Source: Calocera cornea HHB12733 (taxonomy: Eukaryota; Basidiomycota; Dacrymycetes; Dacrymycetales; Dacrymycetaceae). From it: a stretch of DNA of 64,000 nucleotides. A program made the translations under genes and the position numbers. How positions within the stretch are numbered: the stretch's first letter is position 1; the number at the start of each line of letters is the position of its first letter. The stretch lies in the NCBI GenBank assembly GCA_001632435.1, contig KV424066.1:2198-66197 (forward strand). Direction: 5' to 3'. The notes under the pieces were generated by a model, which was not told the origin of the DNA, did not search any database, and saw only the letters and a program-made list of their open reading frames with translations. This document shows, in pieces, positions 1-64,000 of the stretch.

Positions 1-200
1 CGGCTTGACTACAAGCCATTGTCGCAGTCCTCCGACACGCATGGATATCGTCCCGTTACAATATACAATAATCTACTCCGTATTCGTGCCAGCGGTACTC
101 GATGATTGAAGGATAATCCTTCCCAATAGCCGTATCCCACTGCAGTCATGTCAATGATGCAAGACCTTCATTTACAACGAGTTACAGTAATTGAACTCCA

Positions 201-1711
201 TCACTTCATCACTGATTTGGACCGGCAAGCTTCCGTAATCTCCTTCGGCAATCCATATCTATATGAATGCCAAAGTACGCGAATGTACTCTGCCCCCTCT
301 TGCATATACTCCCTAGGTCCCACGGTCGCCCAGGTCCATCCTAGATGCCTCCTCAGCGTACTTCTGGGGAGCTCTGATACAGCCTCTTGGAAGCGTTGTC
401 GGATCTCCTGTGCTGTGGGTCGCTCTTCAGGCTTCTCCGCAATCATGTCTCGGAGTATGGGGAGAATGAACCAGATGCCAGGACGTAGCTGTTTATCCTT
501 CAGATCAGGCGAGAAGATGCAGGACTGATACTCACCATAAAGTACTCGAGCAGCGTGAACCCCAAGGCGTATATATCTGCTTTGAATGGATCATACTCAG
601 TACCGTCTCCGCCCTTACGCAGCTCCGGCGGCCGAATCGCAGTAGCAGTGGTACGGACCAGTGTGCGCTCTTCGAAGCCGGAAAACATGCAACTGGATCC
701 GAAGTCGATGAAATAGTACTTGACGGGTGCTTGCACGCGTGTCAAGCGTCGAAGACGCCTCTCTGAGAGTTGATGGCGGGGGTTCAGGTTGCGTGGCCCG
801 TGGAAGCCGTCGGGAAAGAGCTGACTTGCATCCATGAGAATATTGCCACTATGGATGTCCCTGGGTAGCTCGTTAGGGGGTGTCTAATTTAAACATGAGT
901 TTCTCACCCATGGGCGACGTTATTGGAATGCATGAACTCGAGTCCCTAGCAGAGGTGTCAGATGGCACTTAAGTACTCGACGGGTTGTCCCTCGCACCTC
1001 CAGGCACTGCATCATGAATTGAAGACCTTCCGCGACCATGACAAAGTCGGGAGACCGCCAATCGCGAAGGAGAGGTTCGACAAGGACACGACTGAAGATG
1101 GAAGCGGCGCGTTGAAGTGGTCTTGGATCAACTGCCAGCCGTATCTCCTCATGCAGAGACTCCGTAAGGTCCAGCGTATCCAGCAGGGAAATGCAATGGT
1201 TCCTCGGATCGCTGGAGTGCGGAGGCTCAGAAAACAGACGCAAAACGGGAAGCTCTTTGATATCTTGAAAGCCATGACACCAGAGTTTGAGCAAGACCTG
1301 CTTTCCATCGCTCTTCCTTCGCGCATCAATCACCATAAGACCGTGCTGAAATTGCATGAGCGCGAATTACAAATCAAGGATGGGAACAAGACTCACTGAA
1401 ATGCCTATGCTATCTTCGCATTTGCTCGCCCTCTTCCACCATTTCCCGACCCATGATCCAACCCATCCAGGTCTATATCTCTCCCTCAAGATATAGCCGT
1501 GCTGGTCTAGCGCGGTGTACAGCAAACTCCATTTCTTTTCACCTACATTCAAATCGAAGGGTGCGTTGACATCTTCACATGTGACCGCGATCGTAGAATC
1601 GGGGTCATGTGAGAGTGGCCTATGTGGGATACCAGCCTGTTCGGTCGGCCCTTCGACTGAAGATGGTCCTTTGACTCCTTCCATAGTAGTTTCATCCAGG
1701 CTGGTCGACAT
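201..1711 (-). CDS. Intact protein-kinase-like gene (kinase locus 1)
   Basis: Five exons on the minus strand (1711-1397, 1345-998, 945-908, 860-536, 488-201) join in phase into 437 codons. Splice ends are GT-AG. The N-terminal 105 residues end in the family signature RPGWVGSWVGKWW...CEDSIG. The kinase fold then shows a beta-3 lysine (VLLKLW, about K125), a catalytic loop DIHSGNILMD (D235) and a DFG motif (YFIDFGSS, D286), so it could be active as a Ser/Thr-type kinase. This family is expanded in Agaricomycetes; it resembles, but I cannot prove it is, the FunK1-type group. Exon 3 is 38 nt, exactly as in loci 2, 3 and 4. The closest relative here is the relic at 45.1-46.2 kb, which shares the KWWKRA variant. 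Substrate and pathway are unknown. Confidence 0.85.
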
Positions 1712-2501
1712 GATGTGAGAGATCAGCGAATCGAGCGGACGTATTCAGAGAGCGGAAGACAAGTGGGGAACTCGTCGTTCTGAAGAAACCCCGGTATTTA
1801 ACGAGGTCCGACTCGTTGGCCATTGTGGCCTTGATTGAGTATGGCCAACGGCGACCGCATGCCGTGCCTCCGAGCGCACTTCATGCAGGTTGATAGGGTC
1901 CGTCTGCCTCTCAGGGGCTGTACTACTAAGCCAGAGTAGTCGCTTCCGTAAGAACAATCTGAGGCCAGTAGTACTATGTCGTTGGCGTTGTCGTACGAGT
2001 GGATGTTGAGGCCAACGGTCATCTAGCAATGTTTGTGAAGATAACGTGAGTATGTTCACTTTGCTTGTTGAATGGCTATGTCATATCGACCCTCAGATTT
2101 CCCTTCCAATCGGAAGCATCTAGTACCATTGAGGGCGATACAGCAGTCCGGCACCCTGACAGTCATACAGACCGAAAGGATTGGTGGTCGTCTGTGCAGG
2201 ATATGTGGGAAGAAAGAAGGCACCCCGAAGGCTAGAAACAATCCGGGAAGAACTGCTATCTACATGTCATCACCATTGGGAGGTTGCAACACTTGTCGTT
2301 GATGTGCAGGGGCAAGGGAGCAACGGACAACAACTGGGAGTATGAAGAAAGCTTGAGCCCGCAGACAGTGTTGCACGGAATGGTTCTTTGGAATAAATAC
2401 TGCAATGCAAGAGGACAGACGAGTTATTATCACGCAGAAAGTCGGCACTCGCCAGCATACACTACCCCTGAGATTCTCAGTACTAGCACTAACTTACAGC
2501 A
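1712..2501. other. Upstream region of kinase locus 1
   Basis: No convincing gene. It separates the kinase start at 1711 (minus) from a possible plus-strand start at 2502, so it may be a shared promoter. Short open frames here lack splice or domain support. Confidence 0.3.
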
Positions 2502-3162
2502 ATGGCCGAACTTGCTATCCTCGGATTTGCGGTACATCCCGTGCCACATTCTTGGTCAAGACTGCTTTCCGACTCAGCGCATTCAACTTCAAGTGCGATC
2601 AAGAGGGATGTAAGGAAGTCGATCCCGCATGTATGGAGGCGTCAGGGACTTTACAGGTGGACTTGACGAAATTGCATATGCTAGTCTAGGAGAGGAATCG
2701 CGAGGTAGAAGCCCTTGAAGAGTAAATTCTATCATCGTTCACTGCTCCATGGAAGTGTACTCAAGCTGTCCCACGCAGACCAGCTGAGCAATCAGAGACA
2801 CACACAGTGGAGCAGATATACGAAGCGGTTCACGCCTTCCTGCTCAAGCATGAACGATTCCTTATTCATAGCCAGAACGGGAGCGGTGGGATCGCCCAAG
2901 TAAATGCATTTTGGAACAGTTTACACTGAAGTGGCTCACACAATTGGTAGGGGATCTTCGTGACTCAAGGCAGCGACCCATCCATGAGGTCGTTGACAGC
3001 TGGATTCATCACATCCAGTCACCTGACGCCCTGAATCAGGGCACTAGAAACCATCAGTCACTCCTCGAGAGAGCCGACAACCTGGAGCACGACGAGGAGG
3101 GAACTGTCGCAGCCGTGACTGGGGATGTCATGAACAAGGGCAATACCTTGTTTCTTGAGTAA
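2502..3162 (+). CDS. Tentative hypothetical gene or pseudogene, hydrophobic N terminus
   Basis: A plus-strand ATG at 2502 opens with MAELAILGFA, a short hydrophobic start like those of the genes divergent from kinase loci 3 and 4. Downstream coding-like stretches in different frames follow: one around 2545-2690 (beginning TAFRLSAFNFKC), one at about 2725-2900 with THTVEQIYEAVHAFLLKHE, and one at 2955-3162 with RPIHEVVDSWIHH ending in a stop at 3162. A donor at 2901 (GTAAAT) and an acceptor near 2952 give a 51-bp intron, but the phases of the pieces do not all join. It is therefore either a multi-exon gene I could not resolve or a decayed one. No known domain was recognised. Confidence 0.3.
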
Positions 3163-3633
3163 ACCAGCAAGGCAGCTCTCGCACAAGAGGCGATAGTTGG
3201 GTGACAGTGATACCCCTTTCTGTATTGCCCATGCTGGCTGGACCAGTTTTCAATGGCGTTTGGTGTACCCACCCGGCGATAAGTACTGTTTCAGCCAGTA
3301 CCGGTGGTGGTTTTTACGACTGTTGTTCTCTCAATCCACAGTTATGGTTACTGTGCCCTAGTATCTCAATCACGTGCTCTTATTGTTCTGTGATCCTGTG
3401 CAAGAACCCACTGTCCGGCATCATGTGTGGGCCGGGCAGCTGTAAGGAATCCTGTGCCGAGAGCTTTGATAGGCTTACTACAGTACTCAAAATCCTCTGT
3501 ATAAACCGAGGTTGCATCTGAACGCCAGGCCACCTTGAGCAATAGCAAGTTTGAGAGACAAGTTTGTTTGTGGGCGGTGAAAAGTGTAGAGTCTAGGCAA
3601 ACTCTTCTCAGCTTCGATGAGACGGTACGGCGT
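3163..3633. other. Gene-poor stretch
   Basis: About 470 bp between the tentative gene and the 3' end of kinase locus 2. I see no supported feature. Confidence 0.3.
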
Positions 3634-4620
3634 TCACAGCTCTGTACCCGGTAGCCCATACTTACGGGAGTCTCGGAGGAGCTTGAAGTACTCCATAAGA
3701 TCCCAAATACGCGCCCGAATCGTCCGCGTTGACTCCCATGTCCATCCTATACGACGCCTCATTTGCGCCGGCTTCACCGATCGCAGCAACTTGTCAAAGT
3801 TCTTCTTCACGTCGGCGACGGTAGGACGTTTTTCAGGATCATCATCGATCATGTGCTCGAATAGTGGAACCGTGAAATGTAAACCAGGTCGATGCTATGG
3901 AGTGTGTCAGTGGGCAAGCTCACAGTGCTTCCAGACACGCACCTTGAGCTCTCTGATCAGCGTCATTCCAAGCGCAAATACGTCTTGCTTAAATAGGTCT
4001 ATCGGCGCATCCCTATCCTTCAGGAACTCGGTAGGTAACCACACAGCGGCGGTCAAAGGCACAGGCGTCCGTTCTTCATAACTCGAGAACATTGAACTTG
4101 AGCCGAAGTCGATATAGTAGTACTTTACCGGAGCTTGAATCCTGCTCAGCCGTCTTAACCCTTTCTCGGGCATACGGTGCAGAGGATTAAGACTGCAGGC
4201 ACCATGGAAACCATCCGGAAAGATGGGATTGGGATCCATAAGAATGTTGCCGCTGTGCACATCCCTGTCAAATTTCAGACTATGCTATCAACATTGTAAA
4301 CAGAAGAACACACCCGTGTGCCACGTTGTGGGCGTGCATGTACTCCAAGCCCTATCAGATAGCACTCAGTATCTCCAACAATTCGGGCCCTGCCAGGACC
4401 TCGTGCTCACCTCAAGCAACTGACGAATGAAAGCCAGCCCCTCTGCCACCATCACAAACGGCGGGTCTTGTCAGCTTCGATAGAGAGGTTCCACGAGTAT
4501 GCAGTCAAACATACGTCCCGATCCCTCAATTTTGAACGAATCGAGCAGTCGTATGCAGTGATTTGCGGGATCGTTCGCTCGCGAGTCGTCGTTTCGGGGC
4601 ACTGCGGGCCGTCATGCCGG
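3634..4620 (-). pseudogene. 5'-truncated kinase-like gene (kinase locus 2)
   Basis: Exons 5 (3894-3634), 4 (4264-3943, 322 nt) and 3 (4351-4314, 38 nt) are intact, in phase and match loci 3 and 4. The catalytic loop reads DVHSGNILMD and the DFG segment YYYIDFGSSSMF. Only the 3' part of exon 2 remains (about 4410-4590), and there the conserved Trp of the motif LVEPLxRxW is replaced by a TGA stop near 4475. Homology ends near 4620, where sequence shared with about 28.88 kb begins. Exon 1 and the beta-3 lysine segment are missing, so this is a dead copy. The surviving exons show little decay, so inactivation may be recent. Confidence 0.85.
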
Positions 4621-4639
4621 GCTTCTGTGTACGTTATTC

Positions 4640-4824
4640 GGGCCTTCTTCGTGTTGATACAGTGCCATCTGTTCGGCGAAACCAGGATGCCAGTGATCCA
4701 GTCAGGACGAACAGTGTGATATGAGTCAACAAGCGCGCATGGTTGTTGATGATGGAGGGAGAGTAGGCGACAACAGGTGGCGGAGGGTTCGGAAGGACAT
4801 CTCGTGAGGGTCGCAACGCGTCAC
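4640..4824. repeat. Left flank of the 21 kb element, paralogous to 28.88-29.10 kb
   Basis: This sequence aligns by eye with about 28890-29098. Shared blocks include acaagcgcgcat, gatgatg.agggagagt and gtgagggtcgc..cgcgtcac. The match stops at 4824, where the large element begins. The continuation of the same paralog (29099 onward) reappears at 26050, on the far side of the element. Confidence 0.8.
4819..4824. repeat. Target-site duplication CGTCAC, left copy
   Basis: CGTCAC abuts the left inverted end and is repeated at 26044-26049. The paralogous unoccupied site has a single CGTCAC at 29093-29098. Confidence 0.8.
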
Positions 4825-4858
4825 TATGGTGGTGCATTTGCGACAAAACCCTTGCTCC
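4825..4858. repeat. Left terminal inverted repeat
   Basis: About 34 bp pair with the complement of 26010-26043. The identical core GACAAAACCC is at 4842-4851. Outside the core the differences are largely transitions. Confidence 0.7.
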
Positions 4859-4900
4859 CGCTGCCCAGCGGAGGTATACCCCCCCATACTGCCGGGTACT

Positions 4901-5000
4901 CGCTGGTACTGTCAGTACAGGCCGGTACCCGTCGGTACCCGTCAGTACACGTCGGTACCCGTCAGTACAGGGCGGTACCTGTCAGTACAGGGCCGTATTG
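4901..5000. repeat. Left subterminal 10-bp GTAC array
   Basis: Consecutive 10-bp units of the type GTCAGTACAC / GTCGGTACCC run in strict register from 4911 to 5000, with a looser unit before. Each carries a GTAC palindrome once per helical turn. More GTAC copies without strict register lie at 5061-5102. It lies about 86 bp inside the left tip. Confidence 0.8.
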
Positions 5001-5425
5001 ATTCCGTACTCACTGACACGGGCGCATACCTCCGTCCCTCCCGCCCCCCACGGAACCATACCGACAGGTACCGACCAATACCGCCCCGTACCGTCCGTAC
5101 GGACCCCGCAACATGCCTTCTGCCCGTGCGGGTCTCTGATACCCCTTTTCCTCTACGCATTTTTTCCCGCTTTCCCCACCTCCCTCCCATGTTTATCTTT
5201 TTTTACTCGGCTGCTTGCGGGGTCTTTCATCTCTACCTCCGCCATTCACCATGTAAACATGCTTTTCTCTATCGTCGTCCCCTCATTGGCCCGCCTGTAT
5301 TTTCAGCTCTCTCTAAAAAAGACCCGATCCCACTCCACCTTTTCAAACCTTCTTCTCCCACCCATCCGTCGCCCCATATCAAGGCTGTCTCTCCTGCTGT
5401 TGATTCACCGATTTCCGTGACCGAT

Positions 5426-6902
5426 ATGGCCCCTCGCTGTGGTCTCTGTCACACGGCAACTGGTCTACGCCGTTGTGGTCGTTGCCACACCGCCTATTAT
5501 TGCTCTGTTGAGCACCAAACAGAGGTGCGTGCTCGTCCATATCTTACAACCTATTCTCATTCCCTACTTGCAGATGTGGCTCTTCCATCGACTTGACTGT
5601 ACACTTCCTACCCTCGTTGCTGCCAATCCCACCTCCTTGTTCGTGCCTCATGTGTACCTTCTCTTCCCCTTCCTAACTACTTCTCTAGGTCGCCTGTCAT
5701 CCTTGCTGGTGCTGTTTACACTCAGTTCGGCTCCTTCACCTTCCCTTTCCTTCCTCTTCTACGCTTGGGCGTCGTCCAGGCTCAATTAGCTGCCAATACC
5801 ATCACCCCGGAGAGGCATCCCCGCATCCCCCGCATCCCGGTACCCTTATCTCTGACACCGTACGTAGGGCTACACACCTTACGCGGGACATTCGGCTTGA
5901 ATTAGGCTCCCATTACCCTGCGGTCGACTCCGAGCTGGCGTGCGTACCCCTCTCATCCGCTCTCGTTTCATCTCCTGAACCCTCTCCAGTCTCTTGCAGG
6001 CGACGAGTGAACACATCGCCCTCTTGCTCGACCTTGCTCCTGAACTGCGCACCGCCATTGTTAACAATCACTCCCTCCTCAATTTGTCCAAGCAGGTCAG
6101 CCTACCTCTGTTAGTCTCATTCTTCTGTTCTTACTCCACCGAATCTTCTTAGCTTGACATTGGCCGCGCCTGGGTCCTCCACCGTGACGACACCCTCCTT
6201 CGGCACTATTTACCCACTGCTCTCCACTACTACCGCATACCCTCCCTCCAGTATTCCCCCCCTATCCCGATCCTTCTCTATGATGTCGATTTTCTCATCG
6301 ACTCGTCCGATGCCTTTGCACTTCCCGCCTTCCTCTTCCCTGATGCCAAACGAAGTCGCTCGCTTCCAGCAGATGGTCAGTTTTGTGCCCCCGCCCTCCT
6401 CCACGTCCGTAAGGCCCCTATTCCCATTCAACCGCCTTACTTATGCCCGCCCTTTGTACCCAGCTTTACGTGCAGCTGTTCCGTCACAATGCTTTGCACC
6501 AGTCCGTTTCCCCGACCTTGTCTCGCCTGGGTACCGCGACGTCCGACCATTTTGTAGCTTCTCTCTGTTACCTTGCTGTACGGGTTCGTACCCTTCTGTC
6601 ACTTCGTCAGCCACTCTTATATTCACGACCCTTAGGTCCGTTACGCTCTCGCCAATCCAGCCCAGCGACTTGACGTCGATCCAGCCTCACCGGTTAACCC
6701 CGGTCCCGCAAGCCAGCACCTCCCTTCGGGTACAATTCCTCCTTCTACTACTCTCACGCACGCCCGCTACGCCCCCATGCTGCTATTCGATTATGAAGAC
6801 TTCTACTACACCCTTGTCGCTTGGTTCCTTGACAACTGGACTGATCAAGCTGCTCGCGGTGTCCAGACCTATTGGCAGGCTAATCTCCCAGCCAGGACTT
6901 AG
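5426..6902 (+). CDS. MYND-type zinc-finger protein
   Basis: Eight exons read in phase to a 372-residue protein: 5426-5524, 5574-5653, 5689-5708, 5780-5943, 6000-6095, 6153-6375, 6414-6583, 6636-6902. The 20-nt third exon is the least certain. The N terminus is a MYND finger with C5, C8, C17, C20, C26, H38 and C42 in place. The sixth ligand is a His (H30, in CSVEHQ) instead of the usual Cys. The rest includes segments such as LLLDLAPELRTAIVNN and LYDVDFLIDSSDAFALPAF and matches no family I recognise. MYND fingers usually bind proline-rich partners in transcription control. It is the first gene inside the left end of the 21 kb element, so it may be cargo or a transposition factor. Confidence 0.75.
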
Positions 6903-7338
6903 ACACAACCTCCATACCGAGTTAGATACCACCTCTATACCGTTACCTTCCAATTTCAACTCCTGACCTCTTCCCCCCCCCCCTCTCCTCCGCCCCAATC
7001 CCCATATCACATTTCACGGCAATGATATTTGGTTGTTGGTCCTTCCCTAATCTGCACATACCCTCGAGCGAGTCGTCCCCATTCCCAGGGTCATATCATT
7101 TCACAGTACACTGAAGTACAGGGTAGTCTGTAACTGTTGTGCATCGCGCCATCGTACATCAGAGTATGCATAGATGTAAAAAAAAAAGGAAGATCATGAG
7201 GCTAGTTGGTATGGCCTGGTACGCTCTCTCACAGTATCTCCACTCGAACGAGATATGCAATAGGGGGAAAATGCTTGCTTGGCATCTACGTACGCGATAT
7301 AGATGCAAGCGCCCCCCCCCCCCCTTCCCCGCGGGGGG
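6903..7338. other. Spacer with a homopolymer C tract
   Basis: No gene seen between the MYND gene and the next minus-strand gene. A run of about 14 C followed by ttccccgcgggg lies near 7310-7336, and an A run is at about 7178-7187. Confidence 0.5.
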
Positions 7339-9675
7339 TCAAGCTCGACGATTCTTGATGTGGCGGCCTCGACTGGCTAGGAACGGCAGTACCTTCCTTG
7401 CCCGCATATGCAAGTCTTTCTCGTTGATTGTCGCGGCAGTACGCTCCCCTACGGTCGTGCCGTGGCCTTTGGGTAAAGGCCAAGGACGCGTCGGATCAAC
7501 GAAATACTTCAGGATTTCGGGCAAATCCGGGTCATCTTCGCAACCAATGTCCTCGGTCTCGGTGACGATGTCGTCAAAGAGTTTCACCAGTGTTCGCTTG
7601 TTCTTGAAGGTATTATACGGGTACCCCATCCAATCCAGGACCTGGTTGGCGATGACCGGAACCCCATTAATCAATACAGAACCCTCGGCGTAGGCACCGT
7701 CGTCAATCACATGAAGATGATGCAAGACCGCTTTCACGGCATGCCAGCGCCGGAATTTCGCAATCGCCGGAGACCGATCATGCGTCTGTCGTTGGGCCAG
7801 CGGTACCAGCTCCTCAGAACCGGGCATGTCTCGAAGGCGATCGAGCAGCAGGGCTTCTATGGTGGCGTTCACACTGGGTCCACCCAGTACCGGACTTGGA
7901 GTCCCAGTCCCCGGCATTGATCCGCCTGCCGTAGAAGAGTGTAGGACTATCGCGTTCATCGACCCATTGTCAATCGCGCGCGGAGCGGGAGTAACGGCAT
8001 AGATGTGTGCTCCATTGGGGTTGGTCCCAGACGAGTGAGGGTCCGGGGATCAAACGGCGGGGTGGTCGTCCACGATCGACGAGTACCCTTGAGGATCTCG
8101 CGAGCCCTGGACTCCTCGTGCTGCAACCCTCAGTTCGGTGGCGAGCTCAATCGTCCCTTCTTGTCCGGCACCATCAGGGCTCAGAACTGAGGGCCGATCG
8201 AGCGGAGACTGGTCGTGCGGTTGCGCTACGGAAGCAGGTACAGACGCAGACAATAGCGGCACATCCTCCTCGGCCGCTGAAGATGCGGAAGTCCACATGT
8301 TGACGGACCCAGCGGCCCCCGTTGCCTCCTGTCCCACAGGCACAGGGTCACCACACAGTAAAGGGTTTTCCTGAAGGTGTAAAGATCAGTATACACTTGT
8401 ATGACAGCGTGCGCGTCGGCCACTCCGACACTCAAGAACATAGGTGCGCACCTTCAGCAGTTCAAAACACAACACGAACAGGAATTCGTCCAGTTGCACC
8501 ATACGCAGGTGTTCCAGCACGAATCTTCGGGTAATGGTGCTCGTCACCAGTACCGAGCTGATGCCCCTGGCCGTGACTATCTGGTGCTGAATGGCATCGC
8601 GGGCGCTCGACAACCACCATCCACCATGCAGTCGATTGTCAACTTCATGGATGGGCGCCGGGACTCGCGACAGCCAAAGCTCGTGACACACTTTGTATGT
8701 TGCCCAACCACGCCGCGGGGTAACGTTCCGCAAGACAATGTCCATGACCACATCTACTCTGGTCCGCATCACGCCGTCATCTATGCGATATACTGTTTCG
8801 TCCAGCCGGGCGTGCCGGATCAGGTACTTCTCCGTGGGCCCAGTACCGAACCCAGTCATGAGCACCAGTATGCTGCAGCGACCTGGATAGTCGCCCGGCG
8901 CAGCATCCATTGCGTTCTTGATGACGAGATCGGAAGTCGGACCACGTTCGTCCGGAGTACTCCCAGAGTTAGGCTGGGACTGCGCCGTATCTGTCCCTAG
9001 CCCAGACCAGGTCGAAAGCATGGCAGCAGCTCCCTCCCAACCTCCGTCTGTACGCTCATCCCTAGTTGGGTCGAAGGTCGAGTCCTGCGAGTCCAGCACA
9101 TCTTCTGGGAAATAGTTTGTCGGACTCTGAATGGGGCCGTATAGGTCGGATGGCCCGTACTGAAAGCCCTTCAATGTCTATCACCTGCGAGGGTGAACTG
9201 CGACACTCACCGGCCTCGAGGGTTCCTCTCCGTCAGGTCCTGATGCACCCACCCCGGCGTCACCCTCTGCAAGCACCACTTCGCTTGAAGCGGCAGAACT
9301 TCGCGGTGGTGTGAGCGGCGTCTGCGATGAATACCGAGGCGATCGGCTTCGCGGCGGCTCGTTGGTGCCCCTCCCGGTGTCCTCACCCGTAAGATCTGAG
9401 TCGGTCCGTAACTCTTCTACCGACTGTCCCAATGCTTCTTCACCCTCTGCTATGATGGGTTCCGTACGGACCGCCGCACGGCTGGACGTCTTTGTACATG
9501 TTAGCGTTTGTGTAGTACGGCCAAACGTAGATTTGACGCGCACCCCCCGACGTGCCGACCCTCTGGCCAACCCTCTGGCCGACCTCTTCTGCGGTTCTGT
9601 CCGAGCCCGCTTTCTGGGCTTTGATGTCGCATCAGGCAGCAGCAAGGCTTTACGAGGGCGAAGCTCCGGTACCAT
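7339..9675 (-). pseudogene. Unknown 734-codon protein with one in-frame stop
   Basis: Exons 9675-9211, 9159-8452 and 8370-7339 join in phase, with introns of 51 and 81 bp. One TGA (8052-8050) interrupts the third exon in the same frame as coding sequence on both sides. The first 155 residues are basic and disordered (KPRKRARTEPQKRS). The middle is folded-looking (SILVLMTGFGTGPTEKYLI, LHGGWWLSSARDAIQHQIV). The last part contains HAVKAVLHHLHVIDDGAYAEG and PVIANQVLDWMGYPYN. I recognise no family. It starts about 220 bp from the integrase gene and is transcribed away from it, so the two may share a promoter. The stop could be a recent CGA-to-TGA change, or the 3' part could be a separate gene starting at the ATG at 7959. 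Confidence 0.55.
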
Positions 9676-9893
9676 GAGCACGATACTGGCAGTCAATGCT
9701 AGAAAGGACGTTTGAGTCGTTCGGAAGGATGATGCTGGCAGGGCCAGGGGACGCGGAGGCACCCAGCTAGGGCCAGAGTGGCGGTAACAATCGGATCCCT
9801 GAGCTTCTGGCCCGGTACTGCCAGTATGGTCCCGTACCTGCCGGTACCGCGTCCCCAACATCTTGTTGGCTGCCTATCTCTCTCTCTCTATTT

Positions 9894-11753
9894 ATGTCTA
9901 TACCGGAAGCGGTTACCCAGCAGACACTACTTCAATGGCGTGCTGCATTTATTCAAATAAGAGATCATTTCGAACGAGGCATACGGGGACACCAAGGAGA
10001 CGGTCCATATTGGCGGCGAGTTCAAGCGGAAGGGCAGCGCCTGCTCGACATACTTGGTCAGGTCGGTGTTGCCCCCTTCAATTCTATCCAGCTTTCACTG
10101 ACCTGAACAGATCTGGAGCTTACTGGGCGATGATGAAGGCTATGATGCCGAAGCTCTTCTCACAGCAATTCTCGAGCATGCAGAAAGCATTCCCGCTCAG
10201 GACGATCCCACGGTCGAGGGTACAGGACAGCCCATGACATCGACCTCTGATCCAGCTACCGGAGGACGACCCAAATTCATCATTAGTAGAGACTTTTTGG
10301 TTACCGCATTCCAAGTAGTCCCGCGCAAAACGGATATTGCGAGATTTCTGGGCATCTCTGCCCGGACTCTACAGAGACGGATGGTCGAATATGGCATGCG
10401 ACCTCCTGGGCCACCGGTATACGTGGAGCGACGAAACGACCGAGGCGAGGTGGTAGTGGAGCATTCTGCAAACCGCTCTAGGTGCCCATGGAGTGATGAA
10501 ACGTTGGATGTGTCCATCCAATGGGCCTTGGAGCGGTTTCCTCAGTTGGGTCGAAAGATGTTGCAAGGATACTTCGATGCGCAGGGTATTTATGTGCCAG
10601 AGTGGAGGTTGGAATTGGCCCTCCGCAGGATGGCTCCGCATCGTCAATTCGGTGAACGTATCCCGTTGGAGCGCAGGGAGTACCATGTTGCAGGTCCTAA
10701 TGCTCTGTGGCATGTGGATGCTCAGCTGGGTAAGCCGTACCTCCGTGCTGCAAGACGGCGACTGAAGTGTATTTACCGTGTAACAGGTCTTGTGCGGTAT
10801 GGCCTGGTATTCCATGGATTTATAGACGGGGATTCACGTCTGTGTGTTGCCCTTCAAGTCGCCACAAACAATACGAAAGAAAAGGCTTTTGAAGCATTCC
10901 GCATCGCATGCATGCGGTACGGAACGCCTTCCCGTGTCCGGGGTGACCATGGATTGGAAAATCTGGACATTGCCACTTGGATGAACTACCACAGAGGGGT
11001 CAATCGAGGCTCGTTTCTATGGGGCCGGTGAGCCGCTCCGACCGTGAATGGGTATGTAACCGTACTGATGATAACACGGCCAGATCGGTCCATAACGTCC
11101 GCATCGAGCGAATGTGGGTGGATGTAACCAAGGACTTCGGCGGGAAGTGGAAAAAGATCTTTATCCATCTCGAAACTTGGTACAATCTTGACATTCAGCT
11201 GAACTCCCATATCTGGCTCCTACATCATCTTTTCTTGGAAGATCTCCGAGCCGACGCGGAAATGTGGCGCAGCACCTGGAATGCTCACCGAATGCGGACG
11301 CCAGATGGCCCAATGCGGTCGCCAAACCAAATGTGGTATCTCGGTATGCTGATTCAGGGTTACCGAGGCATCCAAGACGAGGGCTTGTGGACACGATCTC
11401 CTGACGACGGCGGAGGGCATATGTACGGCGTGGATTGGCGAGCATTGCAAGACGATGCGTTGATGCAACACCACACTGGCTCGCACCCGACTGGCTTCAC
11501 TGAGTTCCGAGTGGACCACCCCAGTTGCCCGCTGGATCCAGAGGAGATCGTACAGCTGGACGCTGAAGTATCGCCATATATGCACGGTAATAACCGCTAT
11601 GGATTATTACCGTCGCTGGGCGATGGGGTTGAGGGCGATGCTGCGCGTCGAATACGAAAGAGATGTGGGGTACGAGACTCAGATATAAGCGAGACTTGGG
11701 TAGTAGTCTCCAGTAGTCATGGGTATCCATTTATATTGGTCGTAGGCGAGTAA
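9894..11753 (+). CDS. DDE integrase-type transposase
   Basis: Three exons (9894-10061, 10111-11027, 11084-11753) join in phase into 584 residues. An N-terminal helical part is followed by a helix-turn-helix-like segment (RKTDIARFLGISARTLQRRM) and an integrase core: WHVDAQ (D259), GLVFHGFIDGDSRL, a second acid in RGDHGLEN (D335) and RSVHNVRIERMW (E370). Exactly 34 residues lie between the second D and the E, the usual integrase spacing. The motif set resembles the putative integrase core families of fungi and animals (Pfam rva_4/rve type). All three acidic residues are present, so it may be active. It lies inside the 21 kb block and is the natural candidate for moving it. The last about 50 residues after HGNNR are uncertain, because a GT donor there could end the exon earlier. 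Confidence 0.8.
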
Positions 11754-12752
11754 TGTTATCCATGTGATTACTGGACCGCGACCGGGGACAGGATACCCGT
11801 CGCGTACTCGTACCAGTCGCGTACTCGTACCAGTGCGCGCCGCATCCGGGTCATACCCAGAAGCGCGGGATCCAGAGAGATCCAGCCAACATTTGCAAGC
11901 ACGTACGCTCTCGTCCAGAACGCTAGCCATAGGCGCTTGGTCGACCATGTTTGCTTGGGTAGTACGACCCATGCTGCGCGCGTTGGAGCTGTACGCCGCA
12001 CCCGCGGAACCGTCCACCACAGCGGTATGCTGCCCTATTCTTCGCCAAGGACTGCAACGGCAAGGTCGGCCTACCCGCACGCACGCAGAAAGACTACGAC
12101 TCGTTCCGGAGAAGGCCCAGATGCCCGTACAATACGGTACGCCCTCCTGCAGTCGCTCGGGGCAGGGGAGGGGCGAGGACGCATCCGCGTGCAACGAAGA
12201 GCGTTGAGGGGGGCGCGTGCATATGCGTATGCATTCCTTCTGGCCGCACATGGGAGCATGCTACCCACCCTCTGCGATCTTGGCCGTAACACCCGTACGC
12301 CCGATTCGTAGGAGGGTCGCCGATCCAGTGTGCACTCGCCAGTGTCCCCATCGAACAGGCGCGGTATGGGCGGGTATGCACAAGAAGGCGAAGGCGGAGT
12401 AGTGTTCGCCGCCGATCGTCGTGCCGTTGGTCTACCACGGTGGACACACTGCGAAATTACATCCATACAAACAAAGTCGACCAGGAGCGGAGGGTACAGG
12501 AATGTCGTGTAGTGAATGTATGCTACGTACTATACAGTGGGACACGTGACCCGAGACAGAGTGTTCGTGCTGCCGATGGAGTCAGTAGGTACTCTGCAGA
12601 ACCGAGATAAGAGGGCGCACATAGAAGCCAACCAGTATACCGGTGTGTACGAGCTAGTACTGAGGGGTTGATCAGCCTATGATCAACGCAGTTACACAGT
12701 AACAACGCACCTGTCAGTCATCCCGCACGAGAGCCCAGCTATCCTCACGGTC
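11754..12752. other. Non-coding or unresolved stretch inside the element
   Basis: Several frames are open only because the DNA is GC-rich, and none shows a start, splice sites and a recognisable protein. A 20-bp tandem with CGTACTCGTACCAGT lies at about 11800-11845 and belongs to the GTAC motif family. Confidence 0.4.
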
Positions 12753-13480
12753 TCAACATCCTCCTCCCCCCACCAGCTGCACGATGGACGTGACGCAGGC
12801 AAGCAGTGCCGTGCAGCACGAGCAAGTCGATCCCATCGTCTGAGAGTTGCCGGCTGCGGTGGGCGGAGTGTTCCAATTCTGAGGAGGGTAGGTCGGGTTG
12901 ATCGTCATGGCGGGAGCCGGCGCGTATTGATAGCCGTATGGGTTGGGGACGACTGGGCCGTTGGACAGGGCAGTCCATTCCCAGACGGGCACGAGTGGGA
13001 CGGTGGCGTAGGCGAGAGGAGGTGGCATGAGCGTAGCGATCGGGTATGGGTGGGCGGGGGCGTAGGCGGCCATCTGAGGTTTTGGTGGTGGTGAGCGAGC
13101 CGGTACGGACACTGCGGTACGAGTGTGGATGAGGTCGTGACGAGGCCGAGCAGCGAGGTATGGAGGGCGTAATGTCGGACGGGCGGGGGACAACTTGGGG
13201 ACCGGCTGAGTGGCGGTGGGGGCAGACCCTTGGCCGCGTTGAAGGGCATGGGCGTGACCGTGCCGTGGGTGGCGTAACGGTACCCAACGTGCCCGGCGAC
13301 CCCATCACCGACAGGTTGACCCGGCATACGAATGAGTACCGGTCTGCGATTCGTGTGGACCGCTTGATCATTCGTGTGTGCTGGGAGGGGATGGATGGCT
13401 CCGGCCGTGATACTAGGCCCCAACGAGGCATCCATCGGTAGTAGGCGGTTATGGAACGAGGGGACCGTCGGGGGAAGCAT
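12753..13480 (-). CDS. Proline-rich low-complexity protein with Cys-rich tail
   Basis: Two exons, 13480-13259 and 13205-12753, joined by a 53-bp intron, give 224 residues. All frames are open here, so the model rests on the ATG, phase and composition. The protein is rich in Pro, Ala and Tyr (PLAYATVPLVPVWEW, NPYGYQYAPAPAM) and ends GSTCSCCTALLACVTSIVQL followed by glycines, a short hydrophobic Cys-rich tail that might be membrane-embedded or lipidated. No family was recognised. It lies in the middle of the 21 kb element. Confidence 0.35.
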
Positions 13481-14173
13481 GCCGGGCGGGGTCGAGGTGA
13501 GGATAGGAGGGGGGGCAGTTGACAGTTAATGTAAAGCATATAACACGCAGTCATGGCAATGAACGGATAGAGTTAGGCTGGTTAAGTGGACCAGAACCAC
13601 AAGATGCGGTCCACAGTGTGGACCGATGTCGAGGGGGAGGGAACGGGTGATGAGGGTAGGGTTGAGTAGGAGGGAGTGAGAAAGAGGGGTGAAGGGAAAG
13701 AGGGGCGCAAGCGGTATATATCACAAAGGTGGCAGGCACGTGGTCATATGTTACGCATTTTGCCGCCGCGACGGCAGTATTCTGATTGGCCAACCTCTGC
13801 TCACAGCCACGAATGACGGTTTGGAGCTCGAAGGGTTAGCGGTTAAGTCTCTATCATCTCCTCCGCAAGTTTAAAACCCCTGTCACCCTTTTGTGTATCT
13901 ATGCTCTATCCAGATGACCACGTCCATGGGCAGGGGGGTTCACCAATGGCGGATAGTAGTGGGTGCATTAGCCCGTACGGAGGGGTACAGCGGTACCAAT
14001 GGAAGCCGCGGGAAGAACCAATGGCAGGCAGTGCAGTGGTGCGTAAACAACGCGGACGGGAAAGTATCAGAAGATGACCGAGGGCCAGGTTACGCATCCC
14101 GGCTCATAAGACTGAGGGGACCCGCGAGCCCTCCCTCTTCCGCCCAACGACAACGATCCCCATCCCCGTTGAT
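13481..14173. other. Intergenic stretch inside the element
   Basis: About 690 bp between the divergent proline-rich gene and the first DUF6532-like gene. It is a possible shared promoter. I see no other feature. Confidence 0.3.
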
Positions 14174-16215
14174 ATGACCGGGGGCACAGAAAAGAGTGAA
14201 GATCAATTGCAAGCAGCAACGATCGCTGCGACTGCCACACAGACCAATCCCCCCACCCAGTCCAACACGAACGACGCCAATCTCACCGCCCAGTCCACGA
14301 ACAAGGACGATCAATCGACGAAGGCCACTCAGAAAGGTAACGTGGGGAACGCATGAATCCCTCATCACGGCTCAAAGTCATTGTCAGGACCGGTTGTTAA
14401 GGATCAAGACAGGATGACGAGGTTGTTCTCAGCGTTCAAACAGACAGATCAGAAGGCACATAAAGGAACGAAGGTGAGCAGCAGGGACGCGTCTGTACGC
14501 GCGGGCATATGCAACTAACCTCCCCTCTCAGGATACTACGGACGACGGGGAATCTGATGGATTGAGCAAGGCTGTGAAGCGTCAAGGTCCATTGGTAAGC
14601 ACCTTGACGTGCCTATATGCGTTGGTATACGCACTTACCAGCATCTGATAGACAAGCGATGTTGGCTATGACTCCGATGACGCCGACAGTCCGGAGCCTG
14701 TGAAAGGACTGCGTACTAAGGTAAGTCAATATATGCGCTGTATCCCCGTATATATGCGACTAATCCCGTATGCAGAAGCGGATACTGTCTGAGTCTGACG
14801 AGGAGATCGAGGTGACGACCAAAAAGAGGCGAACTGAGACCACGAAGAGACAGCCTGCGCATGTACGTGTTTCAAGCATGGGGTCTTTGGGGAGGCGTCT
14901 GACGTTCTGCAACAGGGCGAGGGACTGAGGCCCGCCGGGTTGGCAATGCTTGAGGATGGGTCGTACGTGATGGTATACGACCGTACGCTACCCGCCGTCC
15001 CTATCCCTCCCATCGTCAAAAGTGAGCCTGTCGAGATCGAGATTTTGTCGAGCGGTGGAGAGGAGGCGGATGTGTTCTCGATCCCCAAGAAAACGGCACC
15101 GGCTGCCACGCCTCGTCCTAAAGCATCCTCTAGTTCAACATCGAAGACCACCGCTCCGGGTACGAGACAGACGGTCAGTACAACCAAGGACGCCCTGCCG
15201 GTGGTTACTGCGACTTCGACTGCATTGGGAGGGCGCCACACCAAGAAAGACCGCAGCGAGCCAGATGTCAGCCGTCTGGAGCAGTCCATTCTTCGTCTAG
15301 CCATTCCGTTCTGGAAGCTCCACCAGGGTACACTCCAATTGTTTCCACCGCACTCTGAAGCGGTGGAATGGGCGGAGACGGCAATGAATGCCGCTGTGGA
15401 GCAGCTTGTGAAGAGGGGAGGGACCGACGCGGCAAAGAACATCAAGAGGCTGCAAGAGAAGCGTGAGCAAGAGATTCTGAAAGAGGTAAGTAAAATGGTG
15501 CACACCCAACGGTGCCGTTGGGCTTACGGAGAATGTTCAGATCCGTAGCCATTCGGATGAACTGCTCGCCAATATCATCGACGCGGCGAAAGCCAAAGTA
15601 CCCGTATATATGCAACATCTTTTCGAAGGCAAGGCAACGACTGTGGCTTGGCGTGTTCGACGTCTGCTTCATGATCTCAACTTTATCTACGATGGCTACG
15701 ATTGGGAGGATGACCAAAGGAAGATACCGAAAGCAGCCTTCTTGAGTCCGATCATGGTTGCAGTTATGGGTGTCATATGGAAACGCCCGATGCAATTGTG
15801 CGGTGAGACGGAGGGGGCCATGTTCGACAAAATGCCTTTACATATGATCGCAGTGACGTGTTTGGGGGTGAGCAGGGCCCAACTTTATCTGTGCGTACCG
15901 AGAGATACTGACTTAATCCTGGGTAGATATGGATCTACCTGAAGAGCTGGTGGACCGGTGTCCCGACAGACGTTTCCGAAGTACTGGACGAGATCGACAT
16001 TCCCAAAGTATACGAGCGCATCGTCGACCACATCCTGAAGTATGAGAACGATACACCTGACGCGTGCGAGGCGATGCAGCGCGAGCTGACGCGCCGTGTC
16101 CGGTAAGAACTGAGACCATGCTGTAGGATGTTGTACTAACTAATGCGCGGATTCCAGTAGCCATGGGGAAGTCGTGGCGACTGCTTCCAGATCGACCTTC
16201 CTTCAGCTAGAATGA
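14174..16215 (+). CDS. DUF6532-like protein 1
   Basis: Nine exons read in phase to 532 residues: 14174-14336, 14388-14473, 14532-14594, 14652-14720, 14776-14862, 14916-15485, 15541-15867, 15927-16102, 16158-16215. The first about 150 residues are Ser/Thr/Gln-rich and charged, with a basic run (TTKKRRTETTKRQ) that looks like a nuclear signal. The C-terminal half is helical: HLFEGKATTVAWRVRRLLHD, IPKAAFLSPIMVAVMGVIW, MPLHMIAVTCLGIWIYLKSW. The layout is like the fungal DUF6532 domain, a family common in Agaricomycetes with no known function; I assign it by memory. It converges on the second DUF6532-like gene within the same large element. Confidence 0.65.
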
Positions 16216-17030
16216 AGGTGACTATGCTATGAATCAATCAACGGGACCTTAAGAGCGAACGATCTGGGATGGACGGCAGTAGCGGACTGATTCTGAAATA
16301 CTAGGAGGGTCTGGAAAGGGCAAAGAGAGGATGGCTGTATCAGGCGGAAGAAATACGGTGTCGCAGAGGATAGTACGTTTCATGTACCAAGACAACCGTC
16401 GCCTTAGGCACTGTGGCCCTAATGACTCCAAAAATGGCATTGATCGGGAGGGACTGTAAAGAGAGAGCGTTGGATGTGCCACGATTGCAAGAGGGCGTTT
16501 GGGACTCGTACAGACTAGTACGGTATGGTACCAGACTGGCAATTTGCCTGCCTGGCAAGTTTGTCCCTGCCGCTGACCCTGTACGGGACGGTACGGTACA
16601 GTACGGTACAGTACGGTACGGTGAACCGTCAAGACGAGTGAGGAGGAGGAACAGCGGGTGTACTCAGAGAAAATTGTATTAAGGACGATCAACTCTAGTG
16701 TGTAGTACCAGTAGTGCTAAGGATGTCAGTATGGGTGAAGCTAGATGATACGTAGTGAAAGGTGAAAGGGGATCGGGTTGAAGCCGAACTGGCTCGGCTC
16801 CAACCTCGCTTGAATGATTGATGGGTTGAGATAGACAGGTAACAGATTGGATGCACGAGTACTGGCGGTCAATGATCCCGCCGTACAACAATACGTTACG
16901 TAGAGATTGAGGACGCCGCCTGCGAAACCACCCCGAGACGCAGCAGCCACAATGACGGACGGTCAGGGTTGGAGCTACCATGTTTCCTGCTGAAAAGTCC
17001 ATTGGGATGAGCAGGACGGTGACATAAGGC
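16216..17030. repeat. Spacer between convergent genes with GTAC-rich tract
   Basis: No gene. The strip 16580-16622 is a dense run of GGTACGGTACAGTAC-type copies, another member of the motif found at the element ends. Confidence 0.6.
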
Positions 17031-18813
17031 TTAAGTCGAGTCATCTTCATTGTCTTCATCGTCGGACATGTGCAGGAAGAGGAGGTGGCCCTCGTCTTCC
17101 TCTCGACGCTCTGAAATGGCGGCCGCTTGCTGGGCTTCTTGTTCCTGATGGGTTTTACTGGTCAAAGTACTGGCCATCAGCAGCGTGGTCATGAGACAAA
17201 CCGGGGAAACGTACACAGCCACGGCAAGCAGGTGAGCAAGGAGCTCCTTGTACTCCTCTGTATACTTGCGCTTCAACCAATCCAGATTCCATGCCAGAGA
17301 GGCGTAGGACGGCCGGTACACGCTGGTGCTGAACTCGCTGGGTTCAAAGCGGCCGGTCTCGTACTGCTTGAGAGCAAACAGCAGCTGCGAGGTAAGAAAT
17401 GCACCATTAGACAATCACTTCGAACAATCCATAGGAACAGGTACATACTGAGACAGCCGCGGCAGCGATGACGCCGTCAGGCTCGCGCGACGGCAGAAAC
17501 AGTTCTGGGAAGACAAACCCGTCCCCTTCTTTACCCGATGCAAACCACGCTCGCACGATCACCTCTCTGATTGCAGGGTGTTGGAAGGGCAACCGGCGTT
17601 TCACCTTGCCAGAGGATGGATGGATGAAGACGTCAGCGTAGATGTAGGTATTCTCGTCCAGGAGGCGAGCGACTTCGTGTTGCCTTTGTATCGGCGTCAT
17701 ATTCAAAGCGAATAGCTCCGGGTAGCACTGTTTAACGACATTTTGGGCCACAGTCTTGATGATGGTGCGGAACCAGGGACCGTAGTGAGCAATCTGTGAA
17801 ATAGTCCCGGAGTTAGGGGTGGATGCATGCGGTTACCAGCGGATACGGGAACTTACCAGGGGTTGCGCCAAAGTCAAGTTAGTCCCTTGCAGAGTCCCGT
17901 TGATGGCCCGGAGATCTCCACGCTCGATCCTCTTTTCCCACCGAGCATGAGCCGAACGGTTCGCCAGAAGTACAGCAGTCGTCATAAAATCAGCCTTCAC
18001 GTTGTCCGCAGCATAGAGATCGATGGTAGCAAATTGGAGCCGGTAGAGGATTTTCGCTTCCTGGATAGTGTCCCGAAGTTCTTCACAGAAGTCCTTTAGC
18101 TTCAGGCTGCCGCTTTTGGGTAGGGTGGGCACCGGTGGATTGTGGATGGACAGTATATGGTTCTGAGGGTCGACCTCGAGTGCATTCTGTACCTCCACGG
18201 AAGTGCTTGTACGGGCTCTCTTCGTAGCCTTCTACAAGGCACATTGTCAGATGGAGGCTCGTACGGAGCGACATGACGCACGCGTACCTCCGTCTTGACG
18301 CGACTGTCTTCTTTAGGGGCGCGTTTCTTAGAATACGTTTTCAGGCGGCGAGTACGGGTACTAGAGCCCTGCTCGGGACGTGAGTATATGCGCATTGGTG
18401 AAGCGGGCACGGGAAATGTACCTGATACTGAACTTGGCTGTCATCGTCATCCCCTTCTTCGTTGTCCTCCGGGACAAAGTCGTCGTGTGCATTCACTGGT
18501 ACTCGCTTGGAAGGCTTTTTGGGTGGAGCAGGTTTGGAAAGAAGGGGGGGCGAGACTGTCGTCGCAGTGCTTGTCGTCGCCGTTGCGATCGTCGCCGTTG
18601 CTGTCGTCGCCGCGGGTGTCGGCGCCGCGGGTGTCGGCGCCGCGGGTGTCGTTGCTGCGGGTGTCGTCCCCGCGGGTGTCGTCGCCGCGGCTGTCTTGCG
18701 TGCAAACCAACCGCGCGGGCCAGAGGAAGCTGCCCGTATTGTTAGCAAGTACAGAACGGGACGGCTTGGTACGTACTGCGAGGAGGGTTGGGCTGTATGC
18801 TGGAAACAGTCAT
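17031..18813 (-). CDS. DUF6532-like protein 2
   Basis: Six exons (18813-18777, 18729-18422, 18368-18288, 18231-17857, 17793-17449, 17384-17031) join in phase to 499 residues. The start at 18813 is the nearest in-frame ATG. The N-terminal part is a repeat-rich Thr/Pro/Ala stretch coded by a 15-bp minisatellite, then an acidic patch and a basic stretch (RTRRLKTYSKKRAPKE). The C-terminal domain matches my memory of DUF6532: RLQFATIDLYAADNVKADFM, LPFQHPAIREVIVRAWF, FPELFLPSREPDGVIAAA and LLFALKQYETGRF. It ends in an acidic tail. Function is unknown; nuclear location is inferred from composition only. It is a diverged counterpart of DUF6532-like protein 1, tail to tail with it. Confidence 0.7.
18604..18693. 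repeat. 15-bp minisatellite in coding sequence
   Basis: About six 15-bp units of the type GTCGGCGCCGCGGGT lie within exon 2 of DUF6532-like protein 2. Because 15 is a multiple of 3, they keep frame and code a Thr-Pro-Ala-Ala repeat. Confidence 0.8.
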
Positions 18814-20023
18814 ACTGGGAGCGGCATGAGTGCCGGTACTGGTGGTGGGAGCTGGTCTCGCTTGAACATGGGCAAGGGCTGGGGGAAGTACGGGGCCGAT
18901 TGTGATGGAGTGACTGAGAAACGAGATGTTATTTGCGGGTTCCCCAAACCGCAAGGCGCCATCTGGTGTAGGCTGTTAAGAGAGCACCGGGGGTCAGGTC
19001 TGTACGTCCTGGGATCAATGGAACCGCGGGCGTACTTCGGACAGGACCGGGTAGAAGGCCCGGAATGTGGTTAGAGAGCCCTGCGGAGCATGGGACGCGA
19101 CCATGGTGAGGGGATGAGTGGGATTGGACACCGTTTCCGTGCGACGCGACCGATGTGTTCGAGCTGCTGGATAGAGAGGCGACGAGGATAGAGAAAATGC
19201 AAGGCGGACGCGCTGTCAATCCACGGCGACGTGCGGAGGGGAGCAGATGGCAGCGAGTGGATGAGCAGAAGTGGAGTGAAGCTCAACAGAGGTGGATGTA
19301 TGCAGAGGGCGAGGTGGGAGGGGGAGTGGTCGATACTGACGCGTACTGGAGGTCTGGGATGGTATGGGGCACCCGGAGTTAGAGCGGACTGGCCTGGTTC
19401 CGCTCGCGGAAGCAGGATTGGCGGCCGCACACGGAAGCGAATGGCGTCCGTATGAATGAATGGCCCCACGGTGTCTGGGGTACTGGTCACGTTTTGGGGA
19501 GCCTACCCGTGCTGTTGGACGGGGTGAGACAACCCAGTCTAAGTCTACGGAAACGGCGAATAAGCTACGATCCGACGTACCCGAATTGGACAGTAACCCG
19601 TACAACGCCGGCCAGAGACTTCAGGAGGATGAACGTGCCCAAGATGCTGTTTGGATGCCTTTTGCGAGGCGTGGGCTTGTTGATGCGGGGTCCGTAACGC
19701 CGCTGGAGGAGAGCGCGTTCACCCGTATTCTGATGTTGGTTGCGATAATGATACGGGTGAAAACTGTATACAAGTGGGAGAAGGTGCTCGTCCTGAGGCC
19801 GTCTAGAAACCCACGCATATATAACCGGCGTGGAGAAGGGGGAACAGACTGAGACTGAGCCCCTGCTTCTCTGTCCCTGTTTCTTTCCAGACGGCATAGT
19901 GGACCGGTAGTCCAGCTAGTGTAGCCTCTCGATAATGCCGCAAGCCCTCCGTAAAGGTAGTCGACTAGTCAACAAGGGGATACCATGCTGTATGCTGACG
20001 GCCTTCACGTATCAGTTTCGCGG
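18814..20023. other. Long spacer inside the element
   Basis: Open frames on both strands reflect composition and lack start/splice support. I see no supported gene between the DUF6532-like gene 2 start and the small plus-strand gene at 20024. Confidence 0.3.
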
Positions 20024-20742
20024 ATGAGCACGGGTGGCAAGCGTCCTACCAGACGCTCCTCGCTCCATACCCTGGAGCGATCAGCAGTAGACTCAGTACG
20101 TACTAGCTGTATACAGTGGGCAGGACAACTCTCTCATGGGTTGTCAGAACGGGCGGGTCAGTGGAGAGGAACCTGCGGGCGAGGCTGAATCGGGGAGATG
20201 CGGTGAAAGAGCGGAAGCCGCGCTAGTGCAGGGAAACCCTGGTACGTGGCGACTAGAGTTCTAACCGCTATCTGGACCACTGCTAAGCTTTGAATAGCTG
20301 ATTCCGACGACGGTTCCGGATCTGAGATGGAAAGATGGGTGCTTTACAACGAGCCGCGTCACTCCATGCTCGCTGTGGATTCAGTGGAAGATGAGCAGCA
20401 AGAGCACAAGGCATTCGACGGAGGGGTCGATCCTGTAGCGAGCGATACGCGAGAGAGACAAATAGAGGCAATGGCGTTCTGCTTCATGACTAGTGCCCGC
20501 TTCTTGAAACACAAGTATCGTGGTACCCGTAACGGTCAGATTGCGAGAGGGCTGTGGGAGACCTTGTCGCTGAGGGTGAATGACCAAATTGAAGCTCGCT
20601 CTGACGGGAACGCTGACGATGTTTGGATGTTTGGCAGTACGCCCCGAATAAACCGATCAAGACTTGGAAGTCTCTGTTCAAGAAGTACGAAAGCTCCGTG
20701 CGGGGACGGGCCAAGGACTTGGTGAGGAACCAACAGGGTTAG
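20024..20742 (+). CDS. Small protein with possible Rap1/Myb-like fold
   Basis: Exons 20024-20095, 20148-20241 and from 20298 join in phase (52- and 56-bp introns). After a basic start (MSTGGKRPTRRSSLHTL) and an acidic linker comes a helical region, MAFCFMTSARFLKHKYRGTR, then ARGLWETLSLRV. The expected continuation YAPNKPIKTWKSLFKKYESS, ending at 20742, is in another frame; the shift falls near 20630. Read straight, the protein ends at 20725 (197 residues). The pattern of helix, W, then TWKSLFKKY resembles fungal Rap1/Myb-type domains only loosely. It is either a gene with an unrecognised short intron or a frameshifted copy. It lies within the 21 kb element. Confidence 0.4.
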
Positions 20743-21532
20743 TCAGTGACTCCAAGAGAGCTTCGGATTCAAGGCATGGGTTACCCGTACCCGTCCGCAT
20801 GCGTACCGTACCGTAGGCCATCGGGTATTGCCAAATCAAATGGGTTCGAATGCGGTCCATGTCACTCTGTAACAGTACAATGTACAGAATTACATCTCAT
20901 AAAATCTAGTAGGGAACCGTACTCTGGCACACACACAGTGTCCATTGCATCTGGTATTAGGAAGGAGAATACATAACGTGCCACCAGCTACCGGGATTCA
21001 AGTCTCCATAAGACACAGTTTATAGTATGGAATATCGGTCCTGAGAGAGAGTCAAGCGGTACCGTTGATAATATAGGCATTAAATGGGAAAGAAAAATCT
21101 GGACTGAACAAGAGACAAATGTCAGCAGAACAAGACTGCACTGTCTCAATAGGTCCTTAAGTGAACCGACGGTTGTGTGTGTCTGTGTGGGTGTTGGGGG
21201 GAGAACAGCAGGGAATAGGCATGATGTGCATCGTGACCTGCCTTATCCGGAAGGGTCAGTTGGACAAGAGAAGACCGAGAGTACGCATGGGTACGACGTG
21301 GTATATAGTACGGGTGTGGTGGGGGTGGGGTGATATGTGTATTCCTGAGCAGGTTCGGCTCATTGCAGGGAAGACACGGAGAGTTTGTGTGGGATGCCGG
21401 GGCACTATTCGCAATTCTGAGAAGTGAGAAGAGCCACATCACATGAGAGAGGGAGGGCAGTTTCAATTATGATTATGCGTAGTGAAATGAGAGCTACACT
21501 CGAATTGAGACTGATAATGGAAGTGGGAGTAG
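20743..21532. other. Spacer with GTAC motifs
   Basis: GTAC copies cluster at 20780-20815 and occur again near 21285-21310. No gene recognised. Confidence 0.4.
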
Positions 21533-24500
21533 TTATACCATATTCATGGATAGCGTCTCACCAATACGGCCGTCACCGATGATCTGAATGAAGAGCATAG
21601 CATCGAAATCCGCAGTCCACTGAGGGCTATCTTGATAGTACCATGAGGAGGTGCCGTGCTCCAGAGGAATAAATACTTGTTTCGTACATGCATGGAACTT
21701 GCAGTGAGACAGACCGATGTCCAGTTGCATCTGGGAGTACGTGAGCCATGCGGCCCCAGTGAGAGTGAAGATAGAAGACCAGCACATACATACAGAGAGG
21801 GGGAGTTCGGAAGAAGATAAGGGACGCCTGTTGCAACACGATAGAAGGTTACCGCTCGGTACAGATGGTGTTCAGTGGCCTGGTCCGAAAACGAAGGTGG
21901 AGGGATCCAGTCCCCCGCCGAACGCAAGGCGGATGCGCGAGCAGGAATACCGGTATCTTGCAGGAAGTGAGAGAAAGCGCGATGAAGGGCGAGCTGTTTG
22001 GAGAGGGGCAGGACCTCATCGGGAACGTCAAGCCAACGGACTAGGTTGATAACATCGTCGGGAACGCGGATGCGACGATCGGGCCACATGCAACGAATGA
22101 ATGAGAGAGGATTAACCCCACCCTGGGATAAGAACTAAAGTGGATTCCAGACCCAGTTTCTGAACGAGATGGGGGGGACGCACATGATCCCGCAGAGTAT
22201 GAGGCGCAAAGGGCGCATTGACGCCGGCGGCAAAGGCGTCCAAGGCATGGGTGTCGTGTCGCTCGCCAATGAAGAGAACTCGATGTAATATAGAGGACAG
22301 CCAGGCACGGTGCAAAGCGGCAGTACGAGGCTCATCCAGATCGCCATCCTGAACAATGGACACATAGGGCCGCGGTAAGAAGAAGAAGGGAAAAAGTGGG
22401 AGAAGTCAAAAACCCTAACCTCGACATGTCCAGCACCATACACGATGGAAGCGAGGAGATGTTCCGGATGGCCGGGTTCCTGAGGCACGGGGATAGTCAG
22501 TAAGGACGTCCATGCTGGAGACAGGCGCAGGTAACGCGGGGTAACGCAGAGTAACATACCATACTCTGATACATAGGCTTAAGGCGTCCGGTAGGACCCA
22601 TACGATGGAAAAGGTCAACAAAGTGGGCGATTTCAGGGGCAAAGCATCGCAGCGCGCGTAGAGTGATAGTTTCTTCTCCACCGATCGCGACCAGTACAGT
22701 AAGCGGGGAAAATGAGGCCGGTCCAAATTGAAATAACTTCATAAAGACGACCATAAGCAACCCAAGAGCGGCGAACTCGACCTTGACGTCGTCAGACAGT
22801 GAACGAGCTTCCGGGGGGGCACTGGGACCAAGCGACTTGTTGCGTAGTGAGCTGTATTCCCCGAAGGAGAGGGGCTCGAGTAGCGTATCAAAGGTTTCAA
22901 AAGTAGCTTGGCATATCTCCAGTGTGGCGCCAGTACCAATCCCGCGGCCGCTATATTGTGGGACGGTGAATAATGTCCCATAGAAGGCAAGGAATGGGAG
23001 ACTTACGCCATGATGGGAAAATGGAGTTCCGACATCAAAACAGGGATGGAGCGCGGGATGTCGGGGATGAGACCCAGGACAGGTTTAACTGCATCAAGGA
23101 GATAATAGCGTAAAGCTTGAGCGGCTTCCTGGAGGTTGCCAGAAGGTGGGTAATAGTCCAGATCAAGGGGAGATGGTACCGGATTGACCGTGGCGACGCT
23201 GATTTTCCAATTGGATAAGATATCGACATCGGACATGGTCGTTGTGTTATTGAATACAGGAGCGGGGTCAGCCAATATGACGTGGTTGGAAGAGAGTACA
23301 GGGTGTGTGGCAGGGGGAGGAGATAGCATGCTGCTTTGGGGGTGGGTATGAGGCAATACGGTGTCCAAGGTGACAGGTGTGGCCGTCGGAGCGTGGGATG
23401 AGTAGGCTGGAAGGGGTGAGGTAGAGGGCGGTGGTGAGGGGGAGCGGAGAGGGACGTCAACGTGGGGTGTGAGAGCAAGGGATGGGACCGTCAAGGGAGT
23501 GTGGTGAGTAGAGGGCGGAAAGGGCGGGCACTGCAACGCAACGTTGAGGCTACGAGCGGGGAGGGCGGTGGCTCCCATAGGATGAGAGTGGGGGTAAGGA
23601 TCGGAAAGGAGAGGTGCGGTTGGGGGTGGCCGGGGGGAGGGAAGGGGGTGGGGCGGGGGTCTGGTAATGACGGCTGAAGGTGGGTAGGGCAGGGTAAGAA
23701 TGCTTGAAGGTGGGTAGGGCGCGGTAATAACGCTTGAAGGTGGGTGGGGTGTGGTAATGAGGACTGGAGGCGGGTAGGACACAGGGACCGTTGGGGAATG
23801 AAGGGGATGTGCATACGAACGTGATTGGGGTGGAGGGGGAGGTGGTGGGGGAGAGGGGCCAACAGCCCTGGCGTTGCTGTCGTACGAGTCCCCGACGTGG
23901 GAGGATGGTGGCAGGGGGACATCCGGAAAACGGGCTGGTAACCATCGGGAAGAGTTGAGGACAGGAGGAGACCTCGAGCGGAGAGCAAGATCAGCGGTGT
24001 CTCGAAGCTGCTGTAGATTGACGGGCTTCTGGAAGACAGACTAAGCGGGTAAAAACGGTAAGGAGTAGTGACGGACCTTGGGGGCGTGGAGACTGCATGC
24101 GGTAGTATCACTTTTGAAATATTCCATGAATGGCCAAGGATCAGGATGAAAGTACTCTGACACGTGTTCGCGACTAGTGATGGGTCCGTAGGCAGGGGCT
24201 AGAAGGGGAGACGGGTGAGGAAAATGAGGCGAGGAGGGGAAGAGTCGGCGAACCAAATTCAATCACCAAGGGCCATCCCGTGGCCTTGCGACGGCCACGA
24301 ACGTATTTCGAAAGTGACTTGAGGAGGGACCCAACCGTGATTTGGTCAAGTCCGGTTGCTGGCACCATTTGGGTACGGTCGGATAAGAGGGGGACGAGGG
24401 GAACCAGAAGAGGATAGGGAACACCATTGGAAGAAGGGGATGGGGACGGAGGGATAGTAAGATGCCGGAAAATGGTCACGAGGTTGGGGACAAGCTGAGA

Positions 24501-25678
24501 TAAGGTGGTATGGTCGGGTAATGTGAGGCAGGACAAGAGCCCGACTGCATTGCTCCTAAGGTAGAGTTAGATGGGCAGTACGGAGAGGCGTAAGAGAATT
24601 ATATATAGCGTACGCCTCAATAAATGGAATGAAAGCAGTTATGTAGCGCTTGTGTATGACGGGGTTGCCCTGGATAGAGAGGATGAGCAAGGCAACTGAA
24701 AGGGATGATGAAGAGACGGTACGCACTGGAAAAGTGTGGGAATATGCAGGTGAGACGCGGAGCAAGGCAATAAAGTCCGAAGAAGGGGGAGAAACCTGGG
24801 GTAGGATACGTCGGGACCGGACAGGCCGGTGTCGCAAATGATTTTCTTCTGCGGTGGGAGCAGTGTGGCGTTGCATGCTGCGGCTGCGCGAGGAGAGCGT
24901 GAACGTACGAGCTTGAGATTGAGAGAGCGTGGGTGCGGAAGCCACGGCGGACTCAACGCAATGAGGTTGAAGGGCCGGGGGGGGAGGAAGCGAATTACTT
25001 TCGGAATGAGAGGCGAGTATGCGACAAACGGCGTCTTGGGCGGTATTCAGACCGGATCCGGTAGGTGCCATAATACTGAGGAGATTCTGAGCGAGTTGAG
25101 GGTCGTGCGGGGTGCGAGGAGGGAGGCTGTTGGCAAAAGCTGAGGTGAGACTTGGGGGGTTGAGTCGGCCAACGTTGGACGGGTCGTTGGGTAGAGGTTG
25201 GGACGGCAGGTGATTGAGAAGTGGATGGGTGCAAGAAAGGCAAGGAAGGAGTACGATACTTGGGTCCATGGGTGGATAGACACCATCGGAGAGGTGAAAT
25301 CCGGGGTGGTCATGAGGAAGAACAAAGCAGGTGCAGACGCAATGCGAGTGGGTAGGGAGAGGTTGAGAGGGTAGGGCAACGCATGGATGAACGAAGTGTC
25401 GCACGGTACTGTGGACAGGGCGGGTCGACATACGGAGCAGTATGGGGTGGGGAGCGGTAGAGGTAATTGACAGCGTATAGGTTAGGTCGAATAAGAAGAA
25501 AGTGATAGACAGCAGAAGGGACTAGGACAGCTGCGGAGTGAGGTGGATGCAGGCTGAGCGACTCGGACAGAGGAGAGACGGGATAAGAGAGAGGCGTGGA
25601 ATCCGGTTGGGAGGTAAGGCGTCCGGATCTCACGAAACGTGTAAGCATATGGTAGGACCAGGCCGTAAATGGATCCAT
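21533..25678 (-). CDS. Large proline-rich protein with HECT-like C-terminal region
   Basis: A multi-exon minus-strand gene runs from an ATG at 25678 (MDPFTAWSYHM) to a stop at 21533. I did not resolve all junctions. The N-terminal half is Pro/Ser-rich and disordered, including tandem PYPPSSVITRP-like repeats at about 23.6-23.8 kb. From about 23.2 kb a folded region begins (NWKISVATVNPVP, RGIGTGATLEICQATFETF, FGPASFSPLTVLVAIGGEE, LVRWLDVPDEVLPLSKQLAL). It closes with a segment containing SHCKFHACTKQVFIPLEH, which has the position and look of the Cys-containing loop of a HECT C lobe. The inference is a HECT-like ubiquitin ligase, but similarity is weak and by eye. It is the last gene before the right end of the 21 kb element and could be cargo. 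Confidence 0.45.
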
Positions 25679-25825
25679 GATAAGAGTACTGCAGACCCCA
25701 TAAACAGGTGAAGGCAGTCGCGGAGGGGTAAGCTGAAAAGGAGAAAACAAGGCGAAAATAAATAGTGGATACCGTGGGTATGGGATAGTACGGGGTCCCG
25801 CGTAGGGTCTATTGTGGGGCTGGGA

Positions 25826-26004
25826 CGGTACGTGTAGGTACAGGGCGGTACGGGTGGGTACAGGTACGGGTGCAGATGGATACGGAAGCATCCCCAACGT
25901 TACTGCCCTGTACTGTGGGTACCGGGCCGATACTGACGCGTACTGTCAGTACAGGGCAGTACACGTCAGTACACGTCAGTACACGTCAGTACGGGACAGT
26001 ATAG
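25826..26004. repeat. Right subterminal GTAC arrays
   Basis: Six strict 10-bp units (GTCAGTACAC type) fill 25945-26004, ending 39 bp from the right tip. A looser GTAC cluster is at 25826-25870. The unit has the same top-strand orientation as the left array. Confidence 0.8.
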
Positions 26005-26009
26005 CTTCC

Positions 26010-26043
26010 GTGGTAGGGGTTTTGTCCGATTTACGCTGCGTTA
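26010..26043. repeat. Right terminal inverted repeat
   Basis: Its complement aligns with 4825-4858. The 10-mer core occupies 26017-26026, 17 bp from the tip. Confidence 0.7.
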
Positions 26044-26049
26044 CGTCAC
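26044..26049. repeat. Target-site duplication CGTCAC, right copy
   Basis: Exact repeat of 4819-4824. The following sequence (gtctg.aggtaaacaacgacca) continues the paralog at 29099 onward. Confidence 0.8.
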
Positions 26050-26249
26050 GGTCTGGAGGTAAACAACGACCAGGGCGATGGGGCCGTTGTTGTCGCTCAT
26101 GACGTATGCTCGCTCGGATAATCTACCAACTCATTGTAACGTCTTCTTGAGCTGTTCTACAAAGCTATTCACCGCTGCCGGGTGATTTTCCTGCGTGACA
26201 CCAGTGCGAACACTCAAGCACGTTGCTTCCTCCCAGACAATCGCAACGA

Positions 26250-27715
26250 ATGCAGTCCACGCTTGGGTATGTCTTCACAAGTGTGCAGCGCGGTTGTGTC
26301 ATCTTTATTACAGCGACGACCGCCCAGTCTTCCTCGAAGATGGTCGCGTGAGCGGCACACTTGGACCGTCTCCCATGACAATGACTGACTCGCGCCCAGA
26401 ATGTATGGCCTCCGCACATCTACCTCCACAATATCGCACTCGCTCTGAACAACCGGCTGCCGGATGAGCACGATAGAAGCCGGGAAGTCGCGTTCCTGAG
26501 CTATGGTGCGTCTCCCTTGCGTCCGTATCTTTCTACGTTTTCATCGTCACGAATAGGAGCGTCTCATGTTGTAAGCGCGATTCACCCACCGCATCTCATT
26601 TCTGATCACTTTCAGGTGGTTACGCTCAAAACACTTCTCCAGAAAACATACGCTGTCCGGATCACATCTGCCGTCTTTGACGAGTTCCAGCACAGGCACC
26701 CATTTTGGCCGAAACACAAAGAGAGATCCGAGGTAAGATTGCAGACAGGATGGGGAACATCTGGGTCACCTGCTCGCGCAGCTCGCATCTATGATCGCGT
26801 TATTCAAGAAAAACCTGCCCGTTCCTGCTGTCTACGCGTTTGATGAAGATCAAGACAATCTGGTGGGCGGAGTGTGGACCCTGCAAGAATACGTACGCGT
26901 CTCCCCTTAATGGCTCGTTCATCGTCTGACTAGGAAGCCAGATCCCAGGTGTCCCTCTCACCGAAGTTCTAGAGAATCTCTCCGAGGAAGGAACGCGCGA
27001 CGCGTTCTTCCAACTCTCCCAGTGCATGCTCCAGGTCTTCGACATACAGCTCCCCCGAATCGGCAGCCTAGAGATTATCGGCAGTATAGAGGGCATTCGA
27101 AACCTCTCGGAAAGCGACCTGGATATCCGGGTGGGTAGACTGGTCACACTCAAAGGCCTCCGTAATCCACATATTGTCGGCCCACCCAAGGATTCTGGTC
27201 CATGGGACGACGTAAGAGAATGGCTGAAGAGTGTGGCTCAAGGCTGCATGCGCTACCAGCCTGACCCGGACAAGCCCTTACCGCCAGCCGATCCAGCATA
27301 CATTGAGCGCGTCACACAACTCATCGACGAAACCCCAGACAGCTTGCTGGGCGGCCCGCTCAGTGTCAACGGTCCTTGGGCTCTCGACATGTGGAGCCTG
27401 CACAACGTCATCGCGATCGTCCAAGACGAGAAGGTCGTCAAGCTCCGATTCCTGGACTTTGAGGGAATGCAATCCGTGCCTGCGTATGTCCGGGCAAAGG
27501 CTCCCTTCATTCAAGATGTCCCAGAAGAGTGGCTGAAGGTGCTCCTGGACTCCTTGCTGGAGCATCCTGGGTTCAGGCACGCCCATGAACAAGGCCGCAC
27601 AGCACGGCACCTGCTGAACTTGGCGGAGACTGCTTGGATTCACGATCCCGATGACACAAGCATCAAGGAATTCCGCGAGGGCAATTGGCACGATGAGGCA
27701 ACTTTGGCAGGATAA
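26250..27715 (+). CDS. APH-like (aminoglycoside phosphotransferase fold) kinase, copy A
   Basis: Six exons read in phase to 405 residues: 26250-26266, 26314-26347, 26400-26505, 26557-26732, 26782-26892, 26942-27715. The start is the in-frame ATG of MQSTLGDDRPVF. The central part is typical of fungal APH-fold kinases: LPVPAVYAFDEDQDNLVGG, then LQEYIPGVPLTEVLENL. The presumed catalytic and metal segment is MWSLHNVIAI...FLDFEG, which departs from the usual HGD..N....D pattern, so activity is uncertain. The likely class role is phosphorylation of a small molecule or protein; the substrate is unknown. A near-identical copy sits at 50.8-58.6 kb. The right end of the 21 kb element lies only about 200 bp upstream, in its promoter. 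Confidence 0.75.
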
Positions 27716-27959
27716 CGAGGGAGCTGAGCTATGGCGGTAACCAAGGTGGCGAGTGACAGGCTCGGTTCAAGTGGTCTATTCATGTTCTACGCGTGATTCT
27801 ATCACCTCTCTTGTGATGCCCTCTCAGACTAACGGCGGTGCAGCCTACCAACCGGGCGTGGGTTTGCGTGTTCCGACCGTTGCGGCACTTTTCGCAACCT
27901 CCTGAGACAGATCAGCGCAGCGGTGGTAAGTGTACGGCAGATGCACGCACTTGTCGCAG
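27716..27959. other. Short intergenic stretch
   Basis: No feature seen between the APH-like gene and the kinase relic. Confidence 0.3.
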
Positions 27960-28200
27960 TTGTCCTCGCAATTCACATTCCTTTGGTTCCAACCCATGAT
28001 CCAACCCACTCTGCATGATAAAGGGGCCGCAGTCGATATCCCTCCCGTTCCAGACGGTTGTAGAGATTGACCCAAATGCGCTCGGCCGAGGAGGAAGGAT
28101 GGTGATTTCTGCAACAATGTTCACCGATGCGGTCTGGCGGGCAGGCCCAGGCTCGGCGGAATGTAAGGGCCGGCACTCGGATGGTCCGGCTTCGGTCGCA
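27960..28200 (-). pseudogene. Kinase exon-1 relic
   Basis: Minus-strand sequence reads WVNLYNRLEREGYRLRPLY then EWVGSWVGTKGM, the N-terminal signature of the kinase family, followed after a frameshift by NCEDN. The catalytic exons are absent. The surrounding 28.2-28.4 kb may hold decayed N-terminal sequence. Confidence 0.7.
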
Positions 28201-28879
28201 CTGTGAGAGGTGATGCCAGGGCTGCGGTTGCTGCGATGACGTCGTGCTCCGTTGTCATACTTGGGAGTGGCATATCTCTTCTTCTTCACAGAGCGAGGGT
28301 GACTCTCGTCTCGCAGCGGAGCCCAGTTGTTGTGGGGAAGGATACGAGAGAGAGTTGTCGAGAGGACGATTACGCTGGAGTGGCTTCGCAGTGGGAGGCT
28401 CGACACGACTTTGGCGAGACAATGCAGAGGGGTCTGTGACTGAGCTCGGAGATTATTAGATAAAGGAGTGAGATCAAGGGAGGATGCGCACGTGAATAAG
28501 TAATACGGCCTGCGTGGTGACCGGCTCCGTGTCCTTCGGTTTTCGCCCTACCCAGTCTAACACCTCTTGCCATCCTCCCATCTGCACTCCTTTCCACTCC
28601 GCTTTCTGTGCCTCTTTGGCCTAATCACAGCTGCATGTAGCCTCTTACAGTAACTCAGCCGTACCGCATCCGGGTTTCTCTCACAGCCTGCGCAGGTTGC
28701 TGCTCGTTGGCCTTTGACAGTCCGGCTGTCCCATCGGATATCGCCACTCCGTTCAGCGAAGTTGTAAGCCGGCTGGTCTTCGGGGTAGAAGCGTCGCAGG
28801 CCATCCTCGCAAATCACTCCGACCGCGGAAAGGTCATTGGATGGATGATCGGTTTGGCGGCATGGTCATGGCCGGTTTC
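28201..28879. other. Unresolved stretch
   Basis: A minus-strand frame at 28817-28557 (MICEDGLRRFYPEDQ..., with Cys pairs) is open for 86 codons, but I find no splice partners or family. Nothing else is supported. Confidence 0.25.
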
Positions 28880-29180
28880 TTGTGCAGGTTATTCGTATAT
28901 TTGCCGCATCGATACAGCGCCATCTAACCGGCGAAACCGAGATTCCGGCTATCCGGTCGGTACGACTAGTACGACGTGAGGCGACAAGCGCGCATAGCTT
29001 CTGATGATGAAGGGAGAGTCATAGACGACGACAGAAGATAGCGGACCGCGGCGTCGAAGGATGTTTCGGCCAAAGCCGTGAGGGTCGCGCCGCGTCACAG
29101 TCTGCTGGTAAACAACGACCAAGTATAGGTCACTGGTCTGGGTAGTTATCGCTCGCCGCCTGCAGCTCGCTCAGTCCATT
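28880..29180. repeat. Paralogous empty insertion site of the 21 kb element
   Basis: The left half (to 29098) matches 4640-4824 and the right half (from 29099) matches 26050-26130. At the junction is a single CGTCAC (29093-29098). The element occupies exactly this point in the other paralog. Confidence 0.8.
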
Positions 29181-29618
29181 AATTGAATTGGTATGATATC
29201 GATTCCTGAGTCACACAAAGTCGCGAACCCTTCTGGTCATCTGCCTCTAGTAGCAGCAAAGGAAAACTTTAACACCGCAGTTCGAGAGACCGTCCTCGCG
29301 TCGCACATCGCGCCAAACCTGTCGGTGCGCAAGATCCCCATCATTTGACCACTCTCCTAAAGATCATTCATCGCTAGGTGCTATCTACATCCCAGGGAAG
29401 GCCATTCACGCCCCAGGTGACAAGGAGAAGAACGCGCTTGAAGCCGGCTTTGTGGTGATATCTCAGTAGCACCAGGGTATCACATTCATCATGTAGTCCA
29501 TATATAATGCAGTATAAGGTAAAGACTGTGATGTTATCCCGGAACGATGGTGCTGCATGTCTCATCAGTACCACAGCTCTCTGCATCGCCAACTGATGGT
29601 GCTCACCGACGTCACAGT
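29181..29618. other. Gene-poor stretch
   Basis: A minus-strand frame (29700-29374) is open but overlaps the end of the next gene in another frame and has no supporting motif. Nothing else seen. Confidence 0.25.
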
Positions 29619-30170
29619 CTAAGATTGGGTCACAGATATGGCCCGAGGACTTCTCTTCTTTCGGTTCTTCTTCCATCCCCGAGCTCGTCTCGAACAACAT
29701 CGCAGCGTTACATCCACACTATCCTCCATCCTTCGACATGAAATCATCATAGCTCCCCGGGTATTTGTCGTTCGTTCGCCGTCTTTTCGGCCGTCAGTGG
29801 GCATGCTAATGAACCAGGCAAGCTGCACATCGTCGGTCATGAGGTGAGTTGTAAGATATTGGGACTGCAAGGTCTCATGTAGGGAGAGCGTTGCGGAGTA
29901 CCTTTCGACTTTTGCTTCGTCGTGAACGGGGCGACACCTAGCTGTTTGAGAAAGGCCACAATCGGAGCCGACGGGCGCGCCCTGGTGATAGACTTGTAGT
30001 TGCGCCCCGATAATCACACTGCTGCTATAGCCCTTCCAACCACGCACAAGGCTCCCTCTATGATTGAGACAAGGCATTCCAATGTGGTGCCATAGATACC
30101 CTCGGGCGTCCATCGCCACTGGAATAACGACTCCATGGTAAAGAAGCCAGACTGAGGTGATCTTCGACAT
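29619..30170 (-). CDS. Hypothetical protein, 183 residues
   Basis: An uninterrupted frame starts at an ATG (30170) with MSKITSVWLLYHGVVIPVAM and ends at 29619. A 36-bp in-frame segment near 29938 has donor and acceptor-like ends and could be a short intron. The C terminus is very basic (RARGWKKNRKKRSPR). No family recognised. It lies just beyond the 3' end of kinase locus 3, on the same strand. Confidence 0.4.
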   Translation of the reverse strand: MSKITSVWLLYHGVVIPVAMDARGYLWHHIGMPCLNHRGSLVRGWKGYSSSVIIGAQLQVYHQGAPVGSDCGLSQTARCRPVHDEAKVERYSATLSLHETLQSQYLTTHLMTDDVQLAWFISMPTDGRKDGERTTNTRGAMMISCRRMEDSVDVTLRCCSRRARGWKKNRKKRSPRAISVTQS

Positions 30171-30305
30171 TGAGCAGTGATCACTTGTGCCTAAGTTACC
30201 GCAATATCCTAGTTCAAAGTAGCTATCAATGACTAGTAGCTATCAATGACTGATGCCCAACCGCTCGTTCTGCTCGTCCCGTGGCCCCACGAGGTGGTCG
30301 ATACA

Positions 30306-31757
30306 TCAGACTATCGGCCGCTCTGGGAATAACTCCGTGGGCAGCCCGAACCTGTAAGAATGATAAAGCAACCTGAAGTATTCGCCAATCTCCCATAGTC
30401 GCTGGCGAAGAGAGTGGCCAGACGACCAAGTCCACCCAATGCGACCTCTCATTTGCCGCGGCTTGACCGATCGAAGTAGTCGAACGAAGCTAGTCTTTAC
30501 TTGAGCGATGGTTGGACGATCATCGGGGTTGTTGTCTATCATTCCTTCAAAAGCTGTGAGGGTGAAGTGTAAACCGGGACGATGCTAAGAAAAACATCAG
30601 CCCGCCCATTCTTAGTACAATGTGTTATGCCAATACCCACCCTGATGTGGCCGATCAGTGTCATTCCAAGAGCAAAGACATCCTGCTTGAATGGATCCAG
30701 TGGTGCGTTCTTGTTGGCGAAAAACTCGGGCGGCAGATAGGCTGCTGCTGTCAACCGGACTGGCTTCCGCTCCTCGTAGCTAGAGAACATGGAGCTCGAG
30801 CCGAAGTCGATGTAATAGTATTTGACTGGTGCTTGAATGCGGGTGAAGCGTCTGAGGCGAGTTTCGGGCATGCGGTGGTAAGGGTTCAAGGTGAATGCTC
30901 CGTGAAATCCATCGGGAAAGATCGGCCTGGGATCCATGAGAATATTGCCTCCATGTATGTCGCTATGTACACTCAGTCATACACCGAATCAATAGTACGG
31001 AAATCACGTACCCATGAGCCACGTTGTGTGCGTGCATGTACTCCAAGCCCTGAGGGGTGTCAGCACTCCGCAAAAATCCGTCGTTAGCCAACTGCTTACC
31101 TCGAGCACTTGGAGAATAAAACAGAGGCCCTCAGCAACCATAACAAGAGGTGGTTCATCCCAGGTTCGAAAGAGCGGCTCCACAAGAATTAAGTCGAGCG
31201 CGTGGCTGAACCCTTCAGGCCTTAACTTGTCTAATAAGGGGATGCAGTGGTTCTGAGGATCGTTCACACGTGAGGGATCGGAGAAGTACTCCAGAACGCT
31301 GAGCTCTGGGCCGTCCCGATCACTTTGGTTCCATATCTTGAGCAGAACTTGGGACCCATCTGACATACGAACCGCATCAAGGGTTATTTGATGATCCTGC
31401 AGAGTTCCGTTGGACAAAGCGTGGAACGATGTGATGAGAACGCACGACCAAACCGATGCTATCCTCACAGCTCTCCGGTCGTCTCTTCGTTCCTATCCAA
31501 GATCCGATCCATCCAGGGCGATACCGCGGCCGGAGCATATAACCCATACTCTCGAGAGTCTCTTGAACTCTCGACCAGTTACCTTCCGCATTGCTGAGCG
31601 CGTATGGTCCATGTACGTCGACCGGGTTATCTTCAGCTGACGGCCCGGCTTCACTCGTGGCTGGTGGGTCTCCAGGTGGAATAGTTGGATGGGAGATGTG
31701 CACATTACCTGAAGCACTCTTGCTAGTCCATGAGGTATCGGTAACTTGTTCAGACAT
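30306..31757 (-). CDS. Intact protein-kinase-like gene (kinase locus 3)
   Basis: Five exons (31757-31446, 31396-31100, 31049-31012, 30962-30641, 30584-30306) join in phase to 415 residues, with introns of about 49-56 bp. The disordered start is followed by RPRYRPGWIGSWIGTKRRP...CEDSIG. Kinase motifs are VLLKIW (K124), DIHGGNILMD (D217, N222) and YYYIDFGSSSMF (D268). The tail has IGWTW and FGLPTELF as in the other copies. Exons 2, 3 and 4 (297, 38, 322 nt) have the same lengths as in locus 4, so the duplication kept gene structure. All core catalytic residues are present, so activity is plausible. It is divergent from the small gene at 32310. Confidence 0.88.
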
Positions 31758-32309
31758 AGTGCTTCAGGGTGATTCGACACCGTTTGGGAGAGAAACACTG
31801 GCAGGGGCGCGTCGCCAGGATCTGCCCATTTATCAACGGTGGCTGTACTAGAACGACCCTGAACGGTATTCAACACTTGGGCCTTTGTCCTTCAGCATCA
31901 TGGCCCTCCGTGCCGGTGTTGCTACGCATTGTTTCTTTGGCCTCCTTGGTACTGGAGATGTTGCTATGGCTTCCGACAATAACTCCACTGGGACGTGTAG
32001 TCCACAAGTCTTCCCATGACATCCTCAACTTTCCTCCTGCAACGCTCCGAGACAAAGGCGCTTTGGGTCCGTCTCTCCCGATATGAGCGTCTGTCCGTGC
32101 ACACATGAGCCTCTATGCCGCCACTGGGAGTGTATCAAGTGCTGTTTGGTTGCGCCCGGGCGAAGCTTTGCGCAACAATTGTGCTGGCTGACGGGTCGCG
32201 TATTTCTACCCAGGCTAACTAGATTGGCCCAAGCCAACCGTCGCTCTCTGCACCCCTTTGCTAAGTTTTCAACCGAAACAGCACTCACTTTCACTTGGTA
32301 CACGCCGGG
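31758..32309. promoter_or_regulatory. Putative bidirectional promoter
   Basis: This 552-bp spacer separates the kinase start (31757, minus) from the start of the small gene (32310, plus). No specific motif was identified; the assignment rests on position. Confidence 0.35.
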
Positions 32310-32934
32310 ATGGCAGCTGAGATTACAGGGGCTGTGATAGCTGGTGTCGCGCTGGGCCTTCAGTCAGGTGTCCAGTGCGTACTTTCTAGCTCGAACGTGT
32401 CGCGTCTAGTCAGCCTCTCACCCTGATGGCAGGGTCGTGACCTCGTATACCCCCAACAGCGTTGCAACACGAGTCGCCCGGACCTATATTGAAAATCAAG
32501 AGCTAGAAAAGCAAGCGCTTGAATCAAACGTTGCGCCAACCACAGTAACAAAGCTGATGGAACAGCATAGCAGGTGGGTCTCACGACCAAAATGAACATG
32601 GAAACAAGCTCAAAACGCGTATAGAGCAATGAGTCACATCCGAGACTCAATTGAGCGGGAGAAAGAACTGTACCAAACTTCAGAAGGAAGTACTTTTATC
32701 CAGCGGGTCTACGTAGGAATTCAAAGCTTCTACTATAACTTGGTGGGCGACCGCGTGACCCAGAATACCAAGAAGACTCTTACTGTTCGTCAGATCGCTT
32801 TGAATGAGCTCCTCGGATCTGACGAGTCTGTAGTGCCTAACCTCACAAGAGAAATTCTGCCAGGCTTACGATCGTCAGACTCAACATCAAAGACCAACAG
32901 CACTTTCAAGTGCCAGAACAGACCTGACTCATGA
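32310..32934 (+). CDS. Small protein with hydrophobic N terminus, divergent from kinase locus 3
   Basis: Three exons (32310-32374, 32433-32573, 32625-32934) read in phase to 171 residues with good splice ends (GTGCGT...CAG, GTGGGT...TAG). It begins MAAEITGAVIAGVALGLQSG, a hydrophobic helix at the extreme N terminus, followed by long amphipathic helices (YIENQELEKQALESN, AMSHIRDSIEREKELYQ). A start of this kind is seen in fungal HeLo-like membrane-active domains and N-terminal domains of STAND proteins. I cannot tell more by eye, and the resemblance may be only compositional. It may have further 3' exons, since the frame 32953-33252 is open. Compare the gene at 46411-47587, which has the same layout beside kinase locus 4. 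Confidence 0.6.
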
Positions 32935-34289
32935 TCGTGAGCACTTCTCCACTTGGATCTCTGCTTACCGCTGATGGGAGCTCACCGGGTTTCAGGTAAC
33001 AATTGGCTTGCTAACCATGTCGCAAAACGTGAGACGGGCGCCATGCCAAACGGAGAACATACCCATTCTTTTACCGCAGCCGCCATTGAGATGCAGGAAA
33101 TGGGCAACCCCTTCAAGAGCGCTGGTTCCCCGTCAAGCGAGACAGGCGAATACCATGTGAGACGTTGTGTTCTTGCTTGGCTTGCGTCTTCTGATGCTAG
33201 ACAGAGTGGGGTACCGAACGAGCATCCAAGTAAAGGTCTCTCCAAGGCCTAAGTCTGCCGAGCTCGGTATACCTGTACCACATTGGGCAGAGGCTGTACC
33301 CATACGCTGTCACAGTTCCGGTTTGCTATCAGAGGACCAGTGACTAACTGACAAAAGCTTTTCATATTTCCTACGTATTCTGTAGCGAGTCCTTGAGTAG
33401 TGCCGCTTGTTGTTCAGCCCGATACCCCCTTTTTTGTTGTACTTATTAAGATACTCGGGACCACTATATCAGCAATTGAGGGGATGTTGACAAGGACCAA
33501 TCAGGAATTGCCACGTAACGGAGGTCCCAATGACCTTCCTGGCATCCATCATGATGTTTCCGCTGAAGGTCCCTGTCTAAGAGAGGGAGCAAAGCAATCA
33601 CACCTGCCTGTAATCGGTGGATCCGACGAGGCTTGGAGCACATAGAAGTAAACTGGATCTTCTAGGATGTGCCGATTTGTCTCCAATGTCACTTGAACTC
33701 CCCCAAACCTGCCTTCGACGCTTGTGGGAGATCTCGGCAGTGCGTTTGGTTGCTGCAGCCAGAACGTCAGCATATGATATATTCAGCCTCTTGTAATTTG
33801 AAGCTTCTGAGAGTTTCAGGAAAATGCTTATAGTCCGAAGAAGCAGCGAAGCCTCACTGGTACACGGGAGGCTACTCAGTGGGGGTATATGTCACGGTTG
33901 ATTAACTTATTCCATTGAATTACATTGATGAAGTCTTCCTCGAGATGCTCAGACCGTACAGCGCGCTCACGTTGCTTACCGCCGGCGGTCCCTGGTGTCT
34001 GAGATAGCAATAGGTGGCAATCACATTCATCTGTGAAATATGGCTTCGAATGCAACAAGCAGTGGAAGAGGCGAAAGCGACCGGCCAGACCCAGCCGGTT
34101 GCCTTCAAGTGGAACTTCGGGAGGGAAATGCAATCCGGGGGAGAGAACACTCGAGAGAAAACGGCAACGAGCAAAATCAAGTGCATGGTGACTGTGCCTG
34201 ACCTCAGGCGAAGGAAGGATCAGACGCGCCGCGTAAGACACAAAGGCAGGAGCCCAACTGTCCCTCGACGCCCCGGGCCGCCGGCCATA
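32935..34289. other. Gene-poor stretch
   Basis: A 99-codon plus frame at 32953-33252 could be an added exon of the preceding gene. Frames on both strands at 33876-34337 overlap each other and carry no recognisable motif. Confidence 0.3.
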
Positions 34290-34493
34290 ATGGTTGACAA
34301 CTGCCAGTGCACGCCTGTCTCTTGGCGTCACAAGTGAAGCACTTGTTGCGGCCCAAAGAAATCACAATTCGAAGCGGACCACAACGGCAATGCGTCAGTA
34401 CCGTCATGGATCTGAGTAAGGCAAGTGGTTTGTCTATTGTACGGTACATCGCTGGCCATAAGAGGCAACTCCGCGTTGCTCCGCCGAGCGTAC
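34290..34493 (+). repeat. Dispersed repeat, copy A
   Basis: It matches the minus strand of about 42763-43000 (copy B). The two share tgccagtgcac, tgtctcttggcgtcacaagtg, cgaagcggaccacaacg and a perfect terminal stretch of about 40 bp ending in ccgcgttgctccgccgagcg at 34493. Inner parts have diverged. No reading frame is convincingly conserved, although GHKRQLRVAPPS is readable in both. Confidence 0.75.
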
Positions 34494-34705
34494 CCGGACA
34501 CGTCCGTCTGCCGCGCTGTGGTCATTGCTCGCAACCTGCATGCTCGCTCAAATACTCGATTGACTTGGTGAAAATGAAATATCCACTTGAGCGTCCTACA
34601 GACCAATCTGACATTCTCATCGTCTCGCTGCCTTGGAACGCTTTTGGTAATTGGAGGTCAGCAGGGGCAGAGAGTGCTACGTTCTCTTCACAGCTTGTTC
34701 AATAG

Positions 34706-35379
34706 TCAGTCAACATTCATTGCTGAACATATTGGCCAGACTAACCTATGCGAAGTGGAGTGGAGCCCTGTGTTGTCTTCCGGCACGCCAATGCAGTTCA
34801 GAAGTCGATCCCAAGTTGTTCTCATAGTTCCCGCGTTGGGAACACCAACACTGGACAGCCCCGCTGAGTAGGTGGGTAGGATATCACTGTATATTCGTTG
34901 CAGCTCGGGAAGGCGGGCGAGGACATGCTGGGGGTCGCCGTCGGCCGCGAAATAGCTATCCGGGAGCTTGTGCATCTCCCGACAGAGTGCGCCAGAATCG
35001 TAGCCTCTAAGCCGGTCTCGGAAGGGCTCTTCCGACTGCATACTTTATTAATTATATGCATATGTGTCAGAAGGGTGACGCACGGACCTTGCGGTAGGAA
35101 TCCGGGATGGGTCCTCGCAGGAAACCGTGGTACGTATTGCGGATTTTCTCTCGTATCTCATCTATCGCACTGCTCGGGGAACGGATGCTGCGAATCCATG
35201 GGAGAGTCGTGGCCGCCATCGACAGTCGTAGACAATACAGGAGCGTGTGCAAGGTCTTCGATGTCGAAAGTGTCATAGGCATTCTGGCAGATGAGCCAGT
35301 CACGCATTTGACCGGCGTCACCGGCAACTGATTCAGCCGTGCTGTGCTCCACAATGTGGTTCTGCTCTATGCCAGGCAT
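34706..35379 (-). pseudogene. Hypothetical gene, probably frame-broken
   Basis: It begins at an ATG (35379) with MPGIEQNHIVEHSTAES and continues QMRDWLICQNAYDTFDIEDL. A coding-like segment in another frame, AIDEIREKIRNTYHGFLRGP, runs to a donor near 35092. It joins in phase to an acceptor near 35043 and then SYFAADGDPQHVLARLPELQ, ending at 34706. The step between the first two segments could not be joined by a phased intron, so it is either broken or misread. No family recognised. Confidence 0.4.
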
Positions 35380-36088
35380 TACGCACAAAGTAGATGCTGA
35401 GCGGCTGCGGGAGAGCAAAGAGGTCGGATGATGATAGTCAGTGCAACTCTTAAAGACGGGCGGCGGGTGGGGCAGGGGCAGACGACTCACAGTCGGGGCG
35501 GAAGCAAAGATGGGCGCTTGCCTCCCGAGACAACCTTGAGTCTCCTGGCGGTCCATCCGTCAGCTCTTCTCTGCTTGTGAGCTGCGTGCAAAGTCTCTAT
35601 GTCACGTTTCGTTTAGCATTTCAGAGTCCTCCCGTGCGTGTCCATTGATGACTCCGCAGTGGTTCGTCGCCATCCGCACAGGTGCATAGCCCATGCACCG
35701 AACTTTTAACCTCCTCACCGCTCCAGCCAGGCACCACACCACCGCTGGCGATTCGAAAGATGGGAGCGCAGTCACTGCGGCGCACTGGCGAGGAAGTTGT
35801 GGACGCTACTGAACGAGCGCTGCTTTGGGGTGGATAGCGCCAACTATGTGGCGAATGAAGGACGGACACTGCAGCCGAGAAGGTCCTTGCCAGTATTTTG
35901 TGCCTCTCATATAACACCGCGGATCCGGGCGTGTGATCATTGGCAGGGACTTGGATACCTACGTAACAACTGAAAGGCAGTATCATGCGGTTAAATTACA
36001 GTGAATCACAGTATGGGGTATCTCACAACCGGCTATGCGTCGTGCTGTACATTTTTCTGACCGAGTGCTCTCTGGGCACGGAGTGCGT
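35380..36088. other. Intergenic stretch
   Basis: About 700 bp marking the border between the accessory region and the conserved GC-rich island. No supported gene. Confidence 0.35.
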
Positions 36089-39000
36089 TCAGTTCCCGAC
36101 CTTGGCGAGAAGTCTGCGCGTCTCCTGCGGCGTGAAGCGGAGGATGACGCTCAGCACGCGGACGAGGTTCGGCTGCACGTGGTCAGTTCGTTCTCGACAA
36201 CGGTGCAGACAAAGGTACCCACCCGCATCTCCTTGTGCTCCAAGAACTGGAGGATGACGTTCCTGAGATACTCGAGGTTGACCTCCTCCTCGTTCTTGTT
36301 CTCCTTGGCCAAGCTCGACTCGGACTGCACGGGGCTTCCAGGCGGGTAGCCGTTCCCCTCGGTCGAGCTGCGCGAGCGCACGTCAGACGTGCTCGCCGCG
36401 GCGCTGTCGATACTCCCGTTCGGGCCCGTGCCGTTCGTCCCGGTCGGGGAGGTGAGGCCGGGGCGGGAGGACCAGTATCCGACGCCGGGGTTACGCCCGC
36501 GCTCGAGCAGCGCGGCAGACGACTGGACCTTGCGGAGCTCGTCGCGCAATGTCTACCCTCCCGCATCAGCGCAGTCCAAGAAGGGGGTTCACAGGGGCGC
36601 ACCTTATTGCTGCTGCGAACCTGCTGTTCCCGGGCCCTCGCCTCCTCCGCCTCCCGCTCCCTCTCCTCAAGCTTCTGCCTCACGCCGTCCAGCTCCCGGC
36701 GCACGCCCGCCTCCTCCCTCTTCACCCGCTCCCCCTCCGCCTTCTGCGCAGCCACCTCCGCCTCAGCCGCGGCGACGCGTTCCTGAAGGCGCTGCATCTC
36801 CCTCTGCACGCCCTCGACACGGTCGTCCCGCTCGCGCTTCTCCCTGACCGCCTGCGCGTACTCCCGGTCCTTCCCCTCGATGACCCTCCGGAGCCGGTCG
36901 ACCTCCCTGTTCCGCTCCGCCAAGTCGCGCGTCCACTCCTCCTCCGCGGCCTGCCGCTCCCGCCCGAGGGCGCTGAGCCTCTCGCGCAGCTCCGCAACCC
37001 GCAGCTCAGCGCGCTGCTCACTCTCCGCAAGCAACCGCTGCACCTCCCGCCGCCTGCCCTCGTCCTCCCCTCCGCCCGACCGGCGCGCCTCGGCCAGCTC
37101 ATCCGCAGCCACCGCGAGCCTGTCCGACAGCTCGCGGATCTGGTAGGCGAGCTCGGCCGACTGCGCCTGCGCCAGCTCCAGCGCAGAGCGGGAGGACTCG
37201 GCCTCGGCCTGCCGCATCTGCAGCTCGTCGAACAGCTGGTCCCGCTCCGCGGTCAGGGCGCCGTTGGCGCTCTCGAGCGTGTTGATGCGCGCCGATTTCG
37301 CGCCGAGCTCTTTATCGAACGCGGCCTACAATCGCCCCGCTGCATCAGCCCCATCCCCCTTTTCACCATAAACATAAGTTAAGCCAAGAAAACACGCACC
37401 TTGGCGTGAATAGCGTCCAGCTCGTACTTCTCCCTCCGGAGCCTAGCCTCCCTCTCGGCCCTCTCCCTGGTCCCAGCCATCTCCCGCTCGAACTGTCCTC
37501 TAAGCGCCGAAGTCTCCCGTTCTCTCTCCGCCCTTGCGCGCTCCCGCTCCCTGTCCACCTCTGCAAGCGCCTCCCTCTCCCTCCCCCGGGCATCCTCGAG
37601 CCCCTTGAGCGCCTCGGCAGCGCGGGCGAGCGCCTCGTCCCGCTCCTTCTCAGCCTTGACAAGCTTCTGCCGCACAGTCTTGAGCAGCGAAATCGCCTTG
37701 CTGCGCTTCTCCTCCTCCTCCCGCGCAACAGCCCGCAGCTTCTCCCCCTCGGACTTGAGCGCGTCCACCTCCGCCGCGCGGCCCGCACTGGCCGCAGCAG
37801 CCTTGGACGCCTCGGCCGCAGAGGCGGCGAGCAGCGCCTCGCTCTCCGCGAGCTGCTTCTGGAGCCGGTCGACCTGCTCGGAGCGCGACTGGCCCTCGAG
37901 CCGGTGCGTATCCCGCAGCTCTTCCATCCTGTCTTCCTGCTCTACAACACCGACCAAAACAAAAAATCACATCAGCGCCTGCCTTGCTAGACGGAGTGTA
38001 GAAGAGGGACGGGATGGGACGCACGCCGGATCTGCCCCTGCAGCTTGAGCACCTCCTCCTTCCCCTGCTGCTGCTGCCGCTCCAGCAGCTCAAAGTGCGC
38101 GCGCAGGCCGTCCACGTCCGCGGTGCTGATGACGGGCGTGTGCGCCTTCAGGAGGGCCGTGAGCGCCTGGCGCTCCGCTTGGAGACGCTTGAAGGAGGTC
38201 GAGATCTCTGTTCGGGCGTATCAGCGTTTTATCCACCCTTTACAACACTCCGAAGCGGCCAAATGGTGCTAGCACCGTGCGGCGGATCCGACCAGCACCC
38301 TGCTCGCGGCACAGTGCCGCACCACACCACACCACACCACACCCGAAAGAGCCAAAAAGAGAGGGAGTGGGGCAAAGGGACGCACCAGCAAACCGCCCCT
38401 CGACCAGCTCGAGCCGCTCCCTCAACCTCCGCTTCTCCTCATCCGTCTCGTCTTCCTCCTGCGGGAGGGGGAGGGGCGAGCGCACGTCCGTCCGCGGGGG
38501 GAGGGTGAGCTCGGGCTCTATGGGCGGGTCGAGCTCGGTCGTGCTGGCGGTGGCTGGGGCGGCGCTGCGTTGGGCCTGCGGCGCTGGGGCTGGGGCGGCG
38601 GCCGGGGTGAGAGACGCGGGTCCGGGCGTGGTCGATACGGTCGAGCTGGCCGAAGGAAGCTCCCCCGCACCCGCCTCGGCGTGCTCCTCAAGCCTATCCA
38701 GCACCGAGTCCACCTCGCTCTCGCTCGTAAAGCTCCTATCCCCCTCCCCTGCCCCTCCCGCTCCAGCCCCAGCTCCCAAGACGAGCGCAACAGGCAGCGC
38801 CGCCCCCGGCAGCCTGACCGGCGCGGGACTAGCAACCTTCCCCTCTGGCAGGCGGGTCGGCGTGCGCGGGAGGGAGGTGGCGGGCATGTCGGTGCTCGAG
38901 AGGGAGAAGGCGCTCTCGGAGCCCCGCCGCGAGGCGGCGGAGAGGGAGAGGGAGGGTTCGCGCGAGCGTTGGACCTCGTTTGCGTGGGCTGAGGATGAGC

Positions 39001-39934
39001 CTGAGCCTGGGGTCGGGGTCGGGGTCGGGGCAGAAGGAGCAGGCGAGACCGGGAGCGGGATCGTGCTGCCGAGGAGGGGCGAGTCAGGCAGCGGCACGGC
39101 GGCGGCGAGGGCGAGGTCCACGTCCTGCGCCTCCCCGGCCTGCGATGCGTGCGACGCGTCGGATGCCTCGGATGCGTCTTTCTCTGAGGGAAGGGACATG
39201 GGGGGCTGCTGCGGCGTCCGGCCGGGGGTGAGTGTGGGCGTGGAGGGGATTATGTCGACGCCGGGAACGCCCTGCCCACCGGCGGCGGCCTGGGGGAGGA
39301 GCTCTTGCGGCGTGGTAGTGCCTGAGTCGTCGCCGATAGCGAACACGCCCCTGAGCCTGTCCTCGAGCGCCAAGCGGGCGGCGTGCCCCGCCCCCCCCGG
39401 CGGGGCGACATCGTCCATCTCCCTGTCTGTGCCGCTGCCGACACTGCTCTGCCTGCTGAGCCTGGGCGGCTGGGGGCGGTCCTCGCGGTCTGAAGGGTGT
39501 GGCAGGCGGGGGATGGGCAGGGCGAGGGAGCGCTGGAGGGAGGAGAGGGCGGAGGTGAAGGGGAGGGACGGGAGCGGCGGTTTGGCGGCTCCTGAGGAGG
39601 GCGAGGGCGAGGGGGAGGAGGCGCGCAGGGCGGATTCGCGTAGGGGCGTTGGGGAGGCGGTGCGCGGAGGGCGCGGGGAGGGTGTGCGGCCCGGGTCGGT
39701 CGAGCGGCGCGGGGGCGTTGAGGGGCCGGTAGAGGAGGACGCGGGGAGGGTGGCGGTCGATGCGGGCGTGGAACCAGCAGCAGCAGCTCCAGGTGCGAGG
39801 GGGGCAGTGGGAGCAGCCCCAGGGCCGGCCGCACCCTGCGGTGCCTGCGGTGGGTGCGGGTGTTGTGCGACGCCTGCGAGGTGCTCGATCGAGTCCAGGC
39901 CGTCCTCGAGCCGCTTCCGCAGTTGCTGGAACAT
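36089..39934 (-). CDS. IMH1: GRIP-domain golgin (Imh1-like)
   Basis: Six exons (39934-38386, 38207-38025, 37941-37400, 37325-36603, 36552-36223, 36172-36089) join in phase to 1136 residues. It opens MFQQLRKRLEDGLDSIEHLA. Residues to about 500 are Ser/Pro/Ala-rich and disordered; about 520-1000 are almost continuous coiled coil (Glu/Arg/Ala/Leu heptads); the last about 46 residues are a GRIP domain, NLEYLRNVILQFLEHKEMR then PNLVRVLSVILRFTP across the last intron, with the key Tyr present. Known role: GRIP golgins bind Arl1-GTP at the trans-Golgi network and tether vesicles. The length and layout fit fungal Imh1 or golgin-245 types. High GC on both strands makes long false frames opposite. It is a conserved single-copy type gene in an otherwise accessory region. 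Confidence 0.88.
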
Positions 39935-40363
39935 GCTTGGGCAGGCCGGCGAGGGAGCGGGCGTCGCCTGGGCGAGGTGGGCGAGGTGTATGCTCCTCGC
40001 GGGCGGGTGTGGAATGCAATGTGTCGACCGGAGTGCAGCAGCAGCCACCACGCCGCGTCGATCGTCGATCCCCACAGTCACAGCGCCTCAGCAGGGAGCA
40101 CAGATGCAGACGCCTCAGAGTCGAGCAGCCTTGACCTTGAGCTTGATACTTGGAAGCACGAGTCCTGACCTGCCCGGCTTGGGCGGGACGGGAATGGAGC
40201 CGGTTATGCTTCCGTGCGCTCACGTGCGCCGGGGGCATCCGCGGCTGCCCTTCGTCGCTCACGCTGCTGCTCCTGCCCTTGCTTGACCGCCCACCGCCCA
40301 CCGCGACACCCCGCTCTCAGCACAACCACCCACACCCCTTCCTCCAACCACCATCCCAGCACG

Positions 40364-41351
40364 ATGCCCCCCACCTCTCTCACCTCCCTCACCCTACGCC
40401 GAGCCTCCGCCTCGTCCCACGCCCGCGCCCACGCCCACGCCCACCTCCTCCGACCCATCAGCACCACCGCCCCCCGGCAGTCGAGCCACGGCGGGCCGCA
40501 CTACAACGAGCCGAGCGGGTGGCTCTTCGGGGAGAAGGTGCGTGCGACTTTGCTTTTGTTTTCACTTTGGGAGGGACAGTCCGACAGTGCGGTGCGGAGG
40601 GCTGTTCGTGCACGCTCGTTCCCGCTCCCGCTGCTGGGTGGGCCGATCCCCCGCCCAACGCAGCGCAGGCGCACTCCGCCTCTCCTCCCTCTCCTCTCCC
40701 CCTCGCTCCGGACACAGGGCCATTCGCTAACGCTCCTTCCGTTCCGTGACCCAGCCCCCTCCCCCGGGCCAGAAACGCAAATGGGAAGACTGGGAGCTCC
40801 CCTGGTACATCGGCATGTACGGCAGCCTCCTGCTCGCCGGCGTCGCGCTCGCGTACAAGCCCGATACGTCGTGAGTCCGAGTCCCTTCCCTTCGTTCTTA
40901 TCGCTCGCATGCGTAGGTGGCGCGGTGGGGCGGTCGTGTCGCATGCGGCCGCATGGGGGTTGGCGCCCCGCAGATAACTGCTGGTGAGCTATCGCCTCCC
41001 TCCCCGGTTCTGCCTGGCTACGGCCAGCCTACTCCCGGAAGGCTGCAGCAGCCGCGCCGTCTGGGCAAGCCGCACCTCAACCAAACCACCGAGGCCACCC
41101 TCCCCACCCTGCTCTCTCAACCGCCCGCCCAACCCAACGCGAAAACACAACATGCTGACCACCCCTCTTCCTATCCCTCCAGCATCCAATCCTGGGCGAT
41201 GAAAGAAGCGCGCGAGCGGATGGAGGCGCGCGGCGAGGTGTACAAGTACGTGCCGAGCAAGTACGTGCGCGGCGCGTACCCCGAAGGCGCGGAGGCGGTC
41301 AAGCCCGAGGAGGTGCCTGCGCCTACGGGGACTAGTACGACGCTTGTATGA
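40364..41351 (+). CDS. NADH:ubiquinone oxidoreductase ESSS subunit (NDUFB11 type)
   Basis: Three exons (40364-40537, 40755-40870, 41183-41351) join in phase to 152 residues. The N terminus is Arg/Ser/Ala/His-rich with no acidic residue, as expected for a mitochondrial presequence. The family signature HYNEPSGWLFGE (residues 46-57) is followed by a Pro-rich turn, KWEDWELPWYIGMYGSLLLA with a single membrane segment at about 74-92, and a charged tail (SWAMKEARERMEARGE). This accessory subunit sits in the membrane arm of complex I of the inner mitochondrial membrane. Start choice: the ATG at 40364 gives the presequence. Confidence 0.88.
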
Positions 41352-41697
41352 GCCGCTTTGGGGTGGGGGAGAGGCCGCTGGGACGAAGTCGGTGTACGCG
41401 GAGGCGAGGGAAGTTAGCGAGCAGGGGAGGGAGGGCAGAACAGCATGCGAAACAGCCGCCGTTGAGAGCGGCACGGGCATGGCATAACGGTACTCGTACT
41501 CGCTCGGCCCCAGGGCCGGGAAAACAAAGTGTATAGACAGATTACATCCTATTTCTCTCCATTGCTCCTGCCCCTTCTCCTTCTCCACGAGCCCCGGGAT
41601 GGGACTGTGCGATCGATGGCGCGTCAGAGCATGGAGTATGAAGGGCGAGGAGGCGGGCCGAGTTGAGCGGTCGCCGTCGCGGTTGCGGGCTTGGGGT
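41352..41697. other. Short spacer between convergent genes
   Basis: No feature seen between the stops of the complex I subunit gene and the glycine cleavage H gene. Confidence 0.4.
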
Positions 41698-42588
41698 CTA
41701 ATGCTCCTCAGACTCGCAGTGCGCCTTGTACGCTTCTTCCGAGAGGAGGCTGTCGATCTGCACGAGCGCGCAAGCGTCAGCCAGTCAGCTACATGCACGA
41801 GTTTGCGGGACGGGGGCCACGCGCCTCAGCAGGGTTGGACATCTTGATCCTGCACAACCAGCCTGCGAAAGGACGGTCAGCAAGCCACGTCCTAACCGCG
41901 CCAACACGCCCCTCCCACAACACAACCCGCAACCCGTGCCGCACGCATGGGATATGCAGGCAGGAGGACGGACGAGGGACGGGAATGGCAAGGGCCAGGG
42001 CGAGGAGAGGGGGACGCACCGAGTTCCTCGGGAGACTTGTTGAGTAGACCAGGCTCGTCCGACAGCTGCTCGTTCACTTCTTCGACGGTGCCGGAGACGG
42101 GGGAGTACTGGGTGGGGCGTTAGCGAATCCGCATATGTTGTTGAGAGGGAGAGCATGTGCAAGGTAGCAGGGCGCACAGGGGGACGAGAAGCGGGTGGGA
42201 GAGGGATGAAAGGCGGGACAGGGAAGGGAGGACACGCACGATATCCGACGCCGCCTTGACGCTCTCGACCGCCCCCAGCGCCTCGCCCGCAACGAGCTCC
42301 GCGCCCGGCGCGGGCAGCTCGACGAACACGACGTCGCCGAGCGAGGACTGGGCGTAGTCCGTGATCCCCGTCGTGCCGATGCTCGTCTGGTCGTCGTACA
42401 GGATCCACTCGTGCGCCGTGGTGTAGCGCTTGGCTGGAGAGGCGTTAGCGTGCGATGTACGGGTGTGCGGATGGCGGTGAAGCGGACGTACTGGTGACGG
42501 TGCGGATGGCGGCGAATCGCCGCGCCGTCATCATCGGACGCGCGCGCAGAACGCGCTGGGCAGTGAGCGATGCGCGGAACAGAGACAT
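41698..42588 (-). CDS. GCV3: Glycine cleavage system H protein
   Basis: Five exons (42588-42492, 42433-42240, 42107-42020, 41862-41825, 41757-41698) give 158 residues. The first about 33 residues are Arg/Ala-rich with Met pairs, a mitochondrial targeting sequence. The mature part has the H-protein hallmarks [34 protein letters not shown] and the lipoylation site [15 protein letters not shown] (K92). The end is [16 protein letters not shown]. Its role is to shuttle the aminomethyl group between P, T and L proteins in mitochondria. The last intron must start with GC (GAG|GCGCGT) to keep phase, a GC-AG intron. The gene is complete and looks functional. Confidence 0.93.
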
Positions 42589-42762
42589 AATTCGTAGCGG
42601 TTCCTGTTGACCAGACGAGCAGAGCAGAGCAGAGGGAGAGGGAGGAGCGACGAACTGCAGACGGACTGAGGTGTGTGGAGGAGGAACCCACCGTAAGGGT
42701 CTTTCTTGCCCGTGAGGCGGCGGGTGGAGAGCGCCGGGTGCAGATGGAGGGCCGCTCGGCGG

Positions 42763-43000
42763 AGCAACGCGGAGTTGCCTCTTATGGCCAGCGCCGGTTC
42801 TGCCCTTCAACTCAATATTGGACGAACCACTAGTTACTGTGCTGTATCTTTACTCAAAAGCAAAAGGATACTGGCGCATCGTCGTTGTGGTCCGCTTCGA
42901 ATCCTGTTTTTGGGGTGGCAACAAGTGCTACACTTGTGACGCCAAGAGACAGGCTTGCAGGTGCACTGGCAGTTGTTAACGCCTGTGGCGGGGCCGCTGG
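42763..43000 (-). repeat. Dispersed repeat, copy B (inverted)
   Basis: Minus-strand counterpart of 34290-34493. It begins immediately beside the promoter side of the H-protein gene, with the 40-bp perfect block at 42763-42805. Confidence 0.75.
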
Positions 43001-43261
43001 GCATCTGTTGACAGTCGAGTCGCCGACTGCCTGTCTGCCTTTGTGCCTCGAGCAGCGCATGTCATTTTTAGTTCCGGATAGGCTCGCTCATACGTTCTTG
43101 GCATCAACTCGTTCTCATAGGCTCTCAAGCATTCTGTCCACTGGATTGCAATCTCCATCCCAACATTCTGCTTGAATGCAACCCGCTGGCTCTGCCGCGC
43201 CGGCTATTTGGTGTGTTTTCCTCTCCGCCTTGTTGCTCATACTACTGAGTTTATGGGCGAT

Positions 43262-43680
43262 GAATTTGTTCTGATCTGTGTCGCTCTGTGAGGGATCCGG
43301 ACGACCAGAGCTTCAACAGCACTTGGCCGTTATCCCGTTTCTGAATCGCATCGATCACGATCCCATCAGGCTGCAACATCACATCAATCCAACATGCTTG
43401 ACATTGGTAGGACGATGACGTACATTTATTCCGATACTATCCTCGCAACACTCAGCCTTCTTCTTCGTTCCCACCCATGAACCCACCCAGCCTGGACGAT
43501 ACCGGGGTCGAAGTTGGTACCCAAGTTCGTCCAGTTTCCAATAGACAGTTCGCCAGTTCTGCTCGGTGATTGTCAGGCCAAATGGTGCGTTTGGATCCGG
43601 AGTATCATCTATTGAGGAAGTAGAGGAAGGATCTGTCGCAGGAGTCGAATAACGATCTGGTGAAGATACGGCGCGCTATA
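43262..43680 (-). pseudogene. Kinase relic: exon 1 and start of exon 2
   Basis: Minus strand: the exon-1 end is intact in frame (NAPFGLTITEQNWRTVYWKL, RPRYRPGWVGSWVGTKKKA, CEDSIG) with its donor GTACGT near 43422. An acceptor (TTGCAG) leads to VIDAIQKRDNGQVLLKLW, the beta-3 lysine strand. Homology then stops near 43290 and no catalytic exons follow. No start codon was found upstream. This is a truncated copy. Confidence 0.75.
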
Positions 43681-45059
43681 GCATTGTGGGCGTCACACAT
43701 CGCGGGCGTCAACTGAGCTTGAATTTCGGATAGTACAAGCGCACAGAGGGAGACGAAACTAGATGCTGTGGCTTTCAGGAAGAGCCATTAAGAAGAGAAC
43801 CACTGCGAGGAACGCAATGTGATGCCCATGGCCTTCGGTGGCCGCCAGGATGTTGGGGCCAGGTCCCGAACGTCGTATCGCAGGTGCTTCGTCAAGAGCG
43901 CTGGAAAGCAATCCTGGTTCAACAGGGAGCGAGAGACACTTGAATTCGCGGCATATTGCAACGGTGACTACACACGAGGGCCAACCTGATGAGTGTCTGA
44001 ACAGAGGTCTTCAAGAAGACAGAGTCTTGCGCACCGGTAAGCTGAACTCGGTGACGCGACGCACAGGCAAACTCCAACGTTGACCACCTAGAAGCTGACA
44101 CTATGGCGAGATGACGACAAGGTCAGAGAGCTCTGAAGGGCGCTCAAGTCGATCTTTTAACGAGTCCAGAGATTATCTGAGCGATCATGCCGGTTGCGAG
44201 CAACAACCAGTGACACTGAATCTCTTGTTTACCCGCAGAGTGGCGCGTCCGGATCCTACAGTAACGGCAAAGGGCGGCGAGCATTCGGCTTTGACCGAAA
44301 CCATCGTTCCTTGCGCACGGAGGCTGCATTCAGTGTGCATTCATCACCGTCTACCGTAACTGTCACTGCGTCGTGGAGACAATGCGCACTCGTCGAACTA
44401 TACCAAACTGGCCGTGGCCAGTAGATTGCCCGCATTCGATTTCACCGCTTAGACGGCAGTGTATCGATGCGACGCAGGCTCGAATAATCTGCGCAACAAG
44501 CCCACCACGACGTGCCGCGAAACCGACCGTCCATCGAACGGCCTTTGCGATTCACGATCAGAGATTATCTCCGGGTCTCGAAGACGAGTCAAGCACATCT
44601 TCGCTGATCAGAGTAGCCATATGGGGCGGCGGAGGTAGACGACCGGGGCCCAAGACGAGCAGCCTGGGCCGGCTGCTGGCTGTGAGGAAAGTCAGCGGCG
44701 GAGGGCCCGGGCTGTGAGGGGCACAGCGGTGATGTGACCAAGGAGGTGCAGAAATCAGAGTGGAAGAGGGTGGGCAGAGCATCAGAGGGTGTTAGAGCGG
44801 TTGAGGCGAAAGTTGGAGGAGATGAAACAGGCCACGAAGGCCACACGCCCTATCCGCCATCATAACCTCGCTCGATTCACCCCCGAGGTTCAAGATTCCT
44901 CGAGCAAAAGAGCGCAACCAACAGCAACCCCAACCCCAGACTCGATCCTATTCGCTGTATCTATCGACCCTTCGTACCTTGCCTATGGCTCAAGCACATA
45001 TTTCGTCGACCAGCCTAGATTCAAATACCGACCCAGTACCTTCAACGCTTCCATCACCA
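43681..45059. other. Gene-poor stretch between kinase relics
   Basis: Open frames at 43838-44717 show no start/splice/domain support. A GC-rich strip lies at about 44620-44720. Nothing assigned. Confidence 0.3.
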
Positions 45060-46250
45060 CCCCGTTTAATGTCTCTCAGCCTGACGACAAGACTCACGAT
45101 GACTCCCGAACTATCTACCCTAAAGATGTGAGTTCGCCTTTCGGCCTAAACGCTGCCGAGAAATTGGAGTCAGTTATACCCCGCTCTGGACCGGCGCGGC
45201 TATCTGTTGAGGGAGAGATATAGACCGGCCTGGGTCGGATCATGGGTTGGGAAGTGGTGGAAGAGAGCGAACATTTGCGAAGATAGCATTGATGTATCTG
45301 TGCGCCCGTCTATAATGTTGTCTTTGTAGCGTCTTCTGATCAAATCCTGGACGATGTCATTGTCATTGATGCACGAAGGGAGAGCGATGGAGAGCAGGTC
45401 CTACTGAAGCTCTGGACCGATGAGCCTCAGGACGTAAAGGAACTTCCTGTACTGCGATTTTTTCTGAACCTTCGCGTTCTGCCCATCACAAGAATCATTG
45501 CTTTCCTCTGTTGGATGCGATCGATCTCACCGATGCTGTGAATGACGAAGAGACCGTCCGCTCGGGAGCTACAGATGCTCGACTTCTTCAGGCGACCCTT
45601 TCTATCTTCCGTCTCATTCTTGTGGAGCTTCTTCTTCGAGGCTGGAGATCGCCTGATCTAGTGATGGTTGCCGAGGGTCTCCAAATCATTTTACAGTGTC
45701 TCGAGATGCGCTGCGCGTTTCGCCAAAGACTCGATTAGTCGTCTGACTCCCCTACCAGGGACTAGAGTTTATGCATTCTAACAACGTTGCCCACGGGTCA
45801 GACAGTTGAATGATGCTCTGACTTTGTCTGACTCTACAACACGGACATTCACAGTGGCAACATTCTAATGGATGCCAGTTATCTCTTTCCGGATTGCTTC
45901 CACGAGTCATTCAACCTGGATGAATAGCATCGACTGGCAGAGAGGCGCCTCCGACGTCGTACGCGTTTAAACCCCCCGTCAAATACTACTACGGCGATTT
46001 CGGGTCGAGCTACATATTTTCGAGCTTTGAGGACCGCACGTTAGTGCGTCCCACCGCTATTGGCATTCCTCTACCCGAGCTGGCGGACAGAGGAGAGGAT
46101 GCGGAGTATGATCCCTTTAAAGGGGACATACGCGCTGGGTAGGACGCTGCTCGAATACTTTTGGGTAAGCTCGAGTCTTAGATCTTTGCGTCCGATCTGA
46201 ACCGCCAATAGTTGCGTCCTGGAATCTGGTTTATTGTTCCTAAACTTGTG
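45060..46250 (+). pseudogene. Decayed kinase-like gene (kinase locus 5)
   Basis: Pieces of all five exons are present in order but in shifting frames. They include WVGSWVGKWWKRANICEDSI near 45235, VIVIDARRESDGEQVLLKLW near 45360, LLLRGWRSPDLVMVAEGLQI near 45630, DIHSGNILMDASYLFPDCFH near 45850 with an in-frame TAG soon after, and LRPGIWFIVPKL at 46212. The KWWKRA variant and exon boundaries make it closest to kinase locus 1. Multiple frameshifts and stops show it is dead. Confidence 0.8.
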
Positions 46251-46410
46251 CGTATGTATGTGTACATTGCAATCGTAAGTGAGGTATCTCTAGTGAACAG
46301 AAACCCCATAAGAATGTCCGATGAACCTACGACGAGTGAGAATAAGGACAGCAATAATGAAAGGACAATTACGTGGTAGTCTGGTCTGTGATGACTGATG
46401 TCCCCTCGAG

Positions 46411-47587
46411 TCAACCGTCCACGTTTTCGCACTGCTCAAGAGCCTCCAACGTATCAAACTTCTCTGCTGCTGACGGGCTGGAGGAAATAGTGGGATAGTG
46501 CCATGCTCCACTTCCCGAAGTACTGTTCCGAATTGTAGGTTCGTTTGTGGCGTCAGTAAGCTGCTGAACCAATAGAATGCCATGAACGGTTTCTAGCGCA
46601 TCTTGAAGTGCGGTGAAGCAGGCCGCGACATCCTCGCCCTCATACTGGACCTTTCTGAACATCTTGCTTCTGGGGTTAGAGGCAAGTGTAATAATTCCGC
46701 GGAGAAGGCGACGCAGATGATCGTCTGGAACTGCCGAGAGGACCGTTTCTATATGTCCGGGGTCGGTTGGGGAACCACTAGCCGCCATACTCTGATATAG
46801 CTGCTTGCCATTGTGAGGGAGAAAAGTACCGCTTTGCGAAGCTGCTCTTCTTGATCCCTGAGATGCGGCTGAGCGAACGGGGGTGCTGCTCGTGGCTAGG
46901 CTTGGGAGATCGAAATCGTCGTCGTCCGTCCTCTCGATTACAGCAGTCTCTATGTCTACTCCACCTGCACCCTCGAATGCGGGGGGGAAAGCAAATTCGG
47001 TCGGATGGACTTGTGATCCCTCGAACGCCTTCCGCTTCTCTGTACTATCCAATCAGCACATTCCATGGAAATACTGAATTCCATACCAAGGTTCTCCAGG
47101 TAAGTGTTCAACGAGCCGTCGAAGTTCACCCGTGAAACGTAAAGCTTTGAAAAGTGTCAGCGTACGTGTCGGGAGGATAGGTCTCCAACTTGGGAGCCGG
47201 GACGCACGTCCAGTTCTTTGTAGCCTTTCTTCAGATGTCGACGAATGATTTTCAGCATTATGGCAGACCAGCCCATCTTCTTTCGCTCTTTACAGTGCTC
47301 ATTAGCGCGAGCGATTGGTCTATGCGTAGGCTATGATAATCAGATGATAGGCGTGGAGCGAGCTGCACATACTCTTTCAGCCGCTCCAGAATTCTATCCC
47401 ACTCATCCTGCGGCATACCCAATTCCTGAGTGCGTGTCGAGAGCTCGTTAATCTTTTGCAAGAGGTCCTGCGTCTTCGCTACGGCGTTACTGTAGTCATT
47501 CTCCTTCGTGTACTTGCTGATCCAGCAGACACCTCGCACCAGGACAACCATAACAGAGAGCGCTGCGCCGATACTAATCGGCTCCAT
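46411..47587 (-). CDS. Protein with hydrophobic N terminus, divergent from kinase locus 4
   Basis: Four exons (47587-47373, 47287-47208, 47144-47087, 47044-46411) join in phase to 328 residues. It begins MEPISIGAALSVMVVLVRGV, one hydrophobic helix at the very N terminus, followed by amphipathic helical segments (AVAKTQDLLQKINEL, DEWDRILERLKE) and a long, mostly disordered, Ser-rich C-terminal region with a helical patch (DDHLRRLLRGIITLASNP). No domain recognised with certainty. The start resembles fungal HeLo-like or STAND N-terminal segments. It faces kinase locus 4 across 535 bp, like the gene at 32310 beside kinase locus 3. Confidence 0.6.
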
Positions 47588-48122
47588 GAAGGTGGATAAG
47601 GGGGATAAGACAGTACGAAAATAATTTCGGTTGTGAGGTAGTCAAGTCTCACGGCCAGCTGCTTTATGCATCTGCTTAGGATAATAGTATCAGTAGGCAA
47701 GCTCAACTGCTCAACCCTTCTTCTTCAACGAGAGAGCATCCATCGAATTCGTGACGCATATGAGTTGTTCCATTATATTGTGAACTTGAGGCTGTTGTGC
47801 TTAGAGACGAAGACAAACATAGCTTGGATACCTTTGTTGTGTTGTGGGACAATAGGAGAGTTTCAGTACGGGTAGAAAAACTTCCTGGAACGATAAAGAT
47901 AGCTCAAAGGTAAGTGTACAGCCACATCACTAATGTAGCAAGGGGACCGGGACGCGAGGTGCCCTTTGTTCTGTACCGGTCCACGCTAGGACCGGCGTCT
48001 GGATCTTTCCTGAACTCCGCAGATTCATCCATCCTGCTTGACTTGTTGCTCTGCGTGGGCTTCCTTTACCGCTGCCTCAAAACTAGTCGCTTTGCCCTTG
48101 CGAGCTTCGCGCCCTCCCACTC
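47588..48122. promoter_or_regulatory. Putative bidirectional promoter
   Basis: A 535-bp spacer between the divergent starts at 47587 (minus) and 48123 (plus), close in length to the 552-bp spacer at locus 3. Assigned by position only. Confidence 0.35.
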
Positions 48123-49602
48123 ATGCAGACTACGGTGAAGACTGCCATCGATGTTGCGCAAGCAAGGCGGACCGCACGTCCCTCTCAGCATACGCCTACA
48201 ATAGCGACCAGTAGCGCGGCAGCCGAAGCGACCAGCGATGCTAATGCACCCTACTCTCTGAATTACACTGAGCGAAATTGGGCGTGGATGTCAGGGGTGT
48301 TGGAGAAAGCGGGCTACAGACTACGGCCTCGATACCGAAAGGGCTGGGTTGGGTCTTGGGTTGGCACTAAGAAGAAGCCCGAGCTTTGTGAGGATAGTAT
48401 TTACATGTCGGTGCGCACTGTCCTACACTATTCGTCTCCTTGAAGCCTTACTGAACCGTCTTTGAGAGCAGCGGGTCGGCACAATCATGGATGCCGTACG
48501 CATATCGGATGGACGTCAGGTGCTCTTAAAACTTTGGAATGACGACGTCCGAGATGGACCGGAGTTAGCACCCCTGCGATACTTCTCTGATCCTGTCCGC
48601 CGAAACGATCCTCGCAACCATGTCGTACCTTTGCTTGACCGCTTCTCAATCTCGACGGCCAAGCACTTCTTCAAGTTGATACTCGTAGAGCCCTTGTTGA
48701 GGGACTGGGGGGATCCCCCCTTCGTCATGGTCGCTGAGGCTTTGCAATTTATGTTGCAACTCATCGAGGTTCGTATGTAGCACGACTGCTAGTTCACTGC
48801 ATGTTCTCACACCGCTTCCTGTTTTAGGGTCTGGAATACTTGCACGAGCATAGAGTAGCTCATGGGTATGCCAGTATCGTCATTGGGGAGCATCGCACTG
48901 ACAGCTTGTGTTATAGCGACATTCACAGCGGCAATATCATGATGGATCCCTCGGACTTGTTCCCAGATGGTTTTCATGGCGCCTTCAACTGGAACCCTCG
49001 TCGAGAACAGTTCGACAAGCACATCCGCAAGCGATCGCGATTAGAAACACCAGTCAAGTACTACTACATTGACTTCGGCTCCAGTGTGCAATACAAAGAG
49101 CCTCAAGATGCATATTTAGTTGCCCCCGGATGGACTGTATGGCAATGTCCCGAAATGGCAGGTGGGCAAGAGAGCCGCTACGATCCCTTCAAGGCGGATG
49201 TCTATGCTCTGGGCTTGACGCTGTTGTTCGAGATAAACGTGAGATCCCCCTCAGTAATTCTGAGCGTTGAACATCCTCTGACGAATTCGAAAGCGGCGCA
49301 CGGGACTGGAATTTGTAATCCCCACGCTCATCGATATGATATCCGAGAATCCCGACGCCAGACCCACGATGAAAGACGTTAGAGAGTCTTTCAAGACCAT
49401 GCTTTCAGGACTGACGGCTCAAAGAATGCGAAGACGGATAGGCTGGCCAGACGATGAGGATGAGGATCCTCTGGCCCATATTCGCGACTGGGGCGAGTAT
49501 CTCCGACTGTTGCGTCAATCCTATTGGTATGGACTGCCGAAGGACATTTTACCGGAACCAAAGAAGACGAGTTCCTGGTTGAAGCGGTTTCAGCTCTTGT
49601 AG
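48123..49602 (+). CDS. Intact protein-kinase-like gene (kinase locus 4)
   Basis: Five exons (48123-48410, 48472-48768, 48828-48865, 48917-49238, 49294-49602) join in phase to 417 residues. It carries the family N-terminal signature RPRYRKGWVGSWVGTKKKP...CEDSIY, beta-3 lysine VLLKLW (K116), catalytic loop DIHSGNIMMD (D209) and DFG in YYYIDFGSSVQY (D260). The C-terminal RRIGWPDDEDEDP and WYGLPKDIL are family features. Exon lengths 297, 38 and 322 are identical to locus 3. All catalytic residues are kept. It is divergent from the gene at 46411-47587. Confidence 0.9.
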
Positions 49603-50828
49603 CCGCGCGAAGCATGCATAGTTACTTGACTGCTTATTTCGTGATAACTCGAGAGCGATTTTTCGGACTCCGTTTGGGAGGCTTCATGGCTGCGTTCGGC
49701 CAACTCCTGAAGATTTCATGAATGTAATGACACCAGCTATCCGCGGGGAGATAAAATCACGTAGATCAGTGTGTGGGGTCATCCTTCTGTGAGACTGCAT
49801 CAATATTTGAGTTTAGCACCACAGTCTAGGCGGCGGACTATCTGACTAAGGCCCGCCCGTCGCCGAACCCCTTCTGCATCGAAACCAGCGTCTACTATCT
49901 AGAGATCAGACGATGCAACCGACTGCATCAATCTCGCGTAGTGCAATATAGGAGAGTCGAGCACTATTGGATTGATCAGCACAGCCTAGAGTCGATGGTC
50001 TATTATGGAAGTCTGGAGGGTTGATGCAGACCAGCGCCGCTGCGTACGACGTTGCTTCCCTACTGTCGTCACATTACCTGGGTATGTATGTGTGATGGAG
50101 AAGCGAGGGGCGCTCTGTTGGAAGTCGGCGACCGGGATAGGCAGACGACCAGCTTGGCGTGGGGTAAAGGTGCTCTGTTGCAAACTTGTACCGGTACATG
50201 TAGGCATAGGGTAGGCATATATACTATGATGCATAAGGCATATGGGCCAAATCGCCGGATGGATCAGTCACAATGGCCGAGTGGCCGAGTGTGTCCGAGA
50301 CACTTCCAATACGCTCCAGCGCAGGAGACATAGCTTCTCGGCTGATACCTGCTCAACAAAGGCAACAATAAATGACGCACGAGACCTCTCTCGCTACGAG
50401 CGTAGCGGTCCAAGTCGATGGTAGCAAGATCCCGGCGACTGGTTCGTTGGTTCATACGAGCGGGCGTCGAGGTGGACAATGGGCGGCGAGCCTGACGTTG
50501 GAGTTATCGTCCGTAATCGAGAGTTTCGCCGGACTCGCCTCCCGACCGGCGGCCGAGCTTAGTAACGTCTCACAGAAGCTAAGGCGGGCGGGCAGTGCGA
50601 CCGTTGGGTGGCCAAACCACCGTGTTGCTCGGGCAATAATGGCGAAAGATGCCGAAACAGTCGCATGGCGCTAACCCACTCCGGCGATAGTGGGGTGTCC
50701 CACCGTTACTTTGAGCCTGAGGGGGCATCGCAAGGAAGTTGATAGAATTATGCGTAGAACATGTGTTAGCCCCTTACAGCGACGCTGTCAGCCGTCACCT
50801 CGGTGATAGCCATCGCCCCGATCCCTAG
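49603..50828. other. Gene-poor stretch
   Basis: About 1.2 kb without a supported gene. Frames on both strands near 50.0-50.7 kb are short and have no motif. Confidence 0.35.
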
Positions 50829-51267
50829 CTATCCTGCCAGCGTCGCCTCGTCCGCCCAATCGCCCTCACGGAAAGACTTAATTCGTGCCTCGCCGGGTTC
50901 GGAAACCCAAGCATTCTCCGCCAACTTGAGCAAGTGCCGTGCTGTGCGACCTTGTTCATGGGCGTGCCCGAACCCGGGATGCTGCGGCAAGAAGTCAAGC
51001 AGGACCTTGAGCCACTCTTGTGAGACATCCTGAAGGAAGGGGGCTTGGCCTCGGACAAATGCAGGCACGGATTTCAAGCCCTCAAAGTCCAGGAAACGAA
51101 GCTTCATGGCCTTCTTGTCTTGGACGACTGCGATGACGTTGTGCAGGCTCCACATATCGCGAGCCCGAGGACCGTTGAGACTGAGCGGGCCGCCAAGCAC
51201 GCTGTCCGGGACCTCGTCGATGAGTTGTTTGACGCGCTCGATGTACGCAGGATCGGTTGGGTCCTTC

Positions 51268-51272
51268 GTGCC
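51268..51272. repeat. Ty3 target-site duplication GTGCC (left)
   Basis: GTGCC directly flanks the LTR and is repeated at 57751-57755, giving a 5-bp duplication typical of Ty3/gypsy integration. Confidence 0.9.
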
Positions 51273-51694
51273 TGTCAGGATTGCGGGTCGGGCAGGTTCA
51301 GGTAGGTTCAGGTAAGCGAGGGTCGGGGTTCAGGTACCGGCTGGGATAGGTCGCGTCGAGCCGGGGGGGACAGGACAGAGGGGGAGAACAAGCTGGGATT
51401 GACTAGGGACAGGTACAGGGGGAAGCAAGTACGAGGAGAGAGAGAGTTGACACGACAGGGTGTAACTACCGTGCCGGGCACGCTATATATACGGTACAGC
51501 ATCTTGTGGCGCTGCGGGCCAGAGACAGGCCCAGGACTCATTCCAATGACATGGACGGGTCCTATAATTCCGTACGGTCCGGGTACATGTTTCGGATGTC
51601 CGGTTATTAGCTTGGCTGAGGTTCAGGTAAGGGAGGTGATGTTCCGGGAGGTTCAGGTAAGAGAACCCTGGCGGCCCGGAGGTGGTTCCTGACA
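51273..51694 (-). repeat. 3' LTR of the Ty3 element
   Basis: 422 bp, terminal inverted TGTCAGGA/TCCTGACA. It contains the TATATATA box and several GGTTCAGGTA motifs. One visible difference from the 5' LTR (C/G near 51509). Confidence 0.95.
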
Positions 51695-51709
51695 TCATCC
51701 CCTTCTTAA
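51695..51709 (-). promoter_or_regulatory. Polypurine tract
   Basis: On the minus strand AAGAAGGGGATGA directly precedes the 3' LTR, as expected for the plus-strand primer. Confidence 0.7.
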
Positions 51710-51732
51710 GGGTCGAGCACCTGCGAGACAGG

Positions 51733-54700
51733 CTATTGATCTGCACGATGGCGAGGCTGAGCCACACGTCCAGAGCGCAGGGTGGTTTGCTGGGGTGGAA
51801 CATAGGAGTGACGGAGATCCGAGGCACCAGGCAAGGGCTCCATTGGTTCAAGCGGCGGAATATCCAAATGAGGGGGTGTAGGGAGTGAGGGCAAGACTGG
51901 GGAGTCCGGGGGAGTGGTGAATGGGGACAAGGGAATGTCTGGGAGTGGTGAGAGTGGATGCTCTCCGGGTTCAGGTGAGAAGAACTCCAGAGGTTCAGGT
52001 AAAGGTGCATAGACCGCAAGTTTGGCGGGTTTGGGCCGTCGGGGGTGCCGGCGGTGAAAGCGCTCTATCAGCTCATTGACCTCAGTTGATAGGTCGGATA
52101 GAGGGATCCAAGCACGCTCAGCGATAGGCTGATCCTTGAAGTTGACAAGGTATTCAAACCGTTGTCCAATTTTCCGGACGTCAAGGACGTCATCCACTTG
52201 ATACCAGGGTGAACCATCCGGGTCGATGTACACAGGTTCAGGTATAGGGGGAACTCGTCCTTCCACATTGTCTGGACTGGTGTAGGGCTCGAGTAGACTG
52301 ACATGGAAGACTGGGTGTAGGCGCCGCATAGGTTCAGGTAAGGCAAGGAGATATGCCCGGGTGCCCACAGGGCGGATGATCTTGAACGGACCAAGCTTCC
52401 GGTAGTCAAGCTTGTCAGACGGGCGGGTAGTCTTGATATTCCGGCGGAGTAGCCAGACCTGCTGACCGGGACGGAATGGTGGGGGCGGTTGCACGCGCCG
52501 GTTGTAGGTGCGAGTATAGTCCTCCTGCGCATGCCGGAGCTCCGCCTTCAGTTCTTCATGAACATGTTGGAGACTGTTGGCAAAGTCTTCAGATGCGGGA
52601 ACTCTGGGCTGGTCTGCAACCATTGGTGCATAGGCGGGGTGGAAGCCATAGTTGGCATAGAAGGGGGAGACTTGCGACGAGGTTGAGGTATGGCTGTTAT
52701 AAGCAAACTCGGCAAGCGGGATGAAGCTGCTCCAGTCGTCCTGTTGGTATGAACAGTAGGACCGGAGATACTGCTCTAGTTCCTGGTTGACGCGCTCAGT
52801 CTGCCCGTCGGTTTGCGGGTGGTAGGCTGTTGAGGCGCGGGGCTCTACCTGAACCAGCTCAAGTAGGCGCTTCCAGAACTGGGAGACAAACACGGAGCCC
52901 CGGTCAGAGATGATGGAGGTTGGGAATCCATGAGGGCGGAAAATGTGCTGCAGGAACAGCTGAGCAAGTTCCGAGGCGGAGATGGTTTCTTCGCAGGGGA
53001 CAAAGTGTGCCATCTTGGTGAAGCGGTCAACTACAACCCATATGGAGTCATAGCCTTGTGAGCGGGGTAGCTTGACAATGAAATCCATAGATATGGACTC
53101 CCAGGGGCGGCCTGGGACATCCAGTGGTTGGAGAAGTCCGTAGGGCTTGTGACGGGGTGCCTTGGTCCGTTGGCAGAGGTCACACCCAGTGACATACCGG
53201 CGTACATAGGCACGCATACCGGGCCAGGAATAGTCCCGACGGACACGGTTGTAGGTTCCAGCTCGGCCGGGATGTCCGCTGGTGACGGAGTCATGGCAGA
53301 GCTTCAGGATTGAGGCACGGAGTGGGGCAGGGATGTACAGACGCCCGTGATGGAAGACAAGGTCATCCTGAACAGTGAAGTCGGTGTTGGCTGTCTCTAT
53401 TGCCTCATGCCATTCTTCATCATCCTGGAGTGCAGTCTTGAGCTCCTGGGTTGCCTGCTCTGGTGGGAATGTGTAGAGTGCGGAAATCACCGCTTGTAGA
53501 GGTTCAGGTAAGGACCAATTGCGGGCCTGGGGCACTTGGGGAGGTTCAGGTAAGAGCCCCAGTGGTTCAGGTAGGACCTGGTATGCTCTTGGAGGGTTGG
53601 GTAGCGCTCCCTGAGGTTCAGGTATAGAGGGTGATGGTCCGTGTGTGGTTGCCTGAGGTTCAGGTAAAGGCAACGTGACGGAGTTGAGGTCCTGAGGTTC
53701 AGGTAAAGGCAACATGACGGAGTTGAGGTGCTTGGGCATGATTAGTGCCTTGTGCTGGGCCATTAGGACCTCATCCCCTTCTTTAGGGACGTAGTCAGGG
53801 CGTCGGGATGGTGCATCAGCCGGGTTGAGCTTTCCGGGCAGATGGGACAGGCGGAAGTTGAAGTCAGCCAGGAATAGCGACCAACGAGCTTGACGACGGT
53901 TCAGATGGCGGGATGTCATGAAGTACTCGAGGTTCTTATGGTCGCAGAGCACGGTGACGGGTGTTTCTGTGCCGACCAGCCATGCACGGAATGCACGGAA
54001 TGTCTCGATGATGGCAAGCATCTCCTTATCGTGAATTTCGTAGTTGATCTCTGCGGGGGAGAACTTCCGGGAGAAGAATGCAACGGGGTGCAGGGTGCCA
54101 GCAGTATCGGGCTGATGTATGATTCCCGATAGTGCGAAGTCAGAAGCATCAGTGATGACAGAGAGCGGGAGCACTGGGTCGAAGTGCTGGAGCACCGGTG
54201 CGGTGGTAAACGCAGAGCGGAGGGCATGGAAGCTTTCCAGGGCCTCGGGTGACAGCTGGAAAGGTTCAGGTAAACCGACTTTCTTCTTGAGAGGTTCAGG
54301 TAAACCAATTTTCTTCTTAGTGGCCGCATACAGGGGCAAGGCAAGATGCGAGTAGTGAGAGATGAAGCGGCGGTAGAAGTTGGTGAACCCAAGCCATGCC
54401 TGAACCTCTTTGACAGATTCAGGTATAGGCCAGTCACGGATGGTGTCGAGTTTTGAGGGGTGCATTGCAATACCTGAACCTGAGATTTGGTATCCGAGGA
54501 ACTCGATACTGCTTTGGTTGAATGCACACTTGCTGATGTTACAAAATAGGTCACCGGATCTGAGGCGATGGAGCACCATGGCAACGTGCCGGGTATGCTC
54601 TTCCGGTGTTGTCGAGAATATCAGGATATCGTCAAGGTAAACAACGCAGATGATGTCAAGGAGGTCACGGAGGACATCTTGGATATAGGCTTGGAAGACC

Positions 54701-56337
54701 GACGGGGCATTGGTGAGACCCATCGGCATGACCAGGTATTCAAAAAGGCCGAGGTGAGTGCGGAAGGCGGTCTTCCACTCTTCACCCGGTGCAACACGGA
54801 TCAGGTTGAATGCCGATGTCAGGTCCAGCTTGGTGAAGATTCTGGAGCCTTGGACACGGTCTAGGAGGTCGGAAATGAGGGGCAGAGGGTACCGATTCCG
54901 CTTGGTGATGGCATTCAGGCCACGGTAATCAACACACAGGCGGAGTGAGCCATTAGCCTTCTTCACAAAGAGAATAGGCGAGGCAGCCGAGCTGGTGGAA
55001 CGCCGGATGAACCCCTTCTTGAGGTTCAGGTCTATGTAGGAGACAAGCTCCTGTCGTTCAGGTACAGATAAGGAGTATATCGGGCCGAAGGGGGGTGTCT
55101 TTCCATCTTCGAGCTCAATAGTGAGGTCGTATGGTCGGTGTGGGGGTAAGGTCTGTGCCTCGGAGGGCGAGAAGACCGACAGGTAGGCGTGATACTTGGC
55201 TGGGACCTTGGAGAGAAGTTCCATCTCAGTAGGTGGTAGGTCAAAGGGCAGGGCATCTCTGTTGTCCCGGTTGTCCGGCGGTGGCACGGAGCGTAGGGAG
55301 CCAGGGGAGCGTGTTTCCTGCTGTTCTTCAACTGTAGACCGGCCAGATGGGGCAGAGACAGGCTGGGAAGGTGCCGATAATGGCCAGGGAGGTTCAGGTA
55401 ATGTCCTCAGAGGTTCAGGTAACCACTCTTGAGGTTCAGGTAAAGACGACAAGTGCTGTATTGCCGCTATTTGAGGTTCAGGTAAGAGGGTACGTGGTGA
55501 TTTGGTACCCAAGGGCGGAACGGGGCGTTTACCCAGCTGATCAGGCTTGGGCGCAGGCTGGGACAGAGGTCGGGAGGTGCTGAGGTGCAGTCCTAGGCCG
55601 ACAGACATGACAGAGTTGGGCTTGGTGGAGTTAAGGCCGGAGCCTATACTCGGAACCACGGCTGGTGCAGAGAGACCACAACACGAGAGCTTCAACTGGT
55701 TGCGCACCCAGTCAATCGCAGGATTGTGATGTCGGAGCCAGTCAAGCCCCAGGATGACGGGAAAAGATACCTGAACCACCCCGAGTTGCAGATACTCGGA
55801 GTGAGACAGGACAGAGAGCCGGGTAGAGATGGAATGTGTGACCGCTCCGGAGACCAGGGGACGGTTGTCCACTGTGAACACCGGGAGAGGTTCAGGTAAG
55901 GTATCAAGCGGCAGGGAATGTCGCTTCGCTAGGTCCAGAGAGATGAAAGAGGCCGTCGCACCGGAATCCACAAGTGCATAGGTGGGGATGCTCTTGTGGC
56001 CCGGGAATGATAGTGACACCGGTACTGTGAAGTGGGCCTTGGACCGGGGAGCCTTCAACATGTGTGCTGAGAGCGGGAAACAAGGCGCACTAGCGCTCTT
56101 GGGAACCGCGGCGGCACTGGCTGAGGTTCCGGTATGGCCGGAGGATGGGGGCGCTGTCCCAATCAACTCCGCAGGGTTAGGGACAACTAGTCCTGCGGGC
56201 TGGAGTTTTCCTGGCTGCCTGAGATCGCATTGATGCGGGCAGACGAGCCAGAAGCCTTCACAGCTTGGCGGGATGTGTTTTTGGGCTTGACGGGGCAGGC
56301 TGTGGCGAAGTGACCTGAACCTCCACAGTAGAGGCAC
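51733..56337 (-). CDS. Pol polyprotein of the Ty3 chromovirus
   Basis: One open frame of about 1530 codons in the -1 frame relative to gag. In order: aspartic protease (ALVDSGATASFIS), reverse transcriptase with YLDD in VVYLDDILIFS, RNase H (VITDASDFALSGI), integrase with an HHCC finger (HDSVTSGHPGRAG...CDLCQ) and the DDE core (SMDFIVKLP, ISDRGSVFVS, TDGQTERVNQELE), and a C-terminal chromodomain-like part (FEYLVNFKDQPIAERAWIPL). The chromodomain places it among chromoviruses, which target chromatin. No internal stop was seen. About 16 copies of the peptide LPEP(L/Q/P) are scattered between and even within domains, coded by the TTACCTGAACCTC motif. Its start is by frameshift in the 56187-56337 overlap, so the 5' coordinate is the open-frame limit. 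Confidence 0.93.
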   Translation of the reverse strand: MPLLWRFRSLRHSLPRQAQKHIPPSCEGFWLVCPHQCDLRQPGKLQPAGLVVPNPAELIGTAPPSSGHTGTSASAAAVPKSASAPCFPLSAHMLKAPRSKAHFTVPVSLSFPGHKSIPTYALVDSGATASFISLDLAKRHSLPLDTLPEPLPVFTVDNRPLVSGAVTHSISTRLSVLSHSEYLQLGVVQVSFPVILGLDWLRHHNPAIDWVRNQLKLSCCGLSAPAVVPSIGSGLNSTKPNSVMSVGLGLHLSTSRPLSQPAPKPDQLGKRPVPPLGTKSPRTLLPEPQIAAIQHLSSLPEPQEWLPEPLRTLPEPPWPLSAPSQPVSAPSGRSTVEEQQETRSPGSLRSVPPPDNRDNRDALPFDLPPTEMELLSKVPAKYHAYLSVFSPSEAQTLPPHRPYDLTIELEDGKTPPFGPIYSLSVPERQELVSYIDLNLKKGFIRRSTSSAASPILFVKKANGSLRLCVDYRGLNAITKRNRYPLPLISDLLDRVQGSRIFTKLDLTSAFNLIRVAPGEEWKTAFRTHLGLFEYLVMPMGLTNAPSVFQAYIQDVLRDLLDIICVVYLDDILIFSTTPEEHTRHVAMVLHRLRSGDLFCNISKCAFNQSSIEFLGYQISGSGIAMHPSKLDTIRDWPIPESVKEVQAWLGFTNFYRRFISHYSHLALPLYAATKKKIGLPEPLKKKVGLPEPFQLSPEALESFHALRSAFTTAPVLQHFDPVLPLSVITDASDFALSGIIHQPDTAGTLHPVAFFSRKFSPAEINYEIHDKEMLAIIETFRAFRAWLVGTETPVTVLCDHKNLEYFMTSRHLNRRQARWSLFLADFNFRLSHLPGKLNPADAPSRRPDYVPKEGDEVLMAQHKALIMPKHLNSVMLPLPEPQDLNSVTLPLPEPQATTHGPSPSIPEPQGALPNPPRAYQVLPEPLGLLPEPPQVPQARNWSLPEPLQAVISALYTFPPEQATQELKTALQDDEEWHEAIETANTDFTVQDDLVFHHGRLYIPAPLRASILKLCHDSVTSGHPGRAGTYNRVRRDYSWPGMRAYVRRYVTGCDLCQRTKAPRHKPYGLLQPLDVPGRPWESISMDFIVKLPRSQGYDSIWVVVDRFTKMAHFVPCEETISASELAQLFLQHIFRPHGFPTSIISDRGSVFVSQFWKRLLELVQVEPRASTAYHPQTDGQTERVNQELEQYLRSYCSYQQDDWSSFIPLAEFAYNSHTSTSSQVSPFYANYGFHPAYAPMVADQPRVPASEDFANSLQHVHEELKAELRHAQEDYTRTYNRRVQPPPPFRPGQQVWLLRRNIKTTRPSDKLDYRKLGPFKIIRPVGTRAYLLALPEPMRRLHPVFHVSLLEPYTSPDNVEGRVPPIPEPVYIDPDGSPWYQVDDVLDVRKIGQRFEYLVNFKDQPIAERAWIPLSDLSTEVNELIERFHRRHPRRPKPAKLAVYAPLPEPLEFFSPEPGEHPLSPLPDIPLSPFTTPPDSPVLPSLPTPPHLDIPPLEPMEPLPGASDLRHSYVPPQQTTLRSGRVAQPRHRADQ

Positions 56338-57281
56338 AAGTTCTTGTCAACGCGCCGTTTGCGCTCAGCGGGGGTCAGGGGGCCCCGTACAGCGTCTATG
56401 TCCATTGGGACAGATCCGTCAAAGTAGGAGGTTGACGGTCCGTTGGTTCCAGTTGAGGTTCCGGTGTTACCTGAACCTCTGTTCTGGCGGAATTTGGGTT
56501 GCTGGGCCGGACGGTGATCAGACCGGAGTTGGTAGAGGCGATTATCAATGTCTATAGCTGCTCTCATGAGGGAGGCGAGATCATCGGGCTTGCCAATTGG
56601 GATGAACTCCTGCTGGACGTCGGTTTTGAGGCCTCGGAAGAATGCCTCACACTGGGACCACTCTGACATGGGGAGGATGGCCACGGTGTCCAGGAACTGG
56701 GCAGCATAGTGGGAGGCTGCCCCGGTCTGCCGGAGCTTGTCCAGGCGGCGGGCAGCAGTGCCCCGGGCATCTGGGTCAGAGAAGTGGCCCCGGAGTGCAT
56801 GCAGGAATGCCGGGTAGTTGTCCATGAGGGCGTCATTGGTGTTCCGGAGGCCCTCAAGCCAGGCGCGGGGAAAATCGTGCTTGGTCATGAAACCAGCAAT
56901 GTAGGTGGTCTTGTGACGGTCCGTGGGAAAGGTGGCAGGACCACCATTATGGATGTTGTCCAGGCATTGTCTCAGGAATGGCTCGAGGCTCTTGGCTTTG
57001 CCGTCAAAGGGCACAGGTTCAGGTGCCCGGATTGACATAGCGGGCCGAGGGGCTGGGGCCTGGACCACAGGTGGGGGAGTGTTTGAGATGTGTTGGAGGA
57101 GCTGAGTAATGCCACCAAGGGCATTACCGATCAGCTGCATGGGATCCGGTCCGGGTGGAGCAGTGTCTAAGACAGGGGGCTGACCGGGCACCGCATCGGG
57201 AAAGTTGTCCGGAAATGCGGGTTCAGCATCAGCCATGTCGAGGAGGGACTGGGAGCTTTGGCTGGGATCCATCGAGTCCAT
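56187..57281 (-). CDS. Gag of the Ty3 chromovirus
   Basis: 364 residues from the first in-frame ATG at 57281 (MDSMDPSQSSQSLLDM). The central capsid-like region includes FDGKAKSLEPFLRQCLDNI, ALRGHFSDPDARGTAARRLD and FFRGLKTDVQQEF. A zinc knuckle CLYCGGSGHFATAC (CX2CX4HX4C) lies near the C terminus. The last 151 bp of the open frame overlap pol, which is in the -1 frame; a CCCAAAAAC run at 56277-56285 lies in the overlap. Confidence 0.92.
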   Translation of the reverse strand: MDSMDPSQSSQSLLDMADAEPAFPDNFPDAVPGQPPVLDTAPPGPDPMQLIGNALGGITQLLQHISNTPPPVVQAPAPRPAMSIRAPEPVPFDGKAKSLEPFLRQCLDNIHNGGPATFPTDRHKTTYIAGFMTKHDFPRAWLEGLRNTNDALMDNYPAFLHALRGHFSDPDARGTAARRLDKLRQTGAASHYAAQFLDTVAILPMSEWSQCEAFFRGLKTDVQQEFIPIGKPDDLASLMRAAIDIDNRLYQLRSDHRPAQQPKFRQNRGSGNTGTSTGTNGPSTSYFDGSVPMDIDAVRGPLTPAERKRRVDKNLCLYCGGSGHFATACPVKPKNTSRQAVKASGSSARINAISGSQENSSPQD

Positions 57282-57316
57282 CAGGCAGACAAGAGACGAC
57301 TCTAGGCGACAAGAGG

Positions 57317-57326
57317 GTCGTGTCAA
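57317..57326 (-). promoter_or_regulatory. Self-priming primer binding site
   Basis: Two bases inside the 5' LTR, sense sequence TTGACACGAC is the exact complement of GTCGTGTCAA in the LTR (57503-57512), which sits about 35 nt after the TATA box, at the expected transcript 5' end. It does not begin with the TGG of ordinary tRNA-primed sites. Confidence 0.7.
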
Positions 57327-57328
57327 AC

Positions 57329-57750
57329 TGTCAGGATTGCGGGTCGGGCAGGTTCAGGTAGGTTCAGGTAAGCGAGGGTCGGGGTTCAGGTACCGGCTGG
57401 GATAGGTCGCGTCGAGCCGGGGGGGACAGGACAGAGGGGGAGAACAAGCTGGGATTGACTAGGGACAGGTACAGGGGGAAGCAAGTACGAGGAGAGAGAG
57501 AGTTGACACGACAGGGTGTAACTACCGTGCCGGGCACGCTATATATACGGTACAGCATCTTGTGGGGCTGCGGGCCAGAGACAGGCCCAGGACTCATTCC
57601 AATGACATGGACGGGTCCTATAATTCCGTACGGTCCGGGTACATGTTTCGGATGTCCGGTTATTAGCTTGGCTGAGGTTCAGGTAAGGGAGGTGATGTTC
57701 CGGGAGGTTCAGGTAAGAGAACCCTGGCGGCCCGGAGGTGGTTCCTGACA
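57329..57750 (-). repeat. 5' LTR of the Ty3 element
   Basis: 422 bp. In the sense direction the TATATATA box (57541-57548 region) precedes the presumed transcript start near 57512. Confidence 0.95.
57541..57548 (-). promoter_or_regulatory. TATA box of the retroelement LTR
   Basis: CCGTATATATAGCG in the sense (minus) direction within the 5' LTR; the same is in the 3' LTR near 51485. Confidence 0.7.
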
Positions 57751-57755
57751 GTGCC
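57751..57755. repeat. Ty3 target-site duplication GTGCC (right)
   Basis: Matches 51268-51272. Confidence 0.9.
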
Positions 57756-58620
57756 CGGCTCGGATAGATACTTCATGCAGCCTTCCGCCACACTCTTCAG
57801 CCATTCTCTCACATCGTCCCATGGACCGAAATCCTTTGGTGGGCCGGCGATATACGGATTCTGGAGGCCTGTTAGGGTTACCATTTTACTCACGCGGATA
57901 TCCAGATTTCTCTCCGAGAGGTTTCGAATGCCGTCGATGCTGCCGATGATCTCTAAGCTGCCGGTTTGGGGGAGCTGTATGTCGAAGACCTGGAGCATGC
58001 ACTGGGACAGCTGGAAGAACGCGTCGCGCGTGCCTTCCTCGGAGAGATTCTCTAGAACTTCGATGAGAGGGACACCTGGGATCTTGCTTCCTAGTCAGAC
58101 GATGAACGAGCCATCAAGGGGAGACGCGTACGTATTCTCGCAGAGTCCACACTCCTCCCACCAGACTGTCCTTATCTTCGTCACACGCGTAGACAGCAGG
58201 AACGGGAAGGTTGTTCTTGAATAGCGCAATCATGGATACCGGCTACTCGAGCACGTGAGTCAGATGTTGCCCATGCCCCCTGACATCTTACGTCCGATCT
58301 CTCTGTGTGTTCAGGCCAAAATGGGTGCCTGTACTGACCTCGTCAAAGACGGCAGATGTAATCCGGACAGCGTATGTTTTCTAAAGAAGTGTTTTGAGCA
58401 TAACCACCTGAGAGTGATCGGAAGCAGACGGATGGACCGTGGGTAGATCGCGCGTACAACACGGGATGCTCCTGTTCATGACGATGAAAAGGTGAAAAGA
58501 TACGGAAGTGAGGTAGACGCACCATAGCTCAGGAATGCCACTTCCCCACTTCTATCTTCCTCATCCGGCAGCCGGTTGTTCAGCGCGAGCGCAATATTGT
58601 GAAGGTAGATGTGCGGAGGC

Positions 58621-59267
58621 CAGATATTCTGCGCATGAGTCTGTCAATGGCTTCTGCCTTTTCTAGCCGCTTCAGCAAGCCACACACACGGCCGTTCTAT
58701 CGTACGTGGAAGCCTTGACCCCTTCTTCAGAAGCTGCATGAGTGCTGAGGTGGATTTGGGGTGCCTGGGCCCATTCTTCAACCTTTTTGTCCGCCCGAGC
58801 TCAACACCCACACTGACACCAAAAGATTCCCTTCCAACCCCCTTCATTTCGGCATTAACAGTTATCCCTTTTTATCGTTGCGAATATGTGTCAGTGTTAG
58901 GTAAAGAATCAAACAGTCGTGACCTTGTCACTCCAGAAAGTTCACCCATGACGAAGAACGTGGCAGCCGCAAGAGAAGGAGTGCGCGCAGGAGTGGTTAA
59001 TGGGATCGAGAGTTTTAGGCGCATCTTTTATCTAAATTATATTTCAAGGAGCAGAATGGTCGTGTGACGCCAAAACCCACTTTGCTCTTAGATAAGGGTG
59101 AAACAACAGATAGGAACAACCTGCAACCACACTTACATGTACTGTACAGTACAGCTGCGTACAACGACCATGTTTATCGGTCTACAGTCAACTCTGCCTA
59201 AGCAGATCACGTCGAGATAGGGAGATATGTATGCATTTAGAGAGAGTATTCACATGGGGAGAGTGAG
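58621..59267. other. Intergenic stretch
   Basis: Between the split APH-like gene and the pogo relic. A plus-strand frame (58738-59067) has no supporting motif. Confidence 0.3.
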
Positions 59268-60600
59268 CTAATGAGAGAAAAAGTCGGTGATTTCTGCTTG
59301 CAATAATGCTTGTGTGTGTGCTCGTTGAAGTGCCTGCATGACTGGAGGCAGTAGGGTGAGTATTTGCCAGAATTCCGGTTCTGTCTTGGTAGTAAAAGCT
59401 TGCTGCAGCTCAAGACAGGCTTCCAGAGCACGTTGATTGGACCACACTACCTGTGGTGGTTCTTCATCGTCATCTTCAACCTCTTCAATGACACCATCTT
59501 CTTCTCTCATCTCCACCTGAACCTGAGCCACGATCTCATTGTCTCTCCGTCGCTCTTCACCACGCTGCTCCTCCTGGATGTTGACAAGCTCCTCTGCGGT
59601 AAAGGCATCAAGCGGAGCCAGTGCACCGGCAAGTCACAATTCCTCCAGAGAATCTTGAAGATCGTCCATTGCATCTTGTATACCAGGCTCGTTCTCCATG
59701 TGTGGTGGGTCGGGCTCATAGGCAATGATTTCTGGGGATTGTGTTGGTGCTCAAGTCAAGAATGGACCACCATTCCAGTCTTTGGAGCTTGCTCGGAGTG
59801 CACCATGGACGTCACGAGGCAGAGACAGAATACCAGATCATCGTCAACAATTCTTGATTGTTTCTTGCCCAACTTCGTTCCAGGCACTCTGGGCAAGGCC
59901 CATGATCTCAAGCTGGTTGATTGTGTACAGCTCGTGTGCTGAAACACCCGTAATTTGTCATAGAACTGCCCGCTCGCAGAAAAGGCATCAGTAATGCATT
60001 TTGAAACACTGAATGATGCCTTGGTCAAGGGGTTGGATGTGACTTGTCATGTTGGCGGGCAGGAATTCAATGCGGACATTTGTAATGTGCTCTTCATCCC
60101 ATTTGTGTGTGCTGAAGCCATCAACAAGCAGGAGAATCTGCTGCCTCTGACAATGCATCTGGTGGTCTAGCTTCTTGATGTAGCAGTATCGGAGTCAGTA
60201 AAGCTGGTGAGACATGAAAGGACTAATACTCTTTGAAGATGTCCGATTTCATCCAGGACTTGAGGTTCCAGTAGTACTGGTAGCCATATGCTCTGGCGTC
60301 CTTCCCCAGGAAACAGTGAGGACGACACAATCAACCAATAACAATTGGGTCAAGCTTCTCCAAGCCATCTGCATTGGCGGTAAATGCATATGAAAGTCGG
60401 TCCTTTTCTTCCTTTCAACCTGACAGCTGCTTTGTTGCAAGAGTGCGATTTGGCAGCATCTTGCCAAACAGGCCCGTCTCATCCATGTTGAAGATGTTTG
60501 GCAGTGTGTTCTCATCAGTGATCTTGTCAGGGCACACAATACTAGACACAAGGCTGTCTGCAAAAGTGGTCCAAGTGTGAGGGCACACAGTCTAGCAAGG
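59268..60600 (-). pseudogene. Pogo/Tigger-type DDE transposase relic
   Basis: The minus strand keeps the family hallmarks: IFNMDETGLFGKMLPNRT near 60495-60440, FTANADGLEKLDPIVIG near 60370, LLLVDGFSTHKWDEEHI near 60140 and FLPANMTSHIQPLDQGII near 60060-60020. The catalytic Asp positions can be recognised, but frameshifts and stops separate the pieces. A C-terminal acidic/Gln-rich part (EEVEDDDEEPPQVVWSNQ) ends at 59268 in a clean frame. Pogo elements belong to the Tc1/mariner superfamily. No terminal repeats were recognised. Confidence 0.8.
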
Positions 60601-60639
60601 CTGCTGACTAAACCCGACCGAGTCAAAGAGACCGAAGAC

Positions 60640-61940
60640 GAGGGATTCGGGGGAGGTTGTGGCTGACAGTATCCAAGAACCAACCAATCGTACCCTTCGT
60701 AAGTCCAACTAGGAGATACGTGGGATGTCGAAGGTAGTTCGGATGAAGCAAGCAGAGTTCGGAGAGAGTTCGGATGTTTGGAGCGGTGTCTGCACCACTC
60801 AGTTTAGGACTGTACGGAGTCCGTCTGAATGGGCAATCCGAGGGTGTCGTATTCCGTGAAGTAGTCACAGGTCCGGAAGGGTATTCCGGAGTCGGAATAG
60901 CAAACGGGATAGGTGTAATTAGTTAGGAAGGTCCGGAATAGAGTGTAAAGTGTAGGGAGCGGTAGGAGATCTGGGGAAGTAGAGGCGTATGGTAAAGAGA
61001 AGATGTCGGAAGCCAGCCCCCCTTTCGGAGAAGGAGAATCCGGCTTTTATCTGCCTAACCCGATGTTTACCTTTCGGAATCCCATCCCATGGGGTATATC
61101 ACCGGGGGCTGATTTCACCCAACCAAAGGGACTCTCTCAACTGACAGGACGCCTTTCCAGTCGTCCCGTTTGTAAATTGAGGACCATCCGATGAGAGAGA
61201 GTCTTCGCCCGTGAATCTGTCGGGTGCGTTCTGTCGTATACGCCATTCCGAGAGGGTTCCGTGACCGGAACGGCCATACGGAATAAACCCCTCCAACCTG
61301 GAATTGGCCGACGGAACGGAGGGCGAACCAGGGCAAGTCCGAAAGGTGTCCGGACTTCCGGTGCCGTATCTCCGGAAGGCCGGAACGCGAAAAATTGGGC
61401 CACAGTGACAAAGGGAACTGTACAGCGGGAGGACGGATGTGATGACCAGGCTTTCTCACAAGACTATGGAGATTCCTCAGAGATCAGATCTAAGGAGAAA
61501 CTACCGAAGCTACCGAAGTTTATATACAAGTATACGATCACAGCCTCAGCTTCTCCCGAAACGCCGAGGTGAGACCCGACACTGCCCAGGACACAGCCGA
61601 GGCATAGCCCGCACAGCCGAAGCATAGCCGAGTGGGCACTGCCTTACCTAAGCCTGTACCAAGTATCCGAAGGTTTATGCTGAGGGTATGACTTTGTGAC
61701 CAAAGACCTGAATGCGGAGCCGAGTTCTGGAGAACTGTCGAAGGTGGTCGAAGGTGTCCGAGTGTTGCGAGATCGTGCCCGAGTTGGCCGAACTTGGTGT
61801 CCCCTGACACCAAGACTATCGAGGGGGAGACGAGATGTCGAGCAAGAGGGACAATATGGGGCAAATGGAGGAAAGCTGAGCACTAGATATTGCAAGAGTT
61901 CATCTGACAGTATCAAGAGGTTGCTGAGGTTTCGAAGTTT
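60640..61940. repeat. TCCGGA/TTCGGA-motif-rich block
   Basis: Dozens of short variants of tCCGGAa, ttCGGAa and cCGAAg occur at irregular spacing on both strands, far above the neighbouring sequence. No coherent protein is encoded. It may be a decayed LTR or other repeat. Confidence 0.5.
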
Positions 61941-62020
61941 CAATTGAGATCGCGATGCCTAGTTCAACTACACAAGTATTGTGGAGGATCCTAAGAGATC
62001 AGATCTAAGGACAAAACTAC
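61468..62020. repeat. Direct repeat pair of about 40 bp
   Basis: A segment containing AGAGATCAGATCTAAGGA and AACTAC occurs at about 61468-61506 and again at about 61982-62022, 524 bp apart. It may mark an inserted or duplicated piece at the edge of the copia relic. Confidence 0.6.
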
Positions 62021-62029
62021 AAACAGGTT

Positions 62030-62518
62030 GATACTATATATGTTTCCGGCCTGCTGAAGCTGGATCCGGAGCTTTCAGAGGGTGTTGATATGATCTTTCA
62101 TATCGGTTGAGCCTTCATAGTGGGTTGTGTTGAGCTTTCTTCTCAGGACCGCAAATCTGAATTGACCTTGATCTTGCATGTATGTGCTGAGCCCGTCCTA
62201 GATCTCCTTTGATGTCTCATACTGAACCACGTTCAGGAGGATCTCATCATCCAGGTTGTTCATGATCCGGTTCTTTGCCTTTCAATTGGATTTCTTCCAG
62301 GCCAGTATGGCCTTCTTGGTGGTCTGCTTTTTGCTTGGGGTTGCGTTCTGAGCTGGCTGAGCTGGCTTTGGGATCTCTCTGGTGACATATTCCCAGAGGT
62401 CTCATTCTTCAAGCACGGACTGGATCTGGAACTTCCATGAGATCCAGTTCTCTCTTGTGAGAGGCTTGACTGTGTACTTCACGGTGGTGACTGTGTCGGA
62501 TTCGTTTGACATGATCTA
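62030..62518 (-). pseudogene. Ty1/copia gag relic with several stops
   Basis: The minus strand reads MSNESDTVTTVKYTVKPLTR ENWISWKFQIQ, the usual start of a copia Gag, and continues through NRIMNNLDDEILLNVVQYET and FAVLRRKLNTTHYEGSTDMK with one frame kept. Four in-frame stops (three TGA, one TAG) interrupt it, several at sites where Trp, Gln or Arg would be expected. The rest of the polyprotein is absent. The single-frame preservation with only stop substitutions suggests point mutation rather than indel decay. Confidence 0.75.
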
Positions 62519-64000
62519 TCGTTGGATCACTTGCAGTGACTTTGGATGTAGTTCAGCAACAATCAGGGCTCATAACCTGAGATGAACAAGCGATACGATT
62601 CACTAGACACGGACAAGGGTCCAATTTTAAGCAAGTTAATTGCTTATGCATCGGTCAACAGCCGGTAAGTGGCTGTATGCTGTGACTGGCGGATAGGGGG
62701 CTGATTTGCTTCCATCCACTTCTGTGCTTGAAATCAGCATCCGACTTTGCGCGTCATGCCATCAACCCTTGAGAGCAGCTGAGTTTTGCCTCCGCTCCAG
62801 GGGACTCAGTGTGTCTAAGTTTGTTGGTCCCTGGCTCCCACCTTGGCTGTGACCACCATCCCATCATGCCTCTGCCGCCCTGCTCCTCACCTCTCCCCTG
62901 CCGCTGCACTGCCTACTGCAACCTGCCCTGCCCTGTGTGCTCTGCCTGCCTTGCCTATGCCAGCCTTGCCTGCCTTGCCTTGCTTGCCTGCTGTGCTTGC
63001 CGCACCTATCCGGTCTGGTACCCGCCGTGCCTGCCCATCTGCTGTGCCCTCCTGGCATGCTGTGCCCTCCTGGCCCAGGCAGTGTGCGTATCTGCTACTA
63101 TCTGTTGCGGGACCTCCTTTTGGAGGGCCATGGTAATGGGCTTTGTTGACGTATGAGAGAGAGGAGTGACACGTAGGGACATGGACGTAGTCCACACCAT
63201 CACTTGCCAGAGTGGCGTAGCACGTTAGGGTACTTGTACAGTTTTCGCATGTCACATCAATCCATCCTCTTTTGTCCTGGCCATAACGTACCGCTTCGCT
63301 ATACCTCTGCTAGAGGATTAGGCGCATATATGCATGTATCGTTGACCAGACAATGTCAACAGATGAATGGGTGACAAGGTAAGTACATGACATTGGCATG
63401 AATGTTTGTCTTTCATTGACCTCTGAAGGAACACACTGGTTATCTTAACTGTGCAAGACTATGATCAGTGCTTTCACTAGTGTTGTAGAGTAGTCGCAAA
63501 AGTAATGAAAATAAGCTGCTTTACTACTGAATATGCTAAGTGCGGAATATGTACCACTTTCTGCGCATTATAAGCCACTTCATCTAAGAAAGCAAACAGC
63601 TAAAAATAAGCCATTTTTGTGTGGCCTTGCAAGTGCTGGTAATCCCTGGCCAACGGAGTTGAGCCAGGTCTCTCAGGGCAAAAGTGGGATAAAAGTAAGG
63701 GTCCAGGTCGTCTCGCAACCTTCTAGAATGTTCTTTCAGCTCGTCCTCATAGAATGCTGTGCTGGCTGCAGCCTATGGTCTACCGACAGTATCAAACCCT
63801 CAAACATGCTCAGTAGCATGCTCAACCACTCCGGTTGTGTATAGGCAAGCAAGCTGCCCCAGGGCCGGGGGGTGGGTGGGGCCCCGGGGCAGTGAGCGAC
63901 CTGCTGTACTTCCTCTCCTTTGCTGTAGAACATTTCTGTTCCTTCAATATTAGAAGCACAAAGAATACGACAAACAGGTGCCATAGTATCATTGCACATG
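62519..64000. other. Gene-poor end of the window
   Basis: A C/T-rich low-complexity tract (about 62860-63080, tgcc/tgctt repeats) opens false frames on both strands. The last 250 bp hold a minus-strand frame without recognisable motif. No gene supported. Confidence 0.4.

Follow-up and report, generated by a model that had tools for sequence, protein, structure and literature searches.

A multi-gene IS3EU-like DNA transposon of 21 kb in the genome of Calocera cornea

Large multi-gene transposons and the IS3EU group

DDE transposons usually have one or two genes. Among large multi-gene elements, the Starships of fungi are mobilized by a captain that is a tyrosine recombinase (DUF3435), and the Polintons or Mavericks, of about 20 kb, encode a DNA polymerase B, a packaging ATPase, a protease, a capsid, and an integrase. 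Eight Starships are reported from the basidiomycete Tremella fuciformis in the available part of PMC13066641. The available parts of two other sources give target duplications of 6 bp for Polinton/Maverick elements (PMC10045372) and, for the Kyakuja-Dileera-Zisupton (KDZ) elements, a KDZ transposase and duplications of 7-8 bp (PMC12730594). The IS3EU/GingerRoot elements are described, in the portion of PMC10045372 at hand, as having TA..TA termini, usually 6-bp duplications, and a DDE transposase that lacks the HHCC motif and has its first D 100-300 residues in; a large accessory set is not mentioned in that portion. In rust fungi and Tuber, IS3EU elements with TET/JBP and alpha-kinase genes are known, the rust elements ending in TAYGG..CCRTA (PMC12730594, available part), and it follows that fungal IS3EU elements can hold accessory genes.

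The element described here lies in a window of 64,000 nucleotides, which is part of contig C153 (76,235 bp) in the 32.1-Mb genome of Calocera cornea HHB12733 (Dacrymycetes). Very probably it belongs to a lineage of IS3EU-like DNA transposons grown into multi-gene elements of 21-24 kb with a large and stable accessory set, and it is in this size and in about eight further conserved genes that it departs from the IS3EU/GingerRoot elements as far as the available description of them goes (PMC10045372). With the TET-carrying IS3EU elements, to judge from the part of PMC12730594 available, it has in common a fungal host, 6-bp duplications, a transposase accompanied by accessory genes, and a conserved gene order, but the modeled genes have no Pfam match to TET/JBP or alpha-kinase, and the right ends of the element begin with TAAC, unlike the rust ends. 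Like the Starships it is a large fungal transposon with many genes and its mobility gene aboard, but its mobility gene encodes a DDE integrase in place of a tyrosine recombinase captain, its gene set is nearly constant where their cargo is variable, and no Pfam match to DUF3435 was found in the modeled genes. It differs from Polinton/Maverick elements in its termini and its integrase family, and from KDZ elements in that its duplications are of 6 bp and no KDZ domain is among the Pfam matches of the modeled genes. No account of this element was found among the titles and abstracts listed from the open-licence literature, and an earlier description may exist elsewhere.

Boundaries, insertion scar, and genomic copies

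An earlier note on this DNA had proposed a complete 21.2-kb TIR transposon in a basidiomycete, with its own DDE integrase, boundaries at a CGTCAC duplication, an identical 10-mer 17 bp from each tip, subterminal arrays, and a paralogous empty site at 29.1 kb. All of this is borne out by the present analysis, in which the boundaries are exact, and the ends of the element recur in five further contiguous and two split copies. In the window sequence the element is a complete DNA transposon with TA at each tip, and the duplication is perfect on both sides (Table 1). The 10-mer GACAAAACCC stands at 4842-4851 and, inverted, at 26017-26026, and does not occur again in the window. The terminal inverted repeat is short (~26 bp) and imperfect. 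Over the first 26 bases the left and right ends of the window copy are 62% identical, a level that 2 of 20,000 randomly drawn interior pairs attain, and those of the other five contiguous copies are 69-77% identical, a level reached by none of the 20,000 random pairs drawn for each. GTAC-type motifs number 22 and 19 per 300 bp at the two ends as compared with an average of 4.6 and at most 15 in 190 interior windows, and in all six contiguous copies the subterminal arrays at both ends are denser than any interior window sampled. The conserved ends come in left and right versions, the mean identity over 26 bases among eight left and eight right ends being 0.79 for left-left, 0.87 for right-right, and 0.72 for left-right pairs.

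Table 1. Coordinates of the element in the window, its genes and flanking features, and the six contiguous copies in the genome
Feature	Position	Strand	Remarks
Left target-site duplication	4819..4824	.	CGTCAC
Left terminal inverted repeat	4825..4850	+	26 bp; TA start, GACAAAACC end
Left subterminal GTAC-rich array	4911..4997	.	10-bp period; candidate transposase binding sites (putative function)
Gene A	5426..6902	+	MYND zinc finger; weak C-terminal DUF6698, below Pfam cut-off in this copy
Gene B	7339..9499	-	Head-to-head with integrase; N-terminal part is CALCODRAFT_512062; 5' exons uncertain
Gene C	9674..11669	+	DDE integrase/transposase; PF24764 rva_4, E 6.4e-53; D, D, E kept
Gene D	12753..13327	-	Small, proline-rich, Cys-rich C-terminus
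Gene E	14770..16106	+	DUF6532 (PF20149, E 7e-22); start 14770 or 14946
Gene F	17031..18395	-	DUF6532 (PF20149, E 2.3e-33)
Gene G	19985..20742	+	Small protein; least certain model
Gene H	21533..23236	-	Found in 6/6 contiguous copies
Gene I	24041..25431	-	Cys-rich N-terminus
Right subterminal GTAC-rich arrays	25826..26001	.	10-bp period (TRF); putative function
Right terminal inverted repeat	26018..26043	-	26 bp; TA end
Right target-site duplication	26044..26049	.	CGTCAC; perfect 6-bp match to left
Paralogous empty site	28865..29121	+	CGTCAC once, at 29093-29098
Window copy	4825-26043 (C153)		21,219 bp; duplication CGTCAC
Copy C179	30877-54660		23,784 bp; duplication CTCGGG
Copy C92	90291-113344		23,054 bp; duplication CTGGGG
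Copy C27	63327-84188		20,862 bp; duplication GACTGG
Copy C32	97518-119019		21,502 bp; duplication GTTGTG
Copy C104	85253-106267		21,015 bp; duplication CATGCC

When the flanks of the element are joined, they align with the empty site straight through the junction, the main flank block at 72% identity over 149 nt and two junction-adjacent blocks at 90-91%. The site is paralogous and not orthologous, and it may lie so close because the neighborhood contains several local repeats (families D2, D5, and D7).

Genome searches with the left and right ends yielded four further contiguous copies, and protein searches yielded a sixth (C104); the five beyond the window copy are 20.9-23.8 kb long, and each lies between its own perfect 6-bp duplication. 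Termini of the TA..TA type are found in all six and in the partial ends. Six partial copies end at contig ends (C29, C26, C196, C239, C27:1-2968, and C278). C29 and C278 share the flank ATAAGG, on the left of the former and the right of the latter, and C26 (left) and C196 (right) likewise share CAGGAG. With all bases equally frequent, chance would give ~0.002 matches among the eight left-right pairings that can be made, as against the two observed, so that each pair probably represents one further copy interrupted by an assembly gap. The rearranged interiors, whose gene blocks differ in order and orientation from copy to copy, might suggest two events, a small IS3EU-like transposon and an older segmental block having been joined by chance repeats, but this proposal, to which we give almost no credence, is already contradicted by the eight copies (six contiguous) in which tips of one kind lie between matched 6-bp duplications.

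The right ends at C27:1-2968 and C239 are 99.97% identical over 2,968 bp, and that at C278 is 99.7-99.8% identical to both over ~603 bp; in the C278 stretch, the 119 bp farthest from the tip did not align. The first 30 flanking bases differ among the three, which thus occupy three different sites, and near-identical ends at different sites imply movement in the recent past, so that the family appears to have been mobile recently. A 558-bp element (C29:226972-227529), probably non-autonomous, has 26-bp inverted ends of this kind that are identical to each other and is flanked by the duplication CACTGG. A further locus, C94, has genes I, H, B, C, and A and is not counted as complete, as only 10 kb of it were examined, with 1,315 N therein. 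At C28 the best matches to B (30-32% identity), C (38-45%), and H (28-30%) lie together at one distantly related locus, where no ends matching the element were found.

Gene complement, integrase, and classification

The gene models are computational, with each gene restricted to its strand, and several retain or miss an intron. Genes A, B, C, E, F, H, and I are present in every contiguous copy, D in five of the six and G in four, and an extra HNH_2 gene in two. H and I may be a single gene, the proline-rich sequence that separates them being an open frame. The order A+ B- C+ D- E+ F- G+ H- I- is common to the window copy and C27. In C32 the B-E block is inverted, which gives A+ E- D+ C- B+ F- G+ H- I-, and in C179 and C92 gene A is followed by C- B+ F- and then by the D/E pair, which is inverted between these two copies. 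Despite the rearranged order, B and C are divergent and head-to-head in all seven copies in which both are modeled (C94 included), at a spacing by gene models of 517-782 bp. Median dN/dS is lowest for C (0.058), followed by B and H (0.10 each), F (0.11), A (0.14), the HNH gene (0.15, from one pair), I (0.17), D (0.18), G (0.21), and E (0.29); it should be noted that the columns were picked for conservation, which lowers dN, that dS is near or past saturation in many pairs, and that the medians come from finite-dS pairs alone (5 of 21 for the integrase and 3 of 21 for F, for example). The values for the 10 genes are read as a sign of selection for protein function and not as precise estimates.

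The integrase matches PF24764 and, weakly, rve in Pfam and has no Integrase_H2C2 match at E 0.1, and hence no HHCC motif. The first D is at residue 260 of the 543-residue model from C92, and 34 residues separate the second D from the E. The motifs of the second D and the E are present in all seven integrase models and that of the first D in six; the C32 model goes wrong at the first D, and the DNA of C32 matches the query across that stretch. Within its last ~25 residues the window integrase shows an apparent net frameshift, which could reflect either a defective gene or an error of assembly, and the window copy may be inactive.

A search of the PDB with the integrase gave no match better than E 0.64. 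In a tree with 91 homologues from fungi, animals, and others (those passing a length filter from the 120 listed of 193, with C28 and the other integrases of the genome left out), the seven element integrases form one clade with a support of 1.0 and a long stem. PF24764 is found in all 120 homologues listed of 193, and the name IS3EU in none of those 120. The element has the TA..TA termini, the 6-bp duplications (in the six contiguous and two split copies), the lack of HHCC, and a first D within the range given for IS3EU/GingerRoot in the available part of PMC10045372, and because of this match in termini, duplications, and integrase features we classify it as IS3EU-like, unusual in size and gene content, the class being placed by published feature descriptions. 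The same assignment in the earlier note fits the published termini and duplication length.

Origin and role of the accessory genes

That note had also listed an integrase with about eight cargo genes, among them MYND, DUF6532-like, and HECT-like genes. The count is upheld, with nine genes in all, as are the MYND and DUF6532 identities, the latter for two genes (E and F); the HECT-like identity lacks Pfam support for H, and cargo status is not sustained, as the genes recur among copies and A, B, H, and I are without close outside relatives. Genome searches with A, B, and I (best candidates) matched just element copies and C94, apart from distant exceptions. These are a weak fragment of A at C127 (37%), ~2 kb from a broken integrase, and fragments of B, together with H, at C28, which also has an integrase; for H there are further distant fragments at C16 and C292, beside integrase exons, and at C136 and C245 (27-28%), where no integrase is among the matches listed. 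In whole-protein genome searches in which the best candidates were scored, no close relatives of A, B, H, or I were found outside such elements. This result, together with the recurrence of the accessory genes in nearly every copy, makes the eight genes other than the integrase look like a long-standing complement of the element itself rather than cargo.

The reading in which unrelated host genes travel as passengers in a transposon, as in Starships or Pack-type elements, gains something from the HNH_2 gene, which is in just two of the six contiguous copies, has more distant relatives at C36, C14, and C12, and is the strongest candidate for a genuine passenger. It also gains from DUF6532, for which there are 88 exon-level matches genome-wide, many of them outside element copies; E and F could have come from this wider family or could have seeded it. 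The position of A, B, H, and I, however, is against it, as is the presence of nearly the same gene set in all six copies, even C104, whose integrase is just 49-56% identical to that of C92, and we consider it improbable. In the available part of PMC8955403, DUF6532 is also listed as an extra domain in two species of Ganoderma, and for one of these significantly more IS3EU sequences are reported than for the others; this co-report is a lead.

Protein-level searches were made with genes B, H, and I. For H, no HECT match was found in Pfam in any of five members up to E 10; there were weak matches to DUF543 in two of the five (best 0.033) and to DUF630 in one (0.1). The PDB profile of H matched just four sequences, all of them CFA/I fimbrial (best E 3.5e-6); none of the stretches passed by itself, and these were judged to be chance matches, as was a hemoglobin match for I (PDB, best 0.12), a gene with no Pfam match. 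Pfam matches of B were limited to single members at E 0.036 or worse, the PDB gave none, and an AlphaFold model of B (mean pLDDT 31.4) was too poor for use. The protein database contained three homologues of B, from C. cornea alone, and none of H, by a search that needs shared words and a suitable length and missed the genome's own proteins, which makes the latter a weak negative. A search of viral contigs gave two pattern matches, neither of which was confirmed.

That several element proteins lack recognized relatives would suit a virus-derived, Polinton/Maverick-like integrated element, as would a size of ~20 kb, many genes, inverted repeats, an rve-type integrase, and 6-bp duplications. Against such an origin, which we regard as very improbable, no DNA polymerase B, packaging ATPase, protease, or capsid was found in the Pfam matches of the modeled genes or the PDB profiles of B, H, and I, and the TA termini and PF24764 integrase are of another kind.

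For an IS3EU-like transposon with its own accessory genes, the copies demonstrate that ends of the same kind stand at different sites, each copy between 6-bp target duplications, and a mechanism can be proposed on this basis. The PF24764 integrase would bind the subterminal GTAC arrays and the 26-bp ends bearing ACAAAACC, would cut at the terminal TA, and would join the ends to the target with a 6-bp stagger, the repair of which by the host would give the duplication. Since it is always head-to-head with the integrase gene, B appears to be the likeliest transposition partner among the accessory genes, and it is probably co-regulated and involved in binding the target or the ends. The proteins with MYND and DUF6532 domains, and those of H and I, would be element-encoded accessories kept by selection, probably serving survival of the element (interaction with the host, escape from silencing, or support of transposition) and not benefit to the host. 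A bolder proposal, which we put forward tentatively and think rather unlikely, is that this is a distinct kind of eukaryotic mobile element with a self-contained nine-gene genome, typified by the divergent B-integrase pair and H, the three genes whose distant relatives also lie together at C28. Its life cycle (transposing more than 20 kb, silencing escape, or transfer from hypha to hypha) would then require A, B, H, I, and both DUF6532 genes, and DUF6532 would be fundamentally a family of mobile-element proteins.

About nine genes kept through deep divergence, block inversions, and recent jumps offer a natural test of the role of accessory genes in a large DNA transposon, and the placement of DUF6532 inside a mobile element makes the role of this domain approachable.

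Repeats and a retrotransposon in the window

Copies of a 245-nt local repeat flank the element on either side, and an open frame across the third copy has a weak match, under the cut-off, to protein kinases. The retrotransposon frame in the table is of the Ty3/Gypsy chromovirus type.

Features in the window and on other contigs (C) of the C. cornea assembly
Feature	Location	Details
245-nt repeat	window 623-867, 4027-4271, 30725-30969	3 copies
15-bp tandem repeat	window 18557-18695	9.3 copies; immediately upstream of gene F (DUF6532)
Open frame	window 51733-56346 (-)	1,537 aa; protease, reverse transcriptase, RNase H, integrase, chromodomain
Distant relatives of gene B, the integrase and gene H	C28:147657-158626	all within 11 kb
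Integrase pair	C34:215014-216384, C94:124369-125739
Short element	C29:226972-227529	558 bp; identical 26-bp inverted ends of the large-element kind

Related integrases and a short element

In the genome search, other integrases of the element's family formed pairs whose two members had equal or almost equal scores (C34 and C94, C105 and C141, C16 and C292), which suggests additional, recently duplicated elements. Matching element ends were looked for at the C28 cluster of distant relatives and were not found. The short element on C29, which is probably non-autonomous, has a 6-bp duplication (CACTGG) and is separated by 18 bp from a copy of the large element.

DUF6532 across the genome

The genome search also gave 88 exon-level matches to DUF6532, spread over many contigs, with some of the matches close to other integrases of the element's family (C12, C24); this domain may often be carried by elements with such integrases.
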